Part shown: positions 1-64,000 of the stretch, piece by piece
Position numbering within the stretch: position 1 is the first letter of the stretch
Layout: each line of letters starts with the position of its first letter
DNA from: Streptomyces sp. 11x1
GTDB taxonomy: Bacteria; Actinomycetota; Actinomycetes; Streptomycetales; Streptomycetaceae
Direction of reading: 5' to 3'
DNA: 64,000 nucleotides
NCBI RefSeq assembly: GCF_032598905.1
Contig: NZ_CP122458.1
Location: 8,271,001 to 8,335,000, forward strand
Notes under the pieces: model-generated
What the model was told of the DNA's origin: nothing
The model's database searches: none
Seen by the model: only the letters and a program-made list of their open reading frames with translations
Translations under genes and position numbers: made by a program

Positions 1-557
1 CCGGTACGGGCGTACGCGGTGCGGGGGCCGTACAGCGTGCCGTAGCGCAGCACCACACCCTCCAGGCCGCTGCCTGGGTCCGTCACCTGCCGTTCCAGCT
101 CGGCGACGGCCCGCACGGTCGAGGCCCAGCCGGGGTCGGGGGCGTCCACGTACAGGGGCGCGTCCTCGTCGAGGACCGGGTCCCCGGCCGGGGCGGCGGC
201 GAACGCGATGGACTGGGCGACGAAGCGGCGTGCGCCGACCGCGCGGGCCGCCTCGACCAGATGGGCGGTGCCCTCGGTGCGCAGCCGGGCGGTGAGGGCG
301 AAGGCCCCCGGCGGGTCGTCGCGCAGCAGCCGCAGCGCCGACATCTGGTGGACGACCACCTCGGGCCGGGCGGCCGACACCGCCGCCAGCACGGCCTCAC
401 GGTCCAGGGCGTCGGCGACCACCACCTCGTCCGCCTCCGGGACCCGGTCCCTCGACCTCTGCCGCACCAGTGCGCTCACCCGGTGGCCCCGCGCCCGCAA
501 CGCGCCCACCAGCGGACGGCCGACCACTCCGGTGGCCCCGGCGACAAGTACGTGCAT
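1..557 (-). CDS. NAD(P)-dependent epimerase/dehydratase-like SDR (3' end beyond the window)
   Basis: The N-terminal 185 residues of an extended short-chain dehydrogenase/reductase are visible. The protein opens MHVLVAGATGVVGRP, a Rossmann GxxGxxG nucleotide loop at residues 7-13. It later shows VRRFVAQSIAF-like core sequence and a YGTLYGP segment near residue 180, which in this family follows the substrate strand. The ATG at 557 lies 3 bases after the stop of the upstream gene, so it is the last visible member of the minus-strand aminohydroxybenzoate/ketosynthase operon. It could reduce or isomerise a product of that pathway, but the substrate cannot be read from sequence. The catalytic YxxxK lies in or beyond the missing part and was not verified. 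Confidence 0.8.
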   Translation of the reverse strand, partial: MHVLVAGATGVVGRPLVGALRARGHRVSALVRQRSRDRVPEADEVVVADALDREAVLAAVSAARPEVVVHQMSALRLLRDDPPGAFALTARLRTEGTAHLVEAARAVGARRFVAQSIAFAAAPAGDPVLDEDAPLYVDAPDPGWASTVRAVAELERQVTDPGSGLEGVVLRYGTLYGPRTAYART

Positions 558-560
558 GCC

Positions 561-1139
561 TCAGCCCTCCGAACCCGGTGCGACGGGAGCGGCGGGGACG
601 CGCATCAGCAGACGGCACGCCGGGTCGCCGTTCCGCAGACAGCTCTCGGCCCTGTTCTCCGTGAGGGTCACGCCGAGCCCCTCGGACCAGCCGGCGTGGA
701 CGGCGGTGCACGGGCAGCGGTAGCCCTCCAGGGAACCGGCCATCCGGACCATGGTGATCGCGAAGTTCCGCTTCAGCGTCAGCACGATCAGGTCGTCGTC
801 CTCGACCTCGGTGGCGGCGTTGCGCAGCTCCGGCGGGAACATCCGGTCGCCGCAGTCGTCGTAGCGACGGCGCAGCTCCTCCAGGTCCTTGCGGACGTCA
901 CCGGTCTCGGGGAGCGGCCCGTACAGCCGGGCGACCCGTTGCCCGACGTGCAGGGCGACCTTCCCCATCGCCTCCGCGTTGATCTCGTTCGCGGCCTCCT
1001 GCCCGAACCGCGCGGCCACGCCCTGGTACCAGTTGGCGTCGTGCTGCCACCACAGCCGGTACGCCTCGCTCGCGCGGGCGCGGTGGTTGACTCCGTCGCC
1101 ACCGGCCGCGCCCTGGGTCGCTGTCGTCGTCGTGCTCAT
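561..1139 (-). CDS. Small Cys-containing protein of the biosynthetic operon (DUF6125 / ATC-hydrolase-like)
   Basis: A 192-residue soluble protein without signal peptide. The start ATG at 1139 overlaps the stop of the preceding AMP ligase (ATGA), which fixes the start. An aromatic N-terminal segment (AYRLWWQHDANWYQ) and a C-terminal half with spaced cysteines (YRCPC at about residue 147, then ESC and GDPAC) resemble the DUF6125 group, loosely related to L-2-amino-thiazoline-4-carboxylate hydrolase-like proteins. That assignment is from memory of the family pattern and is uncertain. The tight coupling to the ligase and to the SDR 3 bp downstream suggests it acts on an intermediate of the same pathway. 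No catalytic role is claimed. Confidence 0.6.
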   Translation of the reverse strand: MSTTTTATQGAAGGDGVNHRARASEAYRLWWQHDANWYQGVAARFGQEAANEINAEAMGKVALHVGQRVARLYGPLPETGDVRKDLEELRRRYDDCGDRMFPPELRNAATEVEDDDLIVLTLKRNFAITMVRMAGSLEGYRCPCTAVHAGWSEGLGVTLTENRAESCLRNGDPACRLLMRVPAAPVAPGSEG

Positions 1140-2827
1140 GCGTGCTGCTCCTCGGTGGCGACGGTGTCGGCCATGTCGGCGGCGAACCGGTCGCGCATCA
1201 CTCGTTTGAGAACCTTGCCGGTGGCCCCCTTGGCCACGTCGTCGGGCTTCATGCGCAGGGCCCGGGACACGGGCGGGAAACCGGCCTCCGTCAGCACGGA
1301 GTTGACGCGCCCGGTCCACTCCTCGTCACCGGTCTCGCCCTTCTCCTCGGCCGGCTGGAGCAGCACGTATGCCTCGGCCTCCCCGTCGCCGTCCCAGTCC
1401 GCGCGGACGCCGTCCGGGGCCACCGCGACCACCGTGCAGTCGGCGAGGCCCGGCAGCTCGGCCAGGAGGAGTTCCTCGGTGCGGGTGCTGAAGACGATCC
1501 CCGCGCGGGTGCGGATGGCGTCCGGGGCCCGGTCGAGGTGGTAGAAGTTGCCCGCCTCGTCCTGGCGGGCGAGGTCGCCGGTGAGCCAGTAGCCGCCGAG
1601 CCGCATCCGGTTCCAGGTGAGCGAATCGTTCCAGTAACCGGGTGTGAGGGTGGGCGACTTGAGGCCCAGGCGGCCGATCTGCCCGGGTGGCAGCGGGGTG
1701 CCGTCCTCGGCCAGGACCGCGGCCTCGGCGAAGCTGATCGGCTTGCCGACGCAGCGGGAGTAGGCGGAGGTGTCCTTGGTGTGCCGGTTGTGGAAGACGG
1801 AGTAGCCGGCCTCCGACGAACCGAGCCCGTCCACGAAGACCGAGCCCTCGACCCGGGCACGGCTCAGGTCGCGACGGATCTCGATCCGGCTCCCGTGCCG
1901 GACGAGCGCCCGGATGTGCGCCTCGTGCGCCGCGTCCCCGGTGTTGAACCACACCTGCACGCTGGAAAGATCACGTGCCGTCAGATCCTCCGCCGCCATC
2001 TCGCCGAAGGTCCCGGCGAAGGCCAGCACGGTCGTCGGCCGGAACTCCTCGATCGCGTCGAGGACGTCCGTTCCCCGCTGGCTGGAGAGCAGCCTGATGT
2101 CCGTGCGCAGCAGCAGGCAGTACAACAGCGTTGCCACCATCGCGTTGTGCGCGCCCGGCAGCCCCACCAGCGTGCGTTCCATGTCGGCGCCGGTCGAGAA
2201 CCGCAGCCGGTGCAACTGCGCGTACATCAATGTCCGGTGGGTGTGCGGCACCCCCTTCGGCAGACCGGTCGTGCCGGAGGAGTGGGAGATCAGCACGGGG
2301 TCGGTGGGGTCGTGCCGGTACGGGTACGCCTGCGGCAGCGATGCGCGGTGCTCCGGCCGGATGTCGTCGGCGGTCACTCGGAAGCCGAGGGCCGACTCGT
2401 CCCCGGCCGGCACCTCCCGGTGCGCCTCGTCCGTGAAGGCGCCCACCGCTCCCTGGCGCCGGATGTACTCCCGGGCGATCTCCGGCGACAGGTTGCCGTT
2501 GACGAACGACGGGATCGCGCCGAGCGAGGTCAGCGCCAGGAAGTTCACCGCGAACTCGGCGGCCGAGAAGGAATGGACGGCCACCGGGTCGCGGGGGCGT
2601 ACACCGTGGGCCGCGTACCAGCCCGCGTAGGTCTCCACCACCTCGTACAACTGCCCGAGTGTCAGCACCTCGGGCCGGCTGCCGTCCGGTGCGCGCCAGG
2701 TGCCGTCGGTGCGCAACACCGGCTCGTCGAGCGGGCGTTCGTACGCCCGCAGCCGGTGCAGGACGTTGCCGGCGCCGAGTTCCGTGTCGGAGCAGATCCG
2801 CGCCCGCTCCTGCCTACTGATGAGCAT
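1136..2827 (-). CDS. AMP-dependent acyl-CoA/acyl-ACP synthetase
   Basis: A 563-residue member of the ANL adenylating superfamily. The ATP-binding core SHSSGTTGLPKG (A3) is near residue 184, the DGLGSSEAGY segment (A5-like) near 334, YWLTGDL (A7) near 418, and the C-terminal KGATGKVLKR carries the catalytic lysine motif (A10). It should activate a carboxylic acid as the acyl-adenylate and pass it to CoA or a carrier protein. In this operon the two ACPs are the obvious acceptors. Its 5' end overlaps the ketosynthase-like gene by 14 bp and its 3' end overlaps the next gene by 4 bp, so translation is coupled. It is the second ligase of the operon and is longer and only distantly similar to the one at 5717-7135, which implies a different acid substrate. 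Confidence 0.85.
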   Translation of the reverse strand: MLISRQERARICSDTELGAGNVLHRLRAYERPLDEPVLRTDGTWRAPDGSRPEVLTLGQLYEVVETYAGWYAAHGVRPRDPVAVHSFSAAEFAVNFLALTSLGAIPSFVNGNLSPEIAREYIRRQGAVGAFTDEAHREVPAGDESALGFRVTADDIRPEHRASLPQAYPYRHDPTDPVLISHSSGTTGLPKGVPHTHRTLMYAQLHRLRFSTGADMERTLVGLPGAHNAMVATLLYCLLLRTDIRLLSSQRGTDVLDAIEEFRPTTVLAFAGTFGEMAAEDLTARDLSSVQVWFNTGDAAHEAHIRALVRHGSRIEIRRDLSRARVEGSVFVDGLGSSEAGYSVFHNRHTKDTSAYSRCVGKPISFAEAAVLAEDGTPLPPGQIGRLGLKSPTLTPGYWNDSLTWNRMRLGGYWLTGDLARQDEAGNFYHLDRAPDAIRTRAGIVFSTRTEELLLAELPGLADCTVVAVAPDGVRADWDGDGEAEAYVLLQPAEEKGETGDEEWTGRVNSVLTEAGFPPVSRALRMKPDDVAKGATGKVLKRVMRDRFAADMADTVATEEQHA

Positions 2828-3662
2828 GGGTCTCCGTCTCGTCTCGATCGCCGTCCCGCAGGAGATGACGGTGGGCGTCGGCCAGGTCGAACAGGCCTTG
2901 CACGCTGCCGGTGTGCGGAGCCGCCGCCGAGCTCTCCCCGGCGTACGTCTCCGTCGGCACGGTGGTGATGGGGGTGCCGGAACCGGGGCGGCCGAGCAGG
3001 ACGGCCGCGGCCACGGCCGCAGAGGCGGGCAGGTCCGGGACCGGGCGGCCGTGGTCCGCGGACAGCTCCCGGTGCACGGCGGCCCATCGCTCGCCGCCGC
3101 CCAGTTCCACGCCCACCACCAGGACCCGGTCCAGCTCCGGGTCCTCCAGGAGGAGGTCGGCCATCGCCAGCAGCTCGGTCACCGGGTCGTCGAGCGTGGA
3201 CAGGCTGAACATCTGCCCGGTGATCCCGAACTCCCGGCTGAGGTGCCCCAGCACGGAGTTGGCGGTGGCCTGCATGAACAGCAGCGGGTTGTGCACCCGG
3301 CCCGAGACCACTCGTCGGCTCGCCAGATCGGCCGTGGTGGTGTCGCCCATCAGGCTCGCCAGCGCGACGGCCGTACGGGAGCCCTCCCCGCTCTCGGCCT
3401 CGCCCGAGCGGGAGGTGCCCCCACGGGGACGTGCGGTCAGGCACCGCGCGGCGACCTCGTACACCAGCGGGCTGAACGCCGACTCCACGAACCCGGGCAG
3501 GCGCGGCAGCGGGATGTCGCCGTCCCGCCCGGTCCCATGGGTCGCGGTGGCGGCGGCCAGGACCCCGAGCGCCGGACGCGACGCCGTCACGCCGGTCGCC
3601 GGGGTCTCGGTCCGGTCGGCAGCCCGGGTCTCGGCTTTCCTTTCCAGGTCCGTCTCCGTCAC
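2814..3662 (-). CDS. Stand-alone ketosynthase-like (Ketoacyl-synt_2 type) partner protein
   Basis: A 282-residue protein starting at GTG 3662, whose GTGA overlaps the stop of the ketosynthase gene. It has thiolase-fold features (SPLVYEVAARCL, LLFMQATANSVLGHL, LDRVLVVGVELGGG) but lacks the His-containing second half of a full ketosynthase. It has no TACxS nucleophile motif, because a Gln-Ala-Thr-Ala stretch occupies that site. Proteins of this kind (beta-ketoacyl synthase N-terminal-like, single domain) occur beside true ketosynthases in aryl polyene and related type II systems and are thought to act as a chain-length or structural partner. The gene order KS then KS-like supports a heterodimer. 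About 50 N-terminal residues are low-complexity linker. Confidence 0.7.
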   Translation of the reverse strand: MTETDLERKAETRAADRTETPATGVTASRPALGVLAAATATHGTGRDGDIPLPRLPGFVESAFSPLVYEVAARCLTARPRGGTSRSGEAESGEGSRTAVALASLMGDTTTADLASRRVVSGRVHNPLLFMQATANSVLGHLSREFGITGQMFSLSTLDDPVTELLAMADLLLEDPELDRVLVVGVELGGGERWAAVHRELSADHGRPVPDLPASAAVAAAVLLGRPGSGTPITTVPTETYAGESSAAAPHTGSVQGLFDLADAHRHLLRDGDRDETETHAHQ

Positions 3663-5047
3663 GGTCGCTCCAGGACGAGTGCGGTGTTGGCGCCCCCGAA
3701 GGCGGCGTTGATGGTGAGGGCGCGGCGGAGGTCGGCCGGGCGGGGGCTGTTCGGGACGTAGTCCAGATCGCACTCCGGGTCCGGCCGCGTGAAGTTGGCG
3801 GTCGGCGGCAGTACGCCCTCCGTCAGGGCCAGCATCGTGATCACGAACTCCACGACTCCGGCGGCCTCCAGGAGATGGCCCGTGGTGCTCTTGGTGGAGC
3901 TGACCGGGATCGACTCGGCCCGCTTCCCGAGGGCGGCGCGCAGCCCCCGGGTCTCGGCGCCGTCGTTGTACTTGGTCCCGGTGCCGTGGGCGTTGACATA
4001 GCCGAGGCTCGCCCCGTCGGGGTCCCCGGCCAGCCGCAGGGCCTGGCGGGTCGCGAGGGCCAGGCCGACGCCGTCCGGGTGCGGCTGGGCGATGTGGTGG
4101 GCGTCGGTCGCCGCGCCCCAGCCGGCCACGCTCGCGAGCGGCCGTGCCCCGCGCCGCCGCGCGTGCTCGGCGGACTCCAGCACGACCGCCGCGACCCCGT
4201 CGCCGAGCAGCAGTCCCGTGCGGTCGGCGCTGAACGGCCGCACCGTGCCGTCGCGCGACAACGCCCGCCCCGAGTCGAACTTCCCGAACGTCTCCTCCTC
4301 CACCAGATAGCCCCCGGCGCACACCGCCACGTCGACCCGCCCGCCGACGATCAGCCGGCAGGCGTGGATGATCGCGGCGGCGGAGGCCACACAGGCGTTG
4401 GTGAAAGTGAGCCGGGGCCCGGTCAGCCCGAGGCCTCCGGCCAGGGACTCGGCGAGATGCGCGGGCACGGCGTCCGCGAGCCGGGCCGCCGCCGCATCGG
4501 CCGACGCCACGGCGAGCCCCGCCGCCCCGACGGCTCCGGCTCCGGGGTGGCCGTGCCCCGCCTCGGTGCCGGTGAACCCGGGGGCTCGGGTCGAGTCCCG
4601 GCCCGTACCGGTGAACCCGGGGGCCCGGATCGCGTCTCGGGCCGACTCGGTGCCGTCGTTCTCGTCGGCCCCCGCTGCCGCAGCCCCCGCTGCCGCCGTC
4701 TCCCGCCAGTACCGCGTGATGCTCGTGCAGTCGCCCGCGATGCCCAGCAGGACCGCCGCCTCGGTGCCCCTCGGGAGGCCCGCCATGTCGAGGGCCTCCG
4801 CGCCGCATCGGGCGAGGGCGGGACGCAGCGCCCAGTGCTCCGTCCCGTCATGACCGTCGGGGGCGGCGCCGGCCATCGAGGTGCGATAGGGGCCGGTGTC
4901 GAACCGGGTGGTGGGGGCGAAGGAGGGGACACCCGCGAAGACACCGCGCCGCAAGGCGTCCGGCCCCGCGCCGAAGGCGGTGCGCACGCCGAACCCGGTC
5001 ACCGTCACCTCACCGGCCAACGCGCTCACCCCCGTCCGCCGCCTCAT
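3659..5047 (-). CDS. FabF/type II PKS beta-ketoacyl synthase (KS) with a repeat-containing insertion
   Basis: The 462-residue condensing enzyme has the complete Cys-His-His triad: nucleophile in FTNACVASAAA (about residue 221), first His in NAHGTGTKYND, second His in STKSTTGHLLEAAG, and the terminal NAAFGGANT. It would elongate acyl groups held on the adjacent ACPs. Residues about 115-165 form a Gly/Ala/Thr-rich insertion containing a near-perfect repeat (RAPGFTGTGRDST then RAPGFTGTEAG), which is absent from ordinary FabF. An ATG at 5047 gives a 38-bp overlap with the ACP gene. A GTG at about 5029 would start at the usual conserved V-S-x-x-x-GEVTVTG region and cannot be excluded. The product is probably a short polyketide chain built on an aryl or acyl starter. 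Confidence 0.85.
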   Translation of the reverse strand: MRRRTGVSALAGEVTVTGFGVRTAFGAGPDALRRGVFAGVPSFAPTTRFDTGPYRTSMAGAAPDGHDGTEHWALRPALARCGAEALDMAGLPRGTEAAVLLGIAGDCTSITRYWRETAAAGAAAAGADENDGTESARDAIRAPGFTGTGRDSTRAPGFTGTEAGHGHPGAGAVGAAGLAVASADAAAARLADAVPAHLAESLAGGLGLTGPRLTFTNACVASAAAIIHACRLIVGGRVDVAVCAGGYLVEEETFGKFDSGRALSRDGTVRPFSADRTGLLLGDGVAAVVLESAEHARRRGARPLASVAGWGAATDAHHIAQPHPDGVGLALATRQALRLAGDPDGASLGYVNAHGTGTKYNDGAETRGLRAALGKRAESIPVSSTKSTTGHLLEAAGVVEFVITMLALTEGVLPPTANFTRPDPECDLDYVPNSPRPADLRRALTINAAFGGANTALVLERP

Positions 5048-5360
5048 GCGTTCCCGCCGCGCCCAGGAACTCCGTGAGCCGCCGGAGCGAGGTCAGGTCG
5101 GAGATGTCCTCGTCGCCGGGCTCCACGACCAGGCCGTACCGCTCCTCCACCACATGCAGCAGCCACACCAACCCCAGCGAGTCCAGGACCAGTTCGGCGT
5201 CCTCGTCGAGATCGTCCGGGACGCCGGGGAAGATCTTGCGGTCGGACAGCAGCTCCCGGACGAGACCGGTGGTGAGGACGGCCGGGGCGCCGGCGGCCGA
5301 CGGGGACGCGCCCCGCGCGGCCGCTTCCGTGACGGACGACGTCGAGGTCTCCGCGTTCAT
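5010..5360 (-). CDS. Acyl carrier protein (first of two)
   Basis: A 116-residue ACP with the phosphopantetheine attachment serine in LVLDSLGLVWLL (about residue 61). The C-terminal helices have the acidic character of an ACP. The first 25 residues are Ala/Ser-rich and probably disordered, which makes the protein longer than a typical 80-90 residue ACP. Its ATG overlaps the stop of the upstream ACP gene by 4 bp and its 3' end runs into the ketosynthase gene. Having two unequal ACPs next to two ligases suggests that one carries the activated starter acid and the other the extender or growing chain. Confidence 0.85.
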   Translation of the reverse strand: MNAETSTSSVTEAAARGASPSAAGAPAVLTTGLVRELLSDRKIFPGVPDDLDEDAELVLDSLGLVWLLHVVEERYGLVVEPGDEDISDLTSLRRLTEFLGAAGTHEAADGGERVGR

Positions 5361-5632
5361 GCCTTCGCCCCGCGCCCGACGACCTCGGCGACGAGCCCGC
5401 CGAGGGTCAGCGAGGCCAGCGGCTCGATGTCGGCGTCCGGGATCTCCACGCCGAACCGCGATTCCAGCCGCAACGTCAGCTCGATGAGACTCAGGGAGTC
5501 CAGCTCAAGACCGCCGACGGTCACCGGGCTCTCGTCGGTGATGCCGTCCCGGCTCAGCAGGATGTTCATCTCGTCGATGACCGTGGTCAGGACGAACTCG
5601 CGGATCTCGTTGTCCAGGGTGGACGTGCTCAT
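5357..5632 (-). CDS. Acyl carrier protein (second of two)
   Basis: A 91-residue ACP with the attachment serine in LELDSLSLIELTLRLE and the typical four-helix pattern ending LASLTLGGLVAEVV. Two candidate ATGs exist, at 5641 and 5632. The only GGAG lies directly against the first ATG but 9 bases before the second, so the start at 5632 (MSTSTLD) is preferred. It is the first gene of the ACP-ACP-KS block and lies 84 bp downstream of the aryl ligase gene. The partner ACP (5010-5360) overlaps it by ATGA. Confidence 0.85.
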   Translation of the reverse strand: MSTSTLDNEIREFVLTTVIDEMNILLSRDGITDESPVTVGGLELDSLSLIELTLRLESRFGVEIPDADIEPLASLTLGGLVAEVVGRGAKA

Positions 5633-5716
5633 GATCGCCATCTCCAGGGGGAATGTCGTGAGAAGGTCGTGCGAAAACTCATCGGGGCCGTTCGCCCGGG
5701 GCTGTCTGCCGAGCCG

Positions 5717-7135
5717 TCACGCGCCGCCGCTCGCCGCCGCCTGGAGCGTCGCAGCCCGGCGGACCAGCTTCCCGTTCGACGTGCGGGGCAGGTCCTCCAG
5801 CAGCCGGATCACCCGGGGCAGCTTGTAGTCGGCCAGCCGCTCCCGGCACCAGCGCAGCAGCTCCTCCACCGACGGACTCCCGGCCCCGGCGGCGAGGGCC
5901 ACGTACGCCTCGGTGACGTCCTCGTGGACCAGGACCGCCTGCTCGACGGCCGGGTGCGCGCGCAGCACGTGCTCGACCTCGGTGAGGTCGACCTTGAGGC
6001 CGCCGATGACGACGAGGGAGTCGGCGCGTCCGCCCACGGTGACCGTCCCGTCGGCGCCGACCGCCGCCCGGTCACGGGTGTGCAGCCAGCCGTCGGTGTA
6101 CTGGGTGCCGCCGGAGTCGAAGAGGTACGGCGACTCGGCGAGCGCGACGTCCAGTTCGCCCTTGTGCGCGCGGACCACCACTCCCGGCGCGGGCCGGCCC
6201 ACGGAGGGGCGCAGCGTGCCGCCGACGTCGATGGCGACGATGCCGGTCTCGGTGGTGCCGTAGGCCTCACCGACCATGACGCCGTACCGTTCGGCGAACC
6301 GCGCGGCGACCTCGGGAGGCATCAGCTCGCCGCCGGAGACGGCGGTCCGCAGCGTGGGCAGCGCGGGCGGATCGAGGGCGGACGCGAGCAGTTCGTAGTG
6401 CATCGGCACCCCGAACAGGGCGGTGATCCGGTGGTCGAGGGAGGTCCGCAGGATGTCGCGGGCCGAGACCCGGGGCGCGAAGACGACGGACACCCCGGCC
6501 GCCAGCGCGTGCAGCAGTCCGCCGACCAGCCCGAAGCTGTGCGCGGTGGAGCTGAGCAGCAGCAGCCGGTCGCCCTCGACCGGCATCCCGGCAACCGCCG
6601 CGAACGACTCCAGCTCGGCGGCGATCGACCCGGCACTCCGGCCGATCACCTTCGGCCGCCCGGTCGACCCCGAGCTGAACTGGACCAGCCGGTGCCCGCC
6701 GTCGGCCGCCCGCCCCGCCCTGCGGCACTCGGTGGCGACCTCGTACTCGGACCGGAAGCCGAACGCCGCCCGGACGTTGGCGCCGGCCCGGACCATGAAC
6801 TGCGGCCGGCAGACGGCGCACAGCGCGTCGACCTCGGCGGGCTTCAGCCGGAAGTCGAACAGCATCACCTGCGCGCCCAGCCGCCACAGCGCGAGCAGGA
6901 CCTCGACCTGGGTGAAACTGGGCGGGGTCCGCAGCCCCACCGTGCTGCCGGGGCCGATGTCGTAACCGGCGAAGACGGCGGCCTGCTTGGCCACCCGCTC
7001 CCGTAACTCCCCGCGGGTGACAGTCTCCCGCTGGTGCGTCAGATAGGGCAGACCGTCGTCCCGCGCGTCGAACAGCCGCTGGACCAGGGCACCCATCCCG
7101 TCCTCGTCGGCCGCGGCCGCCACGAGCTCGCCCAT
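5717..7135 (-). CDS. AMP-dependent aryl/acyl ligase of the aminohydroxybenzoate operon
   Basis: A 472-residue adenylating enzyme: FSSGSTGRPK (A3, about residue 153), EAYGTTET (A5), YTDGWLHTRD (A7) and LPRTSNGKLVRR (A10 with the catalytic Lys) are all present. It is separated by 6 bp from the dehydroquinate synthase-like gene. In manumycin-type pathways a ligase next to the GriI/GriH pair activates 3-amino-4-hydroxybenzoate and loads it on an ACP. The same role is inferred here from context. Substrate-pocket residues were not analysed, so the acid specificity remains open. The start at 7135 is an ATG (MGELVAAAADEDG). Confidence 0.85.
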   Translation of the reverse strand: MGELVAAAADEDGMGALVQRLFDARDDGLPYLTHQRETVTRGELRERVAKQAAVFAGYDIGPGSTVGLRTPPSFTQVEVLLALWRLGAQVMLFDFRLKPAEVDALCAVCRPQFMVRAGANVRAAFGFRSEYEVATECRRAGRAADGGHRLVQFSSGSTGRPKVIGRSAGSIAAELESFAAVAGMPVEGDRLLLLSSTAHSFGLVGGLLHALAAGVSVVFAPRVSARDILRTSLDHRITALFGVPMHYELLASALDPPALPTLRTAVSGGELMPPEVAARFAERYGVMVGEAYGTTETGIVAIDVGGTLRPSVGRPAPGVVVRAHKGELDVALAESPYLFDSGGTQYTDGWLHTRDRAAVGADGTVTVGGRADSLVVIGGLKVDLTEVEHVLRAHPAVEQAVLVHEDVTEAYVALAAGAGSPSVEELLRWCRERLADYKLPRVIRLLEDLPRTSNGKLVRRAATLQAAASGGA

Positions 7136-7141
7136 GGGGTC

Positions 7142-8332
7142 TCAGACCTCCTTGCAGAACTCGCCGATGGGCAGGCCCACATGGCGCTTGTCCTGGGCCA
7201 GATACCCGAGCAGCTCGTCGCCGGTCCGCAGCTCGGTGACGTTGAGGACCTTGCCGCCCGGCCCGAGGACCCGCACATGCCAGTCGTCCTGCACGGTCAG
7301 GCTCACCAGCCGCCCGTCCTCCGCGTGGGTGCGGATCTCCAGCAGCGGCCGGGACTCCAGCTTGGCCCGCCCGACCACCACGCGCCGGGTGCGGCCGTCG
7401 GCGCCGACCGCCAGCAGGGCGCTGCCGGAGCCGACCTCGCTGAGGTAGTTGGTGCGGTTGTCGGGGCCCAGCGTGTACGAGTGCAGGGCACCGGCGTTGA
7501 CCCGGAAGGGCCGGGTCGGCATGTACGGCAGCGGGTGGGTCTCGCTGCAGCAGAGCACGAACCCGGAGGAGTACGAGCCGACGAGGATGCCCTCGTCCTC
7601 CTCGAAGTGCGAGCAGGTGTCCACGCAGACCCGGTCGCCGAGCCCGACGTGCCGGATGCTCTCGACGGTGAGCGTGGACAGCTCCAGCTGCGGGGTGGTC
7701 GCCTCCAGCAGCCGGGCCAGCGCGAACACGTCGTCCGCGCTCCGGGGGGTGAACAGGATGCCGTCCGAACCGCGTTCGAGGACGTCGAAGACGATGGCCG
7801 CCTCCTCCAGGTCCCCGACGACGGTCACCAGCTTCCCCTCGGCCGACTCGGCCGCCGCGAGCACGATCTCCAGCGGGATCTTCGTCGGGTCGGCGAAGTG
7901 GATCACCGTGTACGGCAGTGCCATCGCGCCCACGCACGACAGCTGGAGGGTCCGGTCGTCCCGTACGTCGACGAAGCCGGCGACCGGGGTGCCGCTCGCG
8001 GCCCGGTTCTCGGCGGCGAGGGCGTCCAGCTCGTCCTGGGCGGTGAACTTCCGCAGCAGCAGGTCGACTCCGGCGCCGGTGGGGATCTTGTCCGCGGGCT
8101 TGGCGTCGGCCGCGGCCCTGGCCTCCTTGTCACCCTTGTCGGCGGGCTTCTTCGCGGGCACGGCGGCCGGCGCTCCGCCCGCCAGCACCCGGGTCACCGT
8201 CGGCGGCAGCGTCCCCAGCAGCTCGGCGTCGGCGGAGACCACCCCCGCCATCCGGGCGTGGACGGCCGCGTCCACCACCGCCTGGAGCTGCGGACGGGGG
8301 ACTTCACGGAGATCGATCCACGCGAACCTCAT
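7142..8332 (-). CDS. 3-dehydroquinate synthase II family enzyme (GriH-like aminohydroxybenzoate synthase)
   Basis: A 396-residue homologue of archaeal-type dehydroquinate synthase II (MJ1249/GriH family). It starts MRFAWIDLR and contains the family-typical blocks DGILFTPRSADDV, GDRVCVDTCSHFEEDEGILVGSYSSGF and PFRVNAGALHSYTL. In the GriI/GriH route the enzyme converts the C7 product of the aldolase into 3-amino-4-hydroxybenzoate. Its ATG at 8332 overlaps the aldolase stop (ATGA), so the two are made together. A lysine/alanine-rich segment at about residues 55-85 is an insertion relative to the conserved core. Function is assigned from family plus the paired aldolase. Another amino-aromatic or aminoshikimate-like product is possible. 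Confidence 0.85.
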   Translation of the reverse strand: MRFAWIDLREVPRPQLQAVVDAAVHARMAGVVSADAELLGTLPPTVTRVLAGGAPAAVPAKKPADKGDKEARAAADAKPADKIPTGAGVDLLLRKFTAQDELDALAAENRAASGTPVAGFVDVRDDRTLQLSCVGAMALPYTVIHFADPTKIPLEIVLAAAESAEGKLVTVVGDLEEAAIVFDVLERGSDGILFTPRSADDVFALARLLEATTPQLELSTLTVESIRHVGLGDRVCVDTCSHFEEDEGILVGSYSSGFVLCCSETHPLPYMPTRPFRVNAGALHSYTLGPDNRTNYLSEVGSGSALLAVGADGRTRRVVVGRAKLESRPLLEIRTHAEDGRLVSLTVQDDWHVRVLGPGGKVLNVTELRTGDELLGYLAQDKRHVGLPIGEFCKEV

Positions 8333-9183
8333 GCGACACCTGCCACGATCGTCGAGTAGGGGGAATGGGTCGTGCCTGTATGCGCCATGTTCATGCCATC
8401 CAGAGTTTGGCCCGCATCGCCGTTCCCCTTCCCGTGCACCACGGCGGCGAGCCGGGACACCAGGGAGGCGGGGGAGGCGGAGGAGAAGACGCGGCGGCCG
8501 ACGGCCAGACCGCGACAGCCGGCGGCCATCACGGCGGTGCCGTACTCGATGAGGTCGGAGCCGTCGGGCGGGCCGCCGGCGGCGAGGACGGGGATGGGGC
8601 TGTGGGCCACCACCTCGGCCATCCGGTCGAGCGGCAGGGCCACCGAGGTCTTCACCATGTCGGCGCCCAGGTCGGCGGCGACGTTCACGATGTGCGCGAG
8701 GAGCGCGGGATCGTGCGGATTCTCGATCCGGGGGCCCCGGGGGTAGACCATCGCGATCAGCGGCATGCCCCAGGTGTCGCAGGATCGGGCCACCGCGCCC
8801 AGGTCGGCGAGCTGACGCCCCTCGGTGTCCGAGCCGATGTTCACATGGACGCTGACCGCGTCGGCGCCGAGGGCCACCGCCTCCTCCACGTCGCCGACCA
8901 GCACCTTGGCGTCGACGTCGGCGGAGCAGGTCGTGCTGGCGCTCAGATGCACCACCAGCGCGCAGTTCCTGAGGAGGGCGGGGTCGAGGGTGCGGGCCCG
9001 CCCTTTGTGGACGACGATCCCGTCGGCGCCGCCGGCCACCAGAGCCTTCAACAACTCTTCCCACTGACCCGGAGGAGCGACCGGACCGTCCGAGACACTG
9101 TGGTCGAGCGGTATCAGCAAATGCCGGTCGTCACCGGCCAGGGAAAGCCTTCTCCAACGTAATGGCTTGCCACTTTTCAGCAT
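8329..9183 (-). CDS. Class I aldolase, 2-amino-3,7-dideoxy-heptulosonate synthase type (GriI-like)
   Basis: A 284-residue DhnA/FbaB-family aldolase. LIPLDHSVSDGP near the N terminus and ADMVKTSVALP (the Schiff-base lysine strand) match the family, as does the late AGGPP phosphate-binding loop. Partners in this family condense dihydroxyacetone phosphate with aspartate semialdehyde to give the precursor of 3-amino-4-hydroxybenzoate. Two in-frame ATGs are present at 9204 and 9183. GGAAGG lies 7-8 bases before the second, and nothing ribosome-binding lies before the first, so 9183 is chosen. It is the promoter-proximal gene of the minus-strand operon. Confidence 0.85.
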   Translation of the reverse strand: MLKSGKPLRWRRLSLAGDDRHLLIPLDHSVSDGPVAPPGQWEELLKALVAGGADGIVVHKGRARTLDPALLRNCALVVHLSASTTCSADVDAKVLVGDVEEAVALGADAVSVHVNIGSDTEGRQLADLGAVARSCDTWGMPLIAMVYPRGPRIENPHDPALLAHIVNVAADLGADMVKTSVALPLDRMAEVVAHSPIPVLAAGGPPDGSDLIEYGTAVMAAGCRGLAVGRRVFSSASPASLVSRLAAVVHGKGNGDAGQTLDGMNMAHTGTTHSPYSTIVAGVA

Positions 9184-9640
9184 GGGAAAAGCCTTCCGCT
9201 CCATGTCCGAAAAACGATGGTCGTAGAACTTTCAAGTTCAGCCGGGCGTCAGCATTCCGTGGGTGATCGGCGGTTGGCAAGGCGTGACCGGCGGCAAATT
9301 TTTATGCGGACCGTCGCATGAATATTGACAGCGACTCGACAGGAGTCCCGGGGTTGACGGGCTCCAAGGATGGCTTTCTTGCCGTATTTTGACGACCTGT
9401 CCGCACACATAGCGGGACCACATGTTTGATATGGGCGTTGTCCCGTGTAATCGACGCGTATTCCGCCTTCGAAAGAATTCGACGAAGTGGGCGGGCGTTC
9501 TTTCTCGAGGTTCCTTGTGGGATTCGAATTTCCCGGCCTAGGGTGACAGCCACACTCCGGTTCGTGTTTCATGCGTGGCCGTCCCCCCCCCTCTGGGCCC
9601 GGACCATTCGTCTCCGGGCGTACCGGAAGTGAGCCCCCCC
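9184..9640. other. Divergent intergenic region between biosynthetic operon and MFS gene
   Basis: 457 bases of clearly lower GC than its surroundings, lying between two divergent starts, so it must carry both promoters. A small inverted repeat ATGCG-N6-CGCAT sits at 9304-9319 and a TTGACA at 9325-9330, but neither is paired with a convincing -10. Short open frames here (for example 9249-9572 on the minus strand) have no codon bias or recognisable domain and are not called as genes. Because the operon is a single pathway unit, this is where a pathway-specific regulator would bind. No regulator gene lies in the window next to it. Confidence 0.5.
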
Positions 9641-11023
9641 ATGCCCGAATCCCCGTCCAGGGCCGTCGCCGAGGCCGCGGCCCCCAGCCCCGCCGCCTTA
9701 CCTGCCTCCCCGTCGGCCGCGTCGAGCAAGCCGTCCCGGGTCGCCGCCGCGAGTCTCATCGGCACGACCATCGAGTACTACGACTTCGCCGTCTACGGCA
9801 CGGCCTCCGCGCTCGTCCTCGGCCCCGCGTTCTTCCCCTCCGGCAACCCGACCGTCTCCACCCTCGCCGCGTTCCTCACCTTCGCCGCGGCCTTCCTGTC
9901 CCGCCCCCTCGGCGTCGTGCTCTTCGGCACGATCGGCGACCGACTGGGCAGACGGCGCGCCCTGGTCGCCTCCCTCCTGCTCATGGGCCTCGCGACGGTC
10001 GGCGTCGGCCTGCTCCCGACCTACGAGACCGCCGGACTCCTCGCCCCCGTCCTCCTGGTGACCCTCCGTCTGCTGCAGGGCGTCAGCATGGGCGGCGAGT
10101 GGGGCGGCGCGGTCCTGCTGGCTGCCGAGCACGCCCCGCCCGGCCGACGGGCCCTGTACGCCGCCGTCCCGAACGTCGGCCCCTCCCTCGGGTTCCTGCT
10201 CTCCAGCGCCGTCATCCTCCCGACCCTGAACATCGTGGGCCGCGACGGCTTCGCCGACTGGGCCTGGCGGGTGCCGTTCCTGCTCAGCGCGGTGCTCGTG
10301 GTGGTCGGGCTGTGGGTGCGGTCGACGGTGTCGGAGTCACCACTCTTCCGGGAACGGTCCTCGGCGGGCACGTCCGCGGGCACGTCGGGGTCCCCGGCGG
10401 CACCGGTGTCGCGCTTCCCGCTCGGCACGCTCGTCACACGCCACCCCGGGCGGCTGCTGCTCGGCACCGGCGCGGCGATCGGCGGGTCCGCCGTCTACTA
10501 CCTGACGATCGTCTACAGCCTGTCCTACGGGCCGAAGTCGCTCGGCATCCCGCAGAACACGATGCTCACGGCGGCGAGTGTGGGGGCGGCGGCGGGGATC
10601 GCGATCACCCTGCCCGTCGCCCGGCTGGCCGACCGGGTCGGGCGCCGTCCGCTGATGCTGGCGGGGGCGGCCGGGTCCGTCGTGTGGGCCGTGCCGATGT
10701 ACGGGTCGCTCAGCACGGGCAACGCGTTCTTGATCACCGGCGCGTACACGGTGGGTCTCGGGCTGCTCGCCCTGATGTTCTCGCCAATGGCGGCGTTCCT
10801 GGCGGAGCTGTTCCCGGCGTGGCTGCGCTACACCGGGGCGTCGGCGGCGTTCATCCTGGCCAACACGTTCGGGGGCGGGTTCGCTCCGCTCGTGGCGACG
10901 TGGTTGAACAGTCAGTGGTCGTCGCCGTTGGTGCTGGGGTTCTACTCGGGTGGGTTGTGCCTGGTCAGTCTGGTGTGCGTGTGGGCGCTGCCGGAAACCC
11001 GTGAGGACGACTTCGCCGTCTGA
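9641..11023 (+). CDS. MFS transporter, metabolite:H+ symporter (MHS) family
   Basis: A 460-residue, roughly 12-TM transporter. The motif GDRLGRRRALV between TM2 and TM3 and ADRVGRRPLM between TM8 and TM9 are the paired MFS signatures. IGTTIEYYDFAVYGTASAL at the start and LLQGVSMGGEWGGAVLLAAE are typical of the MHS/ShiA-ProP-like subfamily. ATG 9641 with GGAAG 11 bases upstream is preferred over the GTG at 9629, where the same GGAAG would touch the start. It diverges from the aminohydroxybenzoate operon and may export its product or import a precursor. That link rests on position only. Confidence 0.85.
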   Translation: MPESPSRAVAEAAAPSPAALPASPSAASSKPSRVAAASLIGTTIEYYDFAVYGTASALVLGPAFFPSGNPTVSTLAAFLTFAAAFLSRPLGVVLFGTIGDRLGRRRALVASLLLMGLATVGVGLLPTYETAGLLAPVLLVTLRLLQGVSMGGEWGGAVLLAAEHAPPGRRALYAAVPNVGPSLGFLLSSAVILPTLNIVGRDGFADWAWRVPFLLSAVLVVVGLWVRSTVSESPLFRERSSAGTSAGTSGSPAAPVSRFPLGTLVTRHPGRLLLGTGAAIGGSAVYYLTIVYSLSYGPKSLGIPQNTMLTAASVGAAAGIAITLPVARLADRVGRRPLMLAGAAGSVVWAVPMYGSLSTGNAFLITGAYTVGLGLLALMFSPMAAFLAELFPAWLRYTGASAAFILANTFGGGFAPLVATWLNSQWSSPLVLGFYSGGLCLVSLVCVWALPETREDDFAV

Positions 11024-11037
11024 GATTCCTCGCCCCA

Positions 11038-11078
11038 CGCAGTTCCCCGCGCCCCTGAAAGGGGCGCGGGGAACTGCG
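11038..11078. terminator. Perfect 18-bp stem-loop, bidirectional terminator / dispersed Streptomyces repeat
   Basis: An 18-bp perfect stem (CGCAGTTCCCCGCGCCCC and its complement) with a TGAAA loop lies between the converging ends of the MFS gene and pgl. The arm GGGGCGCGGGGAACTGCG is, from general knowledge of Streptomyces genomes, a very common intergenic sequence. Confidence 0.85.
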
Positions 11079-11172
11079 CGAGAAGCCCCACCGGCCCGCG
11101 CATGGGGGTCGAAGGGGCGCAGCCCCTGGGGATGGGAACGGGTAGGGGCGGCGGGGGGCGAGAGCCAACCCG

Positions 11173-11955
11173 TTATGGCGAGGCCGGCGGATACAGCGAG
11201 CGCGGCAGGCGTGACGCCGCCGCCGCGTCCAGCAGCCACAGCGTCCGCGCCCTCCCGCTCGCCCCCGCAGCCGGCGCCTGGATCTCCCCGGCTCCGGACA
11301 ACGCGATCGCCGCCGCCCCCGCCTTGTCCTCCCCGGCCGCGAGCAACCACACCTCACGCGCCGCCCGGATCGCCGGCAACGTCAGAGTGACCCGCGTCGG
11401 CGGCGGCTTCGGCGCTCCGCGCACCCCCACCACCGTCCGCTCGGTCTCCCGCACGGCGGGCAGCTCGGGGAAGAGCGAGGCCACATGGGTGTCCGGCCCG
11501 ACCCCCAGCATCAGCACGTCGAACGTCGGCACCGACCCGTGGTTCTCCGGCCCCGCCGCCCGCGCCAGCTCCTCGGCGTACGCCGCGGCCGCCGCGTCCA
11601 CATCGGCACCCCACGGCCCGTCCGAAGCCGGCATGGCGTGCACCCGCTTGGGGTCCAGCGGCACCGAGTCCAGCAGCGCCTGACGGGCCTGGGTGACATT
11701 GCGCTCGGCGTCGCCCTCGGGCAGGAACCGCTCGTCGCCCCACCACAGGTCCAGCCGGCCCCAGTCGACCGCGTCCCGGGCGGGCGCCGCCGCCAGCGCG
11801 GCGAGCAGCCCGTTGCCGTTGCGGCCACCCGTGAGGACGACCGAGGCGTAGCCGCGCGAGGCCTGCGCGTCGACGACCTTGGTGATCAGCCGGGCCGCCG
11901 CGGCCTGCGCCATCAGCTCCTTGTCGCGGTGCACGACCAACTGCGGGGTGCTCAT
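11173..11955 (-). CDS. pgl: 6-phosphogluconolactonase
   Basis: 260 residues, the normal length for the NagB/RpiA-like lactonase that hydrolyses 6-phosphogluconolactone in the oxidative pentose phosphate pathway. VVLTGGRNGNGLLAAL, DLWWGDERFLPEGDAERN and FDVLMLGVGPDTHVASLFPE are the family's phosphosugar-binding and catalytic blocks. In the third block an aspartate stands where most relatives have GxDGH, so it reads GVGPDTHVASLFP, consistent with actinobacterial DevB proteins. The ATG overlaps the opcA stop (ATGA). It is the last gene of tkt-tal-zwf-opcA-pgl. Confidence 0.93.
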   Translation of the reverse strand: MSTPQLVVHRDKELMAQAAAARLITKVVDAQASRGYASVVLTGGRNGNGLLAALAAAPARDAVDWGRLDLWWGDERFLPEGDAERNVTQARQALLDSVPLDPKRVHAMPASDGPWGADVDAAAAAYAEELARAAGPENHGSVPTFDVLMLGVGPDTHVASLFPELPAVRETERTVVGVRGAPKPPPTRVTLTLPAIRAAREVWLLAAGEDKAGAAAIALSGAGEIQAPAAGASGRARTLWLLDAAAASRLPRSLYPPASP

Positions 11956-13331
11956 GACGTGGTCGCCTTCTTCACGGGCGGCATCTGCGCCGGAGTGGGC
12001 CGTTCGGAGTCACCGGCACCGGCACCGGCACCGTCACCGGCCGACCCGGTCGACCCCTCCGCCCCCGAAGGGGTGGCCGAAGAGGCGGCCGGCGGCAGCG
12101 CCGCGGCAGCCCGCGCCGCGGAAGCGGCCGACGCGACGGCCGCACCCAGCCCCGGACCCGAGCCGGAGACGGCACCCGGAACGGACACCGAGGCATGACC
12201 GGGCCCACCGGCCGAGGCCACCGACCCGGAGCCCAGTGCCCCGGCACCCCCGGAAGCCGTGACGCCGGAAGTCCCACCAGCGGCACCAGGCGCCGCACCA
12301 CCAGAGGCAGCACCCCCAGCCGTAGCCCTGGCACCCGCGGTCGCGGAGCTCCCGGAACCCGCCGCTGTCGCCGCCGCCGGCGCGCTGCCCGGCGCAGCGC
12401 TCAGCCCGCCGCCCAGCCGGTCCACCCCGAACCGCAGGGCCGACGCGTACGTGTCGTCGGGGTCGAGCCTGCGCAGCTCCTCCGCCAGCAGCTCGGAGGT
12501 CTCGCGGCGCTTCAGCGCCACGGCCCGGTCCGGCTGGTCCTCCAGCGTGAGCAGCGCCAGCCCGCCGTTCGGCCGGTAGAGCCGGATGGGGCCGGTGCTG
12601 GTCAGCATCCGCACCTCGTTCAGGCCGGGCCCGGCCGACACCCCACGCCGTACGTGCACATGGAGCCGGTCCGCCAGCCACATGGCCAGCAGTTCCACGC
12701 TCGGGTTGTACTGCTCGCCCTGCACCTCCGCGGAGATGACCTCGCAGTCCACCTGGTCGAGCGCGGCGGCCAGCATGGAGCGCCAAGGGGTGATCCGGGT
12801 CCAGGCCAGGTCCGTGTCGCCGGGCTCGTAGTTCTCCGCGCGGGCCCGCAGCTCGTCGATCGGCTTCTCTGCGGCGTAGCTGTCGGTGACCCGGCGCTGT
12901 CCGAGCGCGCCCAGCGGATCGCGGGCCGGGTCGAGCGGCGCGTTCACCGGCCACCAGACGACCACCGGCGCGTCCGGCAGCAGCAGCGGGAGCACGACCG
13001 ACTGGGCGTGGTCCGCGACCTCGCCGTACAGCCGCAGCACGACCGTGTCACCGGTGCCCGCGTCCGCGCCCACCCGTACCTCGGCGTCGAGGCGGGACTT
13101 CGTACGGTCGCGCGGCGAGCGGGAGACGCGCTTGATCACCACGATCGTGCGCGAAGGGTGCTCGCGGGAGGCGTCGTTGGCGGACTTGAGCGCGTCGTAC
13201 GCGTTCTCCTCGTCCGTCACGATGACCAGCGTCAGCACCATGCCGACCGCCGGGGTGCCTATCGCCCGGCGGGCTTTCACCAGCGCCTTGTTGATCTTGC
13301 TGGCCGTGGTGTCCGTGAGGTCTGTCTTCAT
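11952..13331 (-). CDS. opcA: Glucose-6-phosphate dehydrogenase assembly protein OpcA with long low-complexity tail
   Basis: The first 310 residues or so are a standard OpcA (MKTDLTDTTASKINKALVKARR, MVLTLVIVTDEENAYDALKSA, DAPVVVWWPVNAP), the actinobacterial and cyanobacterial protein that activates and assembles Zwf. Residues from about 325 to 459 are almost entirely Ala, Gly, Ser and Pro (AAATAAGSGSSATAG, GGAASGGAAPGAAGG) with no domain. Usual OpcA proteins end near the start of this tail. The tail is probably a disordered lineage-specific extension rather than a frameshift, since the reading frame stays open and the ATGA junction with pgl is intact. It overlaps zwf by 4 bp. Confidence 0.9.
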   Translation of the reverse strand: MKTDLTDTTASKINKALVKARRAIGTPAVGMVLTLVIVTDEENAYDALKSANDASREHPSRTIVVIKRVSRSPRDRTKSRLDAEVRVGADAGTGDTVVLRLYGEVADHAQSVVLPLLLPDAPVVVWWPVNAPLDPARDPLGALGQRRVTDSYAAEKPIDELRARAENYEPGDTDLAWTRITPWRSMLAAALDQVDCEVISAEVQGEQYNPSVELLAMWLADRLHVHVRRGVSAGPGLNEVRMLTSTGPIRLYRPNGGLALLTLEDQPDRAVALKRRETSELLAEELRRLDPDDTYASALRFGVDRLGGGLSAAPGSAPAAATAAGSGSSATAGARATAGGAASGGAAPGAAGGTSGVTASGGAGALGSGSVASAGGPGHASVSVPGAVSGSGPGLGAAVASAASAARAAAALPPAASSATPSGAEGSTGSAGDGAGAGAGDSERPTPAQMPPVKKATTS

Positions 13332-14866
13332 GGCCGGCGCCAGCTCCGTCCGTCTCGCTCGAGCATCTCGTCCGCCTCGACGGGACCCCAGGTGCCCGCC
13401 TGGTACTGCGCGGGCCTGCCGTGCTTGTCCCAGTACTCCTCGATCGGGTCGAGGATCTTCCAGGACAGCTCGACCTCCTCGGTGCGCGGGAAGAGGTTCG
13501 AGTCGCCCAGGAGGACGTCGAGGATCAGACGCTCGTACGCCTCGGGCGAGGACTCCGTGAAGGACTCGCCGTAGGCGAAGTCCATCGACACGTCCCGGAT
13601 CTCCATCGAGGTGCCCGGCACCTTCGAACCGAAGCGGACCGTGACACCCTCGTCCGGCTGGACGCGGATGACGATCGCGTTCTGGCCCAGCTCCTCGGTG
13701 GCGGTGGAGTCGAAGGGGGAGTGCGGGGCGCGCTGGAAGACCACCGCGATCTCGGTGACCCGACGGCCCAGCCGCTTGCCGGTCCGCAGGTAGAAGGGGA
13801 CGCCCGCCCAGCGGCGGTTGTCGACCTCGACCTTGATCGCCGCGTAGGTGTCGGTCTTCGACTTGCGGTCGATGCCGTCCTCTTCGAGGTAGCCGATGAC
13901 CTTCTCGCCGCCCTGCCAGCCGGCCGCGTACTGCGCGAACACGGTGTCCCGGCCCAGGTCCTTCGGTAGCCGCACCGCGCCGAGCACCTTGGTCTTCTCG
14001 GCGGCGAGCGCGTCCGCGTCGAAGGAGGCGGGCTCCTCCATCGCGGTCAGCGCCATCAGCTGCAGCAGGTGGTTCTGGATGACGTCACGGGCCGCGCCGA
14101 TACCGTCGTAGTAGCCCGCCCGGCCGCCGATGCCGATGTCCTCGGCCATCGTGATCTGTACGTGGTCGACGAAGGACCGGTTCCAGATCGGCTCGAACAT
14201 CGTGTTGGCGAAGCGCAGCGCCAGGATGTTCTGGACGGTCTCCTTGCCCAGGTAGTGGTCGATGCGGAAGACCTGGTCCGGGGCGAAGACCTCCTCCACG
14301 GTCGCGTTGAGGTCCTCGGCGGACGCCAGGTCGTGGCCGAACGGCTTCTCGATGACCGCGCGCCGCCAGGACCCGCCCGACTGGTCCGCCAGCCCGTGCT
14401 TCTTCAGCTGCTGGATGACGACCGGGAACGCGGACGGCGGCACGGAGAGGTAGAAGGCGAAGTTGCCCCCGGTGCCCTGGGCCTTGTCCAGCTCCTCGAT
14501 GGTGTCGCGCAGCCGCTCGAAGGACTCGTCGTCGTCGAAGGTGCCCTGGACGAACCTCATGCCCTGGATGAGCTGCTGCCAGACCTCCTCGCGGAAGGGC
14601 GTCCGCGCGTGCTCCTTGACCGCGTCGTGCACCTCCTGCGCGAAGTCCTCGTTGGCCCATTCCCGGCGCGCGAAGCCGACGAGCGAGAAGCCCGGCGGCA
14701 GCAGTCCGCGGTTGGCGAGGTCGTACACGGCAGGCATCAGCTTTTTACGTGACAAATCGCCTGTGACGCCGAAGATGACCAGGCCCGACGGCCCCGCGAT
14801 ACGCGGGAGCCGTCGGTCCGCGGCGTCACGAAGCGGATTCGCTCCGGTGACGGAAAGAGGTGCCAA
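13328..14866 (-). CDS. zwf: Glucose-6-phosphate 1-dehydrogenase
   Basis: 512 residues; catalyses glucose 6-phosphate to 6-phosphogluconolactone with reduction of NADP. The nucleotide loop GVTGDLSRKKLMPA and the active-site signature RIDHYLGKE are intact, as is EKPFGHD. The start is a TTG at 14866, with GGAGGG 9 bases upstream lying in the last codons of tal. No ATG is available closer to the conserved NPLRDAADRRLPRIAGPSG. It overlaps opcA, its assembly factor, by GTGA/ATGA-type coupling, so enzyme and chaperone are produced together. Confidence 0.95.
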   Translation of the reverse strand: MAPLSVTGANPLRDAADRRLPRIAGPSGLVIFGVTGDLSRKKLMPAVYDLANRGLLPPGFSLVGFARREWANEDFAQEVHDAVKEHARTPFREEVWQQLIQGMRFVQGTFDDDESFERLRDTIEELDKAQGTGGNFAFYLSVPPSAFPVVIQQLKKHGLADQSGGSWRRAVIEKPFGHDLASAEDLNATVEEVFAPDQVFRIDHYLGKETVQNILALRFANTMFEPIWNRSFVDHVQITMAEDIGIGGRAGYYDGIGAARDVIQNHLLQLMALTAMEEPASFDADALAAEKTKVLGAVRLPKDLGRDTVFAQYAAGWQGGEKVIGYLEEDGIDRKSKTDTYAAIKVEVDNRRWAGVPFYLRTGKRLGRRVTEIAVVFQRAPHSPFDSTATEELGQNAIVIRVQPDEGVTVRFGSKVPGTSMEIRDVSMDFAYGESFTESSPEAYERLILDVLLGDSNLFPRTEEVELSWKILDPIEEYWDKHGRPAQYQAGTWGPVEADEMLERDGRSWRRP

Positions 14867-14871
14867 GGTGT

Positions 14872-15990
14872 TCAGCCCTCCGAGGGTGCGAGGCGCTGCA
14901 GCTCCGCCTCGGTCGACTTGAGCAGGTCGTTCCAGGAAGCCTCGAACTTCTCGACGCCCTCGTCCTCCAGCAGCTGCACGACCTCGTCGTACGAGATCCC
15001 GAGCTTCTCGACCGCGTCCAGCTCGGCACGCGACTGCTCGTAGGTGCCCGCGATCGCGTTGCCGCGGATCTCACCGCTCGCCGCGGTGGCCTCCAGCGTG
15101 GCCTCCGGCATGGTGTTCACCGTGTTGGGCGCGACCAGCTCGTCGACGTACAGCGTGCTCTTGTACGCCGGGTCCTTGACGCCGGTCGAGGCCCACAGCG
15201 GACGCTGCTTGTTGGCACCCGCGCTCTCCAGGGCGGCCCAGCGGCCGTCCGAGAAGACCTCCTCGTACGCCTGGTAGGCGAGCCGGGCGTTGGCGACACC
15301 GGCCTTGCCGCGCGCGGCCTTGGCCTCGTCGGTGCCGAGCGCGTCGAGGCGCTTGTCGATCTCGGTGTCCACCCGGGACACGAAGAAGGACGCCACCGAG
15401 TGGATCTTCGACAGGTCCAGGCCGCGCTCCTTGGCCTTCTCCAGACCGGCCAGGTAGGCGTCCATCACCTGGCGGTAGCGCTCCAGCGAGAAGATCAGTG
15501 TCACGTTGACGCTGATGCCGAGGCCGATGACCTCGGTGATGGCCGGCAGGCCGCCCATCGTCGCCGGGATCTTGATCAGGGTGTTCGGGCGGTCCACCAG
15601 CCACGCCAGCTGCTTGGCCTCGGCGACCGTCGCCTTGGTGTTGTGCGCCAGGCGCGGGTCGACCTCGATGGAGACCCGGCCGTCCTGGCCGCCGGTCGCG
15701 TCGAAGACCGGGCGCAGGATGTCGGCGGCGTCACGGACGTCCGCTGTCGTGATCATGCGGATGGCCTCTTCGACGGTGACCCTACGGGCGGCGAGGTCGG
15801 AGACCTGCTGCTCGTAGCCGTCACCGCTGCTGATCGCCTTCTGGAAGATCGACGGGTTGGTGGTGACGCCCACGACGTGCTGCTGGTCGATCAGCTCGGC
15901 GAGGTTGCCGGACGTGATGCGCTTGCGCGACAGGTCGTCCAGCCAGATCGCCACGCCTTCCTCGGAGAGGCGCTTGAGTGCGTCTGTCAT
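14872..15990 (-). CDS. tal: Transaldolase
   Basis: 372 residues, the long actinobacterial transaldolase. The start [25 protein letters not shown] and [13 protein letters not shown] match the family. The Schiff-base lysine is in [16 protein letters not shown], and [13 protein letters not shown] follows. It moves a dihydroxyacetone unit between sedoheptulose 7-phosphate and glyceraldehyde 3-phosphate. It sits between tkt (33 bp gap) and zwf (5 bp). A GGAG 9-10 bases upstream of ATG 15990 supports the start. Confidence 0.95.
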
Positions 15991-16023
15991 GGAATTACAT
16001 CTCCTACGTGTCGTGTGTAAGCG

Positions 16024-18111
16024 TCAGCGCTGAGCGGCGGCGAGGGATTCCTGCGCGACCGCTGCCACGTTCTCGGCGGTGAAGCCGAACTCGCGGAAGA
16101 GGACCTTGCCGTCGGCCGAAGCGCCGAAGTGCTCCAGCGAAACGATGCGGCCGACGTCACCGACGTACTTGTGCCAGGTCAGCCCGATCCCGGCCTCGAC
16201 CGCGACACGCGCCTTGACGGACGGCGGCAGAACGCTGTCCCGGTACCCCTGGTCCTGCTCCTCGAACCACTCCACGGACGGCATGGACACGACGCGGGTG
16301 GGCACCCCGTCGGCCTCCAGCCGCTCGCGGGCCTCGACGGCCACGTGCACCTCGGAACCGGTGGCGACGAGCAGCACCTCCGGCGCACCGTTCGACGCCT
16401 CGAAGAGCACGTAACCACCCTTGGCGGCGCCCTCGTTGGCCTCGTACGTCGGCACGCCCTGACGGGTCAGCGCCAGACCGTGCGGGGCGCCCTTGCCGAA
16501 CTCCTTGGTGTACCGCTTGAGGATCTCGCGCCAGGCGATCGCGGTCTCGTTGGCGTCGGCCGGGCGGACCACGTTCAGGCCCGGGATCGCCCGCAGCGCG
16601 GCCAGGTGCTCGACCGGCTGGTGCGTCGGACCGTCCTCGCCCAGACCGATGGAGTCGTGCGTCCACACGTACGTCACCGGCAGGTGCATCAGCGCCGACA
16701 GCCGCACCGCGTTGCGCATGTAGTCGGAGAACACGAGGAACGTGCCGCCGAAGATACGGGTGTTGCCGTGCAGCGCGATGCCGTTCATCTCCGCGGCCAT
16801 GGCGTGCTCACGGATACCGAAGTGGATCGTCCGGCCGTACGGCTGCGCCTCCGGCAGCGGGTTGTCCGCCGGCAGGAACGAACTCGTCTTGTCGATCGTG
16901 GTGTTGTTCGACCCGGCGAGGTCGGCGGAGCCGCCCCACAGCTCGGGGATCACCGCGCCGAGCGCCTGGAGGACCTTGCCGGACGCGGCACGCGTCGCGA
17001 CGCCCTTGCCGGTCTCGAACTCCGGCAGGTGCGACTCCCAGCCCTCGGGCAGCTCGCCCGCGCTGATCCGGTCGAACTCCGCGGCGCGCTCGGCGTTGCC
17101 GTCCCGCCACTCCTGCAGCTGCTTCTCCCAGACGGCACGGGCCTCACGGCCGCGCTCGCCCAGGGCACGCGTGTGCGCGATGACCTCGTCGGCGACCTCG
17201 AAGTCCTTCTCCGGGTCGAAGCCGAGGACCCGCTTGGTGGCGGCGACCTCGTCCGCGCCGAGCGCCGAGCCGTGCGCGGCCTCGGTGTTCTGCGCGTTCG
17301 GGGCGGGCCACGCGATGATCGAACGCATCGCGATGAACGACGGCTTGTCGGTGACGGCCTTCGCGGCCTCGATCGCCGCGTACAGCGCGGCCGGGTCGAG
17401 GTCGCCGTTGGCCTGCGGCTCGACGCGCTGCACGTGCCAGCCGTACGCCTCGTACCGCTTGACCGTGTCCTCGGACACGGCCGTCTCGGTGTCGCCCTCG
17501 ATGGAGATGTGGTTGTCGTCCCACAGCAGCACGAGGTTGCCGAGCTTCTGGTGACCCGCGAGCGAGGAGGCCTCGGCGGAGATGCCCTCCTGGAGGCAGC
17601 CGTCACCGGCGATCACGAAGACATGGTGGTCGAACGGCGACTCGCCGACGGCGGCCTCCGGGTCGAACAGACCGCGCTCGTAGCGGGCGGCCATCGCCAT
17701 GCCCACGGCGTTGGCGACACCCTGGCCGAGCGGCCCGGTCGTCGTCTCGACGCCCTTGGTGTGTCCGTACTCGGGGTGGCCCGGGGTCTTCGAGCCCCAG
17801 GTGCGGAAGGCCTCCAGATCAGCCAGCTCCAGGCCGAAGCCGCCCAGGTACAGCTGGATGTAGAGGGTCAGGGAGGAGTGGCCGGCGGACAGGACGAACC
17901 GGTCACGGCCCACCCAGTCGGGGTCGGCGGGGTCGTGGCGCATCACCTTCTGGAAGAGGGTGTACGCGGCGGGCGCGAGGCTCATCGCCGTGCCCGGATG
18001 GCCGTTGCCGACCTTCTGGACGGCGTCGGCGGCCAGGATCCGGGCGGTGTCGACGGCCCGCTGGTCCAATTCGGTCCACGCGAGGTCTGTAGTGGTCGGC
18101 TTGGTGCTCAC
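16024..18111 (-). CDS. tkt: Transketolase
   Basis: 695 residues; a thiamine diphosphate enzyme of the non-oxidative pentose phosphate pathway. The substrate and TPP-binding blocks are present: GNGHPGTAMSLAPAAYTLFQ, GHPEYGHTKGVETTTGPLGQG, the GDGCLQEG...LLWDDNHISIEGDT metal/TPP motif, IRFGIREHAM-like FGIREHAMAAEMNGIALHG and EDGPTHQPVEHLAALR. The start is GTG 18111 with a GGAG upstream in the leader. It heads the minus-strand pentose phosphate operon and diverges from ctaB. Confidence 0.95.
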   Translation of the reverse strand: MSTKPTTTDLAWTELDQRAVDTARILAADAVQKVGNGHPGTAMSLAPAAYTLFQKVMRHDPADPDWVGRDRFVLSAGHSSLTLYIQLYLGGFGLELADLEAFRTWGSKTPGHPEYGHTKGVETTTGPLGQGVANAVGMAMAARYERGLFDPEAAVGESPFDHHVFVIAGDGCLQEGISAEASSLAGHQKLGNLVLLWDDNHISIEGDTETAVSEDTVKRYEAYGWHVQRVEPQANGDLDPAALYAAIEAAKAVTDKPSFIAMRSIIAWPAPNAQNTEAAHGSALGADEVAATKRVLGFDPEKDFEVADEVIAHTRALGERGREARAVWEKQLQEWRDGNAERAAEFDRISAGELPEGWESHLPEFETGKGVATRAASGKVLQALGAVIPELWGGSADLAGSNNTTIDKTSSFLPADNPLPEAQPYGRTIHFGIREHAMAAEMNGIALHGNTRIFGGTFLVFSDYMRNAVRLSALMHLPVTYVWTHDSIGLGEDGPTHQPVEHLAALRAIPGLNVVRPADANETAIAWREILKRYTKEFGKGAPHGLALTRQGVPTYEANEGAAKGGYVLFEASNGAPEVLLVATGSEVHVAVEARERLEADGVPTRVVSMPSVEWFEEQDQGYRDSVLPPSVKARVAVEAGIGLTWHKYVGDVGRIVSLEHFGASADGKVLFREFGFTAENVAAVAQESLAAAQR

Positions 18112-18478
18112 CCTGGGTCAGGGCTCCTCTCCACATGTCTCGTGCCGGTGTTCTTCACGGCACCGGCCGTTGTCGAGCCTACCCCCGTGGGAACGCGCAT
18201 TTTTTCGAGTCATTCCAGACTGACGGGACTGGGTCCGGTCCGCCTCCCGACCCGTGTTCCGCATGGTGAGACCTGGGGGTTCCGCTGTTCGACATCTGAA
18301 TACGGAGCCGCTCATCCGACTGCTCAACCGAAGTGTGTTCGGCTCGCCGGAGGCCGCCTCCCAACACGACCCCACCCCCTTGAAAGGCTGGCTCTGGGCA
18401 ACGTCTACAGTGGCGTGGTACGCGCGAGCCGTCACGGGGAGTTCACATCCCAAGGCTTGCTGGGAGTCTCTGTCAGGG
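18112..18478. other. Divergent promoter region tkt / ctaB
   Basis: 367 bases with no gene. It must contain the promoters for the pentose phosphate operon (minus) and for ctaB (plus). A TTGAAA at about 18380 and a TACAGT near 18406 are suggestive for ctaB, but their spacing of 20 is long. No operator-like palindrome was found. Confidence 0.4.
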
Positions 18479-19441
18479 GTGTGCGTGACGGCCGTCGAAT
18501 CCCGTCCACCGGGAGTGCTGGGCGCGAGCAACACGAGCAGCAGCCGGGGTCAGCGGCCGATCGGGGCCCGAGTCAAGGCGTTCGTGGCGCTGACGAAGCC
18601 GCGGATCATCGAACTGCTGCTGATCACCACCGTTCCGGTGATGTTCCTGGCGGAGCAGGGCGTCCCGGACCTGTGGCTGGTGCTCGCCACCTGCGTCGGC
18701 GGCTACCTCTCGGCGGGCGGCGCCAACACGCTCAACATGTACATCGACCGCGACATCGACGCCCTCATGGAGCGCACCTCCCAGCGTCCGCTGGTCACCG
18801 GTCTCGTCACCCCGCGTGAGGGCCTGGTCTTCGGCATCACCCTAGCGGTCGTCTCCACGATCTGGTTCGGCGTCCTCGTCAACTGGCTGTCCGCGTGGCT
18901 GTCGCTCGGGGCGCTCCTCTTCTACGTCGTCGTCTACACGATGATCCTCAAACGGCGTACGTCGCAGAACATCGTCTGGGGCGGCATCGCCGGCTGCATG
19001 CCGGTCCTCATCGGCTGGTCCGCTGTGACGAACTCGATGTCGTGGGCCGCGGTCATCCTCTTCCTCGTCATCTTCTTCTGGACCCCGCCGCACTACTGGC
19101 CCCTCTCCATGAAGGTGAAGGACGACTACGCCCGCGTCGGCGTGCCCATGCTCCCGGTCATCGCCTCCAACAAGGTCGTGGCCCGCCAGATCGTCCTCTA
19201 CAGCTGGGTGATGGTCGCGGTCTCGCTCCTCCTCACCCCCCTCGGCTACACCGGCTGGTTCTACACCGCGGTCGCCCTGGTCACCGGCGGCTGGTGGCTC
19301 TGGGAGGCGCACGCCCTCCAGACCCGCGCGAAGAACGGCGCGACCGGCGCCAAGCTGAAGGAAATGCGCCTCTTCCACTGGTCGATCACGTACGTGTCGC
19401 TGCTGTTCGTCGCGGTGGCGGTGGACCCCTTCCTACGCTGA
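18479..19441 (+). CDS. ctaB: Protoheme IX farnesyltransferase (heme O synthase)
   Basis: 320 residues, UbiA-family prenyltransferase that adds farnesyl to heme B for cytochrome aa3 oxidase. [17 protein letters not shown], the Asp-rich [23 protein letters not shown] motif, [28 protein letters not shown] and about nine hydrophobic segments are all seen. The start is one of two GTGs: 18479 (chosen, giving the MCVTAVES start usual in Streptomyces) or 18485, which has AGGGG 5 bases upstream. ctaA for the next step lies 2.5 kb downstream on the other strand. Confidence 0.93.
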
Positions 19442-19445
19442 GGCG

Positions 19446-19510
19446 CGCGCCCCGTAAAAGGCGCGGGGCTGTATCGATGTGCGGCTCCGCCGCGTGGGCG
19501 CGAGCAACCA
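19446..19510. repeat. GC-rich intergenic repeat with CGCGCC/GGCGCG hairpin after ctaB
   Basis: A CGCGCC-N8-GGCGCG stem just after the ctaB stop is followed by GGGGCTGTATCGATGTGCGG and CTCCGCCGCGTGGGCGCGA. That string resembles a dispersed intergenic sequence found many times in Streptomyces genomes (recalled, not searched). It probably also serves as the ctaB terminator. Confidence 0.55.
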
Positions 19511-19615
19511 CGTACGACCCGCACGCACCCACCCACCGCGACGCAGAACGGCGAGTGGCCAACCCCACTTGCCCCACCGTCGCCGCCCGCTCTACCCGCC
19601 GGTAGCATCCAGCCC

Positions 19616-19978
19616 ATGTCAGACACCAAGCAGGCAGACGAGGCCAAGACAGCCAAGGCCGCCGCGAAGGCCGACCGCAAGGCGGCCAAGTTGGCCAAGC
19701 AGATCGGCTCCTTCGCGGCAGCGCACGGCGGCGCCGAGGCCCAGGTCGCCCACATCGGCCGGCTCGGCGCACGGATCGTCCTGGTCGGCGAGGACGGCGG
19801 CTGGGGCGACCTCGTCGCCCCCACCCACGCCATCGCCGAACTGGCCGTACAGAAGGCCGGCGTCACCGTCCACGAGGACTTCGACGGCGAGTTCGCCGCC
19901 AAGGTGCGCACCGGCCCGTACGAGTGGTCGCGCATGGCCGGAATCCAGGTCGGCGGCCCCAGCAACAGCAACACCTGA
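19616..19978 (+). CDS. Conserved hypothetical protein with Lys/Ala-rich N terminus
   Basis: 120 residues without signal or membrane segment. The first 35 residues are Lys/Ala/Asp-rich (KAAAKADRKAAKLAKQ) and probably helical. The remainder (RLGARIVLVGEDGGWGDLVAPTHAIAELAVQKAGVTVHEDFDGEFAAKVRTGPYEWSRM, quoted in part) is a compact alpha/beta-looking domain. Coding is supported by strong third-position GC, and the protein is of a kind found downstream of ctaB in streptomycetes. Function is unknown. Confidence 0.75.
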   Translation: MSDTKQADEAKTAKAAAKADRKAAKLAKQIGSFAAAHGGAEAQVAHIGRLGARIVLVGEDGGWGDLVAPTHAIAELAVQKAGVTVHEDFDGEFAAKVRTGPYEWSRMAGIQVGGPSNSNT

Positions 19979-20035
19979 GCCCGGCTCACCCGTTAGGACC
20001 TATGGGAGTTCACAGGTCCAGCCTCGGGGAGCCCG

Positions 20036-21142
20036 ATGATCTACACGCCGTCCCTCGTGGACCAGTACTGCCACGGCGTACTGCGCACGGAGCTGGGCCT
20101 CGGCACCTTCGAGGCCCACCTCGCCCGCAGCGAGGGCCCACCGGCCCCCGGCACCACCTTCTTCGACACCCAGACGGGCTTCGCCGTCCGCCGTTGGTGC
20201 CCACCCCTGCTGGGCCTCGAACCGCACTGCCCACCGGCCCGCTATCTCGCCCGCCGCCGCGAGCTGGGCGTCCTGGAAGCCGGCCGCAGACTCCTGCGCG
20301 GCAGCGGGGTCACCACCTACCTCGTCGACACGGGCCTGCCGGGCGACCTCACCGGCCCCCGCGAGATGGCCTCCACCGCGGACGCGGACGCACACGAGAT
20401 CATCCGACTCGAACTCCTCGCCGAACAGGTCGCCGACACCTCCGGCACCGTCGAGTCGTTCCTGGCCAATCTCGCCGAGTCCGTGCACGCGGCCGCCGCG
20501 AACGCCGTCGCCTTCGCGTCGGTCGCGGGCGTGCGGCACGGCCTGGCGTTCGCGCCCGAGCCGCCCGGGCCCGGCGAGGTGCGCGGCGCGGTCGGACGCT
20601 GGCTCGCCCACCGGCCGGTCGGCGGATCGCTCACCGACCCCGTCCTCCTGCGCCACCTGCTGTGGATCGCCGTCGCCTCGGGCCGCCCCCTCCAGCTCCA
20701 CGCGGGCCTCGGCGAACCGGGCCTGCGGATCGACGCCACCGACCCCGTCCTGCTCACCGACTTCGCCCGTGCCACGGCGGGCCTCGGCACCGACCTGATT
20801 CTGCTGCACGGCTACCCGTACCACCGCCACGCCGCCCACCTCGCCGCTGTCTTCCCGCACGTCTACGCCGACCTGGGCGCCGAACTGGTCCGCACCGGCG
20901 CACGGGCCACCGCCGTGCTCGCCGAGGTCCTGGAACTCGCCCCCTTCGGCAAGCTCCTCTTCTCCAGCGGCGCCCACGGGCTGCCCGAACTGCACGTGGT
21001 CGGGGCCCGACTGTTCCGCGAGGCGCTGGCACGGGTGCTGGGGACGTGGGTCGCGGAGGGCGCCTGGGCGCTCACGGACGCCCAGCGCGTGGCGGGACTG
21101 ATCGCCGCCGACAACGCGCGACGGGTCTACGGGCTCGAGTGA
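20036..21142 (+). CDS. Amidohydrolase-fold (FluG N-domain-like) protein, possibly metal-deficient
   Basis: 368 residues with the outline of an amidohydrolase_2/FluG-type TIM barrel: SLVDQYCHGV at the N terminus where HxH metal ligands normally lie, LQLHAGLGEPGLRID, DLILLHGYPYHRHAAHL, VYADLGAEL and KLLFSSGAHGLPEL. The first motif has only one His (Y-C-H), and the terminal Asp usually present in FSSDA is replaced (SSGA), so metal binding may be altered. It follows the hypothetical gene by 57 bp and precedes a nucleotidyltransferase. Substrate unknown. Confidence 0.7.
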   Translation: MIYTPSLVDQYCHGVLRTELGLGTFEAHLARSEGPPAPGTTFFDTQTGFAVRRWCPPLLGLEPHCPPARYLARRRELGVLEAGRRLLRGSGVTTYLVDTGLPGDLTGPREMASTADADAHEIIRLELLAEQVADTSGTVESFLANLAESVHAAAANAVAFASVAGVRHGLAFAPEPPGPGEVRGAVGRWLAHRPVGGSLTDPVLLRHLLWIAVASGRPLQLHAGLGEPGLRIDATDPVLLTDFARATAGLGTDLILLHGYPYHRHAAHLAAVFPHVYADLGAELVRTGARATAVLAEVLELAPFGKLLFSSGAHGLPELHVVGARLFREALARVLGTWVAEGAWALTDAQRVAGLIAADNARRVYGLE

Positions 21143-21187
21143 GCCGCCGGGTGTACGGCGCCCGCGGCGGCTGTACAGACTGGGCAC

Positions 21188-21961
21188 ATGACACGCAGCG
21201 ACGCGACCACCGGCTTACCCGGACCGGCCACCGACACCGACACGGCGGCCCTGCTCCGGCACTTCCTCGACGAACTCCGCGCGCTCACCCCGCTCGCCGT
21301 CTGGGCCCACGGCTCCCTCGGCGGCGGCGACTACCGGGAGGGCCGCAGCGACCTCGACCTGATCGCCGTCCTGGACGGCCCGGTCACCGCCCGCACCGCC
21401 TGGCAGGTCGGCCGGCTGCACGCCCGGCTGCGCCACGACCGCCTCGCCGCCCTGCTGCACTGCACCTATCTGACGCCCGCCACGGCGGCCGACGCCGCAC
21501 GCAGACACCTCACCTGGGCGCACGAGAGGCTGTTCCGGCGGACGGTCACCCCGGTTGCCCGGCGTGAACTGCACACCTTCGGCCTCGTCCTGCACGGCGA
21601 GGCGCCCAAGGCCCTGCTGCCGCCCGTCTCCGACATCGAGCTGGACGCCTTCGTCGTCCGTGACCAGAAGGAGTTCTGGCGCCCGGCCGTGGACCGGGCC
21701 CCGCTGTGGGAGCGGGACGTCTGGGTCGACCTCGGCCTGCTCACCTTCGCCCGCGCCACGGCCACCCTGCGCGAGGGCCGGCTGATCTCCAAGCGGGAGG
21801 CCCTGGACCTGCTGCCCACGCTGGGCGCGCCCGCCGAGGTGGTCGAGGACGTCCGGCGGCGCCGCTACGGTGGACCGGGTGAGCAGGTGCCCCACCGGGC
21901 CGAGCTGACCCGGCTGTTCCTCGGACCCGCGATCGACGACCTCGTGGCGGCGTACGGCTGA
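21188..21961 (+). CDS. Nucleotidyltransferase (aminoglycoside adenylyltransferase-like)
   Basis: 257 residues with an N-terminal pol-beta-like nucleotidyltransferase motif: WAHGSLGGGDYREGRSDLDLIAVL, containing GS and the DxD metal-binding pair near residues 55-57. The helical C-terminal half (LLTFARATATLREGRLISKREALDLL) resembles the AadA C-terminal domain. These proteins transfer AMP to small molecules or to unknown substrates. Resistance to streptomycin or spectinomycin cannot be inferred. It is transcribed in the same direction as the preceding gene with a 45-bp gap. Confidence 0.75.
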   Translation: MTRSDATTGLPGPATDTDTAALLRHFLDELRALTPLAVWAHGSLGGGDYREGRSDLDLIAVLDGPVTARTAWQVGRLHARLRHDRLAALLHCTYLTPATAADAARRHLTWAHERLFRRTVTPVARRELHTFGLVLHGEAPKALLPPVSDIELDAFVVRDQKEFWRPAVDRAPLWERDVWVDLGLLTFARATATLREGRLISKREALDLLPTLGAPAEVVEDVRRRRYGGPGEQVPHRAELTRLFLGPAIDDLVAAYG

Positions 21962-21962
21962 C

Positions 21963-22964
21963 TCAGCCGCGCGCCGCGACCGGCGCCTCGGCCGCCGCGG
22001 CGGGCACGTCGACCTCGTCCACCGGCCGCTCCCGCAGCGACAGCAGCACCCGCAGGGTCGCGATCCACACCAGGCAGGAGCCGAACATGTGGGCGCCGAC
22101 CAGAACCTCGGGGAGGTCGGTGAAGTACTGCACATAGCCGAGGAGGCCCTGCGCGAGGAGGATCAGGAACAGGTCGCGGGTGCGGCGCAGCGGTTCGGCG
22201 GGGGCGTCCACGGCCTTGAGGACGAACCACAGGGCGAAGGTCAGCGTCACCACGATCCAGGCCAGCACGGCGTGCAGCTTGGTGACGTTCTCCCAGTTCA
22301 GCGGGATCCGCTCGACCTCGCTGGAGTCACCCGCGTGCGGGCCCGCGCCGGTGACGACCGTGCCCACCGCGATCAGCAGCAGCGTCACACCGACCAGGAT
22401 CCACACCAGCTGCCGCACCGCCTGGCCGACCAGCGGACGCGGGGCCGTGTCGCCCTCGCCGGTGCGGTGCCACATCACGGCGGCGACGCCGATCAGCGCG
22501 GTCGACAGCATGAAGTGCGCGGCCACCGTGTAGGGGTTGAGGCCGACCAGCACGACGATGCCGCCGAGCACCGCGTTGCCCATGACGACCCAGAACTGCG
22601 CCCAGCCCAGCAGGGTCAGACTCCGCCGGTACGGCTTCTGGGAGCGCGCCGCGACGATGGCCCAGCCGACCGCCGCGCACAGCACGTACGTCAGCATGCG
22701 GTTGCCGAACTCGATGTAGCCGTGGACGCCCATCTCACGGGTCGCGGTGAGCGAGTCGTCGGTGCACTTGGGCCAGGTCGGGCAGCCGAGGCCCGACCCG
22801 GTGAGCCGTACGGCACCGCCGGTCACCACGATGACCACCGCCATGACGAGGGCGGCGAGAGCCGCGCGCCGGACCGTTCTGGGGTCCGGGGTCCAGCGTT
22901 CGGCGATGAAGGCGAGCGGGTTGCGCGCAGCGGAGACGAGGTCGTCGCGGGTCACTTTCGGCAC
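21963..22964 (-). CDS. ctaA: Heme A synthase (COX15/CtaA)
   Basis: 333 residues and about eight membrane segments. It oxidises the heme O methyl group to the formyl of heme A for cytochrome c oxidase. GGAVRLTGSGLGCPTWPKC, HGYIEFGNRMLTYVL, NAVLGGIVVLVGLNPYTVAAHFMLS, VTGAGPHAGD and TKLHAVLAW supply the conserved glutamate and heme-ligand histidines. The start is GTG 22964 (VPKVTRDDLV) just after a G-rich ribosome site. An upstream ATG at 23060 would add 32 non-conserved residues and is rejected. Confidence 0.92.
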   Translation of the reverse strand: MPKVTRDDLVSAARNPLAFIAERWTPDPRTVRRAALAALVMAVVIVVTGGAVRLTGSGLGCPTWPKCTDDSLTATREMGVHGYIEFGNRMLTYVLCAAVGWAIVAARSQKPYRRSLTLLGWAQFWVVMGNAVLGGIVVLVGLNPYTVAAHFMLSTALIGVAAVMWHRTGEGDTAPRPLVGQAVRQLVWILVGVTLLLIAVGTVVTGAGPHAGDSSEVERIPLNWENVTKLHAVLAWIVVTLTFALWFVLKAVDAPAEPLRRTRDLFLILLAQGLLGYVQYFTDLPEVLVGAHMFGSCLVWIATLRVLLSLRERPVDEVDVPAAAAEAPVAARG

Positions 22965-23076
22965 GCCCCCATCGTAGGCCCGCCGCTTGTGCACGCATTC
23001 ACGAGGGGGTGTGGCCCTGAGGTGCGGCAGGCGTGACCTGCCGCTCTTCACACTCCACACGCGAGGTGACCTGCCG

Positions 23077-23856
23077 CTATTCCCAGCGGAAGAAGCGGGC
23101 CGCCGCGCCCAGCCCGAGCACCGCCCACACGGCGAGGATCCCGAGGTCGCCCCACGGCATCCCGGCGCCGTGCTGGAGGACGTCCCGCAGCCCGTTCGAC
23201 AGGGCCGCGATCGGCAGCAGCCCGAGCACGCTCTGCGCCGCGTCCGGGAACTTCTCCAGCGGGACCACGACGCCGCCGCCCACCAGCAGGAGCAGGAAGA
23301 CGAGGTTCGCCGCCGCCAGCGTCGCCTCCGCCTTCAGCGTGCCTGCCATCAGCAGACCGAGGCCCGAGAAGGCGGCCGTGCCGAGGACCAGCAGGAGCAG
23401 CACGGCGAAGGGGTTGCCGTGCGGGTCCCAGCCCATCGCGAAGGCGATCACCGTGACCAGGACGACCTGGAGGACCTCCGTGACCAGCACGGACAGGGTC
23501 TTCGCCGCCATCAGGCCCCAGCGGGGGAGCGGGGAGACCGCCAGCCGCTTCAGCACGCCGTAGCGGCGCTCGAAGCCGGTGGCGATGGCCTGCCCGGTGA
23601 ACGCCGTCGACATCACGGCGAGCGCGAGGACGCCGGGCGCGAGGAAGTCGATCGCCTCGCCCTCACCGGTGTCGACGATGTCCACCGAGCCGAACAGCAC
23701 CAGCAGCAGCGTCGGGATGACGACCGTCAGGAGCAGCTGCTCGCCGTTGCGCAGCAGCATCCTCGTCTCCAGCGCCGCCTGCGCCGCGATCATGCGGGGG
23801 AGCGGGGCGGCACCCGGCTTCGGTGTGTAGGAGCCCGTGCCCGTACGCGCGGTCAT
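23077..23856 (-). CDS. ABC-2 type transporter permease
   Basis: 259 residues with six hydrophobic segments typical of ABC-2 exporter permeases (LLLTVVIPTLLLVLFGSVDI, GVLALAVMSTAFTGQAIATGFERRYGVLKRL, LLLVGGGVVVPLEKFP). FERRYGVLKRLAVSPLPR is the usual cytoplasmic coupling region. The ATG at 23856 overlaps the ATPase stop by ATGA. The substrate (drug, lipid or peptide) is unknown. Neighbours on both sides concern cytochrome oxidase heme A and SUF, but this exporter pair is also commonly found in that Streptomyces context without a proven link. Confidence 0.88.
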   Translation of the reverse strand: MTARTGTGSYTPKPGAAPLPRMIAAQAALETRMLLRNGEQLLLTVVIPTLLLVLFGSVDIVDTGEGEAIDFLAPGVLALAVMSTAFTGQAIATGFERRYGVLKRLAVSPLPRWGLMAAKTLSVLVTEVLQVVLVTVIAFAMGWDPHGNPFAVLLLLVLGTAAFSGLGLLMAGTLKAEATLAAANLVFLLLLVGGGVVVPLEKFPDAAQSVLGLLPIAALSNGLRDVLQHGAGMPWGDLGILAVWAVLGLGAAARFFRWE

Positions 23857-24776
23857 GAACGCAGCTCCTTGCCTGTGAGCTCCAGGAAGACGTCTTCGAG
23901 GGTGTGCCGCTCCACCGAGATCCGGTCCGGCATCACCCCGTGCTGGGCGCACCAGGAGGTGACGGTCGCCAGGAGCTGCGGATCGACCTTGCCGGTCACC
24001 CGGTACACGCCGGGGGTCAGTTCGACGGCGGTGGAGTCCGCCGGGAGCGCCTTCAGCAGGGAGCCCACGTCGAGGGCGGGCCGGCCGGTGAAGCGCAGGG
24101 TGTTCTCGGCGCCGCCCCGGCACAGCTCCTCGGGCGAGCCCTGGGCCATGACCCGGCCGCCGTCGATGATCGCGACGTCGTCCGCGAGCTGCTCGGCCTC
24201 GTCCATGTAGTGCGTGGTGAGGATGACCGAGACGCCGTCCGCGCGCAGATCCCGGATCAGCTCCCAGGTGGCCCGCCGGGCCTGCGGGTCCAGGCCCGCG
24301 GTCGGCTCGTCGAGGAAGACCAGCTCGGGCCGGCCGACGACGGCCATCGCGAGGGCGAGCCGCTGCTGCTGACCGCCGGAGAGCCGTCGGTACGTCGTAC
24401 GGCCGCAGCTGCCGAGGCCCAGGCGCTCGACGAGAGCGTCCACGTCGAGGGGGTGGGCGTGCAGCCGGGCCACGTGGCGGAGCATCTCCTCGGCGCGGGC
24501 GCCGGAGTAGACACCGCCGGACTGGAGCATCACGCCTATCCGGGGGCGCAGCGCGGCGGCCTCGCGGACCGGGTCGAGGCCGAGGACGGACACCGAGCCG
24601 GAGTCCGGCTCGCGGTAGCCCTCGCAGGTCTCGATCGTGGTCGTCTTGCCGGCGCCGTTCGGGCCGAGCACGGCGGTCACGCCCGCCCCGGCCACCAGGT
24701 CCAGGCCGTCCACCGCGGTCTTGTCGCCGTACCGCTTCACCAGGGACCGGACCTGGACCACGGGGTCACTTCGCAT
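23853..24776 (-). CDS. ABC transporter ATP-binding protein
   Basis: 307 residues. Walker A GPNGAGKTTT, Q-loop MLQSGG, signature LSGGQQQRLALA, Walker B LVFLDEPTAGLD and switch His TTHYMDEAEQLADD are all intact. The C-terminal 90 residues are the DrrA-type extension seen in exporter ATPases. It is translationally coupled to the permease 23077-23856. Confidence 0.93.
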   Translation of the reverse strand: MRSDPVVQVRSLVKRYGDKTAVDGLDLVAGAGVTAVLGPNGAGKTTTIETCEGYREPDSGSVSVLGLDPVREAAALRPRIGVMLQSGGVYSGARAEEMLRHVARLHAHPLDVDALVERLGLGSCGRTTYRRLSGGQQQRLALAMAVVGRPELVFLDEPTAGLDPQARRATWELIRDLRADGVSVILTTHYMDEAEQLADDVAIIDGGRVMAQGSPEELCRGGAENTLRFTGRPALDVGSLLKALPADSTAVELTPGVYRVTGKVDPQLLATVTSWCAQHGVMPDRISVERHTLEDVFLELTGKELRS

Positions 24777-24786
24777 GGGCCCGAGT

Positions 24787-25620
24787 CTAGGTACGCGGCC
24801 GGGTGCCGAGACGGGCGGGTCCGGAGATCTCCTCCTCCCGGGGACGGTGCACGGGGAGCCAGCGCTCGGCGTACGCCACGGCGTCCACCACCGGGAACAG
24901 ACGTACGTCCGCCCCGCCCACCCTGGTCCGGCGGATGCCGCGGTCGCGTTCGAAGTCGTACCCGAGCTCGTCGAAGCGGTCCGAGTCGATGGACACCTCG
25001 GTCACGACCTCCCAGCCGTCAGGTCCCGGCCGGCCGACTTCGACCAGGGGCGCGGGGATCCGGTACTCGGCCAGGTGGAAGCAGGTGCAGGAGTCGTAGC
25101 CCGCGCCGAGCAGCAGCACCCGGGCGCCCGCCGCCTCCAGCTGGGCCAGGGGGCTGCGCTCGCCCAGGCGGCAGTCGGGGGCGTGGTCCGCGAGGATCGC
25201 CGCCGCGCCCGGACCGATCGCCGCGAAGGATGTCTGCGGGTGCGCGCTGCGCAGGGCGCCCGGCCAGGTCCGTACGGTCTCGGGGATCACCCCGACCCCG
25301 CGGGTGGGGGTGGTCGTCGGGTCGTAGCCGGGCATGGTCGCCCGAATGGTCTCCCACCACTCCTCGGGCACGGGCGGACACGCCCAGAGCGCGGGGTCCG
25401 AGAGGTCGCCGGACTGGCTGGGGACGACCAGGGTGCCGTTCGGTCCGAGGGCGTCGAGCAGCGCGTGCACCACCGTCACGGGGCCTCCGCAGACCCACCC
25501 GAGCGAGCTGAGCGAGGAGTGCACGAGGAGGGTCTCGCCGGCCTCGACACCGGCGGCGCGCAGGTCCGCCGCCAAGCCGGCGCGGGTGACAAGAGGGCCG
25601 GTGGGAGGGGTTGTCGACAT
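24787..25620 (-). CDS. Aminoglycoside N(3)-acetyltransferase family protein
   Basis: 277 residues of the AAC(3)/YokD family. [37 protein letters not shown] and the [35 protein letters not shown] region carry the conserved acetyl-CoA and His/Asp features. [21 protein letters not shown] follows. Chromosomal members in streptomycetes are frequent and not necessarily resistance determinants. The gene is divergent from sufR, with the two palindromic sites at 25688-25732 lying between them, so it may share iron-sulfur or SufR-linked control. The ATG at 25620 is the natural start. Confidence 0.85.
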
Positions 25621-25687
25621 GGTGTGGCAGTCTTCCCGAGCGGCTTCGGCGACGCCACCGGTTCGATTGATCAGTGATCGTTTCCCC

Positions 25688-25732
25688 AGGTCAGCTTAGG
25701 TATACCTACAGGTCAGCTTAGGTGTACCTAAG
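25688..25732. promoter_or_regulatory. Tandem palindromic operators upstream of the suf operon
   Basis: A 21-bp unit (AGGTCAGCTTAGGTRTACCTA) occurs twice, at 25688-25708 and 25710-25730, with a 22-bp period. Each holds a palindrome: TAGGTATACCTA at 25697-25708 and CTTAGGT-GT-ACCTAAG at 25717-25732. The centre-to-centre distance of two helical turns suggests cooperative binding by a dimer. SufR, encoded 72 bp downstream, is the likely binder. The half-site resembles iron boxes (TTAGGT...ACCTAA) but the spacing is too short for a standard IdeR/DmdR site. Confidence 0.7.
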
Positions 25733-25803
25733 TGATGCACGGCACCGCCCGCCCGTCCGGACGCGGCTTGCCCAGCTCTGAGGAATTACGCAACAATGGC
25801 GTT

Positions 25804-26535
25804 GTGAAAAACGTCGGCGAGGCTCCGCAGGAGGAACTCGCGACCGGTGAGCGGTCCACCCGCAACCGGGTCGCGCGGTCCATCCTGTCCCACGGCCCGT
25901 CCACCGTGGCCGACCTCGCCGGGCGTCTGGGGCTGACCCAGGCGGCTGTCCGCCGACACCTCGACGCCCTGGTCTCCGACGACGTCGTGCAGCCCCGCGA
26001 ACAGCGTGTCTACGGCACGCGTACGCGCGGGCGCCCGGCCAAGGTGTTCGCCCTGACGGACTGCGGACGGGACGCCTTCGACCAGTCGTACGACAAGCTC
26101 GCCGCCGACGCGCTCCGCTGGATCGCCGACCAGGAGGGCGGGGAGCAGGCGGTCGCCGCTTTCGCCCGCGCCCGGGTCGCCGCCCAGGCCGGGGCCTACC
26201 GCAGGGCCGTCGAGGCCGCGGACCCCGATGAGAAGACCGAAGCCCTGGCCAAGGCCTTGAGCGCCGACGGGTACGCTGCTACGGCACGCAGTGCCCCCCA
26301 CCCCCACCAGGGTGAGCAGCTCTGCCAGCACCACTGCCCGGTGGCCCATGTGGCCGAGCAGTTCCCGCAGCTCTGCGAGGCCGAGACCGAGCTCTTCGCC
26401 GAATTGCTCGGTACACACGTCCAGCGGCTGGCCACCATCGCGCACGGCGACGGCGTCTGCACGACGTTCATCCCCAGAATTTCCAAGACAGCCACCAACG
26501 CATCCGCAAGCACGGCCGGGAGGAACCCCGCATGA
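25804..26535 (+). CDS. sufR: SufR iron-sulfur-responsive transcriptional regulator
   Basis: 243 residues. An N-terminal winged helix ([31 protein letters not shown], then the wing [12 protein letters not shown]) is followed by a C-terminal domain with a cysteine set ([23 protein letters not shown]) of the type that holds an Fe-S cluster in SufR. It represses the suf operon when cluster supply is sufficient. The GTG at 25804 (VKNVGEA) is chosen. An upstream ATG at 25732 lies inside the operator and would add residues with no similarity. It overlaps sufB by ATGA, so regulator and operon are autoregulated together. Confidence 0.9.
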
Positions 26536-27956
26536 CTCTCCCCATCGAGGAGACAGCCCACCCCGAGCTCGAGGGCCTGGGTAAGTACGAATACGGCTGG
26601 GCGGACTCCGACGAGGCCGGTGCCTCTGCCAAGCGTGGCATCAACGAGGACGTCGTCCGGGACATCTCCGCCAAGAAGAACGAGCCGGAGTGGATGACCA
26701 AGCTCCGCCTCAAGGGCCTGCGCCTGTTCGAGAAGAAGCCCATGCCGAACTGGGGCTCGGACCTGTCGGGCATCGACTTCGACAACATCAAGTACTTCGT
26801 GCGCTCCACGGAGAAGCAGGCGGAGTCCTGGGAGGACCTGCCCGAGGACATCAAGAACACGTACGACAAGCTCGGCATCCCCGAGGCGGAGAAGCAGCGC
26901 CTCGTCGCCGGTGTCGCGGCCCAGTACGAGTCCGAGGTCGTCTACCACCAGATCCGCGAGGACCTGGAGGAGCAGGGCGTCATCTTCCTCGACACCGACA
27001 CCGCCCTGAAGGAGCACCCCGAGCTCTTCAAGGAGTACTTCGGCACCGTCATCCCGGTCGGCGACAACAAGTTCGCGTCGCTGAACACCGCGGTGTGGTC
27101 CGGCGGCTCCTTCATCTACGTGCCGAAGGGCGTGCACGTGGAGATCCCGCTCCAGGCCTACTTCCGTATCAACACGGAGAACATGGGCCAGTTCGAGCGG
27201 ACGCTGATCATCGTCGACGAGGACGCCTACGTCCACTACGTCGAGGGTTGCACGGCCCCGATCTACAAGTCGGACTCCCTGCACTCCGCGGTCGTCGAGA
27301 TCATCGTGAAGAAGGGCGCCCGCTGCCGCTACACGACCATCCAGAACTGGTCGAACAACGTCTACAACCTGGTCACCAAGCGCGCCGTGGCGTACGAGGG
27401 CGCGACCATGGAGTGGATCGACGGCAACATCGGCTCCAAGGTCACCATGAAGTACCCGGCCGTCTACCTGATGGGCGAGCACGCCAAGGGCGAGACGCTC
27501 TCCATCGCCTTCGCGGGCGAGGGCCAGCACCAGGACGCCGGCTCCAAGATGGTCCACATGGCGCCGAACACCTCCTCCAACATCGTCTCGAAGTCGGTGG
27601 CGCGCGGCGGCGGCCGTACGTCCTACCGCGGTCTCGTCGAGATCGGTGAGGGCGCCGCCGGATCCAAGTCGAACGTGCTGTGCGACGCGCTGCTCGTCGA
27701 CACCATCTCCCGCTCGGACACGTACCCGTACGTCGACGTCCGTGAGGACGACGTGTCCATGGGCCACGAGGCGACCGTCTCCAAGGTCTCCGAGGACCAG
27801 CTCTTCTATCTGATGAGCCGTGGCCTCAGCGAGTTCGAGGCGATGGCCATGATCGTGCGCGGCTTCGTCGAGCCGATCGCGAAGGAGCTGCCGATGGAGT
27901 ACGCGCTGGAGCTCAACCGGCTGATCGAGCTGCAGATGGAAGGCGCGGTCGGCTAA
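26532..27956 (+). CDS. sufB: Fe-S cluster assembly protein SufB
   Basis: 474 residues, full length. [26 protein letters not shown], the parallel beta-helix core with [20 protein letters not shown], the [15 protein letters not shown] region, and [21 protein letters not shown] with its conserved Cys/Ser/Asp are all present, as is the C-terminal [24 protein letters not shown] helix. SufB is the scaffold on which the cluster is assembled in the SufBCD complex. It is the first structural gene and overlaps sufR. Confidence 0.96.
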
Positions 27957-28044
27957 GCACCGCCCTCCGGTCCAGCAGCAGGCGGCCCGCCTCTCCGGGG
28001 CGGGCCGAAGATCGAAAACGTAGGAAGAGAGCAGACCGACAGCC

Positions 28045-29238
28045 ATGGCTGAGGCTCAGAACATTCCGGTGGGCTCCACCACCGCCGGCTCGATCGCGGT
28101 GGCCGCCGAGTCGACCGTCGCCACGCGCATGAGCGCGCCCCCGTCCTTCGACGTGACGGACTTCCCCGTGCCGCACGGCCGCGAGGAGGAGTGGCGGTTC
28201 ACCCCGCTGGAGCGCCTGCGCGGGCTGCACGACGGCACCGCCGTCGCCACCGGAGACGGCCTGAAGGTCGACGTCCAGGCCCCCGAGGGCGTCACCGTCG
28301 AGGCCGTCGGCCGCGACGACGCCCGCCTCGGCAGGGCCGGCACCCCGGCGGACCGCGTCGCCGCCCAGGCCTACTCGGCGTTCGAGAAGGCCGGCGTCAT
28401 CACCGTCCCCAAGGAGACGGTCCTCGCCGAGCCGATCCGGATCGCCGTGCACGGCGAGGGCGGCACCGCCTTCGCCCACCAGGTGATCGAGCTGGGTGCC
28501 TTCGCCGAGGCCGTCGTCGTCATCGACCACACCGGTGACGCGGTGCTCGCCGCCAACGTCGACTACGTCCTGGGCGACGGCGCCAAGCTGACCGTCGTCT
28601 CGGTGCAGGACTGGGACGACAAGGCCGTGCACGTCGCCCAGCACAACGCCCTCATCGGCCGGGACGCGAGCTTCAAGTCCGTCGTGGTGACCTTCGGCGG
28701 CGACGTCGTCCGTCTCCACCCCCGGGTCGCCTACGCGGGCACCGGCGGCGAGGCCGAGCTGTTCGGGCTCTACTTCACCGACAAGGGGCAGCACCAGGAG
28801 CACCGCCTCCTGGTCGACCACAACACCCCGCACTGCAAGTCGAACGTGGTCTACAAGGGCGCGCTCCAGGGCGACGGCGCCCACGCGGTCTGGATCGGCG
28901 ACGTGCTGATCGAGGCCAAGGCCGAGGGCACCGACACCTACGAGATGAACCGGAACCTGGTCCTCACGGACGGCGCCCGGGTCGACTCCGTGCCCAACCT
29001 GGAGATCGAGACCGGCGAGATCGTCGGCGCCGGCCACGCCTCGGCGACCGGCCGCTTCGACGACGAGCAGCTCTTCTACCTGATGGCCCGAGGCATCCCG
29101 GCCGACGAGGCCCGCCGTCTCGTCGTCCGCGGCTTCTTCGCCGAACTGGTCCAGCAGATCGGTGTCGACGACATCCAGGAACGCCTCCTTGCGAAGATCG
29201 ACGAGGAGCTGGAGACCGTGTCTGGATCAGGCCGATGA
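28045..29238 (+). CDS. sufD: Fe-S cluster assembly protein SufD
   Basis: 397 residues, paralogue of SufB. The beta-helix core and the C-terminal block (TGEIVGAGHASATGRFDDEQLFYLMARGIPADEARRLVVRGFF, cited in part) identify it. It forms the SufBC2D complex and takes part in iron acquisition and cluster assembly. It follows sufB after 88 bp and its TGA overlaps the ATG of the Rieske gene. AGGAAGAG lies 17-24 bases upstream of the ATG. Confidence 0.95.
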   Translation: MAEAQNIPVGSTTAGSIAVAAESTVATRMSAPPSFDVTDFPVPHGREEEWRFTPLERLRGLHDGTAVATGDGLKVDVQAPEGVTVEAVGRDDARLGRAGTPADRVAAQAYSAFEKAGVITVPKETVLAEPIRIAVHGEGGTAFAHQVIELGAFAEAVVVIDHTGDAVLAANVDYVLGDGAKLTVVSVQDWDDKAVHVAQHNALIGRDASFKSVVVTFGGDVVRLHPRVAYAGTGGEAELFGLYFTDKGQHQEHRLLVDHNTPHCKSNVVYKGALQGDGAHAVWIGDVLIEAKAEGTDTYEMNRNLVLTDGARVDSVPNLEIETGEIVGAGHASATGRFDDEQLFYLMARGIPADEARRLVVRGFFAELVQQIGVDDIQERLLAKIDEELETVSGSGR

Positions 29239-29552
29239 CCTTCGTACGCGCTTGCGGACTGAGCGAGCTGGAGGAGGACACCCCGAAGCGGGTGGAACTC
29301 GACGGCACGCCGGTCTCGGTCGTACAGACCGAGGGGGAGGTGTTCGCCATCCATGACATCTGCTCCCACGCGAACGTCTCGCTCTCCGAGGGCGAGGTGG
29401 AGGACTGCCAGATCGAGTGCTGGCTGCACGGCTCCAGCTTCGACCTCCGCACCGGCAAGCCGTCCGGCCTTCCCGCGACGCGCCCTGTCCCCGTATACCC
29501 CGTAAAGATCGAAGGGGACGACGTGCTCGTCTCCCTCACCCAGGAGTCCTGA
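29235..29552 (+). CDS. Rieske-type [2Fe-2S] ferredoxin within the suf operon
   Basis: 105 residues forming a single Rieske domain: CSHANVSLSEGEV supplies Cys-x-His and CWLHGSSFDLRTGKP supplies Cys-x-x-His. The fold matches the small ferredoxin subunits of non-heme iron oxygenases, but no oxygenase gene is adjacent. Its conserved place between sufD and sufC in actinobacteria implies a role in electron delivery for cluster assembly. That role is inferred from position. Confidence 0.9.
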   Translation: MTFVRACGLSELEEDTPKRVELDGTPVSVVQTEGEVFAIHDICSHANVSLSEGEVEDCQIECWLHGSSFDLRTGKPSGLPATRPVPVYPVKIEGDDVLVSLTQES

Positions 29553-29559
29553 GGCACCC

Positions 29560-30324
29560 ATGGCAACGCTTGAAATCCGAGACCTGCACGTCACCGTCGA
29601 GGCCGACAACGCCACGAAGGAGATCCTCAAGGGCGTCGACCTCACCGTGAAGCAGGGCGAGACGCACGCCATCATGGGCCCCAACGGCTCCGGCAAGTCG
29701 ACCCTCGCCTACTCCCTCGCGGGTCACCCCAAGTACACGATCACCGGCGGCACCGTGCTGCTCGACGGCGAGGACGTCCTGGAGATGTCCGTCGACGAGC
29801 GCGCCCGCGCGGGCCTGTTCCTGGCGATGCAGTACCCGGTCGAGGTCCCGGGCGTGTCCGTGTCGAACTTCCTGCGGACCTCCGCCACCGCCATCCGCGG
29901 CGAGGCCCCCAAGCTGCGCACCTGGGTGAAGGAGGTCAAGGAGGCCATGCAGCGCCTCAACATGGACCCCGCCTTCGCCGAGCGCAACGTCAACGAGGGC
30001 TTCTCCGGCGGTGAGAAGAAGCGCCACGAGATCCTCCAGCTGGAGCTGCTCCGGCCGAAGGTCGCGATCCTCGACGAGACGGACTCCGGTCTGGACGTCG
30101 ACGCGCTCCGGGTCGTCTCCGAGGGCGTCAACCGCGTCCGCGAGACCGGCGAGGTCGGCACCCTGCTGATCACGCACTACACGCGCATCCTGCGCTACAT
30201 CAAGCCCGACCACGTGCATGTCTTCGCAGGCGGCAAGATCGTGGAGTCGGGCGGCCCCGAGCTCGCCGACAAGCTGGAGAACGAGGGCTACGAGGCATAC
30301 ACGAAGGGTGGCGCATCCGCGTGA
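29560..30324 (+). CDS. sufC: SUF system ATPase SufC
   Basis: 254 residues. Walker A GPNGSGKSTLAYSLAG, signature GFSGGEKKRHEILQLELL, Walker B VAILDETDSGLDVDALR and the switch ITHYTRILRYI are canonical for SufC (Glu-Thr-Asp-Ser-Gly-Leu-Asp rather than EPTxGLD). It binds SufB and SufD and couples ATP hydrolysis to assembly. GTGA overlap with sufS. Confidence 0.96.
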   Translation: MATLEIRDLHVTVEADNATKEILKGVDLTVKQGETHAIMGPNGSGKSTLAYSLAGHPKYTITGGTVLLDGEDVLEMSVDERARAGLFLAMQYPVEVPGVSVSNFLRTSATAIRGEAPKLRTWVKEVKEAMQRLNMDPAFAERNVNEGFSGGEKKRHEILQLELLRPKVAILDETDSGLDVDALRVVSEGVNRVRETGEVGTLLITHYTRILRYIKPDHVHVFAGGKIVESGGPELADKLENEGYEAYTKGGASA

Positions 30325-31577
30325 CACAGCTGCCGGGCCTCCTCGACACCGAGGCGATCCGCAAGGACTTCCCCATCCTGGACCGTCAGGTCCACGACGG
30401 CCGGAAGCTCGTGTACCTGGACAATGCGGCGACCTCGCAGAAGCCGCGCCAGGTGCTGGACGCCCTGAGCGAGTACTACGAGCGCTACAACGCCAACGTC
30501 CACCGCGGTGTGCATGTGCTCGCCGAGGAGGCCACGGCGCTGTACGAGGGCGCGCGGGACAAGGTCGCGTCCTTCATCAACGCGCCCAGCCGCGACGAGG
30601 TGATCTTCACCAAGAACGCCTCCGAGTCGCTGAACCTCGTGGCGAACATGCTGGGCTGGGCCGACGAGCCCTACCGCGTGGACTCCGAGACCGAGATCGT
30701 CATCACGGAGATGGAGCACCACTCCAACATCGTGCCGTGGCAGCTGCTCTCGCAGCGCACGGGCGCGAAGCTGAAGTGGTTCGGGCTGACCGACGACGGC
30801 CGGCTCGACCTCTCCAACATCGACGAGATCATCACCGAGAAGACGAAGATCGTCTCCTTCGTGCTGGTGTCCAACATCCTCGGCACCGTGAACCCCGTCG
30901 AGGCGATAGTGCGCCGGGCGCAGGAGGTCGGTGCCCTGGTCTGCATCGACGCCTCGCAGGCCGCGCCGCACATGCCGCTGGACGTGCAGGCGCTCCAGGC
31001 CGACTTCGTGGCCTTCACCGGCCACAAGATGTGCGGTCCGACGGGCATCGGCGTGCTCTGGGGCCGCCAGGAGCTCCTGGAGGACCTGCCCCCGTTCCTC
31101 GGCGGCGGCGAGATGATCGAGACGGTGTCGATGCACTCGTCGACGTACGCCCCCGCCCCGCACAAGTTCGAGGCGGGCACCCCGCCGATCGCGCAGGCGG
31201 TCGGCCTCGGTGCGGCGATCGACTATCTGAACTCCATCGGCATGGACAAGATCCTCGCCCATGAGCACGCGATCACCGAGTACGCGGTGAAGCGGCTGAC
31301 GGAGGTTCCGGACCTCAGGATCATCGGCCCCGCCACGGCCGAGGACCGGGGCGCGGCGATCTCCTTCACCCTCGGCGACATCCACCCGCACGACGTGGGC
31401 CAGGTGCTCGACGAGCAGGGCATCGCGGTCCGGGTCGGCCATCACTGCGCCCGCCCGGTCTGCCTGCGGTACGGAATTCCCGCGACCACCCGAGCGTCGT
31501 TCTATCTGTACTCCACGCCGGCCGAGATCGACGCCCTGGTCGACGGTCTGGAGCACGTACGGAACTTCTTCGGCTGA
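30321..31577 (+). CDS. sufS: Cysteine desulfurase SufS
   Basis: 418 residues, PLP-dependent group II desulfurase that provides persulfide sulfur from cysteine. The PLP lysine is in FVAFTGHKMCGPTGIGVLWG. The catalytic cysteine is in RVGHHCARPVCLRYGIP. NAATSQKPRQVLDALSEYY and ITEMEHHSNIVPWQLL mark the fold. The start is GTG 30321 overlapping sufC. It works with SufU encoded 17 bp downstream. Confidence 0.96.
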   Translation: MTQLPGLLDTEAIRKDFPILDRQVHDGRKLVYLDNAATSQKPRQVLDALSEYYERYNANVHRGVHVLAEEATALYEGARDKVASFINAPSRDEVIFTKNASESLNLVANMLGWADEPYRVDSETEIVITEMEHHSNIVPWQLLSQRTGAKLKWFGLTDDGRLDLSNIDEIITEKTKIVSFVLVSNILGTVNPVEAIVRRAQEVGALVCIDASQAAPHMPLDVQALQADFVAFTGHKMCGPTGIGVLWGRQELLEDLPPFLGGGEMIETVSMHSSTYAPAPHKFEAGTPPIAQAVGLGAAIDYLNSIGMDKILAHEHAITEYAVKRLTEVPDLRIIGPATAEDRGAAISFTLGDIHPHDVGQVLDEQGIAVRVGHHCARPVCLRYGIPATTRASFYLYSTPAEIDALVDGLEHVRNFFG

Positions 31578-31593
31578 GGGGACGAGCGATCGC

Positions 31594-32064
31594 ATGAAGC
31601 TGGACTCGATGTACCAGGAAGTCATCCTGGACCACTACAAGCACCCCCACGGGCGGGGCTTGCGGGACGGTGACGCCGAGGTACACCACGTGAACCCGAC
31701 GTGCGGCGACGAGATCACCCTGCGAGTGAAGTACGACGGCACGACCATCGAGGACGTGTCGTACGAGGGCCAGGGCTGTTCGATCAGCCAGGCCTCGGCC
31801 TCCGTGCTGAACGACCTCCTCGTCGGCAAGGACCTTGACGACGCGCGGAAGATCCAGGAGACCTTCCTGGAGCTGATGCAGTCCAAGGGGAAGATCGAGC
31901 CGGACGACGCGATGGAGGAGGTGCTGGAGGACGCGGTCGCGTTCGCCGGTGTCTCCAAGTACCCCGCCCGGGTCAAGTGCGCCCTCCTCAGCTGGATGGC
32001 GTGGAAGGACGCGACGGCCCAGGCGCTGGGCGCCGACGCCGACGTCGAAAGGAAGACGGCATGA
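31594..32064 (+). CDS. sufU: SufU zinc-dependent sulfurtransferase
   Basis: 156 residues with the three Zn/sulfur cysteines in HHVNPTCGDEITL, YEGQGCSISQASASVL and ARVKCALLSWMAW. SufU accepts persulfide from SufS and passes it to SufB. The VGKDLDDARKIQETFLELMQSK insertion between the second and third cysteines separates SufU from IscU. It overlaps the next gene by ATGA. Confidence 0.94.
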   Translation: MKLDSMYQEVILDHYKHPHGRGLRDGDAEVHHVNPTCGDEITLRVKYDGTTIEDVSYEGQGCSISQASASVLNDLLVGKDLDDARKIQETFLELMQSKGKIEPDDAMEEVLEDAVAFAGVSKYPARVKCALLSWMAWKDATAQALGADADVERKTA

Positions 32065-32393
32065 GCGAGACCCTGGAGATGAAGCCGGCCTCCGAGGAGG
32101 AGGTCCGCGAGGCCCTGTACGACGTCGTCGACCCCGAACTCGGCATCGACGTCGTCAACCTCGGCCTGATCTACGGCATCCACATCGACGACGCGAACAT
32201 CGCGACGATCGACATGACCCTGACCTCGGCGGCCTGTCCGCTGACGGACGTCATCGAGGACCAGGCCAAGTCCGCCACGGACGGCCTTGTCAACGAGCTG
32301 CGCATCAACTGGGTCTGGATGCCCCCGTGGGGCCCCGACAAGATCACCGACGACGGCCGTGAGCAGCTTCGGGCGCTCGGGTTCAACGTCTGA
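32061..32393 (+). CDS. sufT: SufT-like metal-sulfur cluster biosynthetic factor (MIP18/DUF59)
   Basis: 110 residues. EEVREALYDVVDPELGIDVVNLGLIYGI and DMTLTSAACPLTDVIEDQAKSA are the DUF59/MIP18 core, including the conserved Cys. It probably helps Fe-S maturation of target proteins. The ATG at 32061 overlaps the sufU stop. It is the last gene of the operon and is followed at once by a strong terminator. Confidence 0.9.
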   Translation: MSETLEMKPASEEEVREALYDVVDPELGIDVVNLGLIYGIHIDDANIATIDMTLTSAACPLTDVIEDQAKSATDGLVNELRINWVWMPPWGPDKITDDGREQLRALGFNV

Positions 32394-32398
32394 GACAT

Positions 32399-32445
32399 GA
32401 CATGGGTGTGGCCCCCGGCGAATCGCCGGGGGCCACACCCATGTC
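32399..32445. terminator. 22-bp perfect stem-loop ending the suf operon
   Basis: A 22-bp perfect inverted repeat (GACATGGGTGTGGCCCCCGG and onward, with an AAT loop at 32421-32423) begins 6 bases after the sufT stop. It separates suf from the convergent gene at 32464-33384 and can act in both directions. Confidence 0.9.
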
Positions 32446-32463
32446 CGCGGTGGTGTCCTCCGG

Positions 32464-33384
32464 TCAGGAGAAGCCCTTCACCAGGCTGAACGTGGCGTCC
32501 GCGTAGAAGTAGCCGCTGTTTTCGGCGCGTTCCAGGCGGAGCTGGAAGCTGCGGTGGCGGACGAAGTAGCCGGGGTAGTTCACCGACTCCAGCAGGATCG
32601 AACCCGAGTAGCCCGAGCGGGGGCAGAAGGTGGCGTCCTGCTGGAAGAGGCGGGAGCCGTCGTTGCCGGACGCGCGGAGCACGAAGTTCTGGTGGCGCAC
32701 ATAGCGGCCGTCGGCCATGCGGAACGAGTAGCAGGAGGAGTTCGCGAGGCCGGAGACGACCTTGAAGGAGGAGTCCTCCTTGGTCTCGCTGCCACTGCGG
32801 GAGCTCACCTGGTCCAGCTGGATCACACCGTCGCGCAGATGCCAGTAGCGGTCCGGGTAGTTGACGGACCGTACGGACTTGCGCGTGGTCGACCTGGACG
32901 GCGGCTTCTTCGTGGGCGCGGGCGCCTTCGACGGCTCGGTGGTCGGCTTCGCGCCGCCCTGCTGCTTGTCGTCGGACGCGTCGGAGCCCTTGGAGCCGTC
33001 GGCGCCCTTGTCCTTGCCCTCGCCGTTCTTCGCGTCGGCCTCGGAGCCCTGCGGCTCCGACAGACCGCTCTTGCCGTCCGGTGCCGAGGTCGCGGGGGGA
33101 GACGTGGGCGGCAGCGAGAGGGCGGGGAGCACCCGGTCGTCGGCGGCGGTGGTGCGTCCGTTCTTCTCCGACGAGTCGTCAGGTCCGCTGCCCTGGAGGG
33201 TGATCGCGGTGACACACGACGACACGACGGCGAGGGCCAGGGCGCCGGCCAGCCAGAGGCGGCGCGTGCCCGGTATTCGGGTGTCGTTCGGGGTGACACC
33301 CGTCTCCCAGACCTTCGCGGATCTGAGCACCGGAAGGCTGGGCGTGGTCTGGTCCGGATCAGTGCCGGGCTTTCTTGGCGGCAT
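32464..33384 (-). CDS. Membrane-anchored protein with C-terminal AbfB (CBM42-type) domain
   Basis: 306 residues: a cytoplasmic N terminus of about 45, one TM helix (LWLAGALALAVVSSCVTAITL), then a Ser/Pro/Lys-rich extracellular linker (about residues 75-170). It ends in an AbfB-like beta-trefoil domain with repeated VNYPDRYWHLRDG and VNYPGYFVRHRSFQLRL motifs and paired aromatic positions (ATFCPRSGYSG, ADATFSLVKGF). Such domains bind arabinofuranose side chains. No catalytic domain is present. ATG 33384 with AAGGA 7 bases upstream is chosen over TTG 33408. A LacI-type half-palindrome lies upstream at 33546-33559. Confidence 0.8.
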   Translation of the reverse strand: MPPRKPGTDPDQTTPSLPVLRSAKVWETGVTPNDTRIPGTRRLWLAGALALAVVSSCVTAITLQGSGPDDSSEKNGRTTAADDRVLPALSLPPTSPPATSAPDGKSGLSEPQGSEADAKNGEGKDKGADGSKGSDASDDKQQGGAKPTTEPSKAPAPTKKPPSRSTTRKSVRSVNYPDRYWHLRDGVIQLDQVSSRSGSETKEDSSFKVVSGLANSSCYSFRMADGRYVRHQNFVLRASGNDGSRLFQQDATFCPRSGYSGSILLESVNYPGYFVRHRSFQLRLERAENSGYFYADATFSLVKGFS

Positions 33385-33545
33385 GCGCGGTTCCTTCGGC
33401 GTCGCCAAGGCGGACGCGAATCGTCATGCGGATCAGGGAGGGTGGTACGTGTCACCCGTGTGTGCAAACCCTGGCGGTCGTCACACAATCGGGAGATTGA
33501 CCGTTGAAACAGTAGTGGACCAAGGGGTGTGCGGGGAGCCCTTTC

Positions 33546-33559
33546 CGAGAGCGCTTCCA
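33546..33559 (-). promoter_or_regulatory. Possible LacI-family operator upstream of the AbfB-domain gene
   Basis: Read on the minus strand the site is TGGAAGCGCTCTCG, which matches 11 of 14 positions of the CebR-type operator TGGGAGCGCTCCCA. It lies about 160 bp upstream of the AbfB-domain gene, where carbohydrate-responsive control would make sense. Only the central AGCGCT is palindromic, so this is tentative. Confidence 0.3.
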
Positions 33560-33638
33560 TAACGGAACGGCCCCGAATCCAGGGCCTCTTGGGCTTCCGT
33601 GGCGGTCAATTCCACCCATAAGCGCGCCTGTGCCGCGC

Positions 33639-33680
33639 GATGTGTACAGGCGTACGCATCATGTGTACGATCGTACACAT
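33639..33680 (+). promoter_or_regulatory. Leaderless promoter with two tandem TetR-type operators
   Basis: Two related palindromes lie 21 bp apart: O1 GATGTGTAC-AGGC-GTACGCATC (33639-33660, one mismatch) and O2 ATGTGTAC-GATC-GTACACAT (33661-33680, perfect). A promoter TGTACA (33643-33648), 17 bp, TACGAT (33666-33671) lies across both. Seven bases after the -10 is the A of the ATG at 33679, so the transcript probably has no leader. The regulator is most likely the TetR protein encoded at 33999. Confidence 0.75.
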
Positions 33681-33999
33681 GGGATATCTGTTGCTCGCCG
33701 CGGCCATAGCCGCCGAAGTGGCCGCCACCACCGCCATGAAGTACAGCGAGGGCTTCAGCAAGCTGTGGCCCTCCCTGGTGACCGGGGTGGGGTACCTCAT
33801 CTCCTTCGTCCTGCTCGCCCAGGCGCTGAAGTCGATGTCGATCGGCACCGCCTACGCGATCTGGTCCGGCGTGGGCACCGCGACGGTCGCCGCCCTCGGA
33901 CTGGTGCTCTTCGGGGAGGCGTTGAGCTTCGCCAAGGTCGCCGGGATCGTGCTGATCATCGCGGGGGTCGTGGTGCTGAACCTGGGAGGCGCCCACTGA
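33679..33999 (+). CDS. Small multidrug resistance (SMR) family efflux protein
   Basis: 106 residues and four TM helices. MGYLLLAAAIAAEVAATTAMKYSEGFSKLWPS carries the essential membrane glutamate (E14 of EmrE-type pumps), and the signature GTAYAIWSGVGTATVAALG follows. It should exchange protons for cationic drugs across the membrane as a homodimer or heterodimer. No Shine-Dalgarno is present, and the upstream ATG at 33640 would add 13 residues that no SMR protein has, so a leaderless start at 33679 is inferred. Its stop overlaps the TetR ATG by one base (TGATG). Confidence 0.9.
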   Translation: MGYLLLAAAIAAEVAATTAMKYSEGFSKLWPSLVTGVGYLISFVLLAQALKSMSIGTAYAIWSGVGTATVAALGLVLFGEALSFAKVAGIVLIIAGVVVLNLGGAH

Positions 34000-34535
34000 T
34001 GGCCCGGCGCTACGACCCCGAGCGGCGGCAGCGGATCATCGACGCGGCGATCCGCGTCGTGGGGGAGAAGGGCATCGCCGGGCTGAGCCACCGCACCGTG
34101 GCCGCCGAGGCGGACGTCCCGCTCGGTTCGACGACGTACCACTTCAAGACCCTCGACGACCTCATGGTCGCCGCGCTGCGACAGGCCAACGAGCGGTACG
34201 CGAAGGCCGTCGTCGCCCGTGAGGCCCTGCGGGACCCCGGCACCGATCTCGCCGCCGAACTGGCCGCGCTGGGCGGCGAATGGTTCGCCGGCGACCGTAC
34301 GGGCCTGGAGGTGGAGTACGAGCTCTACCTCGCCGCCCTGCGCCGCCCCGCCCTCCGGCCCGTCGCCGACGAGTGGGGCCGGGGCTTCGCCGAGTGCCTC
34401 GCCGAGCGCACCGACCCGGTCACCGCGCGGACCCTCGTCGCCCTCGTCGACGGCATCTGCCTCCAGGTCCTGCTGACCGGGGCGCCGTACGACGAGGAGT
34501 ACGCGCGGGAGGCGCTGGCACGGGTGATTCCCTGA
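33999..34535 (+). CDS. TetR-family transcriptional regulator
   Basis: 178 residues. The N-terminal helix-turn-helix (RQRIIDAAIRVVGEKGIAGLSHRTVAAEADVPLGSTTYHFKTLDDLM, cited in part) is classic TetR with the Y-x-F recognition end. The C-terminal ligand domain is helical (LEVEYELYLAALRRPALRP). It is co-transcribed with the SMR pump. It probably represses that operon through the two operators at 33639-33680 and is relieved by pump substrates. A GGGAGG lies 11 bases upstream of the ATG. Confidence 0.9.
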   Translation: MARRYDPERRQRIIDAAIRVVGEKGIAGLSHRTVAAEADVPLGSTTYHFKTLDDLMVAALRQANERYAKAVVAREALRDPGTDLAAELAALGGEWFAGDRTGLEVEYELYLAALRRPALRPVADEWGRGFAECLAERTDPVTARTLVALVDGICLQVLLTGAPYDEEYAREALARVIP

Positions 34536-35131
34536 ACCGCGAACCTCTTCCGGCCCATCGGCGAACAGGAGGTGACACGAAAGCCGGCGAAGGAGAGCGG
34601 CTGTGACGAGCGGGGGGAGAACCTGGTGAACGGACCTCCGCCACGGGTGGGCGGCACGGCGGGTGGGCGCGAGGCGAGGCGGACGTGAGGCGAGGCGGAC
34701 GTGAGGCGAGGCGGGTGCCGCCGAGATCGCCTCCCTCCTCGACGCCGACGTCCAGCCGCCCCTGGGGCTGGCCGGCCTCGCGGGGCGCCGCGCCAGCACT
34801 GAGCCAGGGCACGGCCGTCGGCCGGCGCTGGTTGAACGACCCGGAGACGTACGGCGTTCTCGGTACGCAGCACGTTCTCGGTGCGCAGCACATCGAGGGC
34901 GGCAAGGTGGGCGGCGGAGACTGCTCGTCGCCACGGCCGTCGTGGACGAGGCGGGCGAGCGCGGCTGACGTTCGCCGCCCGGGGCCGGGCAGCCCGTCCC
35001 ACGGGGGTGGGCGGGCCGCTCCACGGGGGTGGGCAGGCCGACCGACCCCGTATGTCCGTAAAGTGCCCGGCCCCTGAGACGCCCCCGGCGCGGGTTGGCC
35101 CGGATGTGCCCCGGGCGGTTAGGTTGCCCTC
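34536..35131. other. Repeat-rich, apparently non-coding or decayed region before dapD
   Basis: 596 bases with no convincing gene. A tandem repeat of about 16 bp (GAGGCGAGGCGGACGT) occurs two and a half times near 34670-34712, and CCACGGGGGTGGGC is duplicated near 34990-35035. On the plus strand a frame gives AEIASLLDADVQPPLGLAGLAG near 34715, and another ends RRLLVATAVVDEAGERG before a TGA near 34968. They look like pieces of a decayed coding sequence but match nothing I can name. Confidence 0.45.
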
Positions 35132-36121
35132 ATGACCGACACGACTGCTCCTCGTACCACCGGCGCCGTGGCCGCCGGCCTCGCCACGATCGCCGCCGAC
35201 GGCACCGTCCTCGACACCTGGTTCCCCGCGCCCGAGCTCGCCGCCGAGCCGGGCCCCTCCGGCACCGAGCGGCTGACCGCCGAGCGCGCCGCGGAGCTGC
35301 TGGGCGGCGGCGCGACCGCCGCGATCGGGCAGGACACGCGCCGCGGTGTCGAGGTCGTCGCGGTCCGCACGGTCATCTCCTCGCTCGACGAGAAGCCGAT
35401 CGACACGCACGACGCGTACCTGCGCCTCCACCTGCTCTCCCACCGCCTGGTCAAGCCGCACGGTCAGAGCCTGGACGGCATCTTCGGCCTCCTCGCCAAC
35501 GTCGCCTGGACCTCGCTCGGCCCGGTCGCCGTGGACGAGCTGGAGAAGGTACGCCTCAACGCCCGTGCCGAGGGCCTGCACCTCCAGGTCACGTCGGTGG
35601 ACAAGTTCCCGCGGATGACGGACTACGTGGCCCCCAAGGGAGTCCGGATCGCCGACGCCGACCGCGTCCGGCTCGGCGCGCACCTCGCCGAGGGCACCAC
35701 GGTCATGCACGAGGGCTTCGTCAACTTCAACGCCGGCACCCTCGGCACGTCGATGGTCGAGGGCCGGATCTCCGCCGGTGTCGTCGTCGGGGACGGCTCG
35801 GACATCGGCGGCGGTGCCTCCACGATGGGCACGCTCTCCGGCGGCGGCAACGTCATCATCTCCATCGGCGAGCGCTGCCTGGTCGGCGCCGAGGCGGGCG
35901 TCGGCATCGCGCTGGGCGACGAGTGCGTCGTCGAGGCCGGCCTCTACGTCACCGCCGGCACCCGCGTCACCATGCCCGACGGCCAGGTCGTCAAGGCCCG
36001 CGAACTCTCCGGCGCCTCGAACATCCTCTTCCGCCGCAACTCGGTCACCGGCACGGTCGAGGCCCGCCCCAACAACGCGGTCTGGGGCGGCCTGAACGAG
36101 ATCCTGCACAGCCACAACTGA
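35132..36121 (+). CDS. dapD: Tetrahydrodipicolinate N-succinyltransferase (actinobacterial type)
   Basis: 329 residues. It transfers succinyl from succinyl-CoA to tetrahydrodipicolinate in lysine and diaminopimelate synthesis. The left-handed beta-helix C-terminal domain ([81 protein letters not shown], cited in pieces) and the N-terminal domain [28 protein letters not shown] match the actinobacterial DapD group. It is monocistronic. dapA of the same pathway lies 2.3 kb away on the other strand. Confidence 0.95.
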
Positions 36122-36225
36122 CCCCGTAAGGGTTGCTCGGCGTGACCTTCGTGCGGTGTAGGCAGATGAACTGTCGGACGCAGTGTCCGATGAGTCGCCG
36201 AACCGATGAGATGAGGGGCCGAGGG

Positions 36226-36450
36226 ATGAGGAACGACCGGGCGAGGACCGTGGCGCGAGTGGTCATGGCAGGGCTGGCCGCGGTGCTGGTGTGCGGGGTG
36301 TCGGCCGGGGCCGCGCACGCCGACGAGACCAACCATGCCTCGCACAACGGTCCCCGGATCGGACTCGTCAACGTCGGGCAGGTCGACGACCCCATGGAGG
36401 ACGTGCTGGAGCACACCCTGCTGTTCGGCGACGGGTACCGCTGGGGCTGA
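36226..36450 (+). CDS. Small secreted protein (74 aa precursor)
   Basis: The precursor has a basic N terminus (MRNDRARTVARV), a hydrophobic core (VMAGLAAVLVCGVSAGAA) and an AHA cleavage site before DETNH, leaving a mature peptide of about 42 residues. The mature part (NGPRIGLVNVGQVDDPMEDVLEHTLLFGDGYRW) lacks cysteines and aromatic repeats, so it is neither a chaplin nor a lantipeptide precursor that I recognise. ATG 36226 is selected because GAGGGG lies 7 bases upstream. Earlier ATGs at 36190 and 36211 would lengthen the N region only. Function unknown. Confidence 0.7.
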   Translation: MRNDRARTVARVVMAGLAAVLVCGVSAGAAHADETNHASHNGPRIGLVNVGQVDDPMEDVLEHTLLFGDGYRWG

Positions 36451-36493
36451 TCGCACGCCGGTACGGCCGGCACGGCTTGCCGTCACAGGGCCA

Positions 36494-36527
36494 GGGGCCC
36501 GTACGCGTTCACGCGCGTACGGGCCCC
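36494..36527. terminator. 14-bp perfect stem-loop after the small secreted protein gene
   Basis: GGGGCCCGTACGCG and its exact complement are separated by a 6-base loop, 43 bases after the stop codon. No T-run follows, as is common in Streptomyces terminators. Confidence 0.75.
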
Positions 36528-36633
36528 GAGCCGTTCCCCGGTACTTTTCTTCGTCGGCCCGGCATAGCGGTGGGCGGGGCGGCGCGTCTCAAGGGGCACA
36601 GGGCGGACACAGGGGCCGCCGGGGGAAGAGAAG

Positions 36634-37197
36634 GTGACGATGGATGCCGCGGGGCAGGAGAGTTTCCGGGAGTTCGTGGCCGGGCGGTCGTCGGCGCTGC
36701 TGAAGACGGCCGTGCTGCTGAGCGGCGGGGACCGGCACGCCGCCGAGGACCTGTTGCAGAACGCGCTGATCAAGGCGGCCGGGCGCTGGCAGCGGATCGA
36801 CGAGCCGGAGGCGTACGTACGGCAGATCCTCTACCGGCAGCAGGTCAGCCGCTGGCGGCTGAAATGGCGGCGGCGCGAACTGACCGTCGCCGAGCCGCCC
36901 GAGAGCGGCGGCGGTGTCGACGGCGTGGCCGGTGTCGAGCTGCGGCTGGTGATGCGCGGGGCGCTGGCCCGGCTGACCGCCCGGCAGCGGACCGTACTGG
37001 TGCTCCGCTACTTCGAGGACCTGCCGGAGGGCGAGGTGGCCCGGATCCTCGGGTGCTCCGTGGGGACCGTACGGTCCACGACTCACCGCTCGCTCGCCCG
37101 ACTGCGCGAACTCGCGCCCGAACTGGCCGCGCTCGGATTCGCCGCGGCCGAGCAGCAGCCGTCCCGTGACTTCTCGCCCGTGGAGGTGCGTCCGTGA
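36634..37197 (+). CDS. SigE-family (ECF-like) RNA polymerase sigma factor
   Basis: 187 residues. Region 2 (FVAGRSSALLKTAVLLSGGDRHAAEDLLQNALIKAAGRW, cited in part) and region 4 (LTARQRTVLVLRYFEDLPEGEVARILGCSVGTVRSTTHRSLARLRELA) are clear. This matches the Streptomyces SigE-family subgroup of about 170-190 residues. The start is GTG 36634, or ATG 36640 two codons later, both behind GGAAGAGAAGG. Its stop overlaps the GTG of the next gene (GTGA), which encodes a membrane protein with an extracytoplasmic domain, so that protein is the probable partner that controls it. Confidence 0.88.
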   Translation: MTMDAAGQESFREFVAGRSSALLKTAVLLSGGDRHAAEDLLQNALIKAAGRWQRIDEPEAYVRQILYRQQVSRWRLKWRRRELTVAEPPESGGGVDGVAGVELRLVMRGALARLTARQRTVLVLRYFEDLPEGEVARILGCSVGTVRSTTHRSLARLRELAPELAALGFAAAEQQPSRDFSPVEVRP

Positions 37198-38429
37198 ACG
37201 TCGATGAACTGGTGCGCGACTCGCTGCGCGAGCAGGCCGCCGAACAGCCGCCCCTGGCAGTGGACTTCGCCGAGCGAGTGCTGACCGTCCGGCGCCGCCG
37301 CCGGACCCGCAGGCTCGCCACCGTCGCCGCGGCCACCGCCGCCGTGGTCGCCGTCGCGGTGGCCGTGCCCCTGCTGGACTCCGGCAAGGACCAGGTACGG
37401 CTCGCCACCGAGATGAACAAGAGCGACATCATCGCCCACCCCGACCAGTCGCCACCGCGCGACCTGATCGCGGCCGGGGACGTGGCGCTGGCCGCGTACT
37501 GGACCGGGGACACCGTGATCAACAAGAAGAAGGACACCGCCGTCCGGAAGCGTTCCTACTCGATCCTCGACCAGAAGACCGGCAAGTACGTCGCGGACTC
37601 CCGCTGGTCCATGGTCGCGGTCGCCCCCGGCATGCGAACCGCCGCCGTCCTGGAGATGGAGCTGCCCACCAAGCGGATCGGGCTGCTCGACCTGCTCACC
37701 GGCGAGGTCGAGCGCTGGATCCCGGTGGACCGGGGCGTGGCGAGCGTGGAGTTCTCGGCCGACGGCACCAGGATCGTCGCCACCACCTACAGCAAGAACC
37801 CCGACGTGCTGACCAAGGCGGCCAACGACGCCGACGGCGACGGCAAGAAGAACGACTACATGCCGTTGCACTCCGAGTCGTACCGGACCGGCTTCTACAT
37901 CGTCGATGTCGACTCCGGCCGCAGCGAGTGGAGCGCGGTCCCGCCGGAGAGGGAGGAGGAGCTGTTCTTCGTCAACTCCCGTCAGGACTTCTCCTTCAGC
38001 GGTGACGGCAAGCTGGTCCGCTCCGGGCTCAGCATGGAGCCGCACGACCAGTACTACGACCTGAAGGGTGGCAAGGTCGCCAAGCCGGCCGACGAGAAGT
38101 ACCTGACCTGGTCGGTGGAGGCGCGGCTCTCCCCGAACGGCAAGCTCGCCGCCGGTGGTTTCGCGGGCAGCGCCAAGACCACCGCCTCCGAGATCCTCGA
38201 CCCCCGCACCGGCAAGCGGCTCCACAAGGTCCGCGGTCAGCAGCTGCTCGCCTGGGTCGACAACGAGCGGCTCATCGCCTGGGACATCGCGGCCGACGGC
38301 AGCAACGAGTTCCACAACGGTCTGGTCCTGGTCACCATCGGCAGCGACAGGACGATCCCGCTCAGCGGCGCCCGCAAGGGCAACGACGGGGCTCCCGGGC
38401 GCTGGAACCCGGTCTTCGCCACCCGCTGA
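37194..38429 (+). CDS. Single-pass membrane protein with extracytoplasmic beta-propeller-like domain, sigma-factor partner
   Basis: 411 residues: a short cytoplasmic part (MNVDELVRDSLREQAAEQ...), a basic stretch RRRRRTRR, one TM helix (LATVAAATAAVVAVAVAVPLL), then about 340 extracytoplasmic residues. These contain WD40/TolB-like repeats (VASVEFSADGTRIVATTY, FSFSGDGKLVRSG, ARLSPNGKLAAGG). The coupling to the sigma gene and the topology suggest an anti-sigma or sensor role, but no zinc anti-sigma motif (HxxxCxxC) is present in the cytoplasmic part. The start is GTG 37194. Confidence 0.75.
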   Translation: MNVDELVRDSLREQAAEQPPLAVDFAERVLTVRRRRRTRRLATVAAATAAVVAVAVAVPLLDSGKDQVRLATEMNKSDIIAHPDQSPPRDLIAAGDVALAAYWTGDTVINKKKDTAVRKRSYSILDQKTGKYVADSRWSMVAVAPGMRTAAVLEMELPTKRIGLLDLLTGEVERWIPVDRGVASVEFSADGTRIVATTYSKNPDVLTKAANDADGDGKKNDYMPLHSESYRTGFYIVDVDSGRSEWSAVPPEREEELFFVNSRQDFSFSGDGKLVRSGLSMEPHDQYYDLKGGKVAKPADEKYLTWSVEARLSPNGKLAAGGFAGSAKTTASEILDPRTGKRLHKVRGQQLLAWVDNERLIAWDIAADGSNEFHNGLVLVTIGSDRTIPLSGARKGNDGAPGRWNPVFATR

Positions 38430-38446
38430 CCGACCGGCGTCGAGTC

Positions 38447-39406
38447 TCAGGCGGTCACCAGCCGGTCGTACGCCGCCAGCAGCCCGTCGGTCATCTCCTG
38501 ACCGGCGGGCCGCAGCGGTGCGCGGACCGGGCCGGAGGGGAGACCGAGTCGGCCGAGGAGCGCCTTGGCCGTGACGGAGCCGGGCAGGCCGGAGGCCATC
38601 ATCAGCTCGGTGAGCGGGACGGTCAGCCGCTGGAGGCGGGCCGCCTCGACCGTGTCTCCGGCGTCGAACGCGTCGAGGATCGAGCGGAAGTGGCGCGGCA
38701 CCGCGTTCGCTACCGTCCCCACGTAACCGGACCCGCCGATCGCGTAGAGCGCGAGGACGTACTCGTCGCAGCCTGTGTAGTACGCGAGCCCCGTCTCGGC
38801 CAGCACCTTCTGGGTGCCGAGGAGGTCGTACGCGCAGTCCTTCACCGCCACGATCCGGGGGTGGTCCGCGAGCCGGATCATGGTCTCCGGGGCGATGCGG
38901 GTACCGGTGCGGCCGGGAATGTCGTACAGGGCCACGGGCAGCCCCGTGGCCTCGGCGAGCTCGCGGAAGTGGGCCTCCACGGCGTCCTGCGGGGGCCTGC
39001 TGTAGTACGGCGTGACCGCCAGCAGGCCGTCCGCGCCCGCCTTCTCGGCCGCCAGTGCCAACTCCACCGTGTGCCGGGTGTCGGCGGTGCCCACCCCGGC
39101 CACGATCGCGGCCCGCTCGCCGACCGCAGCGCGTACCGCGCGGATCAGCTCCGCCTTCTCCGTGTCCGTCGTCGTCGGCGACTCGCCCGTCGTACCGGAC
39201 AGCACCAGCCCCTCGCACCCCTCCCGCACCAGCCGGTCGGCCAGCCGCTGGGCCCCGTCCAGGTCGAGCGCGCCGGACGCCGTGAAGGGGGTCACCATCG
39301 CGCAGAGGGCGCGGCCGAAGGGGGTGGGGCGGTGGACGCGAGTCGGAGGAGCCGCAGGAGCTGTGAGAGTCAAGGGAGCCATGGGGGTAAGTCTCGGCGG
39401 GCACAT
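38447..39406 (-). CDS. dapA: 4-hydroxy-tetrahydrodipicolinate synthase (DapA family)
   Basis: 319 residues of the DHDPS/NAL class I aldolase family. SGTTGESPTTTDTEKAELIRA gives the substrate Thr-Thr. VTPYYSRPPQD and VALYDIPGRTGTRI give the Tyr and Arg positions. IVAVKDCAYD supplies the Schiff-base lysine. It condenses aspartate semialdehyde with pyruvate. Streptomycetes carry several paralogues, so housekeeping status is likely but not proven. The ATG at 39406 has GGAG 7 bases upstream, which favours it over ATG 39382. Confidence 0.88.
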   Translation of the reverse strand: MCPPRLTPMAPLTLTAPAAPPTRVHRPTPFGRALCAMVTPFTASGALDLDGAQRLADRLVREGCEGLVLSGTTGESPTTTDTEKAELIRAVRAAVGERAAIVAGVGTADTRHTVELALAAEKAGADGLLAVTPYYSRPPQDAVEAHFRELAEATGLPVALYDIPGRTGTRIAPETMIRLADHPRIVAVKDCAYDLLGTQKVLAETGLAYYTGCDEYVLALYAIGGSGYVGTVANAVPRHFRSILDAFDAGDTVEAARLQRLTVPLTELMMASGLPGSVTAKALLGRLGLPSGPVRAPLRPAGQEMTDGLLAAYDRLVTA

Positions 39407-39564
39407 TGTGAAGCTCCACTTAATTCTCCTACGAGATATGCGGAAGCCTTGCTACGGAGAGGGGCGTCTGCTGCCTGGCCACGGGTGGATGTGCTGGTGA
39501 GCGCAGGGGTAGTGCGAGCCGGTGGGGGTACTCGGGGCGTCCCGATGTGTGAGGAGGCGACACC

Positions 39565-40026
39565 GTGACCGGGACCACCGAGACCAGGCCCACGCGATTC
39601 GTGCGCTCTGTGCGATCCGCGCGTCCGGGGCTGGCGGAACACGACCATCACTCCGTGGGCGAGCTGGTGGGGCAGGCCACCGAGCAGCTCTCCCAGCTCG
39701 TACGACAGGAGGTCGCCCTCGCGAAGGAGGAGCTGGCCGAGAAGGGACGGCGCGCGGGGCGCGGCGGTGGGCTCCTCGGCGCGGCCGGCGCCGTCGCCTA
39801 CGTGGGGTTCATGACGCTGGCTGCGGCGGGAGTCGCGGCGCTGTCGCTGGTGCTGGACGTGTGGGCCGCCGCGCTCATCGTCATGGCCGTGCTGTTCGTG
39901 ATCGCCGGTGTACTGGCCGCCATGGGGCGCGCGCAGTTGCGGCGGGCCACACCTCCCCGGCCGGAGCTGGCGCTCGACAGCGTCAAGGCCGACGTGGACG
40001 AGATCAAGGGGAGGGCCCGGCGATGA
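39565..40026 (+). CDS. Phage-holin-superfamily (Phage_holin_3_6) membrane protein
   Basis: 153 residues with a conserved amphipathic front (SVGELVGQATEQLSQLVRQEVALAKEELAEKG) and two TM helices (LGAAGAVAYVGFMTLAAAGVAALSLV and AALIVMAVLFVIAGVLAAM). This is the DUF1469/Phage_holin_3_6 pattern found in chromosomal operons with DUF3618 proteins. No phage genes are near, so it is a cell-envelope protein rather than a holin in the lytic sense. It overlaps the next gene by ATGA. Confidence 0.85.
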   Translation: MTGTTETRPTRFVRSVRSARPGLAEHDHHSVGELVGQATEQLSQLVRQEVALAKEELAEKGRRAGRGGGLLGAAGAVAYVGFMTLAAAGVAALSLVLDVWAAALIVMAVLFVIAGVLAAMGRAQLRRATPPRPELALDSVKADVDEIKGRARR

Positions 40027-40289
40027 CGCACGCATCCGGTACGGCCGGTGCTTCCGGCGGCGCGACCAATGGTTCCGTGGGCGCCAAGGGGCCCGACGAA
40101 CTGCGGCGGCAGATCGAGCAGACCCGGGCGCAGCTCGGTGACACGGTCGAGGAGCTGGCCGCCAAGGCCGATGTGAAGGCGAGGGTGCACTCCGCGTGGG
40201 AGCGGGTGCCGCGGGAGGCGGTGGTGGTGGGCGGCGCGACCGTCGCGGTGGCCGCCGCAGGGGTGCTGGCCTGGCGCCACTATCACTAG
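40023..40289 (+). CDS. DUF3618 domain protein
   Basis: 88 residues: PDELRRQIEQTRAQLGDTVEELAAKADVKARVHSAWERVP is the DUF3618 helical core, followed by one TM helix (AVVVGGATVAVAAAGVLAW) and RHYH. It partners the holin-like protein upstream. Its TAG stop lies inside the first CTAG (40286-40289) that borders the mobile element array, so an insertion occurred exactly at its 3' end. The protein could once have been longer, but DUF3618 proteins of this size are usual. Confidence 0.85.
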   Translation: MTHASGTAGASGGATNGSVGAKGPDELRRQIEQTRAQLGDTVEELAAKADVKARVHSAWERVPREAVVVGGATVAVAAAGVLAWRHYH

Positions 40290-40403
40290 AAGCGTCCTGA
40301 AGATCTTGAAAATGCGCCCGGCTTGCCCTACTTGATGGCGATTGACATTTACCGGCGATTCAGGGTGAGTCGGGCGGCCAGAGCAAGATCTTCAGCGGTC
40401 TCC
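40290..40403. mobile_element. MITE-like element 1 (114 bp, CTAG-flanked)
   Basis: A 114-bp non-coding segment bounded by CTAG at 40286-40289 and 40404-40407. It has a perfect 12-bp inner inverted repeat, CTGAAGATCTTG at 40297-40308 and its complement at 40385-40396, close to each end. The outer 7 bases are less well matched. It holds no gene. The arrangement is that of a miniature inverted-repeat element moved in trans. Confidence 0.65.
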
Positions 40404-40458
40404 TAGTAGGGCTCCGTTACGTCTGTCTGTCGGTCCTGTTTGGGGGAACGCTGAAGGT

Positions 40459-41718
40459 GTGGACGCACATGAAGTGAACCGGGCTCGGGCGACGTTGGCG
40501 TTGTTCGTGGCTGACGTGTTCGCGTCGGTGCCGCGTAAGGATCAGCGGGCGAAGGGCGACTGCTACCTGCGGGGACTGATGCTGGACGGACGGCGGAAGT
40601 CGATCCAGCCGATGGCGGAACGGCTGCCGGACGGCAACGAGCAGAACCTGCAGCAGTTCGTGAACCAGTCGACGTGGGATCCGGTGCCGGTGCGGCGGCG
40701 GATCGCCCAGCGGATGGTGCCGAGAATCGGCCCGGAGGCGTGGGCGGTCGATGACGTGTCGTTCCCCAAGGACGGGAAGATGTCGGTGGCGGTCGCGCGC
40801 CAGTACTGCGGGGCGCTGGGCAAGCGGGCCAACTGCCAGGTCGCGGTGAGTGTGCACGCGGTCTCCGACACGGCGTCCTGTCCGCTGCAGTGGCGGATGT
40901 TCGTGCCCGAGGAGTGGGCGGACGATGCGGTGCGGCGCCAGAAGACCGGGATACCGCCGGAGGTCGGGCACCGGGAGAAGTGGCGTCTGGCCCTGGACAT
41001 CCTCGACGAGCTGGCCGGGTGGGGGCTGGTTCCGCCGGTGCTGGTCGCCGACGCCGGCTACGGGCAGAACGCCGACTTCCGCGACGGTCTGAGCGAGCGG
41101 GGCATCGGCTATGTCGTGACGGTCCACCCGCACGACGTGCGGCCCACCGCCCCGGCGTGGTCCGGGAACGGTCGCAGGCCGCAGCCCCGCTACCGGGACA
41201 AGCCGTCCTCGGTGGCAGCGCTGGCTCAGGAGCACGGACGGCAGGCGTTCACCGAGGTGACCTGGCGTGAAGGCTCCCGCGGGCCGATGCACTCACGCTT
41301 TCTGGCGCTGCGGGTGCGGCCGGCCGGGGTGAGGGCCCGCCGTCTGGCCCAAGCCGCCGCCACTGCCGAGCACGGCCACTGGGACGGTGTCCTGCCCGAG
41401 GTGACGCTGCTGGTCGAATGGCCCGCCGGCGCCGAAGCACCCACCGACTACTGGCTGTCCAACCTGCCCGCCGACACACCGATCACCGAACTGGTCCGCC
41501 TGTCCAAGATCCGCTGGCGCATCGAGCACGATTACCGGGAACTCAAGCACGGCCTCGGCCTGGACCACTTCGAGGGCCGCTCCTGGAACGGCTGGCACCA
41601 CCACGTCACCCTGGTCACCGCCGCCCACGCCTTCCTCACCGAACAGCGCCTGTCCCCAAAAGCCGATACAGCGGACTCACCCTCTACCAGATCCTCGACG
41701 CCATCCAGGACCTGCTGA
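40459..41718 (+). CDS. IS701-family transposase A (zero-frame product, 419 aa)
   Basis: DDE transposase. The catalytic Asp is in AWAVDDVSFPKDG, the second Asp in VLVADAGYGQNADF, and the Glu region in RWRIEHDYRELKHGLGLDHFEGRSWNGWHHH. The start is GTG 40459 after GAAGG. The zero frame runs 18 codons past the slippery sequence at 41655-41661 and ends at 41718. The -1 frame carries a conserved C-terminal continuation (see the frameshift feature), so the biologically complete protein is probably 449 residues, ending at 41807. Confidence 0.9.
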   Translation: MDAHEVNRARATLALFVADVFASVPRKDQRAKGDCYLRGLMLDGRRKSIQPMAERLPDGNEQNLQQFVNQSTWDPVPVRRRIAQRMVPRIGPEAWAVDDVSFPKDGKMSVAVARQYCGALGKRANCQVAVSVHAVSDTASCPLQWRMFVPEEWADDAVRRQKTGIPPEVGHREKWRLALDILDELAGWGLVPPVLVADAGYGQNADFRDGLSERGIGYVVTVHPHDVRPTAPAWSGNGRRPQPRYRDKPSSVAALAQEHGRQAFTEVTWREGSRGPMHSRFLALRVRPAGVRARRLAQAAATAEHGHWDGVLPEVTLLVEWPAGAEAPTDYWLSNLPADTPITELVRLSKIRWRIEHDYRELKHGLGLDHFEGRSWNGWHHHVTLVTAAHAFLTEQRLSPKADTADSPSTRSSTPSRTC

Positions 41719-41807
41719 ACTGCTGGACCGGCACCTGCACCACCTGCCACCGCCCCCTGCCCAGAACATCCACCACCAGCCAGAACCCAAGAGCCAGAGC
41801 AACCTAA
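41655..41807 (+). other. Probable programmed -1 frameshift site and C-terminal extension of transposase A
   Basis: The zero frame reads TCC CCA AAA GCC, so the heptamer C CCA AAA (41655-41661) fits X XXY YYZ. A -1 slip gives AGC CGA TAC and continues SRYSGLTLYQILDAIQDLL, then WTGTCTTCHR, for 48 codons to a TAA that forms the first bases of the right terminal repeat. The same heptamer and a homologous tail occur in transposase B. Confidence 0.75.
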
Positions 41808-41886
41808 CGGAGCCCTACTAGTAGTGCTTGGTCAGGTTCACTCGCCGGTGGCGTGTCCGTTTGATCGCTTGTTCCGTTGACCTGTT

Positions 41887-43152
41887 GTGATGGGTGGGGA
41901 GCTTGCCGCGGTCCGGTGTGATCTGGAGGACTTCGCGGCAGAGATGTTCGAGCCGTTCGCGCGGGCGGATCAACGCCGGTGGGGAACGGTCTATCTGCGG
42001 GGCCTGCTGCTGGACGGGCGGCGCAAGTCGGTGGAACCGATGGCCGCCCGCCTGGGCGAGGACGGCAACCGGCAGGCCCTGGCGAACTTCATCACCACCA
42101 GCCCGTGGGACGCGGCGCATGTCCGCGCCCGCCTGGCCTGGCGGATGCAGCAGGTGGTCAAGCCGACCGCGCTGATCGTGGATGACACAGGCTTCCTCAA
42201 GGACGGGGACGCCTCGGCGTGTGTGGCCCGGCAGTACACCGGCACCGCGGGCAAGGTCACCAACTGTCAGGCCGGGGTGTCCCTGCACCTGGCCTCCGAC
42301 GACGCGTCGGCTGCTGTCGACTGGCGTCTGTTCCTGCCCGAGAGCTGGGATCCCGCCTCGTCCAAGGCCGATCCGGGCAAGGTGGCCCGCCGCACCACGT
42401 GCGGCATCCCCACCGACGTCGGACACGTCGAGAAGTGGCAGCTGGCCCTGGACATGATCGACGAGACCAGGTCGTGGGGCATCGACGTCCCGATCGTCGT
42501 CGCCGACGGCGGTTACGGCGATACCGCAGCCTTCCGGCTGGGCCTGGAAGAACGCGGGCTCGGCTACGCGGTCGGCATCTCCACCACGACCACCGCCCAC
42601 CCGGAAACGGCACGGCCGCATACCCCGCCCTACGGCGGTCGCGGCCCTCGGCCCCAGCCGGTTTATCCCGAGGCGGCCAGGACGGTGAAGAAGCTGGTCA
42701 TCGAGGCCGGCAAGCAGACAGCCCGGCCGGTGCAGTGGCGGGAAGGCTCCCGCCCGGGCAGCGGCCGCAGCGGCGTCAAGCGCATGTACTCCCGCTTCGT
42801 GGCCCTGCGCGTGCGGCCCGCCGGACGCGAGATCCGCAAAGCCTGCGACGGCCCGGAACTGCCCGTCTGCTGGCTGCTGGCCGAATGGCCCGCCGACCAG
42901 CCCGAACCCGTCCAGTTCTGGCTGTCCAACCTTCCCGCCGACACGGCGCTGGCCACCCTCGTGCGCACCGCGAAACTACGCTGGCGCATCGAGCACGACT
43001 ACCGCGAGATGAAGCAGACCCTGGGCCTGGCCCACTTCGAAGGCCGCACCTGGCGAGGCTGGCACCACCACGTCACCCTCGTCTCCGTCGCACACGCCTT
43101 TTGCACCCTTCAGCACATCACCCGGTCCCCAAAAGAGACGGCGCCGGCCTGA
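41887..43152 (+). CDS. IS701-family transposase B (zero-frame product, 421 aa)
   Basis: DDE transposase, roughly half identical by eye to transposase A in its core. LIVDDTGFLKDGDASACVARQY, VVADGGYGDTAAFRLGLEERGLGYAVG and RWRIEHDYREMKQTLGLAHFEGRTWRGWHHH contain the catalytic residues. The start is GTG 41887 or ATG 41890. The zero frame ends 6 codons after the slippery heptamer at 43128-43134. The -1 frame provides the homologous tail, for a fused protein of 455 residues ending at 43253. Confidence 0.9.
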   Translation: MMGGELAAVRCDLEDFAAEMFEPFARADQRRWGTVYLRGLLLDGRRKSVEPMAARLGEDGNRQALANFITTSPWDAAHVRARLAWRMQQVVKPTALIVDDTGFLKDGDASACVARQYTGTAGKVTNCQAGVSLHLASDDASAAVDWRLFLPESWDPASSKADPGKVARRTTCGIPTDVGHVEKWQLALDMIDETRSWGIDVPIVVADGGYGDTAAFRLGLEERGLGYAVGISTTTTAHPETARPHTPPYGGRGPRPQPVYPEAARTVKKLVIEAGKQTARPVQWREGSRPGSGRSGVKRMYSRFVALRVRPAGREIRKACDGPELPVCWLLAEWPADQPEPVQFWLSNLPADTALATLVRTAKLRWRIEHDYREMKQTLGLAHFEGRTWRGWHHHVTLVSVAHAFCTLQHITRSPKETAPA

Positions 43153-43253
43153 GCCTCTACCAGGTCGCCCGCGAACTGCAGCTACTCCTCGCGGTCTGGA
43201 CCGGCGCCTGCCCCACCTGTCACCGCAACATGCCAGAACCGATACCGACCTGA
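43128..43253 (+). other. Probable programmed -1 frameshift site and C-terminal extension of transposase B
   Basis: Here the zero frame reads TCC CCA AAA GAG, with the same C CCA AAA heptamer at 43128-43134. The -1 frame gives AGA GAC GGC and continues GAGLSLYQVARELQLLL, WTGACPTCHR, to a TGA at 43251-43253 inside the right terminal repeat. The tail aligns with that of element A (GLxLYQ, WTGxCxTCHR). Confidence 0.75.
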
Positions 43254-43267
43254 CCAAGCACTACTAG

Positions 43268-43475
43268 GCCCTGTCGTCGCATTCCCGTCGTCGCCCGGAG
43301 GGCGGCCTGGCGGCGTCGTGGGGGTACCTCCCGGTCGAGCGCAGCCGAGACCGGGGGAGCGTGCTCTCGGCGTGCCGGGCACTGACCCGCGTACCGGACG
43401 TACTCGGGTCGGTGCCCGGTGCGTCGAGAGCGCGTGCATGGCGTCGCGGGGCGGGCGGGAATGTGACGCCAGGGC
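43268..43475. mobile_element. MITE-like element 2 (208 bp, CTAG-flanked)
   Basis: A non-coding segment whose ends form a 20-bp inverted repeat with two mismatches (GCCCTGTCGTCGCATTCCCG against GCCCTGGCGTCACATTCCCG). It is flanked by CTAG at 43264-43267 and 43476-43479. The interior contains further dyads (for example around CTCCCGGTC...GACCGGGGGAG). Similar sequences occur at many places in Streptomyces genomes as far as I recall, which supports a mobile miniature element. Confidence 0.75.
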
Positions 43476-43628
43476 CTAGGGGCGGCCGACTCCCGGCCGG
43501 CTGTTCCGGCGGGGGGTGACTGACGCCTGCGCCGCATGTGCCTACGGTGCGAGCGCCTGACGCCTGCGCGGCTCCCCCCGGTGGTGGTGGGCATGCCGGG
43601 CGTCGGGCGTCGGGCGTTGGCTGTTGGC

Positions 43629-44747
43629 TCACTCCTCTGCCGACCAGCCCGGCGAACCCGATGAGCTCGGCGAACCCGTCGTGCCCGTCGTGGTGCTCGG
43701 CGAACCCGTCGTGCCCAGCGTGCCCGTCGTCCGGGCGCGGGCCTCCCGCAAGGCGCGCAGGCGAGGCGGCCAGGTGCGGGTGTCGCGTGGCTCCACGTAG
43801 GGCTCTTCCGTGGGGGAGCGGCCCTCGGCGATGGCGCGCTCTCGGGAGAGCTCCGCGTCGAATTCCAGGCCCAGGAGAATCGCCAGGTTGGTGAGCCAGA
43901 GCCAGATGAGGAAGACGACGGCTCCGGCCGGCGCGCCGTAGGTCTTGTTGTACGAGCCGAAGTTGGCCGCGTAGACGGCGAAGCCCGCAGACGCGGCGAG
44001 CCAGATCAGCGTCGCGAGGACTCCGCCGGGGCTCACCCAACGGAAGCCCCGGCCACGGACGTTGGGCGCGGCCCAGTACAGCAGCGCGATCATCAGCGTC
44101 ACCAGGATCAGCAGGACCGGCCACTTGGCGATGTCCCAAAGCGCGATGGCCGCGTCGCCGAGCCCGATCGTCGTGCCGGCGCGTTCGGCCAGCGGACCCG
44201 TGAAGACGACGATCAGCGCGCTCGCCGCCAGCACCAGCATCAGCACGAGGGTCAGGACGATCCGCAGTGGCGTGAGCTTCCACACCGGGCGGCCCTCCGG
44301 CAGGTCGTACACCGCGTTGGACGTACGGATGAACGCCGCCACGTATCCCGACGCCGACCACACCGCCGCCAGCAGGCCGACGATCGCCAGCACCCCGCCC
44401 GTACCGCCGCTGTCTCCCAGTTGCACGACCGCGTCCCGCAGGATGTCCCGCGCGGGGCCCGGGGCGAGGTCGCCGATGTTGTCCAGGATCCTGTCCGTCG
44501 CGCGCTGTCCGACGACCCCCAGCACCGACACCAGCACCAGCAGCGCGGGGAAGAGTGACAGGACGCCGTAGTACGTCAACGCGGCGGCCCGGTCGGCGAG
44601 TTCGTCGTCCTGGAACTCCTTGACGGTGCGCCGCACCACCGCCCACCACGAGCGCCCCGGCAGTCCGGTGGGACCGCCCTCCACGCCCTCCCCGCCGGTC
44701 CCCGGCGCCTTTCCCACCCGCTCGGCCTCCGGCCGCCTCTGCTCCAT
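43629..44747 (-). CDS. YihY/BrkB-family envelope membrane protein
   Basis: 372 residues with six TM helices. FQDDELADRAAALTYYGVLSLFPALLVLVSVLG is the characteristic YihY/virulence factor BrkB opening. SASGYVAAFIRTSNAVYDLPEGRP, RWVSPGGVLATLIWLAASAGFAVYAANFGSYNKTYGAPAGAVVFLIWLWLTNLAILLGLEFDAEL (cited in part) follow. The C-terminal 35 residues are a Thr/Gly/Ser-Pro repeat (GTTGSPS twice). ATG 44747 is chosen; the frame stays open to 44849 but that extension is not membrane-like. Role unknown, not an RNase despite the old RNase BN name. Confidence 0.85.
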   Translation of the reverse strand: MEQRRPEAERVGKAPGTGGEGVEGGPTGLPGRSWWAVVRRTVKEFQDDELADRAAALTYYGVLSLFPALLVLVSVLGVVGQRATDRILDNIGDLAPGPARDILRDAVVQLGDSGGTGGVLAIVGLLAAVWSASGYVAAFIRTSNAVYDLPEGRPVWKLTPLRIVLTLVLMLVLAASALIVVFTGPLAERAGTTIGLGDAAIALWDIAKWPVLLILVTLMIALLYWAAPNVRGRGFRWVSPGGVLATLIWLAASAGFAVYAANFGSYNKTYGAPAGAVVFLIWLWLTNLAILLGLEFDAELSRERAIAEGRSPTEEPYVEPRDTRTWPPRLRALREARARTTGTLGTTGSPSTTTGTTGSPSSSGSPGWSAEE

Positions 44748-44860
44748 GACCGGCGGGTCTCCCGAAACCCGGCCCCGAATCGTGGACTTGACCTGAATCC
44801 TGGTTGAGGTTGAAGGGTGGTCGGTGCGCGCACACCGAGTACCGATCATGGGAGAGCAGC

Positions 44861-45577
44861 ATGAGCACGACCCGTCGTACGGACCTCCACCCCGTCCTCG
44901 ACCGCCCCGACGTCGGGGCGTCCCTCTTCAGCACCTGGGAGGTGGGCACCCCCGAGCGGCAACGCCGGACCGTCGAGGCCATCGCCGACACCTGGGAGCG
45001 GCGGCCGTGGCCGACGGAGGGGCTGTTGGGGTACTTCGTCTACACCGCCGAGGACGGTTCCGGCCTGCTGCACCATTCGCAGTGGGCCGACGAGCAGGCG
45101 TACGAGGCCTTCGTCAAGACGCGGCGGCAGGAGCGCAACGACGCCATCGACACCGCCGTCCCCGGGATCGAGCGGGTGGGGCTGCACCGCTATCGGCGGT
45201 ACCGCAGTCTCACGGGTGGGCAGGACCGTACCGCACACGTGCCCGGGTGTGTCGTGATCGTCGACGTCGCGTTCGACGGTCCGGACCCGGCGCGACAGCG
45301 TGCCTGGGTGGACGCCGTGGAGGAGGCGCTCGCCGCCGAGCCGGACGCGCATCCCGGCGGTATCTCCGCCCACTTCCACCTCGGCACCGACGGCACCCGC
45401 GTCCTCAACTACGCCGAGTGGGAGACCGCCGAGCATCACATCGACGCCATGGCCGCGCCCGGCGAAGGCGTCGGCTCGCCCTCACCGCTCTGGCAGCGCG
45501 TACAGACCTGGCCCGGCCTGCTGGAGACCGGCTCGGTCAAGCGGTACGAGTACGCCCTCGGCCTCGTCCCCGGCTGA
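44861..45577 (+). CDS. Protein with two antibiotic biosynthesis monooxygenase (ABM)-type ferredoxin-like domains
   Basis: 238 residues. Two similar halves each hold a dimeric alpha-beta-barrel pattern: STWEVGTPERQRRTVEAIADTWERRPWPTEGLLGYFVYTAEDGSGLLHHSQWADEQAYEAF (cited in part) and VDVAFDGPDPARQRAWVDAVEEAL...GGISAHFHLGTDGTRVLNYAEWETAEHHIDAM. ABM-like proteins act on quinone or aromatic substrates, or only bind small molecules. The substrate is unknown. ATG 44861 has GGGAGA 8-13 bases upstream. Confidence 0.75.
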   Translation: MSTTRRTDLHPVLDRPDVGASLFSTWEVGTPERQRRTVEAIADTWERRPWPTEGLLGYFVYTAEDGSGLLHHSQWADEQAYEAFVKTRRQERNDAIDTAVPGIERVGLHRYRRYRSLTGGQDRTAHVPGCVVIVDVAFDGPDPARQRAWVDAVEEALAAEPDAHPGGISAHFHLGTDGTRVLNYAEWETAEHHIDAMAAPGEGVGSPSPLWQRVQTWPGLLETGSVKRYEYALGLVPG

Positions 45578-45635
45578 GCCCGACGGCTCCCCGTCCCGGA
45601 AGCGACCGCGCGACCGGGACCATCGCGCGCCATCA

Positions 45636-45681
45636 CTCACCGAAAACTGGAACCGTCTGGACAAAAAAAGTTTTCGGTGAG
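45636..45681 (+). promoter_or_regulatory. 13-bp inverted repeat around a -35-like TGGACA upstream of the arsR-type gene
   Basis: CTCACCGAAAACT (45636-45648) and its exact complement (45669-45681) flank a 20-bp spacer containing TGGACA (45658-45663) and an A7 run. The right arm ends 11 bases before the ATG at 45693. Position and symmetry fit an autoregulatory operator for the ArsR-type protein. No clear -10 is seen. Confidence 0.65.
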
Positions 45682-45692
45682 ACGGTAGAGCC

Positions 45693-46346
45693 ATGTTGGA
45701 CGTCACCGTGATCGAGGACCCCGAGGCGGCGGCCGTCTCGCTGGACCCCATACGTGCCCGGCTGCTCGCCGAGCTGGCGGCCGGTCCCGCGTCGGCGGCC
45801 ATGCTGGCCGGGAAGGTAGGGCTGCCCAGGCAGAAGGTGAACTATCACCTCAAGGCGCTGGAGAAGCACGGTCTGGTCGAGCTGGCGGGGGAGCGCCGCA
45901 AGGGGAACGTCACGGAGCGGCTGATGCGGGCCACGGCCGCGTCGTACGTGATCTCGCCGCTCGCGCTCGCCGCCGTACAGCCGGATCCGGACCGTTTCCG
46001 GGACCAGCTCTCCGCGCGCTGGCTCCTGGCGCTCGGCGCCCGGCTGGTCCGGGACGTCGGCACGCTGATCACCGGCGCGGCCAGGGCCCGCAAGCGCCTC
46101 GCGACCTACGCCCTCGACGGCGAGGTCACCTTCTCCTCGGCCGCCGACCGTGCCGCCTTCGTCCAGGAGCTCACGGCGGGGGTGAGCGCGCTCATCAGCA
46201 AGTACGACGCCCCCGACGCCCAGGGCGGCCGGGGCCACCGGATCGTGGTCGCCGTCCACCCGACGGTCAAGCCGCGGCCCGCCGACGATACCGGCCGGCC
46301 CGAGGTGCTCGCACTCCCCGTCCAGCCCGAACCGCCCGCCCGGTGA
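45693..46346 (+). CDS. ArsR-family helix-turn-helix transcriptional regulator
   Basis: 217 residues. DPIRARLLAELAAGPASAAMLAGKVGLPRQKVNYHLKALEKHGLVELAGERRKGNVTERLM is a winged helix with the recognition helix PRQKVNYHLKAL. The C-terminal half is helical and lacks the metal-binding ELCVCDL motif, so the signal is not an obvious metal. The regulator is paired with an SRPBCC protein 20 bp downstream, a common arrangement in actinobacteria. No clear ribosome site precedes the ATG. Confidence 0.85.
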   Translation: MLDVTVIEDPEAAAVSLDPIRARLLAELAAGPASAAMLAGKVGLPRQKVNYHLKALEKHGLVELAGERRKGNVTERLMRATAASYVISPLALAAVQPDPDRFRDQLSARWLLALGARLVRDVGTLITGAARARKRLATYALDGEVTFSSAADRAAFVQELTAGVSALISKYDAPDAQGGRGHRIVVAVHPTVKPRPADDTGRPEVLALPVQPEPPAR

Positions 46347-46366
46347 GACCCGTTGAGGAGCACGTC

Positions 46367-47110
46367 ATGCCCAAGGAATTCGAGATCGCCCGTGAGTTCG
46401 AGGTCGACGCCACCCCCGAGGAGGTGTGGGAGGCCGTCACCGCCGGAACCGGCGGGTGGCTGTGGCCGATGGAGGCACCCGAGCCGCGCGTCGGCGGCAA
46501 GGGGCCGTTCGGCTCCGAGGTGACCGCGTGGGACCCGCCGCACCGGTACACCAACCGCGTCGAGGACGTGGAGGGGATCTCCGAGCAGACCCTCAACCAG
46601 CTCGACTACACGATCGAGCCGCGCGAGGACGGCCGGCGCGCCTGGGTGCGGTACGTGCACAGCGGCGTCTTCGTCGACGACTGGGACAACCAGTACGACG
46701 GCGCCGCCAAGCACACCGCCTTCTACCTGCACACCCTGCGCCAGTACCTGACGCGCTTCGCCGGCCGGAAGATCACCGCGTTCGCCACCTTCGACGGCCC
46801 CGAGGCGTCCGGTGGCGCGGACGCGCTCACCGTCGTGGGACGGGCGCTCGGCCTCGCGGACGACACCGTCGAGGGCGCCCGCGTCCAGGCCGAGGGGCCC
46901 GGCGGGCAGCGTTTCGAGGCCGTCGTCGACTACCGCGACCCGTACTTCATCGGTCTGCGCACCGACGACGCCCTCATCCGCTTCTTCGGCCGCAACCACT
47001 GGGGCCACCGCGTCGGCATGAGCGTCCACGACTTCGCGCCGGGCGCCGACGCACAGGCCGACGAGAGCGCGTGGAAGGGCTGGCTGAACGGAGTGTTCAG
47101 CCAGCCCTGA
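46367..47110 (+). CDS. SRPBCC/START-like (AHSA1-type) domain protein
   Basis: 247 residues. MPKEFEIAREFEVDATPEEVWEAVTAGTGGWLWPME and VTAWDPPHRYTNRVEDVEG are the activator-of-Hsp90-like START fold, and DDWDNQYDGAAKHTAFYLHTLRQYLTRFAG contains its long C-terminal helix. A second, less typical alpha/beta region follows (residues 150-247). It probably binds a hydrophobic ligand and may feed back on the ArsR partner. ATG 46367 with GAGGAG 6-7 bases upstream is preferred to GTG 46343. Confidence 0.85.
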   Translation: MPKEFEIAREFEVDATPEEVWEAVTAGTGGWLWPMEAPEPRVGGKGPFGSEVTAWDPPHRYTNRVEDVEGISEQTLNQLDYTIEPREDGRRAWVRYVHSGVFVDDWDNQYDGAAKHTAFYLHTLRQYLTRFAGRKITAFATFDGPEASGGADALTVVGRALGLADDTVEGARVQAEGPGGQRFEAVVDYRDPYFIGLRTDDALIRFFGRNHWGHRVGMSVHDFAPGADAQADESAWKGWLNGVFSQP

Positions 47111-47140
47111 GAACACGACACCCCGTCGGCCTCGCGGGTG

Positions 47141-48964
47141 CTACGGCCTGAAGCGCAGCACCTGCGGGTCGTGGTCGCTGATCTGGTCGTTGAACTCCGC
47201 GTTGGTGTGCACGCTGTCGTACGTGAAGTCGCACGAGCGCCGGATCGACGGACTGATCAGGATCTGGTCGAGGACCTGCGTGTTGCCCTGGAAGACGTAC
47301 GAGTAACGCTCGCTCCTCGGCAGCGACTTGACCGCCGACCACAGGGCGCCGCCGTCCTCCAGCAGCTCGGCGGTCTCGGAGAACTCGAAGTCGTTGATGT
47401 CGCCGAGGGCGATGACGTCCGCGTTCCTCTCCTTCGCCAGGATCTCCTTCACGAAGGTGTTCACGGCGGTCGCCTGGAGGTGACGCTGGGTCTCCGAACT
47501 CCGCTTCGGCGGCTGGAACTCCGAGTGCAGCGACTGGTCGCCGCCCTTGGACGCGAAGTGGTTCGCGATCACGAAAACGGACTTGCCGCGGAAGGAGAAC
47601 TCGCCGACCAGCGGCTTGCGGCTGTCCGTCCAGGCGGCGTTCGCCGGGTCGATACGGCCGGGGGAGACCGTCAGCCGTGCCTTGCCGTACGCCTTCGTCA
47701 CCCCGACGGCGGTCGTCGCGTCGCCGCCGGCACGGTCGGTGAAGGAGACCCGCTCGGGGTTGAACAGGAAGACCTGGCGGATGTTGCCGCCGGGCGCGCC
47801 GCCGTCCGCGAGGTTCACCGGGTCGATGGAGCGCCAGTCGTACGTCGGGCCACCGGCCGCCGAGATCGCGTCGATCAGCTTCTTCACCGTCTGGTCGGCG
47901 GCGACCGTACCGTCGTTGGTGGCGCCGTTGTTGTCCTGGATCTCCTCCAGGGTCACGATGTCGGGCGACTGCAGGTTGTGCACGATCGCCGCCGCGTGGT
48001 CCGCGAAGGAGGTGTCCGAGGGGTCCAGGTTCTCGACGTTGTACGTCGCCACCGCCAGCTCGCCACGCCCCTGCTTACGGGTCGTCTCGCGCTCCAGGCC
48101 GCCCTGCTTGAGGGTGCCGAGCTGGTTGGCCACCAGCGTGTAGCCGCCGAACTGGTTGTAGTCCAGGGGGCCGGCCGTGGCGCCCTTCAGGGTGTCGCCG
48201 ACGTTCGCCTTCGGGAAGTCGGCGACCGCGCCCAGCGACTGGATCTGGAGCCGGCCGGTGTTCTGCGAGGTGTAGGAGCCGTACACCGTGCCGCCGCGGC
48301 GGTTGTCGTTCTCCCAGGGCTTGACGGTGACCCACAGCTCGGTGAACGGGTCGGTGGCGCCCACCACTCGGGCGTCGGCGACCTGGACGTTCATGCCCTC
48401 CAGGGACTCGTAGCGGTCCAGGGCGTACGTGCCGGGGGTGAGGGTGAGGCCGTTGATCGAACCGCCGGCGGCGGTGTCACCCGTCGGGGCGTACCGGTTC
48501 GGCACCGACCTGGCGTCGACGACGGTCGGGGCGGGGACGGCGTTGCCCGTGGAGACCACCGTGATCGTCGGGCGGGTGATCTGCGTCACGGACTGGTTTC
48601 CGGACGAAGTGCCGCCCGGCACGAACTCGGAGACCGTGCCCGCGACCGACACCGCGTCGCCCACGGAAACGGTCGGCCGGGAGCTGGTGAAGACGAAGAC
48701 GCCCTCACTCGTGGCCGGGTTCGAGTCCGCCTGGGTGTCCTGGATCCAGAAGCCGCGCGAACCGTAGGTGCGGACGCCCGTGACGATGCCCTCCACCCCG
48801 GTCACCTGCTGACCGGCGAGCGGGGACGTCCGGGTCGTGCCCTGGATGTCGTGGATGCGTATGGAGTCCGCCTCGGCGGGCGAGGTCAGGACCACGGCGG
48901 ACACCGTGGAGCAGATGGTGGCGACGGCCAGCGCGCCGATGCGCGCGGTTCTCTTGCTCGGCAA
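47141..48964 (-). CDS. Secreted ExeM/NucH-type extracellular endonuclease
   Basis: 607 residues: a signal peptide (TARIGALAVATICSTVSAVVLTSPAEA, cleavage after AEA), an OB/lamin-like N-terminal region (IHDIQGTTRTSPLAGQQVTGVEGIVTGVRTYGSRGFWIQD, cited in part) and a C-terminal endonuclease/exonuclease/phosphatase domain. The latter has ATYNVENLDPSD, VTLEEIQDNNG, VIANHFASKGGDQ, VIALGDINDFEFSE and DQILISPSIR...NDQISDHDPQVLRF. All metal and catalytic positions of the EEP fold are there. It should degrade extracellular DNA or RNA. The start is TTG 48964, 8 bases after GGAGG. Confidence 0.9.
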   Translation of the reverse strand: MPSKRTARIGALAVATICSTVSAVVLTSPAEADSIRIHDIQGTTRTSPLAGQQVTGVEGIVTGVRTYGSRGFWIQDTQADSNPATSEGVFVFTSSRPTVSVGDAVSVAGTVSEFVPGGTSSGNQSVTQITRPTITVVSTGNAVPAPTVVDARSVPNRYAPTGDTAAGGSINGLTLTPGTYALDRYESLEGMNVQVADARVVGATDPFTELWVTVKPWENDNRRGGTVYGSYTSQNTGRLQIQSLGAVADFPKANVGDTLKGATAGPLDYNQFGGYTLVANQLGTLKQGGLERETTRKQGRGELAVATYNVENLDPSDTSFADHAAAIVHNLQSPDIVTLEEIQDNNGATNDGTVAADQTVKKLIDAISAAGGPTYDWRSIDPVNLADGGAPGGNIRQVFLFNPERVSFTDRAGGDATTAVGVTKAYGKARLTVSPGRIDPANAAWTDSRKPLVGEFSFRGKSVFVIANHFASKGGDQSLHSEFQPPKRSSETQRHLQATAVNTFVKEILAKERNADVIALGDINDFEFSETAELLEDGGALWSAVKSLPRSERYSYVFQGNTQVLDQILISPSIRRSCDFTYDSVHTNAEFNDQISDHDPQVLRFRP

Positions 48965-49364
48965 GGGGATCCCTCCGGGGACGTACGTGAGCGCCGGGAC
49001 GAGAGTGGACGGGGGGTGGCCTGCGACCGGTGGGGCGGTGCGACGCGCGTAGAACCCCGACGGACGCCGACGGGGTTCGGTGAACCCGGGCGGTCGCGCC
49101 AGTGGGTGGCCCTGTGATCCTCGCAGAGCTACCCGTGAGTTTCTACGCGCGTCAATCTCCTGCCTGGTCACGCCAGTTGTCAAGGTTTCAGCCACACCCA
49201 ACTCCTGGCAGGTACATGAACCGGGCGGCATGGGTTCAAATCCGTCTAGGCTGAGCGGCTGCGTACTCGTACGCGTATCGCCCTCGGGCGCCGTCTCTCG
49301 GCGGCCCCGAACCGCTCGGCCGCTGTTCGTCACTTGTTCCGATGTTCCGAGGAGATCCCCGCCG
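48965..49364. other. Divergent intergenic region, nuclease / hypothetical gene
   Basis: 400 bases without a gene. It must hold the promoter of the secreted nuclease (minus) and of the gene at 49365 (plus). A GGTTCAAATCC string at about 49229 looks like a tRNA T-arm, but the flanking bases do not pair. No terminator or operator was identified. Confidence 0.4.
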
Positions 49365-50906
49365 ATGTCAGACAGCTCGCCACTCCCGCCGGTGCGGCTC
49401 CTCTCCGAAGCGGAACTGGCGCGGGAGGCGCTCGCCACGCCGCTGCTCGCGCGCGCCGCGCGGCTCGCCCGCTGGGCCGGCCCGGACACACGGGTGGGCG
49501 CCGGGGGCGAACTCATCGACGAGCAGTTGCCGGAGGCCGCCGGGGTGCTCGGGCTCACGGGTGAGGGGGCGGGGAGCGCGGGGAGCTCCGCGAGCGCCCG
49601 GGACACCGGGGACGCCGGGAGCGTCGCCGGTGGTGTCGACGGTGAGGACGCGGCGGCCCTGGCGAGCGAGGCGTGGCGGGTGGCCATGGACACCGGCCTC
49701 GTCGAGATCGTGGACGAGGAGGCCGGGACGGTCACCGTCGGCGAGGACCTCGCGTTGCTCACCTCGGGCGGACCGCAGGACGTGCTCGGCATCTGGCTCA
49801 CGGCCCTGGAGACCGCCCTCGCCGACGCGAGCGTGCCCGACCTCGACGGCCTCGTCGAGGCCATGGACTCCGGCGGCGAGATCGACTTCTCCCGGCTGGA
49901 CTGGGACCCCGGCGCCGAGGCGGACTTCCTCGACGGAGTGCTCCGCAACCTCTACCTCCTCACCGCCGGCGAGGGCGGCCCCGAAGGGCCGGTACCGCTG
50001 CCCGCCCTCGCCGCCTCGATGATCGTCCCCGACGACATGGGCGAGCCCACCAACGACGTCCTGGAACAGGTCTCCGACGCCATGATGCGGCTCGACGACC
50101 AGTTCAGGGTGCTGGAGCCGATCGGGCTGGTGGAGTACCAGCCGGTGGACGAGGCGCTGATGACGGACGCGGAGGAGGCCGTGGCCGCCGCCGAGGGGGC
50201 GGGCGCGCCTGCCGTCGACGACACCGATGTCACCCGGTACGGCCTGGTCCGCCTCACCCCGCTCGGGCTGTACGGGGTACGGGCGCGGCTCCAGGAGGCC
50301 GGCGTGGTGGCGCCCGCCGTGGGGGACCTCGTCGACAAGGGCGCGGACGTGCTGCTCGACGGCACCGCCGCGTTTCCGCCCGCGGCGGCCCAGGCCGAGA
50401 CCGAGCAGTGGCTCGCCCGTCGTGAGTCGCTGGACGCGGCGCGGGAGCTGCTGGCCGCGGCGCGCGGGTCCGACGCGGGTGCTCCGCTGCGGCGGCTGCG
50501 CTGTCAGCAGGCGCTGTCCCTCGTGGGGGCGGTGGCCGAGCCGGCCCTCCGGGACGTGCTGGACGACCCCGAGCTGGGCGGGCTCGCCCGGGTGTGGCTG
50601 ACCGAGCGCGGGGCGGGGGATGTGCCGGCGCCGTCCGAGGCGATGGTCTTCTGGCTCACGATCGACACGGTTGCCGCGCAGTTGGCCGCGGAGGGGAACT
50701 CGGCGGAGCTGAGGGCGCTGATGGAGGGGTTGGCCGCGCAGCACGGGTCGTTCTTCGCGGCGGCGTGGCGGGTGGATCATCCTGCGACGCCGGATGTGCT
50801 GGAGGCGATGGGGAGGATCCACCCCGACAAGAAGGTGGCGAAGGAGGCCCGGAAGGCGGCGTTCAAGGCGCGGTCGCAGATGGGGTCGGGGGGTGGGGGC
50901 GCCTGA
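49365..50906 (+). CDS. Conserved hypothetical protein (acidic, 513 aa)
   Basis: A soluble, strongly acidic protein. The N-terminal region (LARWAGPDTRVGAGGELIDEQLPEAAGVLGL) resembles a small winged-helix-like segment, and the centre has GLVRLTPLGLYGVRARLQEAG, a typical terminal phrase of DUF-type Streptomyces proteins. A HEAT-like C-terminal tail (HPDKKVAKEARKAAFKARSQ) ends in GGGGA. A Gly/Ser/Ala-rich insertion occurs at residues 65-90. No catalytic motif is seen. Its stop directly abuts, in the same frame, the phoX remnant downstream. Confidence 0.7.
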   Translation: MSDSSPLPPVRLLSEAELAREALATPLLARAARLARWAGPDTRVGAGGELIDEQLPEAAGVLGLTGEGAGSAGSSASARDTGDAGSVAGGVDGEDAAALASEAWRVAMDTGLVEIVDEEAGTVTVGEDLALLTSGGPQDVLGIWLTALETALADASVPDLDGLVEAMDSGGEIDFSRLDWDPGAEADFLDGVLRNLYLLTAGEGGPEGPVPLPALAASMIVPDDMGEPTNDVLEQVSDAMMRLDDQFRVLEPIGLVEYQPVDEALMTDAEEAVAAAEGAGAPAVDDTDVTRYGLVRLTPLGLYGVRARLQEAGVVAPAVGDLVDKGADVLLDGTAAFPPAAAQAETEQWLARRESLDAARELLAAARGSDAGAPLRRLRCQQALSLVGAVAEPALRDVLDDPELGGLARVWLTERGAGDVPAPSEAMVFWLTIDTVAAQLAAEGNSAELRALMEGLAAQHGSFFAAAWRVDHPATPDVLEAMGRIHPDKKVAKEARKAAFKARSQMGSGGGGA

Positions 50907-51161
50907 CAGCACGGCGGCATCGCCCTCGCCGAGGACGGCGAAGGCGTCCAGCACCTGTTCGGCGCCACCGACAGCGGCCGTACCGACCCGATCGCCCGCA
51001 ACGACCTGAACATCGGCACCGACGAGGGGCCGGAGTACAGCGAGTTCGCCGGTGTCACCTTCTCGCCCGACGGAAAGACCCTCTACGCCAACATCCAGAC
51101 TCCGGGAATCCTGCTCGCCATCACCGGGCCCTGGAAGCGGCGGAAGCGGTGGATTAATTAG
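50907..51161 (+). pseudogene. Remnant of a PhoX/DUF839 alkaline phosphatase (C-terminal 84 codons)
   Basis: The frame continues without interruption after the upstream TGA and reads QHGGIALAEDGEGVQHLF, then GTDEGPEYSEFAGVTFSPDG, KTLYANIQTPGILLAITGPW, ending at TAG 51161. This is the characteristic C terminus of PhoX-type (DUF839) phosphatases, which are normally over 400 residues. The rest of the gene is absent and no start codon or ribosome site exists, so it is a truncated relic. Its neighbour is the Y-RNA promoter, only a base away. Confidence 0.8.
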
Positions 51162-51192
51162 TTGGCCCGGCCCGTGGCCCGGCTCCTAGAGT
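51162..51192 (+). promoter_or_regulatory. Promoter for the first Y RNA
   Basis: TTGGCC (51162-51167), a 19-base spacer and TAGAGT (51187-51192). The -10 fits the Streptomyces housekeeping pattern TAGRRT. A start 7 bases later (51199) coincides with the first base of the terminal stem of YrlA-1. Confidence 0.6.
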
Positions 51193-51198
51193 GGTGCC

Positions 51199-51339
51199 TG
51201 TCCAGGTGCGAAGGCAGGACCTACTTCCACTCATAATGGGGCGGCCGCGGGTTCGAGTCCCGCCACCGGTACCAACTCGCCGGTGTAGCTCAGGGGTTAG
51301 AGCACCTACGTCGGTTCCGCCGGCTTCGATCTCTGGACA
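51199..51339 (+). ncRNA. yrlA1: Y-RNA-like RNA 1 (YrlA) with circularly permuted tRNA-like module
   Basis: Terminal stem TGTCCAG/CTGGACA (51199-51205 with 51333-51339). Next come the Ro-binding strand GGTGCGAAGGCAG (51205-51217) and, opposite, GCCGGCTTCGATCT (51319-51332). Helix pieces GGC/GCC, GGA/TCC and CC/GG are separated by a bulged A and a bulged T. The module that follows has T-arm GCGGG-TTCGAGT-CCCGC (51247-51263), acceptor strand CACCGGT, then ACCAACTC, then the opposing strand GCCGGTG (51279-51285), and D-arm GCTC-AGGGGTTA-GAGC (51288-51303). The 3' half precedes the 5' half, the arrangement known for bacterial YrlA RNAs. A hairpin TTCCA-CTCATAA-TGGGG (51225-51241) mimics a CAU anticodon arm. 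The Ro60 gene lies downstream. Confidence 0.85.
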
Positions 51340-51355
51340 CCCAAAGCTTTACGCA

Positions 51356-51383
51356 CCTCCCGGTGCGACACGATCTCGGGAGG
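51356..51383 (+). other. Stem-loop between the two Y RNAs
   Basis: CCTCCCG (51356-51362) and its complement CGGGAGG (51377-51383) enclose a 14-base loop. It may end or process YrlA-1 or mark the start of YrlA-2. There is no T-run. Confidence 0.45.
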
Positions 51384-51397
51384 CGCGGCAGATGGTG

Positions 51398-51549
51398 GGT
51401 GCCCGGTGCGAAGGCAGCGGATACTTCGGGAACTGGTGGGGACGACTCCTCGTGCGGGTTCGAATCCCGTCATCGACCCAGGGTCGGTGTGGCGGAACGG
51501 AAGACGCGCCAGTTGATAAGCGCCGTCGCCGAATTCGACCTCGGGCCCC
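51398..51549 (+). ncRNA. yrlA2: Y-RNA-like RNA 2 (YrlA) with permuted class II tRNA-like module
   Basis: The terminal stem GCCCG/CGGGC (51401-51405 with 51542-51546) extends outward by two G-C pairs. The same Ro-binding strand GGTGCGAAGGCAG appears at 51405-51417, with GCCGAATTCGACCT (51528-51541) opposite. The helices GGC/GCC and CGG/CCG again have a bulged A and a bulged T. An anticodon-stem equivalent AACTGG/CCAGTT (51431-51436 with 51509-51514) joins the Ro stem to a long variable arm (GGGG-ACGA-CTCC). T-arm GCGGG-TTCGAAT-CCCGT, acceptor CATCGAC, loop CCAGG, GTCGGTG, and a leucine-tRNA-like D-arm (GCG-N10-CGC) follow. All tRNA halves are permuted as in YrlA. It may be processed from a common transcript with YrlA-1. 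Confidence 0.85.
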
Positions 51550-51669
51550 TTCCCTCTGCCGCGCCTCCCCCAGAAATCAGACATCTGAAGGTCGATATCC
51601 GAAACCCGGTATCGGAACAGGAATTCCACGCACGAAGTCCGAAGTGCTGAAGAATTCGGGGGATTCATC

Positions 51670-53256
51670 ATGGCGCGATTCAACACGAAGGCAGGCAAGG
51701 CGCAGCCCACCTCCCGGGTCACCTCGACGGGGCGAGTGCTCCGTACGTACGAGGGCGGCCGGGGCCGTGAGCGGGACGAGCGCTCGGAGCTGTTCCTGCT
51801 CTCGCTCGCCAACTTCGTCGCGCAGAAGACCTTCTACGAGAGCGGCGAGGACCGCGACGACCGGTTCGCCGCGCTCGTACGCCGACTCGCCGTCACCGAC
51901 CCGGTGTGGACGGCCGGCCTGCTCGGCTGGCTGCGCGGGGAGGGAAACCTCCGTACGGCCTCGATCGTGGGCGCCGCCGAGTACGTGAAGGCACGGCTCG
52001 ACGCGGGCGTCACCGACGGGCCCACCAACCGCCAGGTCGTCGACTCGGTCCTGCGGCGCCCGGACGAGCCCGGCGAGCTGCTCGCCTACTGGACCTCGCG
52101 GTACGGGCGCGCCCTGCCCAAGCCCGTGAAGCGGGGAGTCGCCGACGCCGTACGACGGCTCTACCACCCCAAGTCGCTGCTGAAGTACGACACCGCGTCC
52201 AAGGGCTACCGCTTCGGTGACATCCTGAACCTGGTGCACGCGGCGCCGGACCCGGCCAAGCCGTGGCAGGGCGACCTGTTCCAGTACGCCCTCGACCGGC
52301 GCCACAACCCGGACACGGCGGTCGTGCCCAGGTCGCTGCCCGTGCTCGCGGCACACCGTGACCTGATGGAGCTGCGGCCCGCGAAGCGGCGCAGGGTCGT
52401 GACCGGCTCGGGGGGCGCCCAGCGGCTCGCGGACGCGGGCATCACCTGGGAGGCGCTGGCCGGTTGGCTGCAGGGGCCGATGGACAAGGCGGCCTGGGAG
52501 GCCGTCATTGCGTCCATGGGGGCCATGGCTCTGGTGAGGAACCTGCGGAACTTCGACGAGGCGGGCGTCTCCGACGAGGTCGCGGCCCAGGTGGCGGCGC
52601 GGATCAGTGACCCGGCGGAGGTCGCGCGGTCGCGGCAGTTCCCGTTCCGTTACCTCTCGGCGTACCGGCACGTACCCTCGCTGCGCTGGGCGTACCCGCT
52701 GGAGCAGGCGCTCGGCCACTCGCTGGCCAACGTCCCCGCGCTCCCGGGCCGGACCCTGGTCCTGGTCGACCGCTCGGGTTCGATGTTCTACTCGCGGTTG
52801 ACCGACCGCTCGTCGCTCACGTACGCCGACGCGGCGGCGGTCTTCGGCACGGCGCTCGCGCTGCGGGCGGCCGACGCGGATCTCGTCGAGTTCGGGAGCA
52901 CGAGCCGGGCGGTGAGGTTCGGCGCGGGCGAGTCTGTGCTGAAGATCATCGGCCGCTTCGGCGACCTGGGCGGCACCGACACCGCCGAGGCCGTCCGCCG
53001 CCACTACAAGAAGCACGACCGGGTGCTGATCGTCACCGACGAACAGGCCACCTACAGCCACTACGGCGACCCGACCGCGCAGGTGCCGGCCGACGTCCCG
53101 GTCTACACCTGGAACCTCGCAGGGTACCGGGCGGGCCACGGCCCCTCGGGAAAGGCGAACCGGCACACCTTCGGCGGTCTCTCGGACGCCGCCTTCCGGA
53201 TGGTTCCGCTGTTGGAGGCGGCACGGGACGCCGACTGGCCGTGGGCGGTGGAGTGA
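51670..53256 (+). CDS. rsr: Ro60 orthologue (Rsr), TROVE and vWA domain RNA-binding protein
   Basis: 528 residues. The N-terminal two thirds are the TROVE ring of helical repeats (ELFLLSLANFVAQKTFYESGEDRDDRFAALVRRLAVTDPVWTAGLLGWLRGEGNLRTASIVGAAEYV, cited in part; RRVVTGSGGAQRLADAGITWEALAGWL). The C-terminal vWA domain has the MIDAS sequence LVLVDRSGSM near residue 367, with TDTAEAVRRHYKKHDRVLIVTDEQATYSHY later. Ro proteins hold misfolded RNAs and Y RNAs and in bacteria can direct PNPase. The cognate Y RNAs are the two YrlA genes just upstream. The ATG has GGGGGA 7 bases ahead. Confidence 0.94.
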   Translation: MARFNTKAGKAQPTSRVTSTGRVLRTYEGGRGRERDERSELFLLSLANFVAQKTFYESGEDRDDRFAALVRRLAVTDPVWTAGLLGWLRGEGNLRTASIVGAAEYVKARLDAGVTDGPTNRQVVDSVLRRPDEPGELLAYWTSRYGRALPKPVKRGVADAVRRLYHPKSLLKYDTASKGYRFGDILNLVHAAPDPAKPWQGDLFQYALDRRHNPDTAVVPRSLPVLAAHRDLMELRPAKRRRVVTGSGGAQRLADAGITWEALAGWLQGPMDKAAWEAVIASMGAMALVRNLRNFDEAGVSDEVAAQVAARISDPAEVARSRQFPFRYLSAYRHVPSLRWAYPLEQALGHSLANVPALPGRTLVLVDRSGSMFYSRLTDRSSLTYADAAAVFGTALALRAADADLVEFGSTSRAVRFGAGESVLKIIGRFGDLGGTDTAEAVRRHYKKHDRVLIVTDEQATYSHYGDPTAQVPADVPVYTWNLAGYRAGHGPSGKANRHTFGGLSDAAFRMVPLLEAARDADWPWAVE

Positions 53257-53280
53257 CCCTCGGCCGCTGGCCGACGAGGT

Positions 53281-53325
53281 GAGTGTGGCCCGTGTCCCAG
53301 TGGGGGCACGGGCCACACTCTTGTT
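53281..53325 (+). terminator. Strong stem-loop terminator after rsr
   Basis: A perfect 14-bp stem GAGTGTGGCCCGTG/CACGGGCCACACTC, extended by TCCC/GGGG to an 18-pair stem, is followed by TTGTT. It starts 24 bases after the rsr stop. Confidence 0.9.
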
Positions 53326-53350
53326 CGTAGCCCGTACTGACATCTAACAT
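53321..53350 (+). promoter_or_regulatory. Likely leaderless promoter of the GntR gene
   Basis: TTGTTC (53321-53326), 18 bases, TAACAT (53345-53350), then 8 bases to the ATG at 53359. No Shine-Dalgarno precedes that ATG. The -35 coincides with the T-tract of the rsr terminator. Confidence 0.5.
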
Positions 53351-53358
53351 TTCAGTTC

Positions 53359-54123
53359 ATGGAGGCCATACGACCGGTCGGGCGAACCCTGCTCAGGGAC
53401 CGTGCCTACCAAGCCATCCGGGACGCCATCGTGGCCGGGGAGATCGAGCCCGGCGCGGTGGTGCGCGACGCCGAGTTCGCGGAGTTGCTGGGGCTGTCCC
53501 GGGCGCCGGTGCGGGAGGCGTTCTCGCGGCTGGTGGACGAGGGGCTCCTGGAGAGCAAGCCGCAGAGCTACACGCGGGTCACGCCCGTCGTGGCCGCCGA
53601 TGTGCGGGACGCCGCGGCCGTCGTCGGGGCCATGCACGAACTGGCCACCCGGGCCGCCGTGCCCCGGCTGTTCGCGGCGGACGTCGAGACCATGCGCTCG
53701 GCCAACGAGCGGTTCGCCGCCGCCGTCCGCACCGGCGACGTGGACGCCGCCCTCGTCGCCGACGACGAACTCCACGACGTCCTAGTCCGGGTGAGCGGCA
53801 ACCACGCCGCGGCCGCCACCATCGCCCGCTACACCCCGCTCATCCGCCGTCTGGAGCGCCGGCGCTTCGGCGAGGGCGGCAACTGCCGCTCGGCCGGACT
53901 GCACGAGCAGCTGATCGAGGCCTGCGCGGCCGGCGAGACCGACGAGGCGGTCCGTGTGACGGCGGAGATCTGGCACGGCCTGGCCGCGCTCGTCGACGAG
54001 AGCGAACAGGGCGACGAGAGCGACGAGGGCGAAAAAGCCGAGCAAGCCGAGGCAGCCGGGCGAGTAGGCGGACCCCGGGCCGAGGCCGTCGACCAGCAAG
54101 CCGCCGACGCGGCGGACCACTGA
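53359..54123 (+). CDS. GntR-family (FadR/FCD-type) transcriptional regulator next to ACC deaminase
   Basis: 254 residues. The N-terminal GntR winged helix (LLRDRAYQAIRDAIVAGEIEPGAVVRDAEFAELLGLSRAPVREAFSRLVDEGLLE, cited in part) is followed by an FCD ligand domain with metal-type residues (DDELHDVLVRVSGNHA and GLHEQLIEAC). The last 50 residues are a Glu/Asp/Ala tail without predicted fold. It lies 30 bp ahead of the ACC deaminase gene in the same direction and is the probable controller of that gene. Likely ligands are ACC or a related amino acid. Confidence 0.87.
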   Translation: MEAIRPVGRTLLRDRAYQAIRDAIVAGEIEPGAVVRDAEFAELLGLSRAPVREAFSRLVDEGLLESKPQSYTRVTPVVAADVRDAAAVVGAMHELATRAAVPRLFAADVETMRSANERFAAAVRTGDVDAALVADDELHDVLVRVSGNHAAAATIARYTPLIRRLERRRFGEGGNCRSAGLHEQLIEACAAGETDEAVRVTAEIWHGLAALVDESEQGDESDEGEKAEQAEAAGRVGGPRAEAVDQQAADAADH

Positions 54124-54153
54124 CCCACTCCAAGGACATCCCCGGGAGGACCC

Positions 54154-55173
54154 GTGTCCCTTTCTTCCTTCGAGCGCTATCCGCTCCTCTTCGGGCCCTC
54201 ACCGGTGCACCCGCTGGAGCGGCTGACCGCCCATCTGGGCGGCGCCGCCGTCTGGGCCAAGCGAGAGGACTGCAACTCCGGTATCGCCTACGGCGGCAAC
54301 AAGACCCGCAAGCTGGAGTACCTGGTCGCCGACGCGCTCGCGCAGGGCTGCGACACCCTCGTCTCCATCGGTGGTGTGCAGTCCAACCACACCCGTCAGG
54401 TCGCCGCCGTGGCCGCGCGCGCCGGGCTCAAGTGCGTGCTCGTGCAGGAGAGCTGGGTGGACTGGCCGGACGCCGTCTACGACAAGGTCGGCAACATCCT
54501 GATCAGCCGCCTGGCGGGCGCCGACGTACGGCTCGTCCGGGCCGACTTCGGCATCGGCTTCAAGGAGAGCTGGGAACTGGCGCTCAGGGAGGTCGAGGAG
54601 AGTGGCGGCAAGCCGTACGCCATCCCGGCCGGTGCCTCCGACCATCCCCTCGGCGGCCTGGGCTTCGCCGGCTGGGCGTACGAAGTGGCCGAGCAGGAGC
54701 GGGAGTTGGGCGTCTTCTTCGACACGGTGATCGTGTGCTCGGTGACCGGCTCGACCCAGGCCGGCATGGTGGCCGGTTTCGCCGCGCTGGAGGAGGCGGG
54801 TGGGCGGCCGCGCCGAGTCATCGGCATCGATGCCTCGGCCAAGCCGGACAGCACCCGTGAGCAGATTGCGCGGATCGCGCACAACACCGGGCAACTCATC
54901 GGTCTCAAGCGAGAGTTGACCGTCGCCGACGTGGAACTGGACGAGCGGTACCACGCCGGGATCTACGGCGTCCCGGACGACGCCACCCTCGTCGCCATGC
55001 AACTCGCGGCACGCACCGAGGGCATGGTCACCGACCCCGTCTACGAGGGCAAGTCCATGGCGGGGATGGTCGATCTGATCGAGCGCGGCGAGATCGACGC
55101 GGACTCCACCGTGCTCTACGCGCACCTGGGCGGGCAGCCGGCGCTGAACGCGTACAGCGGGGTCATCCAGTGA
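54154..55173 (+). CDS. acdS: 1-aminocyclopropane-1-carboxylate (ACC) deaminase
   Basis: 339 residues, PLP-dependent fold type [19 protein letters not shown] holds the PLP lysine (residue 50 in this numbering), [15 protein letters not shown] the substrate-carboxylate serine, and [14 protein letters not shown] the Tyr-Glu pair used to distinguish ACC deaminase from D-cysteine desulfhydrase. [16 protein letters not shown] closes the protein. It converts the plant ethylene precursor ACC to 2-oxobutyrate and ammonia, a trait of plant-associated bacteria. The start is GTG 54154 with GGGAGGA 6 bases before it. Specificity versus D-cysteine should be treated as likely, not proven. Confidence 0.88.
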
Positions 55174-55360
55174 CGCCCTGCGCGATGACCTGACCGCGCG
55201 GGGGCGGACCCGGCCCCGTTCTGCCGCGTCCCTCCCGTCCACGCTCCGCGCGACAGTCACCCCTCGGACGTCAGTCCACTTCTGCGGGGCAGCGCCGTGC
55301 GACGGCCCAGGAGGGACGCGACGCCAGGGCGGAAGGGCACGCCCGTGGCAGGGTGACCGC

Positions 55361-57091
55361 ATGCAGCGGCATCGCCACGGTGAGAATCCCTGGCGCGTCA
55401 GAGTGGACGACGACAGCGGTCGGCCCCGTGGAGCCGGCGTCCTCCTGGACAGTCGGCACGTGCTCACCTGCGCGCACGTCGTCGCCGAGGCCGGGGCCTC
55501 GCCGGACAGCGCCGACGCGCATGTCCGCGTCACGAGCGCCGTCTGCCGCCCGGAGTGGAGCGTCACGGCACGGATCGAGCCGGGCGAGTGGGTGTACCGC
55601 AACCGCACACGACGCGGCGACGTCGCCCTTCTCCGGCTCGACGACCCGGCGCCGTGCGACGGCGGCACCCGGCTGTGGCAGGCCCCCGTCTCCGGCGGAA
55701 GGGTGCGGGTGTACGGCTTCCCGCGCCTGGAGGAGAACGGCATCGGTGTCGACGCCGAAATGGCGGGCTCCGGCTCCCGGGAGGGCGAGTGGGCCCAGCT
55801 GAACCCCGTGCACGGCGGTCGGCCGTGGATCGAACAGGGCTTCTCCGGCTCGGGCGTCGTGGCCCTCGACGGCGACTTCGCCGGCCGTGTCGTCGGCATC
55901 GTGGTGGCCGACTTCGTCGACGGTGACGCCAGAGCCGCGTGGATGCTCCCGACCGAGACCGTGCGCGGCTATCTGCCCGGCCTCGAACCGTATGTGCAGG
56001 GCGCGCCGACCACCTGTCTGCTCCCGGCCGGCGCCACACCCCCGCACCAGGGGCTGGACGACCCCCTGCGCCTCACCCTCACCCAGGAACTCGTCCGTCT
56101 GCTCAGCGGCGAATGGTCGGGCACCGTGGTGCTGACCGGCGGCGCCACCGAGACCGGCACATCGTGGCTGGTACGGCTCGTACGCACCGCGGACCCGGTC
56201 GCACGCGCCGCGATCTCGGATCTCGAACTGTCCACGGCCCCGCGTCACACCGTCCTGCGTCTCGGTTCCGTCGACGCGGCGTACGACGCCCGGGGCAGAA
56301 CGACGGCACAGGTCCGGCACTATCTCGCCGACCGGTTCGGTTTCCCCCACGACGCCGCCGACCTGCTGCACCGGCTGACGCACCGCACCCCTCCCGTCTG
56401 TCTCGTCCTCGCCAGGGTGGACCGCTCCGCCGAGCCGGAGTCGCTGCTGCGCGACCTGCTGAGACCGCTCGCGCTGCGGGCCCGGACCCGTGGTGTCCGG
56501 CTCGTCCTCGGGTTCGACGCGGGGCCGCCGCCCGGTCTGCCGTACGAGGTCGCGCTCGGCTCGGACATGATGGACGACCACGTGGACGAGGGCCCGCCCG
56601 AGGCCGTGCCGCGCGAGGACGCCTGTGAAACCGTCGAACGGCTCAGCGGCGCGGAGGACGACGCCTCCACCCTGTACGCGCGGTGGGGGCTGAGCTTCCT
56701 CCGCTCGCCACGGCTGCCGCCGCGCCGCGCCCCGCAACTGCGCGTGCGGCTCGCCGTGGCGAAGGGCCCGGGCGCGCACGCCGAACTGGCGGCGATCGCC
56801 GCGGCGGCCCGTTCGGCGCTGCGCGAGGTGGCGGGTGCCGAACGGGAGCTGGGGCGGCTCGTCGGCCGGTACGACGACCTCCTGCACGAACTGGAAGTGC
56901 ACCGGGTACGGGCCCGGGACGCGTTCGGCGCCGAGGACGCCGACCTCGCCGCGCGGTACGGATCGGCGGCCGGACCGCTGCGCACCGTGCCGGTCGACCT
57001 CAAGGCCGCGCGGACCGCCGTCGCACAGTACCGGGACGAGGTCCACCGGCGGATCGAGCAGGCCAGGAGGGACAGCCGTGGAGAGGTGTGA
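55361..57091 (+). CDS. Trypsin-like serine protease with degenerate P-loop region and coiled-coil tail
   Basis: 576 residues, cytoplasmic (no signal peptide). Residues 1-205 are a chymotrypsin-fold protease with His39 (VLTCAHVV), Asp87 (GDVALLRLDD) and Ser162 (EQGFSGSGVVAL). Residues about 235-420 resemble a STAND/AAA-type NTPase, but the Walker A equivalent reads GGATETGTS, lacking the lysine, and VCLVLARVDRS is a Walker B-like strand. Residues 455-576 are helical (AAARSALREVAGAERELGRLVGRYDDLLHELEVH). Proteins of this plan lie in NTP-regulated conflict-type loci. It overlaps the kinase gene by 14 bp and is the first of six coupled genes. Confidence 0.8.
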   Translation: MQRHRHGENPWRVRVDDDSGRPRGAGVLLDSRHVLTCAHVVAEAGASPDSADAHVRVTSAVCRPEWSVTARIEPGEWVYRNRTRRGDVALLRLDDPAPCDGGTRLWQAPVSGGRVRVYGFPRLEENGIGVDAEMAGSGSREGEWAQLNPVHGGRPWIEQGFSGSGVVALDGDFAGRVVGIVVADFVDGDARAAWMLPTETVRGYLPGLEPYVQGAPTTCLLPAGATPPHQGLDDPLRLTLTQELVRLLSGEWSGTVVLTGGATETGTSWLVRLVRTADPVARAAISDLELSTAPRHTVLRLGSVDAAYDARGRTTAQVRHYLADRFGFPHDAADLLHRLTHRTPPVCLVLARVDRSAEPESLLRDLLRPLALRARTRGVRLVLGFDAGPPPGLPYEVALGSDMMDDHVDEGPPEAVPREDACETVERLSGAEDDASTLYARWGLSFLRSPRLPPRRAPQLRVRLAVAKGPGAHAELAAIAAAARSALREVAGAERELGRLVGRYDDLLHELEVHRVRARDAFGAEDADLAARYGSAAGPLRTVPVDLKAARTAVAQYRDEVHRRIEQARRDSRGEV

Positions 57092-59354
57092 CCGGTCCGA
57101 CTGCGGCGTCGGCACGATCGACGAACACGGGTTCTGCGGCGTGTGCGCCCTGCGTCCGCTGCGCCGGTTCGGGCCGCCGACGTCCATACCGGCGCCCGAG
57201 CCGCCCCAGCTTCCCGGGCCCGTCGGCGAAAGTACGGCGGCGGTCGTGGTCCCGGAAGAGGCCGGACAGCTACCCGGCGGCGTGGCGGTGGCCACCGCCG
57301 TGGAGGAGGCCGGACGGTCCCCCGGCGACGACCCGGCGGTCGGCGCCCCCGAAGAGGCCGAACAGGTTCCCACGGCACCCTGGTGGGGACTGGACCTGGT
57401 GGACACGGAGTGCGCGCGGCCCGCACCGGACGCCCCGGGAGCGGACCGGCCCGACAGGGACGCGACACCGGGCACCGAGGAGCACGACCCCTGCCCGAAC
57501 CCGACCTGCGGCGCCGCAGGCCGCGGGGACGAAGACCCGGGAGGCCGGCACCAAGGCCAGGACCCGGGCCACTGCACCGTCTGCCGCGCTCCGTCCGATC
57601 CCGCCTCGGGACCGCACGGCCGGACCCTCGCCGACCGTTACGTCGTCAAGCGGATGCTCGGTGCCGGTGCGTTCGGGAAGGCGTACCTCTGTCACGACCA
57701 CAACCTCAACACGGACGTGGTGCTCAAGGTCCTGCAGGAGTCGGTCGCGAGGACGGCCCGCGAGGAGCGCAACGCGCTCGTCGGACTCCGCCACGACAGC
57801 ATCGTCCGCATTCTCAGCTACGAGCCCCAGGGCCCCTACCTGGTCCTCGAACACATCCCCGGCACACGGTTCGCCGCACGGCACGGCGACTCGCTGGAGC
57901 TCCTCCTGGCACACGGCCTGCGCATCCTCCAGGCACTCGACTACCTGCACGCCCGCCAGTTGCTGCACTGCGACGTGAAGCCGTCGAACATCATCCGGTT
58001 CACCGAGAAGGGCGACACCGCCGCCCACGACCGGGTGCGTCTCATCGACTTCGGCGCCGTCCGCTCCATGAAGGACACCCACCCGCTCGTCGCCTTCACC
58101 GCGACCTACGCCCCGCCGGAGCGTCACCCGGGCACGGGCGAACCCGACCCCGAGCACGACCGCCCCACGGCGGGCCTGGACCTGTACTGCCTGGGCAGCA
58201 CGCTCCAGGAAGTGTGCCGGAGCCATCTGCGCGCCGGCCCCCAGGACATCCCCGTCGACTCCCTGAACCGGTTGCTGCGCCGCGCCACTCGCGTCGATGC
58301 GCCGGAACGCCGCTTCACCTCCGCCCGCCAGTTCGCGGAACAGCTCAGCGGTGTGATCCGGCAGGTCGTGGCGGCAGCACCGAGGAGCCGGCGGTGTGCG
58401 CGGGTCTCGGTGCAGTTCGGATCCATGACCGAGCCGCTGCACGGAGGACTCGGGGCGGCGCGCCCCCTCCGGCACTGGGTGGACGCACGCATAACCCCGG
58501 ACGGAGCCTGCCGGCTCGGGGCACCCTTCGCCCCGCCCACCCGGCTGGAGATCATGGCGGCCCTGCCGCCCCCGCCCCCCGACCCCTACCACCGGCGCAC
58601 CGGGGACCGGGCCCGGCTCGCACTGGACGCCTGCCACGACGCGCTGCGGCGGGGCGAGACGACCGAGGCGGAACGGCTCCTGTCCGACGCCGCCCTGCCC
58701 GAGTGGGACTGGCCGCACCACTGGTACGCCGGTCTCGTCGCCCTCGCCCACGACCGGCCACGGGCCGCGGCCGACCACTTCGAGAACGTCCGGGACCTGC
58801 TGCCGGGCGAACTCGTCCCGTTGCTCGCCCTCGGACTCTGCGCGGAACGCGACGACCGGCTCGCGGCGGCCCGGACGTACTACGAGGCGGTGGTCCACAC
58901 GGCTCCCGCGCTCGGCGCCGCGAGTTTCGGCCTCGCCCGGGTGCTGCTGCGGGAGGGGCACCGCGCGGACGCCGTGGCCACGGCGGAGCGGCTGGCACAG
59001 GAGTTCCGCTTCGAGCGGACGGCGGGGATCGCCGCGGTACGCCTGCGGGTCGCCCTGACCACTACCAAAGCCCCGCTCGAACTCGGCCCCGGCGACGTGG
59101 AGTCGGCCGACAGCGCACTGGAGGATCTGGTCATCGGCCACAACGAGCGGCTCGGTGTGCGGGCGGAGATCGCGTTCGCGCAGTACGCCGTGTCGGGCCG
59201 GCCGCAGGGCCTCTCCGAAGCCGTGCGGGACCTGGCGCCGTACGCCGAGGACCGGCACGACCACCGGGATCTCGTCGACCTGGCGAACCGCCTGCGTCCC
59301 CCGATCAGGTGGCCTTGGTCCCGACTCGCACCCAGGAGACGGCGGACGACCTAG
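57078..59354 (+). CDS. PknG-like serine/threonine protein kinase with two Cys4 zinc motifs and TPR tail
   Basis: 758 residues, nearly the length of mycobacterial PknG. Two cysteine clusters precede the kinase: C4-C9-C20-C23 and C139-C144-C166-C169, probably zinc or iron ribbons replacing the PknG rubredoxin. The kinase has GAGAFGKAYLC, Lys217 (VVLKVLQ), a non-RD catalytic loop HCDVKPSNII (His297-Cys298-Asp299) as in PknG, and IDFGAVR. The post-kinase segment SVQFGSM...LPPPPPDPYHR resembles the PknG linker to its TPR domain (about 520-740). The start is GTG 57078 behind AGGAGGG. It is coupled to the trypsin gene. Confidence 0.85.
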   Translation: MERCDRSDCGVGTIDEHGFCGVCALRPLRRFGPPTSIPAPEPPQLPGPVGESTAAVVVPEEAGQLPGGVAVATAVEEAGRSPGDDPAVGAPEEAEQVPTAPWWGLDLVDTECARPAPDAPGADRPDRDATPGTEEHDPCPNPTCGAAGRGDEDPGGRHQGQDPGHCTVCRAPSDPASGPHGRTLADRYVVKRMLGAGAFGKAYLCHDHNLNTDVVLKVLQESVARTAREERNALVGLRHDSIVRILSYEPQGPYLVLEHIPGTRFAARHGDSLELLLAHGLRILQALDYLHARQLLHCDVKPSNIIRFTEKGDTAAHDRVRLIDFGAVRSMKDTHPLVAFTATYAPPERHPGTGEPDPEHDRPTAGLDLYCLGSTLQEVCRSHLRAGPQDIPVDSLNRLLRRATRVDAPERRFTSARQFAEQLSGVIRQVVAAAPRSRRCARVSVQFGSMTEPLHGGLGAARPLRHWVDARITPDGACRLGAPFAPPTRLEIMAALPPPPPDPYHRRTGDRARLALDACHDALRRGETTEAERLLSDAALPEWDWPHHWYAGLVALAHDRPRAAADHFENVRDLLPGELVPLLALGLCAERDDRLAAARTYYEAVVHTAPALGAASFGLARVLLREGHRADAVATAERLAQEFRFERTAGIAAVRLRVALTTTKAPLELGPGDVESADSALEDLVIGHNERLGVRAEIAFAQYAVSGRPQGLSEAVRDLAPYAEDRHDHRDLVDLANRLRPPIRWPWSRLAPRRRRTT

Positions 59355-59402
59355 AAAGATCGTGCAAGCGGCGGCTCCTTGGCTGCCTTGTGCTGGGGGG
59401 AC

Positions 59403-60827
59403 ATGACTTCGGGGGACATGAACACGAGGACGACGGCCACGGGGGCGACACCCGGGCTGCGCTTCACCATCGAGACGGACGTGGCCGGTGACCTCGCGCA
59501 CGACGCGCAGCGGGCGGACGCCCTGGTCACCGTCCGCGGCGAGCCCGTCGCGGGCCGGACCGCCGACGTGCCGCTCGCCGAGGTCCTCGTGATGGACTGT
59601 TCGCTCTCGATGGCCGACGCCGGAAAGATCGGGGCGGCTAGACAGGCCGTCTGCGCCGCCGTCGACGCCCTGCCGGACCACACGTACTTCGGCGTCGTCG
59701 CCGGCACCCACGTCGCCCGGAACGTCTTCCCGCCCCCGCCGGAGCACGGGCTGGCCGTCGCCGGCCCCGCGACCAGACAGGCCGCGAAGCGCCGGATCAG
59801 CGCCCTGTGGGCCGAAGGGGGTACGGCGATCGGCCGCTGGCTGACCCACACCGCCGACCTGCTGGAGTCGGCACCCTCACAGGCCGTGCGCCACGCCTCG
59901 CTCTACACCGACGGCAGGAACGAACACGAGACCCCCGAGCAGCTGGAGCGTGCGCTGGCCGGCTGCGCCGACCGCTTCGTGTGCGACGCGCGGGGACTGG
60001 GCGACGACTGGAGCTACACCGAACTGCTGCACATCACCCAGACGCTGCACGGCAGCGCGAGGGCCGTCGACGCGAGCTCCCTCACGGACGACCTCACGAC
60101 GCTGGTACGGCAGGCCCAGCGTCTGGTCGTCCCCCGGGTCTACCTGGGCCTGCGGCTCGACAGCCGCTTCCGGCTCGCCTCCGTGCGCCAGATCCGTCCG
60201 GTCGAAGCCGAGTTGACGGGGCATCAGCAGCGTGACGGGGGCCTCCTGCACATTCCCCTCGGTTCCTGGGGCGCCGCGCACCGGCAGTACCGGCTGTCCC
60301 TGCGGTTCGCCGCCCCCTCCCTGCCCGTCGGCGAGGAACTGCGCGCCGCCCATATCGAACTCCTCGCGGAGACCTCCACCGGTGAGCGCGCACGCTGCGC
60401 GGACGCCAGGGCGATGGTCGTACGACGGCACACGACCCGGGACCCGCTCCCCGCCCGGCCCGAGGAACTCACCCGCGCGGAGAACGCGCACGAACTGGGC
60501 CTGGCCATGCGCGGCTGCGCCAACGCCCACGGACGAGGGGACCTCTTGGAAGCACATCAGGAACTGCGCCACGCGCTGGCGCTCGCACATGACCTGGACG
60601 ACAGCGCACGCGTACGGCTGCTGGAGAGCGTCGCGATCAGGGACGACCACGGCGAGGTCCTGCTGCGGCCCGACGTCACCCGGGGCGAGATGCAGCGCGT
60701 CGGTCTCGAATCGACGTACCGAGCCGCAGCGCCGACCGGGCCGGGGGAACCGGTCGACGCCCTGCCGCCCCCACGTCCCGACAGCCGCGAGGACGCGGAG
60801 CGGGGGACGGGGGCGGGGGCGTCATGA
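59403..60827 (+). CDS. vWA-domain protein
   Basis: 474 residues. A cytosolic von Willebrand factor A domain has a complete MIDAS start, VLVMDCSLSM (D65, S67, S69), and later LWAEGGTAIGRWL (metal-binding Thr) and HASLYTDGRNEHE. The second half is a beta-sandwich-like and helical region without a named domain (about 220-460). vWA proteins of this kind act as adaptors in trypsin/kinase or MoxR systems. ATG 59403 is used; ATG 59418 has equally weak ribosome signals. Its stop overlaps the ATG of the membrane gene. Confidence 0.85.
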   Translation: MTSGDMNTRTTATGATPGLRFTIETDVAGDLAHDAQRADALVTVRGEPVAGRTADVPLAEVLVMDCSLSMADAGKIGAARQAVCAAVDALPDHTYFGVVAGTHVARNVFPPPPEHGLAVAGPATRQAAKRRISALWAEGGTAIGRWLTHTADLLESAPSQAVRHASLYTDGRNEHETPEQLERALAGCADRFVCDARGLGDDWSYTELLHITQTLHGSARAVDASSLTDDLTTLVRQAQRLVVPRVYLGLRLDSRFRLASVRQIRPVEAELTGHQQRDGGLLHIPLGSWGAAHRQYRLSLRFAAPSLPVGEELRAAHIELLAETSTGERARCADARAMVVRRHTTRDPLPARPEELTRAENAHELGLAMRGCANAHGRGDLLEAHQELRHALALAHDLDDSARVRLLESVAIRDDHGEVLLRPDVTRGEMQRVGLESTYRAAAPTGPGEPVDALPPPRPDSREDAERGTGAGAS

Positions 60828-61777
60828 CGGTACGGCTGGACGAACCGACGTCGTCCGACGCCCGAGCGCACCCGGTCGAGGTGCTGCGGCGGCTACGGAA
60901 CGGCGTGCTGGCCTGTATCGCGTTCGTGGCCGTGGCCGTGGTGGCGGTGGGGACGGAAGCCATGATCAACAGCATTGCCGCGGAGAGGACGGAGCAGTCG
61001 CGGAGCAATATCCGCAGAGCGACGACCGCGGCCGAACGGGCGAGGGACGAGCTGAGGCTGAGCTTCGCGAACGGCAACGTGATTCTCACGGGCACCGGGT
61101 CGGGCTTCGTGAACAAGATCGGCGAGGCGAACACGGCCATCGCCCTGGCCATGGAAGGCAACACCACGGGCAAGGAGGGACGACGGAACTTCCAGTTCGT
61201 GCTGGGGCAGTTGGCCACCAGCGTCCACCTCGCGGACATCGCCGCCCAGCAGTACGACCGCTTCCCCGCCGGGGAGGAGCACAGGCAGGAAGTCGCCCGG
61301 TCCGCGTTACAGGCCATGGAGGCCGACGACGAGACCTATCGACGCCAGTCGGACGGGGAGAGCGTGGCGGTGCCCTACACCGGCGGCCTGATCCCCGCCC
61401 TCGACGCACTCGGGGATTTCCAGAAGGCGCAGGCGCAGCGGCAGCGACCCGACTGGGTGGAACCTCCGGTGCTGCTGTCGCTGTTGCTGGGACCCGCGCT
61501 GGTCCAGCTGATCCTGGCCTGGGTCACCGCACGCGTGCTGGCGACGCACTTCCGGCGGTGGGTGAGCCCGATGCTCGGCGCCTCGCTCCTGATCACCTTC
61601 GCCGTCGCGGTCCTCGTCTGTGCCCAGGGCCCCCAGTACGGCGACGGCCACGTTCTCACCCAGCAGAGCTATGCGATGGTCATGCCGGTGCTGCTCTCCC
61701 TGCTGGCCGCCGCCGCCGTGCTGGCGCACCGCGCCTACGGCCCGCGTCTGGCCGAGTACCGGTTCCCGGCGTCATGA
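60824..61777 (+). CDS. Four-TM membrane protein with extracytoplasmic sensor domain (GlnX-like topology)
   Basis: 317 residues: TM1 (GVLACIAFVAVAVVAVGTEAMI) followed by about 165 extracytoplasmic residues of helical four-helix-bundle character (AERTEQSRSNIRRATTAAERARDELRLSF, GRRNFQFVLGQLATSVHLADI). TM2-TM4 (VLLSLLLGPALVQLILAWV, ASLLITFAVAVLVC, VMPVLLSLLAAAAVLAH) end the protein. This topology and its position beside a PknG-like kinase and a solute-binding lipoprotein parallel GlnX of the mycobacterial GlnH-GlnX-PknG pathway. Sequence similarity to GlnX was not tested. It is coupled by ATGA on both sides. Confidence 0.7.
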   Translation: MTVRLDEPTSSDARAHPVEVLRRLRNGVLACIAFVAVAVVAVGTEAMINSIAAERTEQSRSNIRRATTAAERARDELRLSFANGNVILTGTGSGFVNKIGEANTAIALAMEGNTTGKEGRRNFQFVLGQLATSVHLADIAAQQYDRFPAGEEHRQEVARSALQAMEADDETYRRQSDGESVAVPYTGGLIPALDALGDFQKAQAQRQRPDWVEPPVLLSLLLGPALVQLILAWVTARVLATHFRRWVSPMLGASLLITFAVAVLVCAQGPQYGDGHVLTQQSYAMVMPVLLSLLAAAAVLAHRAYGPRLAEYRFPAS

Positions 61778-63039
61778 GGGCGATGGGGGCGCGGCTCGCT
61801 CGATGTGCCCTGGCCCTCGGCCTGTTGCTGGGCCTCTCCGGCTGCGCGGAGAAACCCCGGCGCACCGTCACGATCATGGTGCCGTGGGGAGGGGCCGAGT
61901 TCAGCGCGTTCCAGTCGATCATCTCGGCCTACGACGAGGACCACGGTGAGATCGAGGTGCTGGTCCAGGCCACCCGCGCGCTGGACCAGCACCTCGACTC
62001 CGCGGCGAAGAAGGCCAACCGGCCCGATCTGGTGGTTCTCCCCAGCCTCGGCTCCATCCGGCGCTATGAGCCTGTCCTGCAGCCCATCGAGAACATTCCG
62101 GCGTCCCGATTCCGGGAGCCCTTCAGGCCACCTGCGAAGGGCGATGGCCTCCTGGCCGTTCCGGTCAAGGTCGATGTCAAGTCCCTGATCTGGTACGACC
62201 CCGCCGTCGTCGGGGCGCGCCCCGTATGGCGGTCGGCGGTGCGCGCCGAGCACGGTGCCCCGGGCGGGAGTTGGTGCCTCGGGATGGAATCGGGGGCGAC
62301 ATCGGGCTGGCCGGGCGCCGACTGGATCGCCGACATCCTGCTCTCCGGAGACGGGGGGAAGGAGATGTACGAGGAATGGCTCCGCGGCCGGCTCTCGTGG
62401 GAGTCACCCAGGATGAGCGCGGCGTGGCGCGAGTGGGGCGAGGTGGTTCGCGGCACCTCGCGCGACGCGTCGGTGAAGAACTTCACCGACGTCGCCATGG
62501 AGATGTCCGGCGTCGACCGCACCTGCGACCTCGCGCACGGTGCGCTCGGCGCGCTGCGCTCTCCGACCGCCTCCCTCGTGGCGGAGAACTACGCGTTCAC
62601 GGCCCCCGCGAAGGACGTGCCCGTGCAGGTGTCGGCCGACTACATCGCCATGTTCACAGCGAACGAGGACACCAGGAACCTGGTCGCCCATCTGGCCGAC
62701 GCGACCACCCAGCGCCGCTGGGTCGGCGGCGAGGGCAGTTCGGCCTTCTCCGCCGTCCGGGGGGTCATGCCGCCCGAGAAACCCCGGGACGCCCAGCGAC
62801 TCGTCGCCGGGATCCTCCAGGACGACGCCCGCACCCTCTGCTTCAGCGCCGCCGACACGATGGCCCCCGAGCTGGCAGCGGCCTTCTACCGCGCGGTCGT
62901 CGACTACTTCGTCCACCTGCGCTCGGACCGGAAACAGGAGGTGCTCGCCGAGCACCTCAAGGCGCTCGACAGGATCAGCGCCGACCTGAAGCCCGCCGAG
63001 CGGCCGGACACCACCGCCAAGTTCTGCACCGCCCCCTGA
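61774..63039 (+). CDS. Extracellular solute-binding lipoprotein (SBP family 1-like)
   Basis: 421 residues. Lipoprotein signal MGARLARCALALGLLLGLSGC with the lipobox LSGC (Cys24). The mature part has VTIMVPWGGAEFSAFQSIISAYDEDHGEIEVLVQATRALDQHLDSAA and VVLPSLGSIRRYEPVLQPIE (cited in part), the start and hinge of a UgpB/MalE-like binding protein. No ABC permease or ATPase is near, so it is likely a sensor that presents a ligand to the membrane protein encoded immediately upstream rather than a transport component. This is the same logic as GlnH for GlnX, although GlnH belongs to a different SBP family. Confidence 0.8.
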   Translation: MRAMGARLARCALALGLLLGLSGCAEKPRRTVTIMVPWGGAEFSAFQSIISAYDEDHGEIEVLVQATRALDQHLDSAAKKANRPDLVVLPSLGSIRRYEPVLQPIENIPASRFREPFRPPAKGDGLLAVPVKVDVKSLIWYDPAVVGARPVWRSAVRAEHGAPGGSWCLGMESGATSGWPGADWIADILLSGDGGKEMYEEWLRGRLSWESPRMSAAWREWGEVVRGTSRDASVKNFTDVAMEMSGVDRTCDLAHGALGALRSPTASLVAENYAFTAPAKDVPVQVSADYIAMFTANEDTRNLVAHLADATTQRRWVGGEGSSAFSAVRGVMPPEKPRDAQRLVAGILQDDARTLCFSAADTMAPELAAAFYRAVVDYFVHLRSDRKQEVLAEHLKALDRISADLKPAERPDTTAKFCTAP

Positions 63040-63061
63040 ACCGAGCCCGAGAAAGGCCCTC

Positions 63062-63409
63062 ATGTCAGACGTCGTGACCTTTTCCCTCGCCGACGGAACA
63101 ACCGTCGCCGTGGCGCCCGCCAACAGCCGTGTCGGTACCGGGGCCGTCGGACTGGGCGACCGGCTGCAGACCGCCGAGCAGAGCCTGCGGGAGGCGCTGG
63201 CACCGGTGACCGCCGCGGCGGCCGAGATGATGGACGGCTTTCGGCAGGCCGGCCGGCGGCCCGACGAGGTGGAGGTCGGCTTCGCCGTCACGCTCGACAG
63301 CAAGCTCGGCGGTGTCATCGCCAGCGCCAAGGCCACGGCCCACCTCAACGTCAAACTCCGCTGGACGGCTCGGCCCACGGCCCCCGAGCCGGGCGCGGCC
63401 GGCGGCTGA
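63062..63409 (+). CDS. Trypco1-type (CU044_2847 family) trypsin-co-occurring small protein
   Basis: 115 residues. The late block PDEVEVGFAVTLDSKLGGVIASAKATAHLNVKLRW matches the pattern I know for the trypsin-co-occurring domain 1 (evevefG.kl..e.G.iia...a.an..v.l.W). The N-terminal half (TFSLADGTTVAVAPANSRVG, LQTAEQSLREAL) is a beta hairpin plus helix. Its role is unknown. It usually accompanies trypsin-like proteases, which is what is found five genes upstream. It closes the operon after a 22-bp gap with a GAAAGG ribosome site. Confidence 0.8.
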   Translation: MSDVVTFSLADGTTVAVAPANSRVGTGAVGLGDRLQTAEQSLREALAPVTAAAAEMMDGFRQAGRRPDEVEVGFAVTLDSKLGGVIASAKATAHLNVKLRWTARPTAPEPGAAGG

Positions 63410-63452
63410 CCCCGACCCACCACGCACTGCCCCGACACCCAGAAAGGCGGCC

Positions 63453-64000
63453 ATGTCGTCTGCACCAGCCGGATCGGACACCCCGGGAGTCGTCCGGAGC
63501 CTGATCCCGGCGAGAATCGACCGTCTGCCGTGGACCCTCTTCCACACCCGGCTGGTGGTGGCGCTCGGGGTGGCGTGGATCCTCGACGGCCTGGAGATCA
63601 CCCTGGCCAGCCTGGTCATGGGGTCCCTGACCAGGCCGGAGACACTGAACCTGTCGGCGGCCGCGTCCGCCGGCACGGCGACGGTGTATCTCGTCGGCCA
63701 GGTCGTCGGCGCCCTGTTCTTCGGCCGGATGACCGACCGGTTCGGCCGCAAGAACCTGTTCCTGATCACCCTCGCCGTCTACCTGGTGGGCAGCGGCCTC
63801 ACGGCGGCGACCGCCGGCTCGGGCACCTGGTGGGTGGTCTACCTCTATGCCACCCGGTTCATCGCCGGTATGGGTATCGGCGGTGAGTACGCCGCCATCA
63901 ACTCCGCCATCGACGAACTGATCCCGGCACGCTACCGGGGTCGCGTGGACATCGGGGTCAACGGCACGTACTGGGCCGGATCGGTGGTTGGCGCGCTCGT
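63453..64000 (+). CDS. MFS transporter (C-terminal part beyond the window)
   Basis: The first 182 residues are visible. VALGVAWILDGLEITLASLVMGSL is TM1, TATVYLVGQVVGALFFGRMTDRFGRKNLFLITL carries the GxxxDRxGRK loop, and YATRFIAGMGIGGEYAAINSAIDELIPARYRGR is the RG-rich TM4-TM5 region. This fits the aromatic acid or sugar-porter-like MFS group. It lies 43 bp downstream of the Trypco1 gene with AGAAAGG in front, so it may be the last gene of the same transcript, supplying uptake or export linked to the sensed ligand. Confidence 0.85.
   Translation, partial: MSSAPAGSDTPGVVRSLIPARIDRLPWTLFHTRLVVALGVAWILDGLEITLASLVMGSLTRPETLNLSAAASAGTATVYLVGQVVGALFFGRMTDRFGRKNLFLITLAVYLVGSGLTAATAGSGTWWVVYLYATRFIAGMGIGGEYAAINSAIDELIPARYRGRVDIGVNGTYWAGSVVGAL

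Follow-up and report, generated by a model that had tools for sequence, protein, structure and literature searches.

An accessory PknG-type locus of Streptomyces with a sugar-type binding protein and an HtrA-like protease: a candidate receptor-kinase-protease pathway

What does a cytosolic protease do beside a PknG-like kinase and the gene for a binding lipoprotein, and do such neighbours act together? This question is raised by six consecutive genes, here called A to F, at 55361-63409 of the window, by which we mean the whole 64,000-nucleotide stretch analysed (Streptomyces sp. 11x1, contig NZ_CP122458.1, positions 8,271,001 to 8,335,000). All six lie on the forward strand and code for a cytosolic trypsin/HtrA-like protease protein (A, 55361-57091, 576 aa), a PknG-like non-RD Ser/Thr kinase with a PknG TPR domain and a GTG start (B, 57078-59354, 758 aa), a cytosolic vWA protein (C, 59403-60827, 474 aa from an ATG; the start is uncertain, with TTG 59379 and ATG 59418 as alternatives), a GlnX-like membrane protein (D, 60824-61777, 317 aa), a sugar-type (family 1) substrate-binding lipoprotein (E, 61774-63039, 421 aa) and a Trypco1 protein (F, 63062-63409, 115 aa). 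A and B overlap by 14 bases, C and D as well as D and E by 4 bases, and 22 bases separate E from F; the largest gap, 48 bases between B and C, applies with C started at ATG 59403. Gene calls, together with Pfam labels for A, B, C and F, place the genes where the first-pass annotation had put them; no Pfam family scored above its cut-off in D or E.

The same annotation had read the genes as one functional unit, and had named a gene order limited to close strains as the finding that would speak against it. Indeed, the order is conserved: it recurs in dozens of loci, many of them with different flanks, which bears out the unit, takes the arrangement beyond chance and rules out chance neighbours. 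A search of 293 genomes of the order with an E profile found at least 79 places, spread over 77 genomes, that scored no less than 168 bits, with the next match at 145 bits; the places were counted by hand, and with at most six candidates scored per genome their number is a lower bound. We read 72 of the 79 places; of the other seven (G062, G082, G087, G244, G304, G066 and G269), six have a window-like A 4.5 to 6.5 kb upstream according to their search positions. The arrangement A-B-C-D-E was found in 53 loci, A-B-D-E in four, B-D-E only in 14 and C-D-E only in one, and the protease gene is present in 57 of the 72, counts that do not represent independent events as the loci are related. In the four A-B-D-E loci (L101, L107, L198 and L206) A and B form a single reading frame, and D and E do so in six loci (L080, L087, L096, L197, L205 and L207). 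The three-gene form comprises L168, L170, L172-L178, L180, L181, L183 and L185, to which the contig-cut L197 is added; since the latter starts inside the B frame at a contig end, it tells nothing on A there. In a set of 55 loci, C is present in 53, including L106, where it overlaps its neighbour by 88 bases.

Relatives of A at E<=1e-20 occur in at least 78 of the 293 genomes, and at least 11 genomes hold a window-like one (above 850 bits), again lower bounds with at most four candidates scored per genome; the weaker hits include other systems, for example a VMAP locus (L110). In a sample of the phylum, A was found at E<=1e-15 in 6 of 396 genomes, all from the own genus. Among 26 loci from named Streptomyces genomes, the nearest of which is that of S. 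caniscabiei (A 96% identical), 22 hold A-B-C-D-E in order, two (L054 and L055) agree as far as their short contigs read, and L076 carries shortened A and B frames ahead of C-D-E-F. Furthermore, the distances of A to E across loci correlate at 0.84-0.98 within types, as computed from gene calls after dropping duplicates or near-copies (L034, L035 and L052) and other or cut loci (L043, L102 and L103).

Several observations concern the DNA around the operon. Upstream of A (L053-L076 and others, e.g. L074:9891-10000), 23 of 24 window-type loci, some of which are close relatives, have a TANNNT box whose end lies 5-7 bases ahead of the ATG start codon, compared with 0.14 expected from shuffles; the window is the exception. 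The position of the box suggests a leaderless promoter for A. A CAAC-N17-24-GTTG inverted repeat lies within the last 60 bases before A in 14 of the 24 (0.06 expected), and the last 45 bases are 64% identical between loci versus 33-34% further up (17 loci). In Streptomyces sp. MNU76 (L077), a decayed copy is reduced to 63 N-terminal residues of A (97% identity), a fragment of E, and F; its left flank is that of the window (TROVE, GntR, PLP enzyme), so that it represents a natural deletion of the operon. At 51196-53256 of the window, the TROVE (Ro60-like) gene is preceded at 395 bases by a tRNA-Met gene. Bacterial TROVE genes often have tRNA-like Y RNA nearby; Rfam returned nothing at its cut-offs. 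On the reverse strand, a run of genes at 1136-9039 codes for AMP-ligases, a ketoacyl synthase and a 3-dehydroquinate synthase II, which we take to be, possibly, a secondary metabolite cluster of aminohydroxybenzoate type.

Where does this set of genes come from? Here the first-pass annotation needs correction: the closest relative turned out to be the PknG locus in its full actinobacterial form, which already contains a vWA protein. Relatives of C were found in 49 of 61 genomes, at 50% identity or more in only five, the window's included, and among 20 such places read there were nine core PknG loci, ten accessory loci and one kinase-vWA fusion. This fusion (L043:7840-10728, from another family of the order) is a 962-aa protein that joins a Ser/Thr kinase domain to a vWA of the PknG-locus type, and similar long frames exist in related genomes. 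The order GlnX - SBP_3 - coiled coil - PknG - PP2C - vWA - FHA was found in all nine core loci of the order, in L032 by Pfam. The window genome carries PknG_TPR three times, namely in the window, in a second accessory locus (L042, 4.48 Mb) and in the core locus L032 (6.86 Mb). Among 118 genomes sampled from the class, 28, eight of which belong to the own genus, contain PknG_TPR; among the 20 PknG loci read outside the order, all seven core genes are found in five (L154, L155, L156, L160 and L162), with GlnX and the binding protein at the opposite end in L154 and L155, while L165 and L166 have a weakly labelled or unlabelled gene at the coiled-coil position, L148-L150 have GlnX, GlnH and PknG consecutively, and the remainder hold other parts. 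The seven-gene loci outside the order show that the vWA and coiled-coil proteins are part of PknG loci well beyond Streptomyces. As judged from their sequences, the six genes are an accessory paralogue of this locus, with a sugar-type sensor and with FHA and PP2C gone; labels for these two are absent from the accessory loci surveyed together with the nine core loci, and in this survey FHA occurs only in the latter.

The kinase and the vWA protein make this homology plain. B matches Pkinase (7.3e-25) and PknG_TPR (PF16918, 3.3e-29) in Pfam, its best solved relative is PknG (2pzi, 9.7e-38), and the core profiles match 60/60 accessory B and 57/58 accessory C. In all 56 accessory B with letters there (one further row is gapped), the catalytic Lys, the HxD Asp and the DFG Asp are retained and the RD position is occupied by Cys or Gly, which confirms the earlier non-RD assignment. 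PF16919, the rubredoxin-like family of PknG, is matched in core PknG and unmatched in B, yet Cys pairs precede the B kinase domain and the alignment to 2pzi begins in this region. C is labelled VWA_3 (3.1e-9), is homologous to the core-locus vWA, and preserves its MIDAS almost throughout, with Ser, Ser and Thr in 52/53 and both Asp in 53/53. For D, the GlnX label given at first pass does not stand on the window protein alone (NCBIfam GlnX E 0.012, 14.8 bits versus a cut-off of 250) but does at the family level: an HMM from nine core GlnX sequences matches 17 of 55 D proteins at E<1e-3, as well as all three D-E fusions included in the test, whereas nothing else reaches E<=1. The window D itself stays below the threshold of this HMM and is linked to GlnX through its family; read by eye, it has four hydrophobic segments.

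At the extracellular end, the resemblance to the canonical pathway stops. The known role of PknG signalling is to sense amino acids and to adjust the TCA cycle, and the core GlnH (SBP family 3) HMM matches no E, from which it follows that the binding protein was exchanged. Several relatives of E are named alpha-glucoside or CUT1 binding proteins, its predicted model (pLDDT 82.5) is nearest to AcbH and glucose-binding proteins, and the best natural solved relative found by its profile is again AcbH (9e-10). Hence, the analogy to GlnH-GlnX-PknG drawn in the first-pass annotation holds for the chain of lipoprotein binder, GlnX-like protein and PknG-like kinase, which family HMMs and the conserved order support, but not for amino-acid sensing, the sensor being of the sugar type. 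The lipobox Cys24 is present in 45/45 aligned E sequences, window included; a crude pattern finds a lipobox in 26/55 E, a count affected by uncertain called starts and by fused E without a signal of their own. An ABC transporter can be discarded, as the operon has neither permease nor ATPase and the "transporter" names of E relatives are given by homology only.

The protease protein provides the link in the other direction. A carries a Trypsin_2 domain (1.3e-11) with an intact active triad in an HtrA fold, followed by a middle region and a helical C-terminal domain. The latter (residues 475-571, 56783..57073) is common to A and the coiled-coil protein of the core PknG locus: an HMM built from nine core coiled-coil proteins finds this C-terminal part in 43 of 66 A proteins at E<1e-5 (1.8e-6 in the window A) and hits none of 1055 other genes at E<10. 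In terms of sequence, A is thus the coiled-coil domain of the core PknG locus fused behind a protease domain and a degenerate P-loop-like region. This region (residues 235-400, 56063..56560) is predicted to alternate strands and helices and sits at the position of a P-loop NTPase domain; since no Pfam family matches there, its reading as an NTPase would be an inference, and the Foldseek and VIA lists for A, which are full of proteases, are uninformative on it. The P-loop, described as inactive at first pass, is indeed degenerate in the window copy, and the motif is without Lys in 19/19 aligned A sequences; GxGK is present in 12 of 57 A proteins. Pfam found no PDZ domain in the A proteins scanned, the window A included, and no VMAP domain was matched at E<=1 in 19 A proteins or in six further ones.

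F is the only Trypco1 match in the genome (PF19493, 3.8e-21), and its family follows the protease. Of the 57 loci with A, 37 have either Trypco1 or Trypco2, whereas none of the 15 loci without A has one (Fisher 2.8e-6, or 5.8e-6 without L197, values to be read with the relatedness of the loci in mind), and the two never occur together in the 72 loci. Trypco1 is present in 21 of 25 window-type (type I) loci and Trypco2 in the type II locus L042; in the other 20 of the 57 A loci, the stretch read shows no recognisable Trypco. Hence, Trypco goes with the protease and not with the receptor. Passages of PMC7159879 describe Trypco1 and Trypco2 as neighbours that trypsin domains of VMAP systems have one at a time, an exclusivity that holds in the accessory loci as well, and Trypco proteins are also treated, in part of PMC10907252, within DGR-linked conflict systems.

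We rate as somewhat better than an even chance the reading that all this is an accessory receptor-kinase-protease pathway from the GlnH-GlnX-PknG locus, with sugar as input and proteolysis as output. Here E, for which the operon holds no permease, would bind a sugar-like ligand outside the cell and act on D, and D would control B, presumably at its TPR domain. This relay is carried over from the model given in passages of PMC9769921, where ligand-bound GlnH acts on GlnX, a protein with four TM segments that is proposed to contact the TPR domain of PknG. B would be in complex with A via the coiled-coil domain common to A and the PknG locus, a complex that the vWA protein C may help to hold; as output, the protease domain of A would cleave a cytosolic target, with F as adaptor, regulator or first substrate. 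We place the protease at the kinase because A contains the core PknG-adjacent coiled-coil domain, forms one frame with B in four loci and lies directly before B; the protease-kinase connection proposed at first pass is thus upheld by conserved order, fusions and a PknG-locus domain inside A. We infer that control runs from the kinase to the protease and not the other way round. Going further, and with a confidence clearly short of even, an extracellular carbohydrate might, through a binding protein and a membrane relay, let a PknG-type kinase directly gate an HtrA-like protease inside the cell, with interchangeable Trypco adaptors that conflict systems also use, leading to a committed response such as arrest, development or death. 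Against the favoured reading count the 14 of 72 B-D-E loci, the 20 of 57 A loci without Trypco, a zinc ribbon that Pfam does not recognise in B, the locus L164 without protease and the loss of the triad in L171, the last two taken up below.

Kinase phylogeny bears on how far the protease is needed. In a quick tree of 65 kinases and a careful tree of 48 picked from more (omitting L042, L073 and the A-B fusions L198 and L206), the careful one has a 100/100 branch between the accessory kinases of the order and all core-type kinases in it, those of mycobacterial type among them. It includes five B-D-E kinases, which all fall inside the protease-bearing type II, so that protease and vWA were lost there, and in this subclade the kinase pathway has an output of some kind that needs neither A nor C; in this respect, the earlier placement of the protease in the kinase pathway has to be qualified, as it is dispensable in one subclade. 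Outside Streptomycetales, L164:4897-12159 combines a coiled-coil protein (266 aa), PknG, vWA, a GlnX-like protein and a sugar-type binding protein without protease. Its kinase groups with the core-type kinases in the careful tree although its E is sugar-type, and once L164 is taken in, a single origin of all sugar-type PknG kinases is rejected (p-AU 0.0006). Either receptor and kinase can be recombined, then, or the receptor was exchanged more than once. Both the nested B-D-E loci and L164, where receptor, kinase and vWA do without protease, would suit a nutrient or glycan sensor whose output is carried by the kinase, the protease only trimming or removing pathway parts to end the signal, and canonical PknG indeed works, according to passages of PMC9769921, by phosphorylating an FHA protein. 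However, FHA or PP2C labels are absent from the accessory loci surveyed with the core loci, and A is both present in most loci and the gene that is fused to the kinase, which leaves this alternative improbable.

We consider it equally unlikely that the genes form a conflict system, in which E would sense an invader or a damaged wall and trigger proteolytic arrest or death. The first-pass annotation had leaned towards such a defence or programmed response, and parts of PMC7159879 name Trypco1 and Trypco2 as trypsin partners in VMAP ternary conflict systems; a locus of the same group, L110, indeed has a trypsin, VMAP-C (6e-44), AAA_5 next to the VMAP gene (bpMoxR 25.9 bits, cut-off 27) and Trypco1. 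The distribution is also patchy and accessory (E in at least 77 and window-like A in at least 11 of 293 genomes), and the decayed copy L077 exists. Yet no MoxR, VMAP-C or toxic effector is recognised in the operon, the sensor is sugar-type, and E does not exceed the other subunits in variability (mean distance 0.57 versus 0.53-0.66). A PADLOC scan of 134 genes, made up of two window genes and 132 flanking genes (a chosen part of 177, which omit seven loci), gave no family with more than three members among the first 25 families listed at E<=1e-10, with no control set. Single hits among the matches listed in the PADLOC and Pfam flank scans include DrmD, DpdE and GajB-like helicases, along with two DDE transposases; there is no clear sign of a defence island, the absence of enrichment being an impression formed without a control set. 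When the six proteins themselves were compared with PADLOC, B appeared through its kinase domain in the best 25 of 32 families, A weakly through its protease domain and E at 0.031; C, D and F had no match, and none went beyond a shared kinase or protease domain. Altogether, nothing favours defence beyond the Trypco-trypsin pair and the patchiness, and that part of the earlier proposal is not supported. That the protease domain is a mere scaffold whose catalysis is unimportant is very improbable, since the triad is intact in 55 of 57 A proteins, with one more cut by a contig end, although L171 (A at L171:3488-5236), in which T-G-H replaces H-D-S, still keeps B to E.

Returning to the receptor-kinase-protease pathway, we found no account of this operon in a literature search by titles, abstract openings and some passages (most subscription papers and all bioRxiv preprints lie outside its scope), in keeping with the first-pass view that the combination is not previously described. 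Passages of PMC1262709 mention an S. coelicolor kinase with a solute-binding domain and a Pseudomonas kinase-vWA protein, which are not this arrangement. If the loci act as their anatomy suggests, Streptomyces would have adapted the PknG chassis so that it responds to sugar and acts through a protease, and a bacterial Ser/Thr kinase would then be coupled directly to a protease inside the cell, which would be unusual; Trypco1 and Trypco2 would gain a testable setting outside MoxR systems, and vWA and coiled-coil proteins would be shown to be widespread parts of PknG loci.

In comparison with known systems, A differs from HtrA/DegS in being cytosolic and in that coiled-coil and P-loop-like regions take the place of the PDZ domains of HtrA proteins. 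The VMAP-MoxR-vWA ternary systems, as presented in parts of PMC7159879, share with the operon a trypsin-type peptidase beside Trypco1 or Trypco2 and a vWA protein; the operon, in contrast, has a PknG-type kinase and an extracellular binding protein in place of a MoxR ATPase and VMAP-C, which rules out VMAP or iSTAND membership, and Pfam matches no AAA family in any of the six proteins. With the full PknG locus (L032 and others) it shares a homologous kinase, vWA, GlnX and coiled-coil domain, whereas that locus has PP2C and FHA, is without protease, and carries a kinase from the other side of the 100/100 branch. Finally, GlnH-GlnX-PknG-OdhI/GarA of mycobacteria and corynebacteria likewise has adjacent genes for a binding lipoprotein, a GlnX-like protein and a PknG kinase with TPR, a type also represented by L148-L150 (GX-H3-B loci); compared with it, the window operon has a sugar-type binding protein, a shorter GlnX and no FHA substrate in the locus, and contains protease, vWA and Trypco in addition. 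A duplicated PknG pathway in some Streptomyces thus seems to have swapped its sensor for one of the sugar type and its usual output for a protease, giving what looks like a new signalling system.
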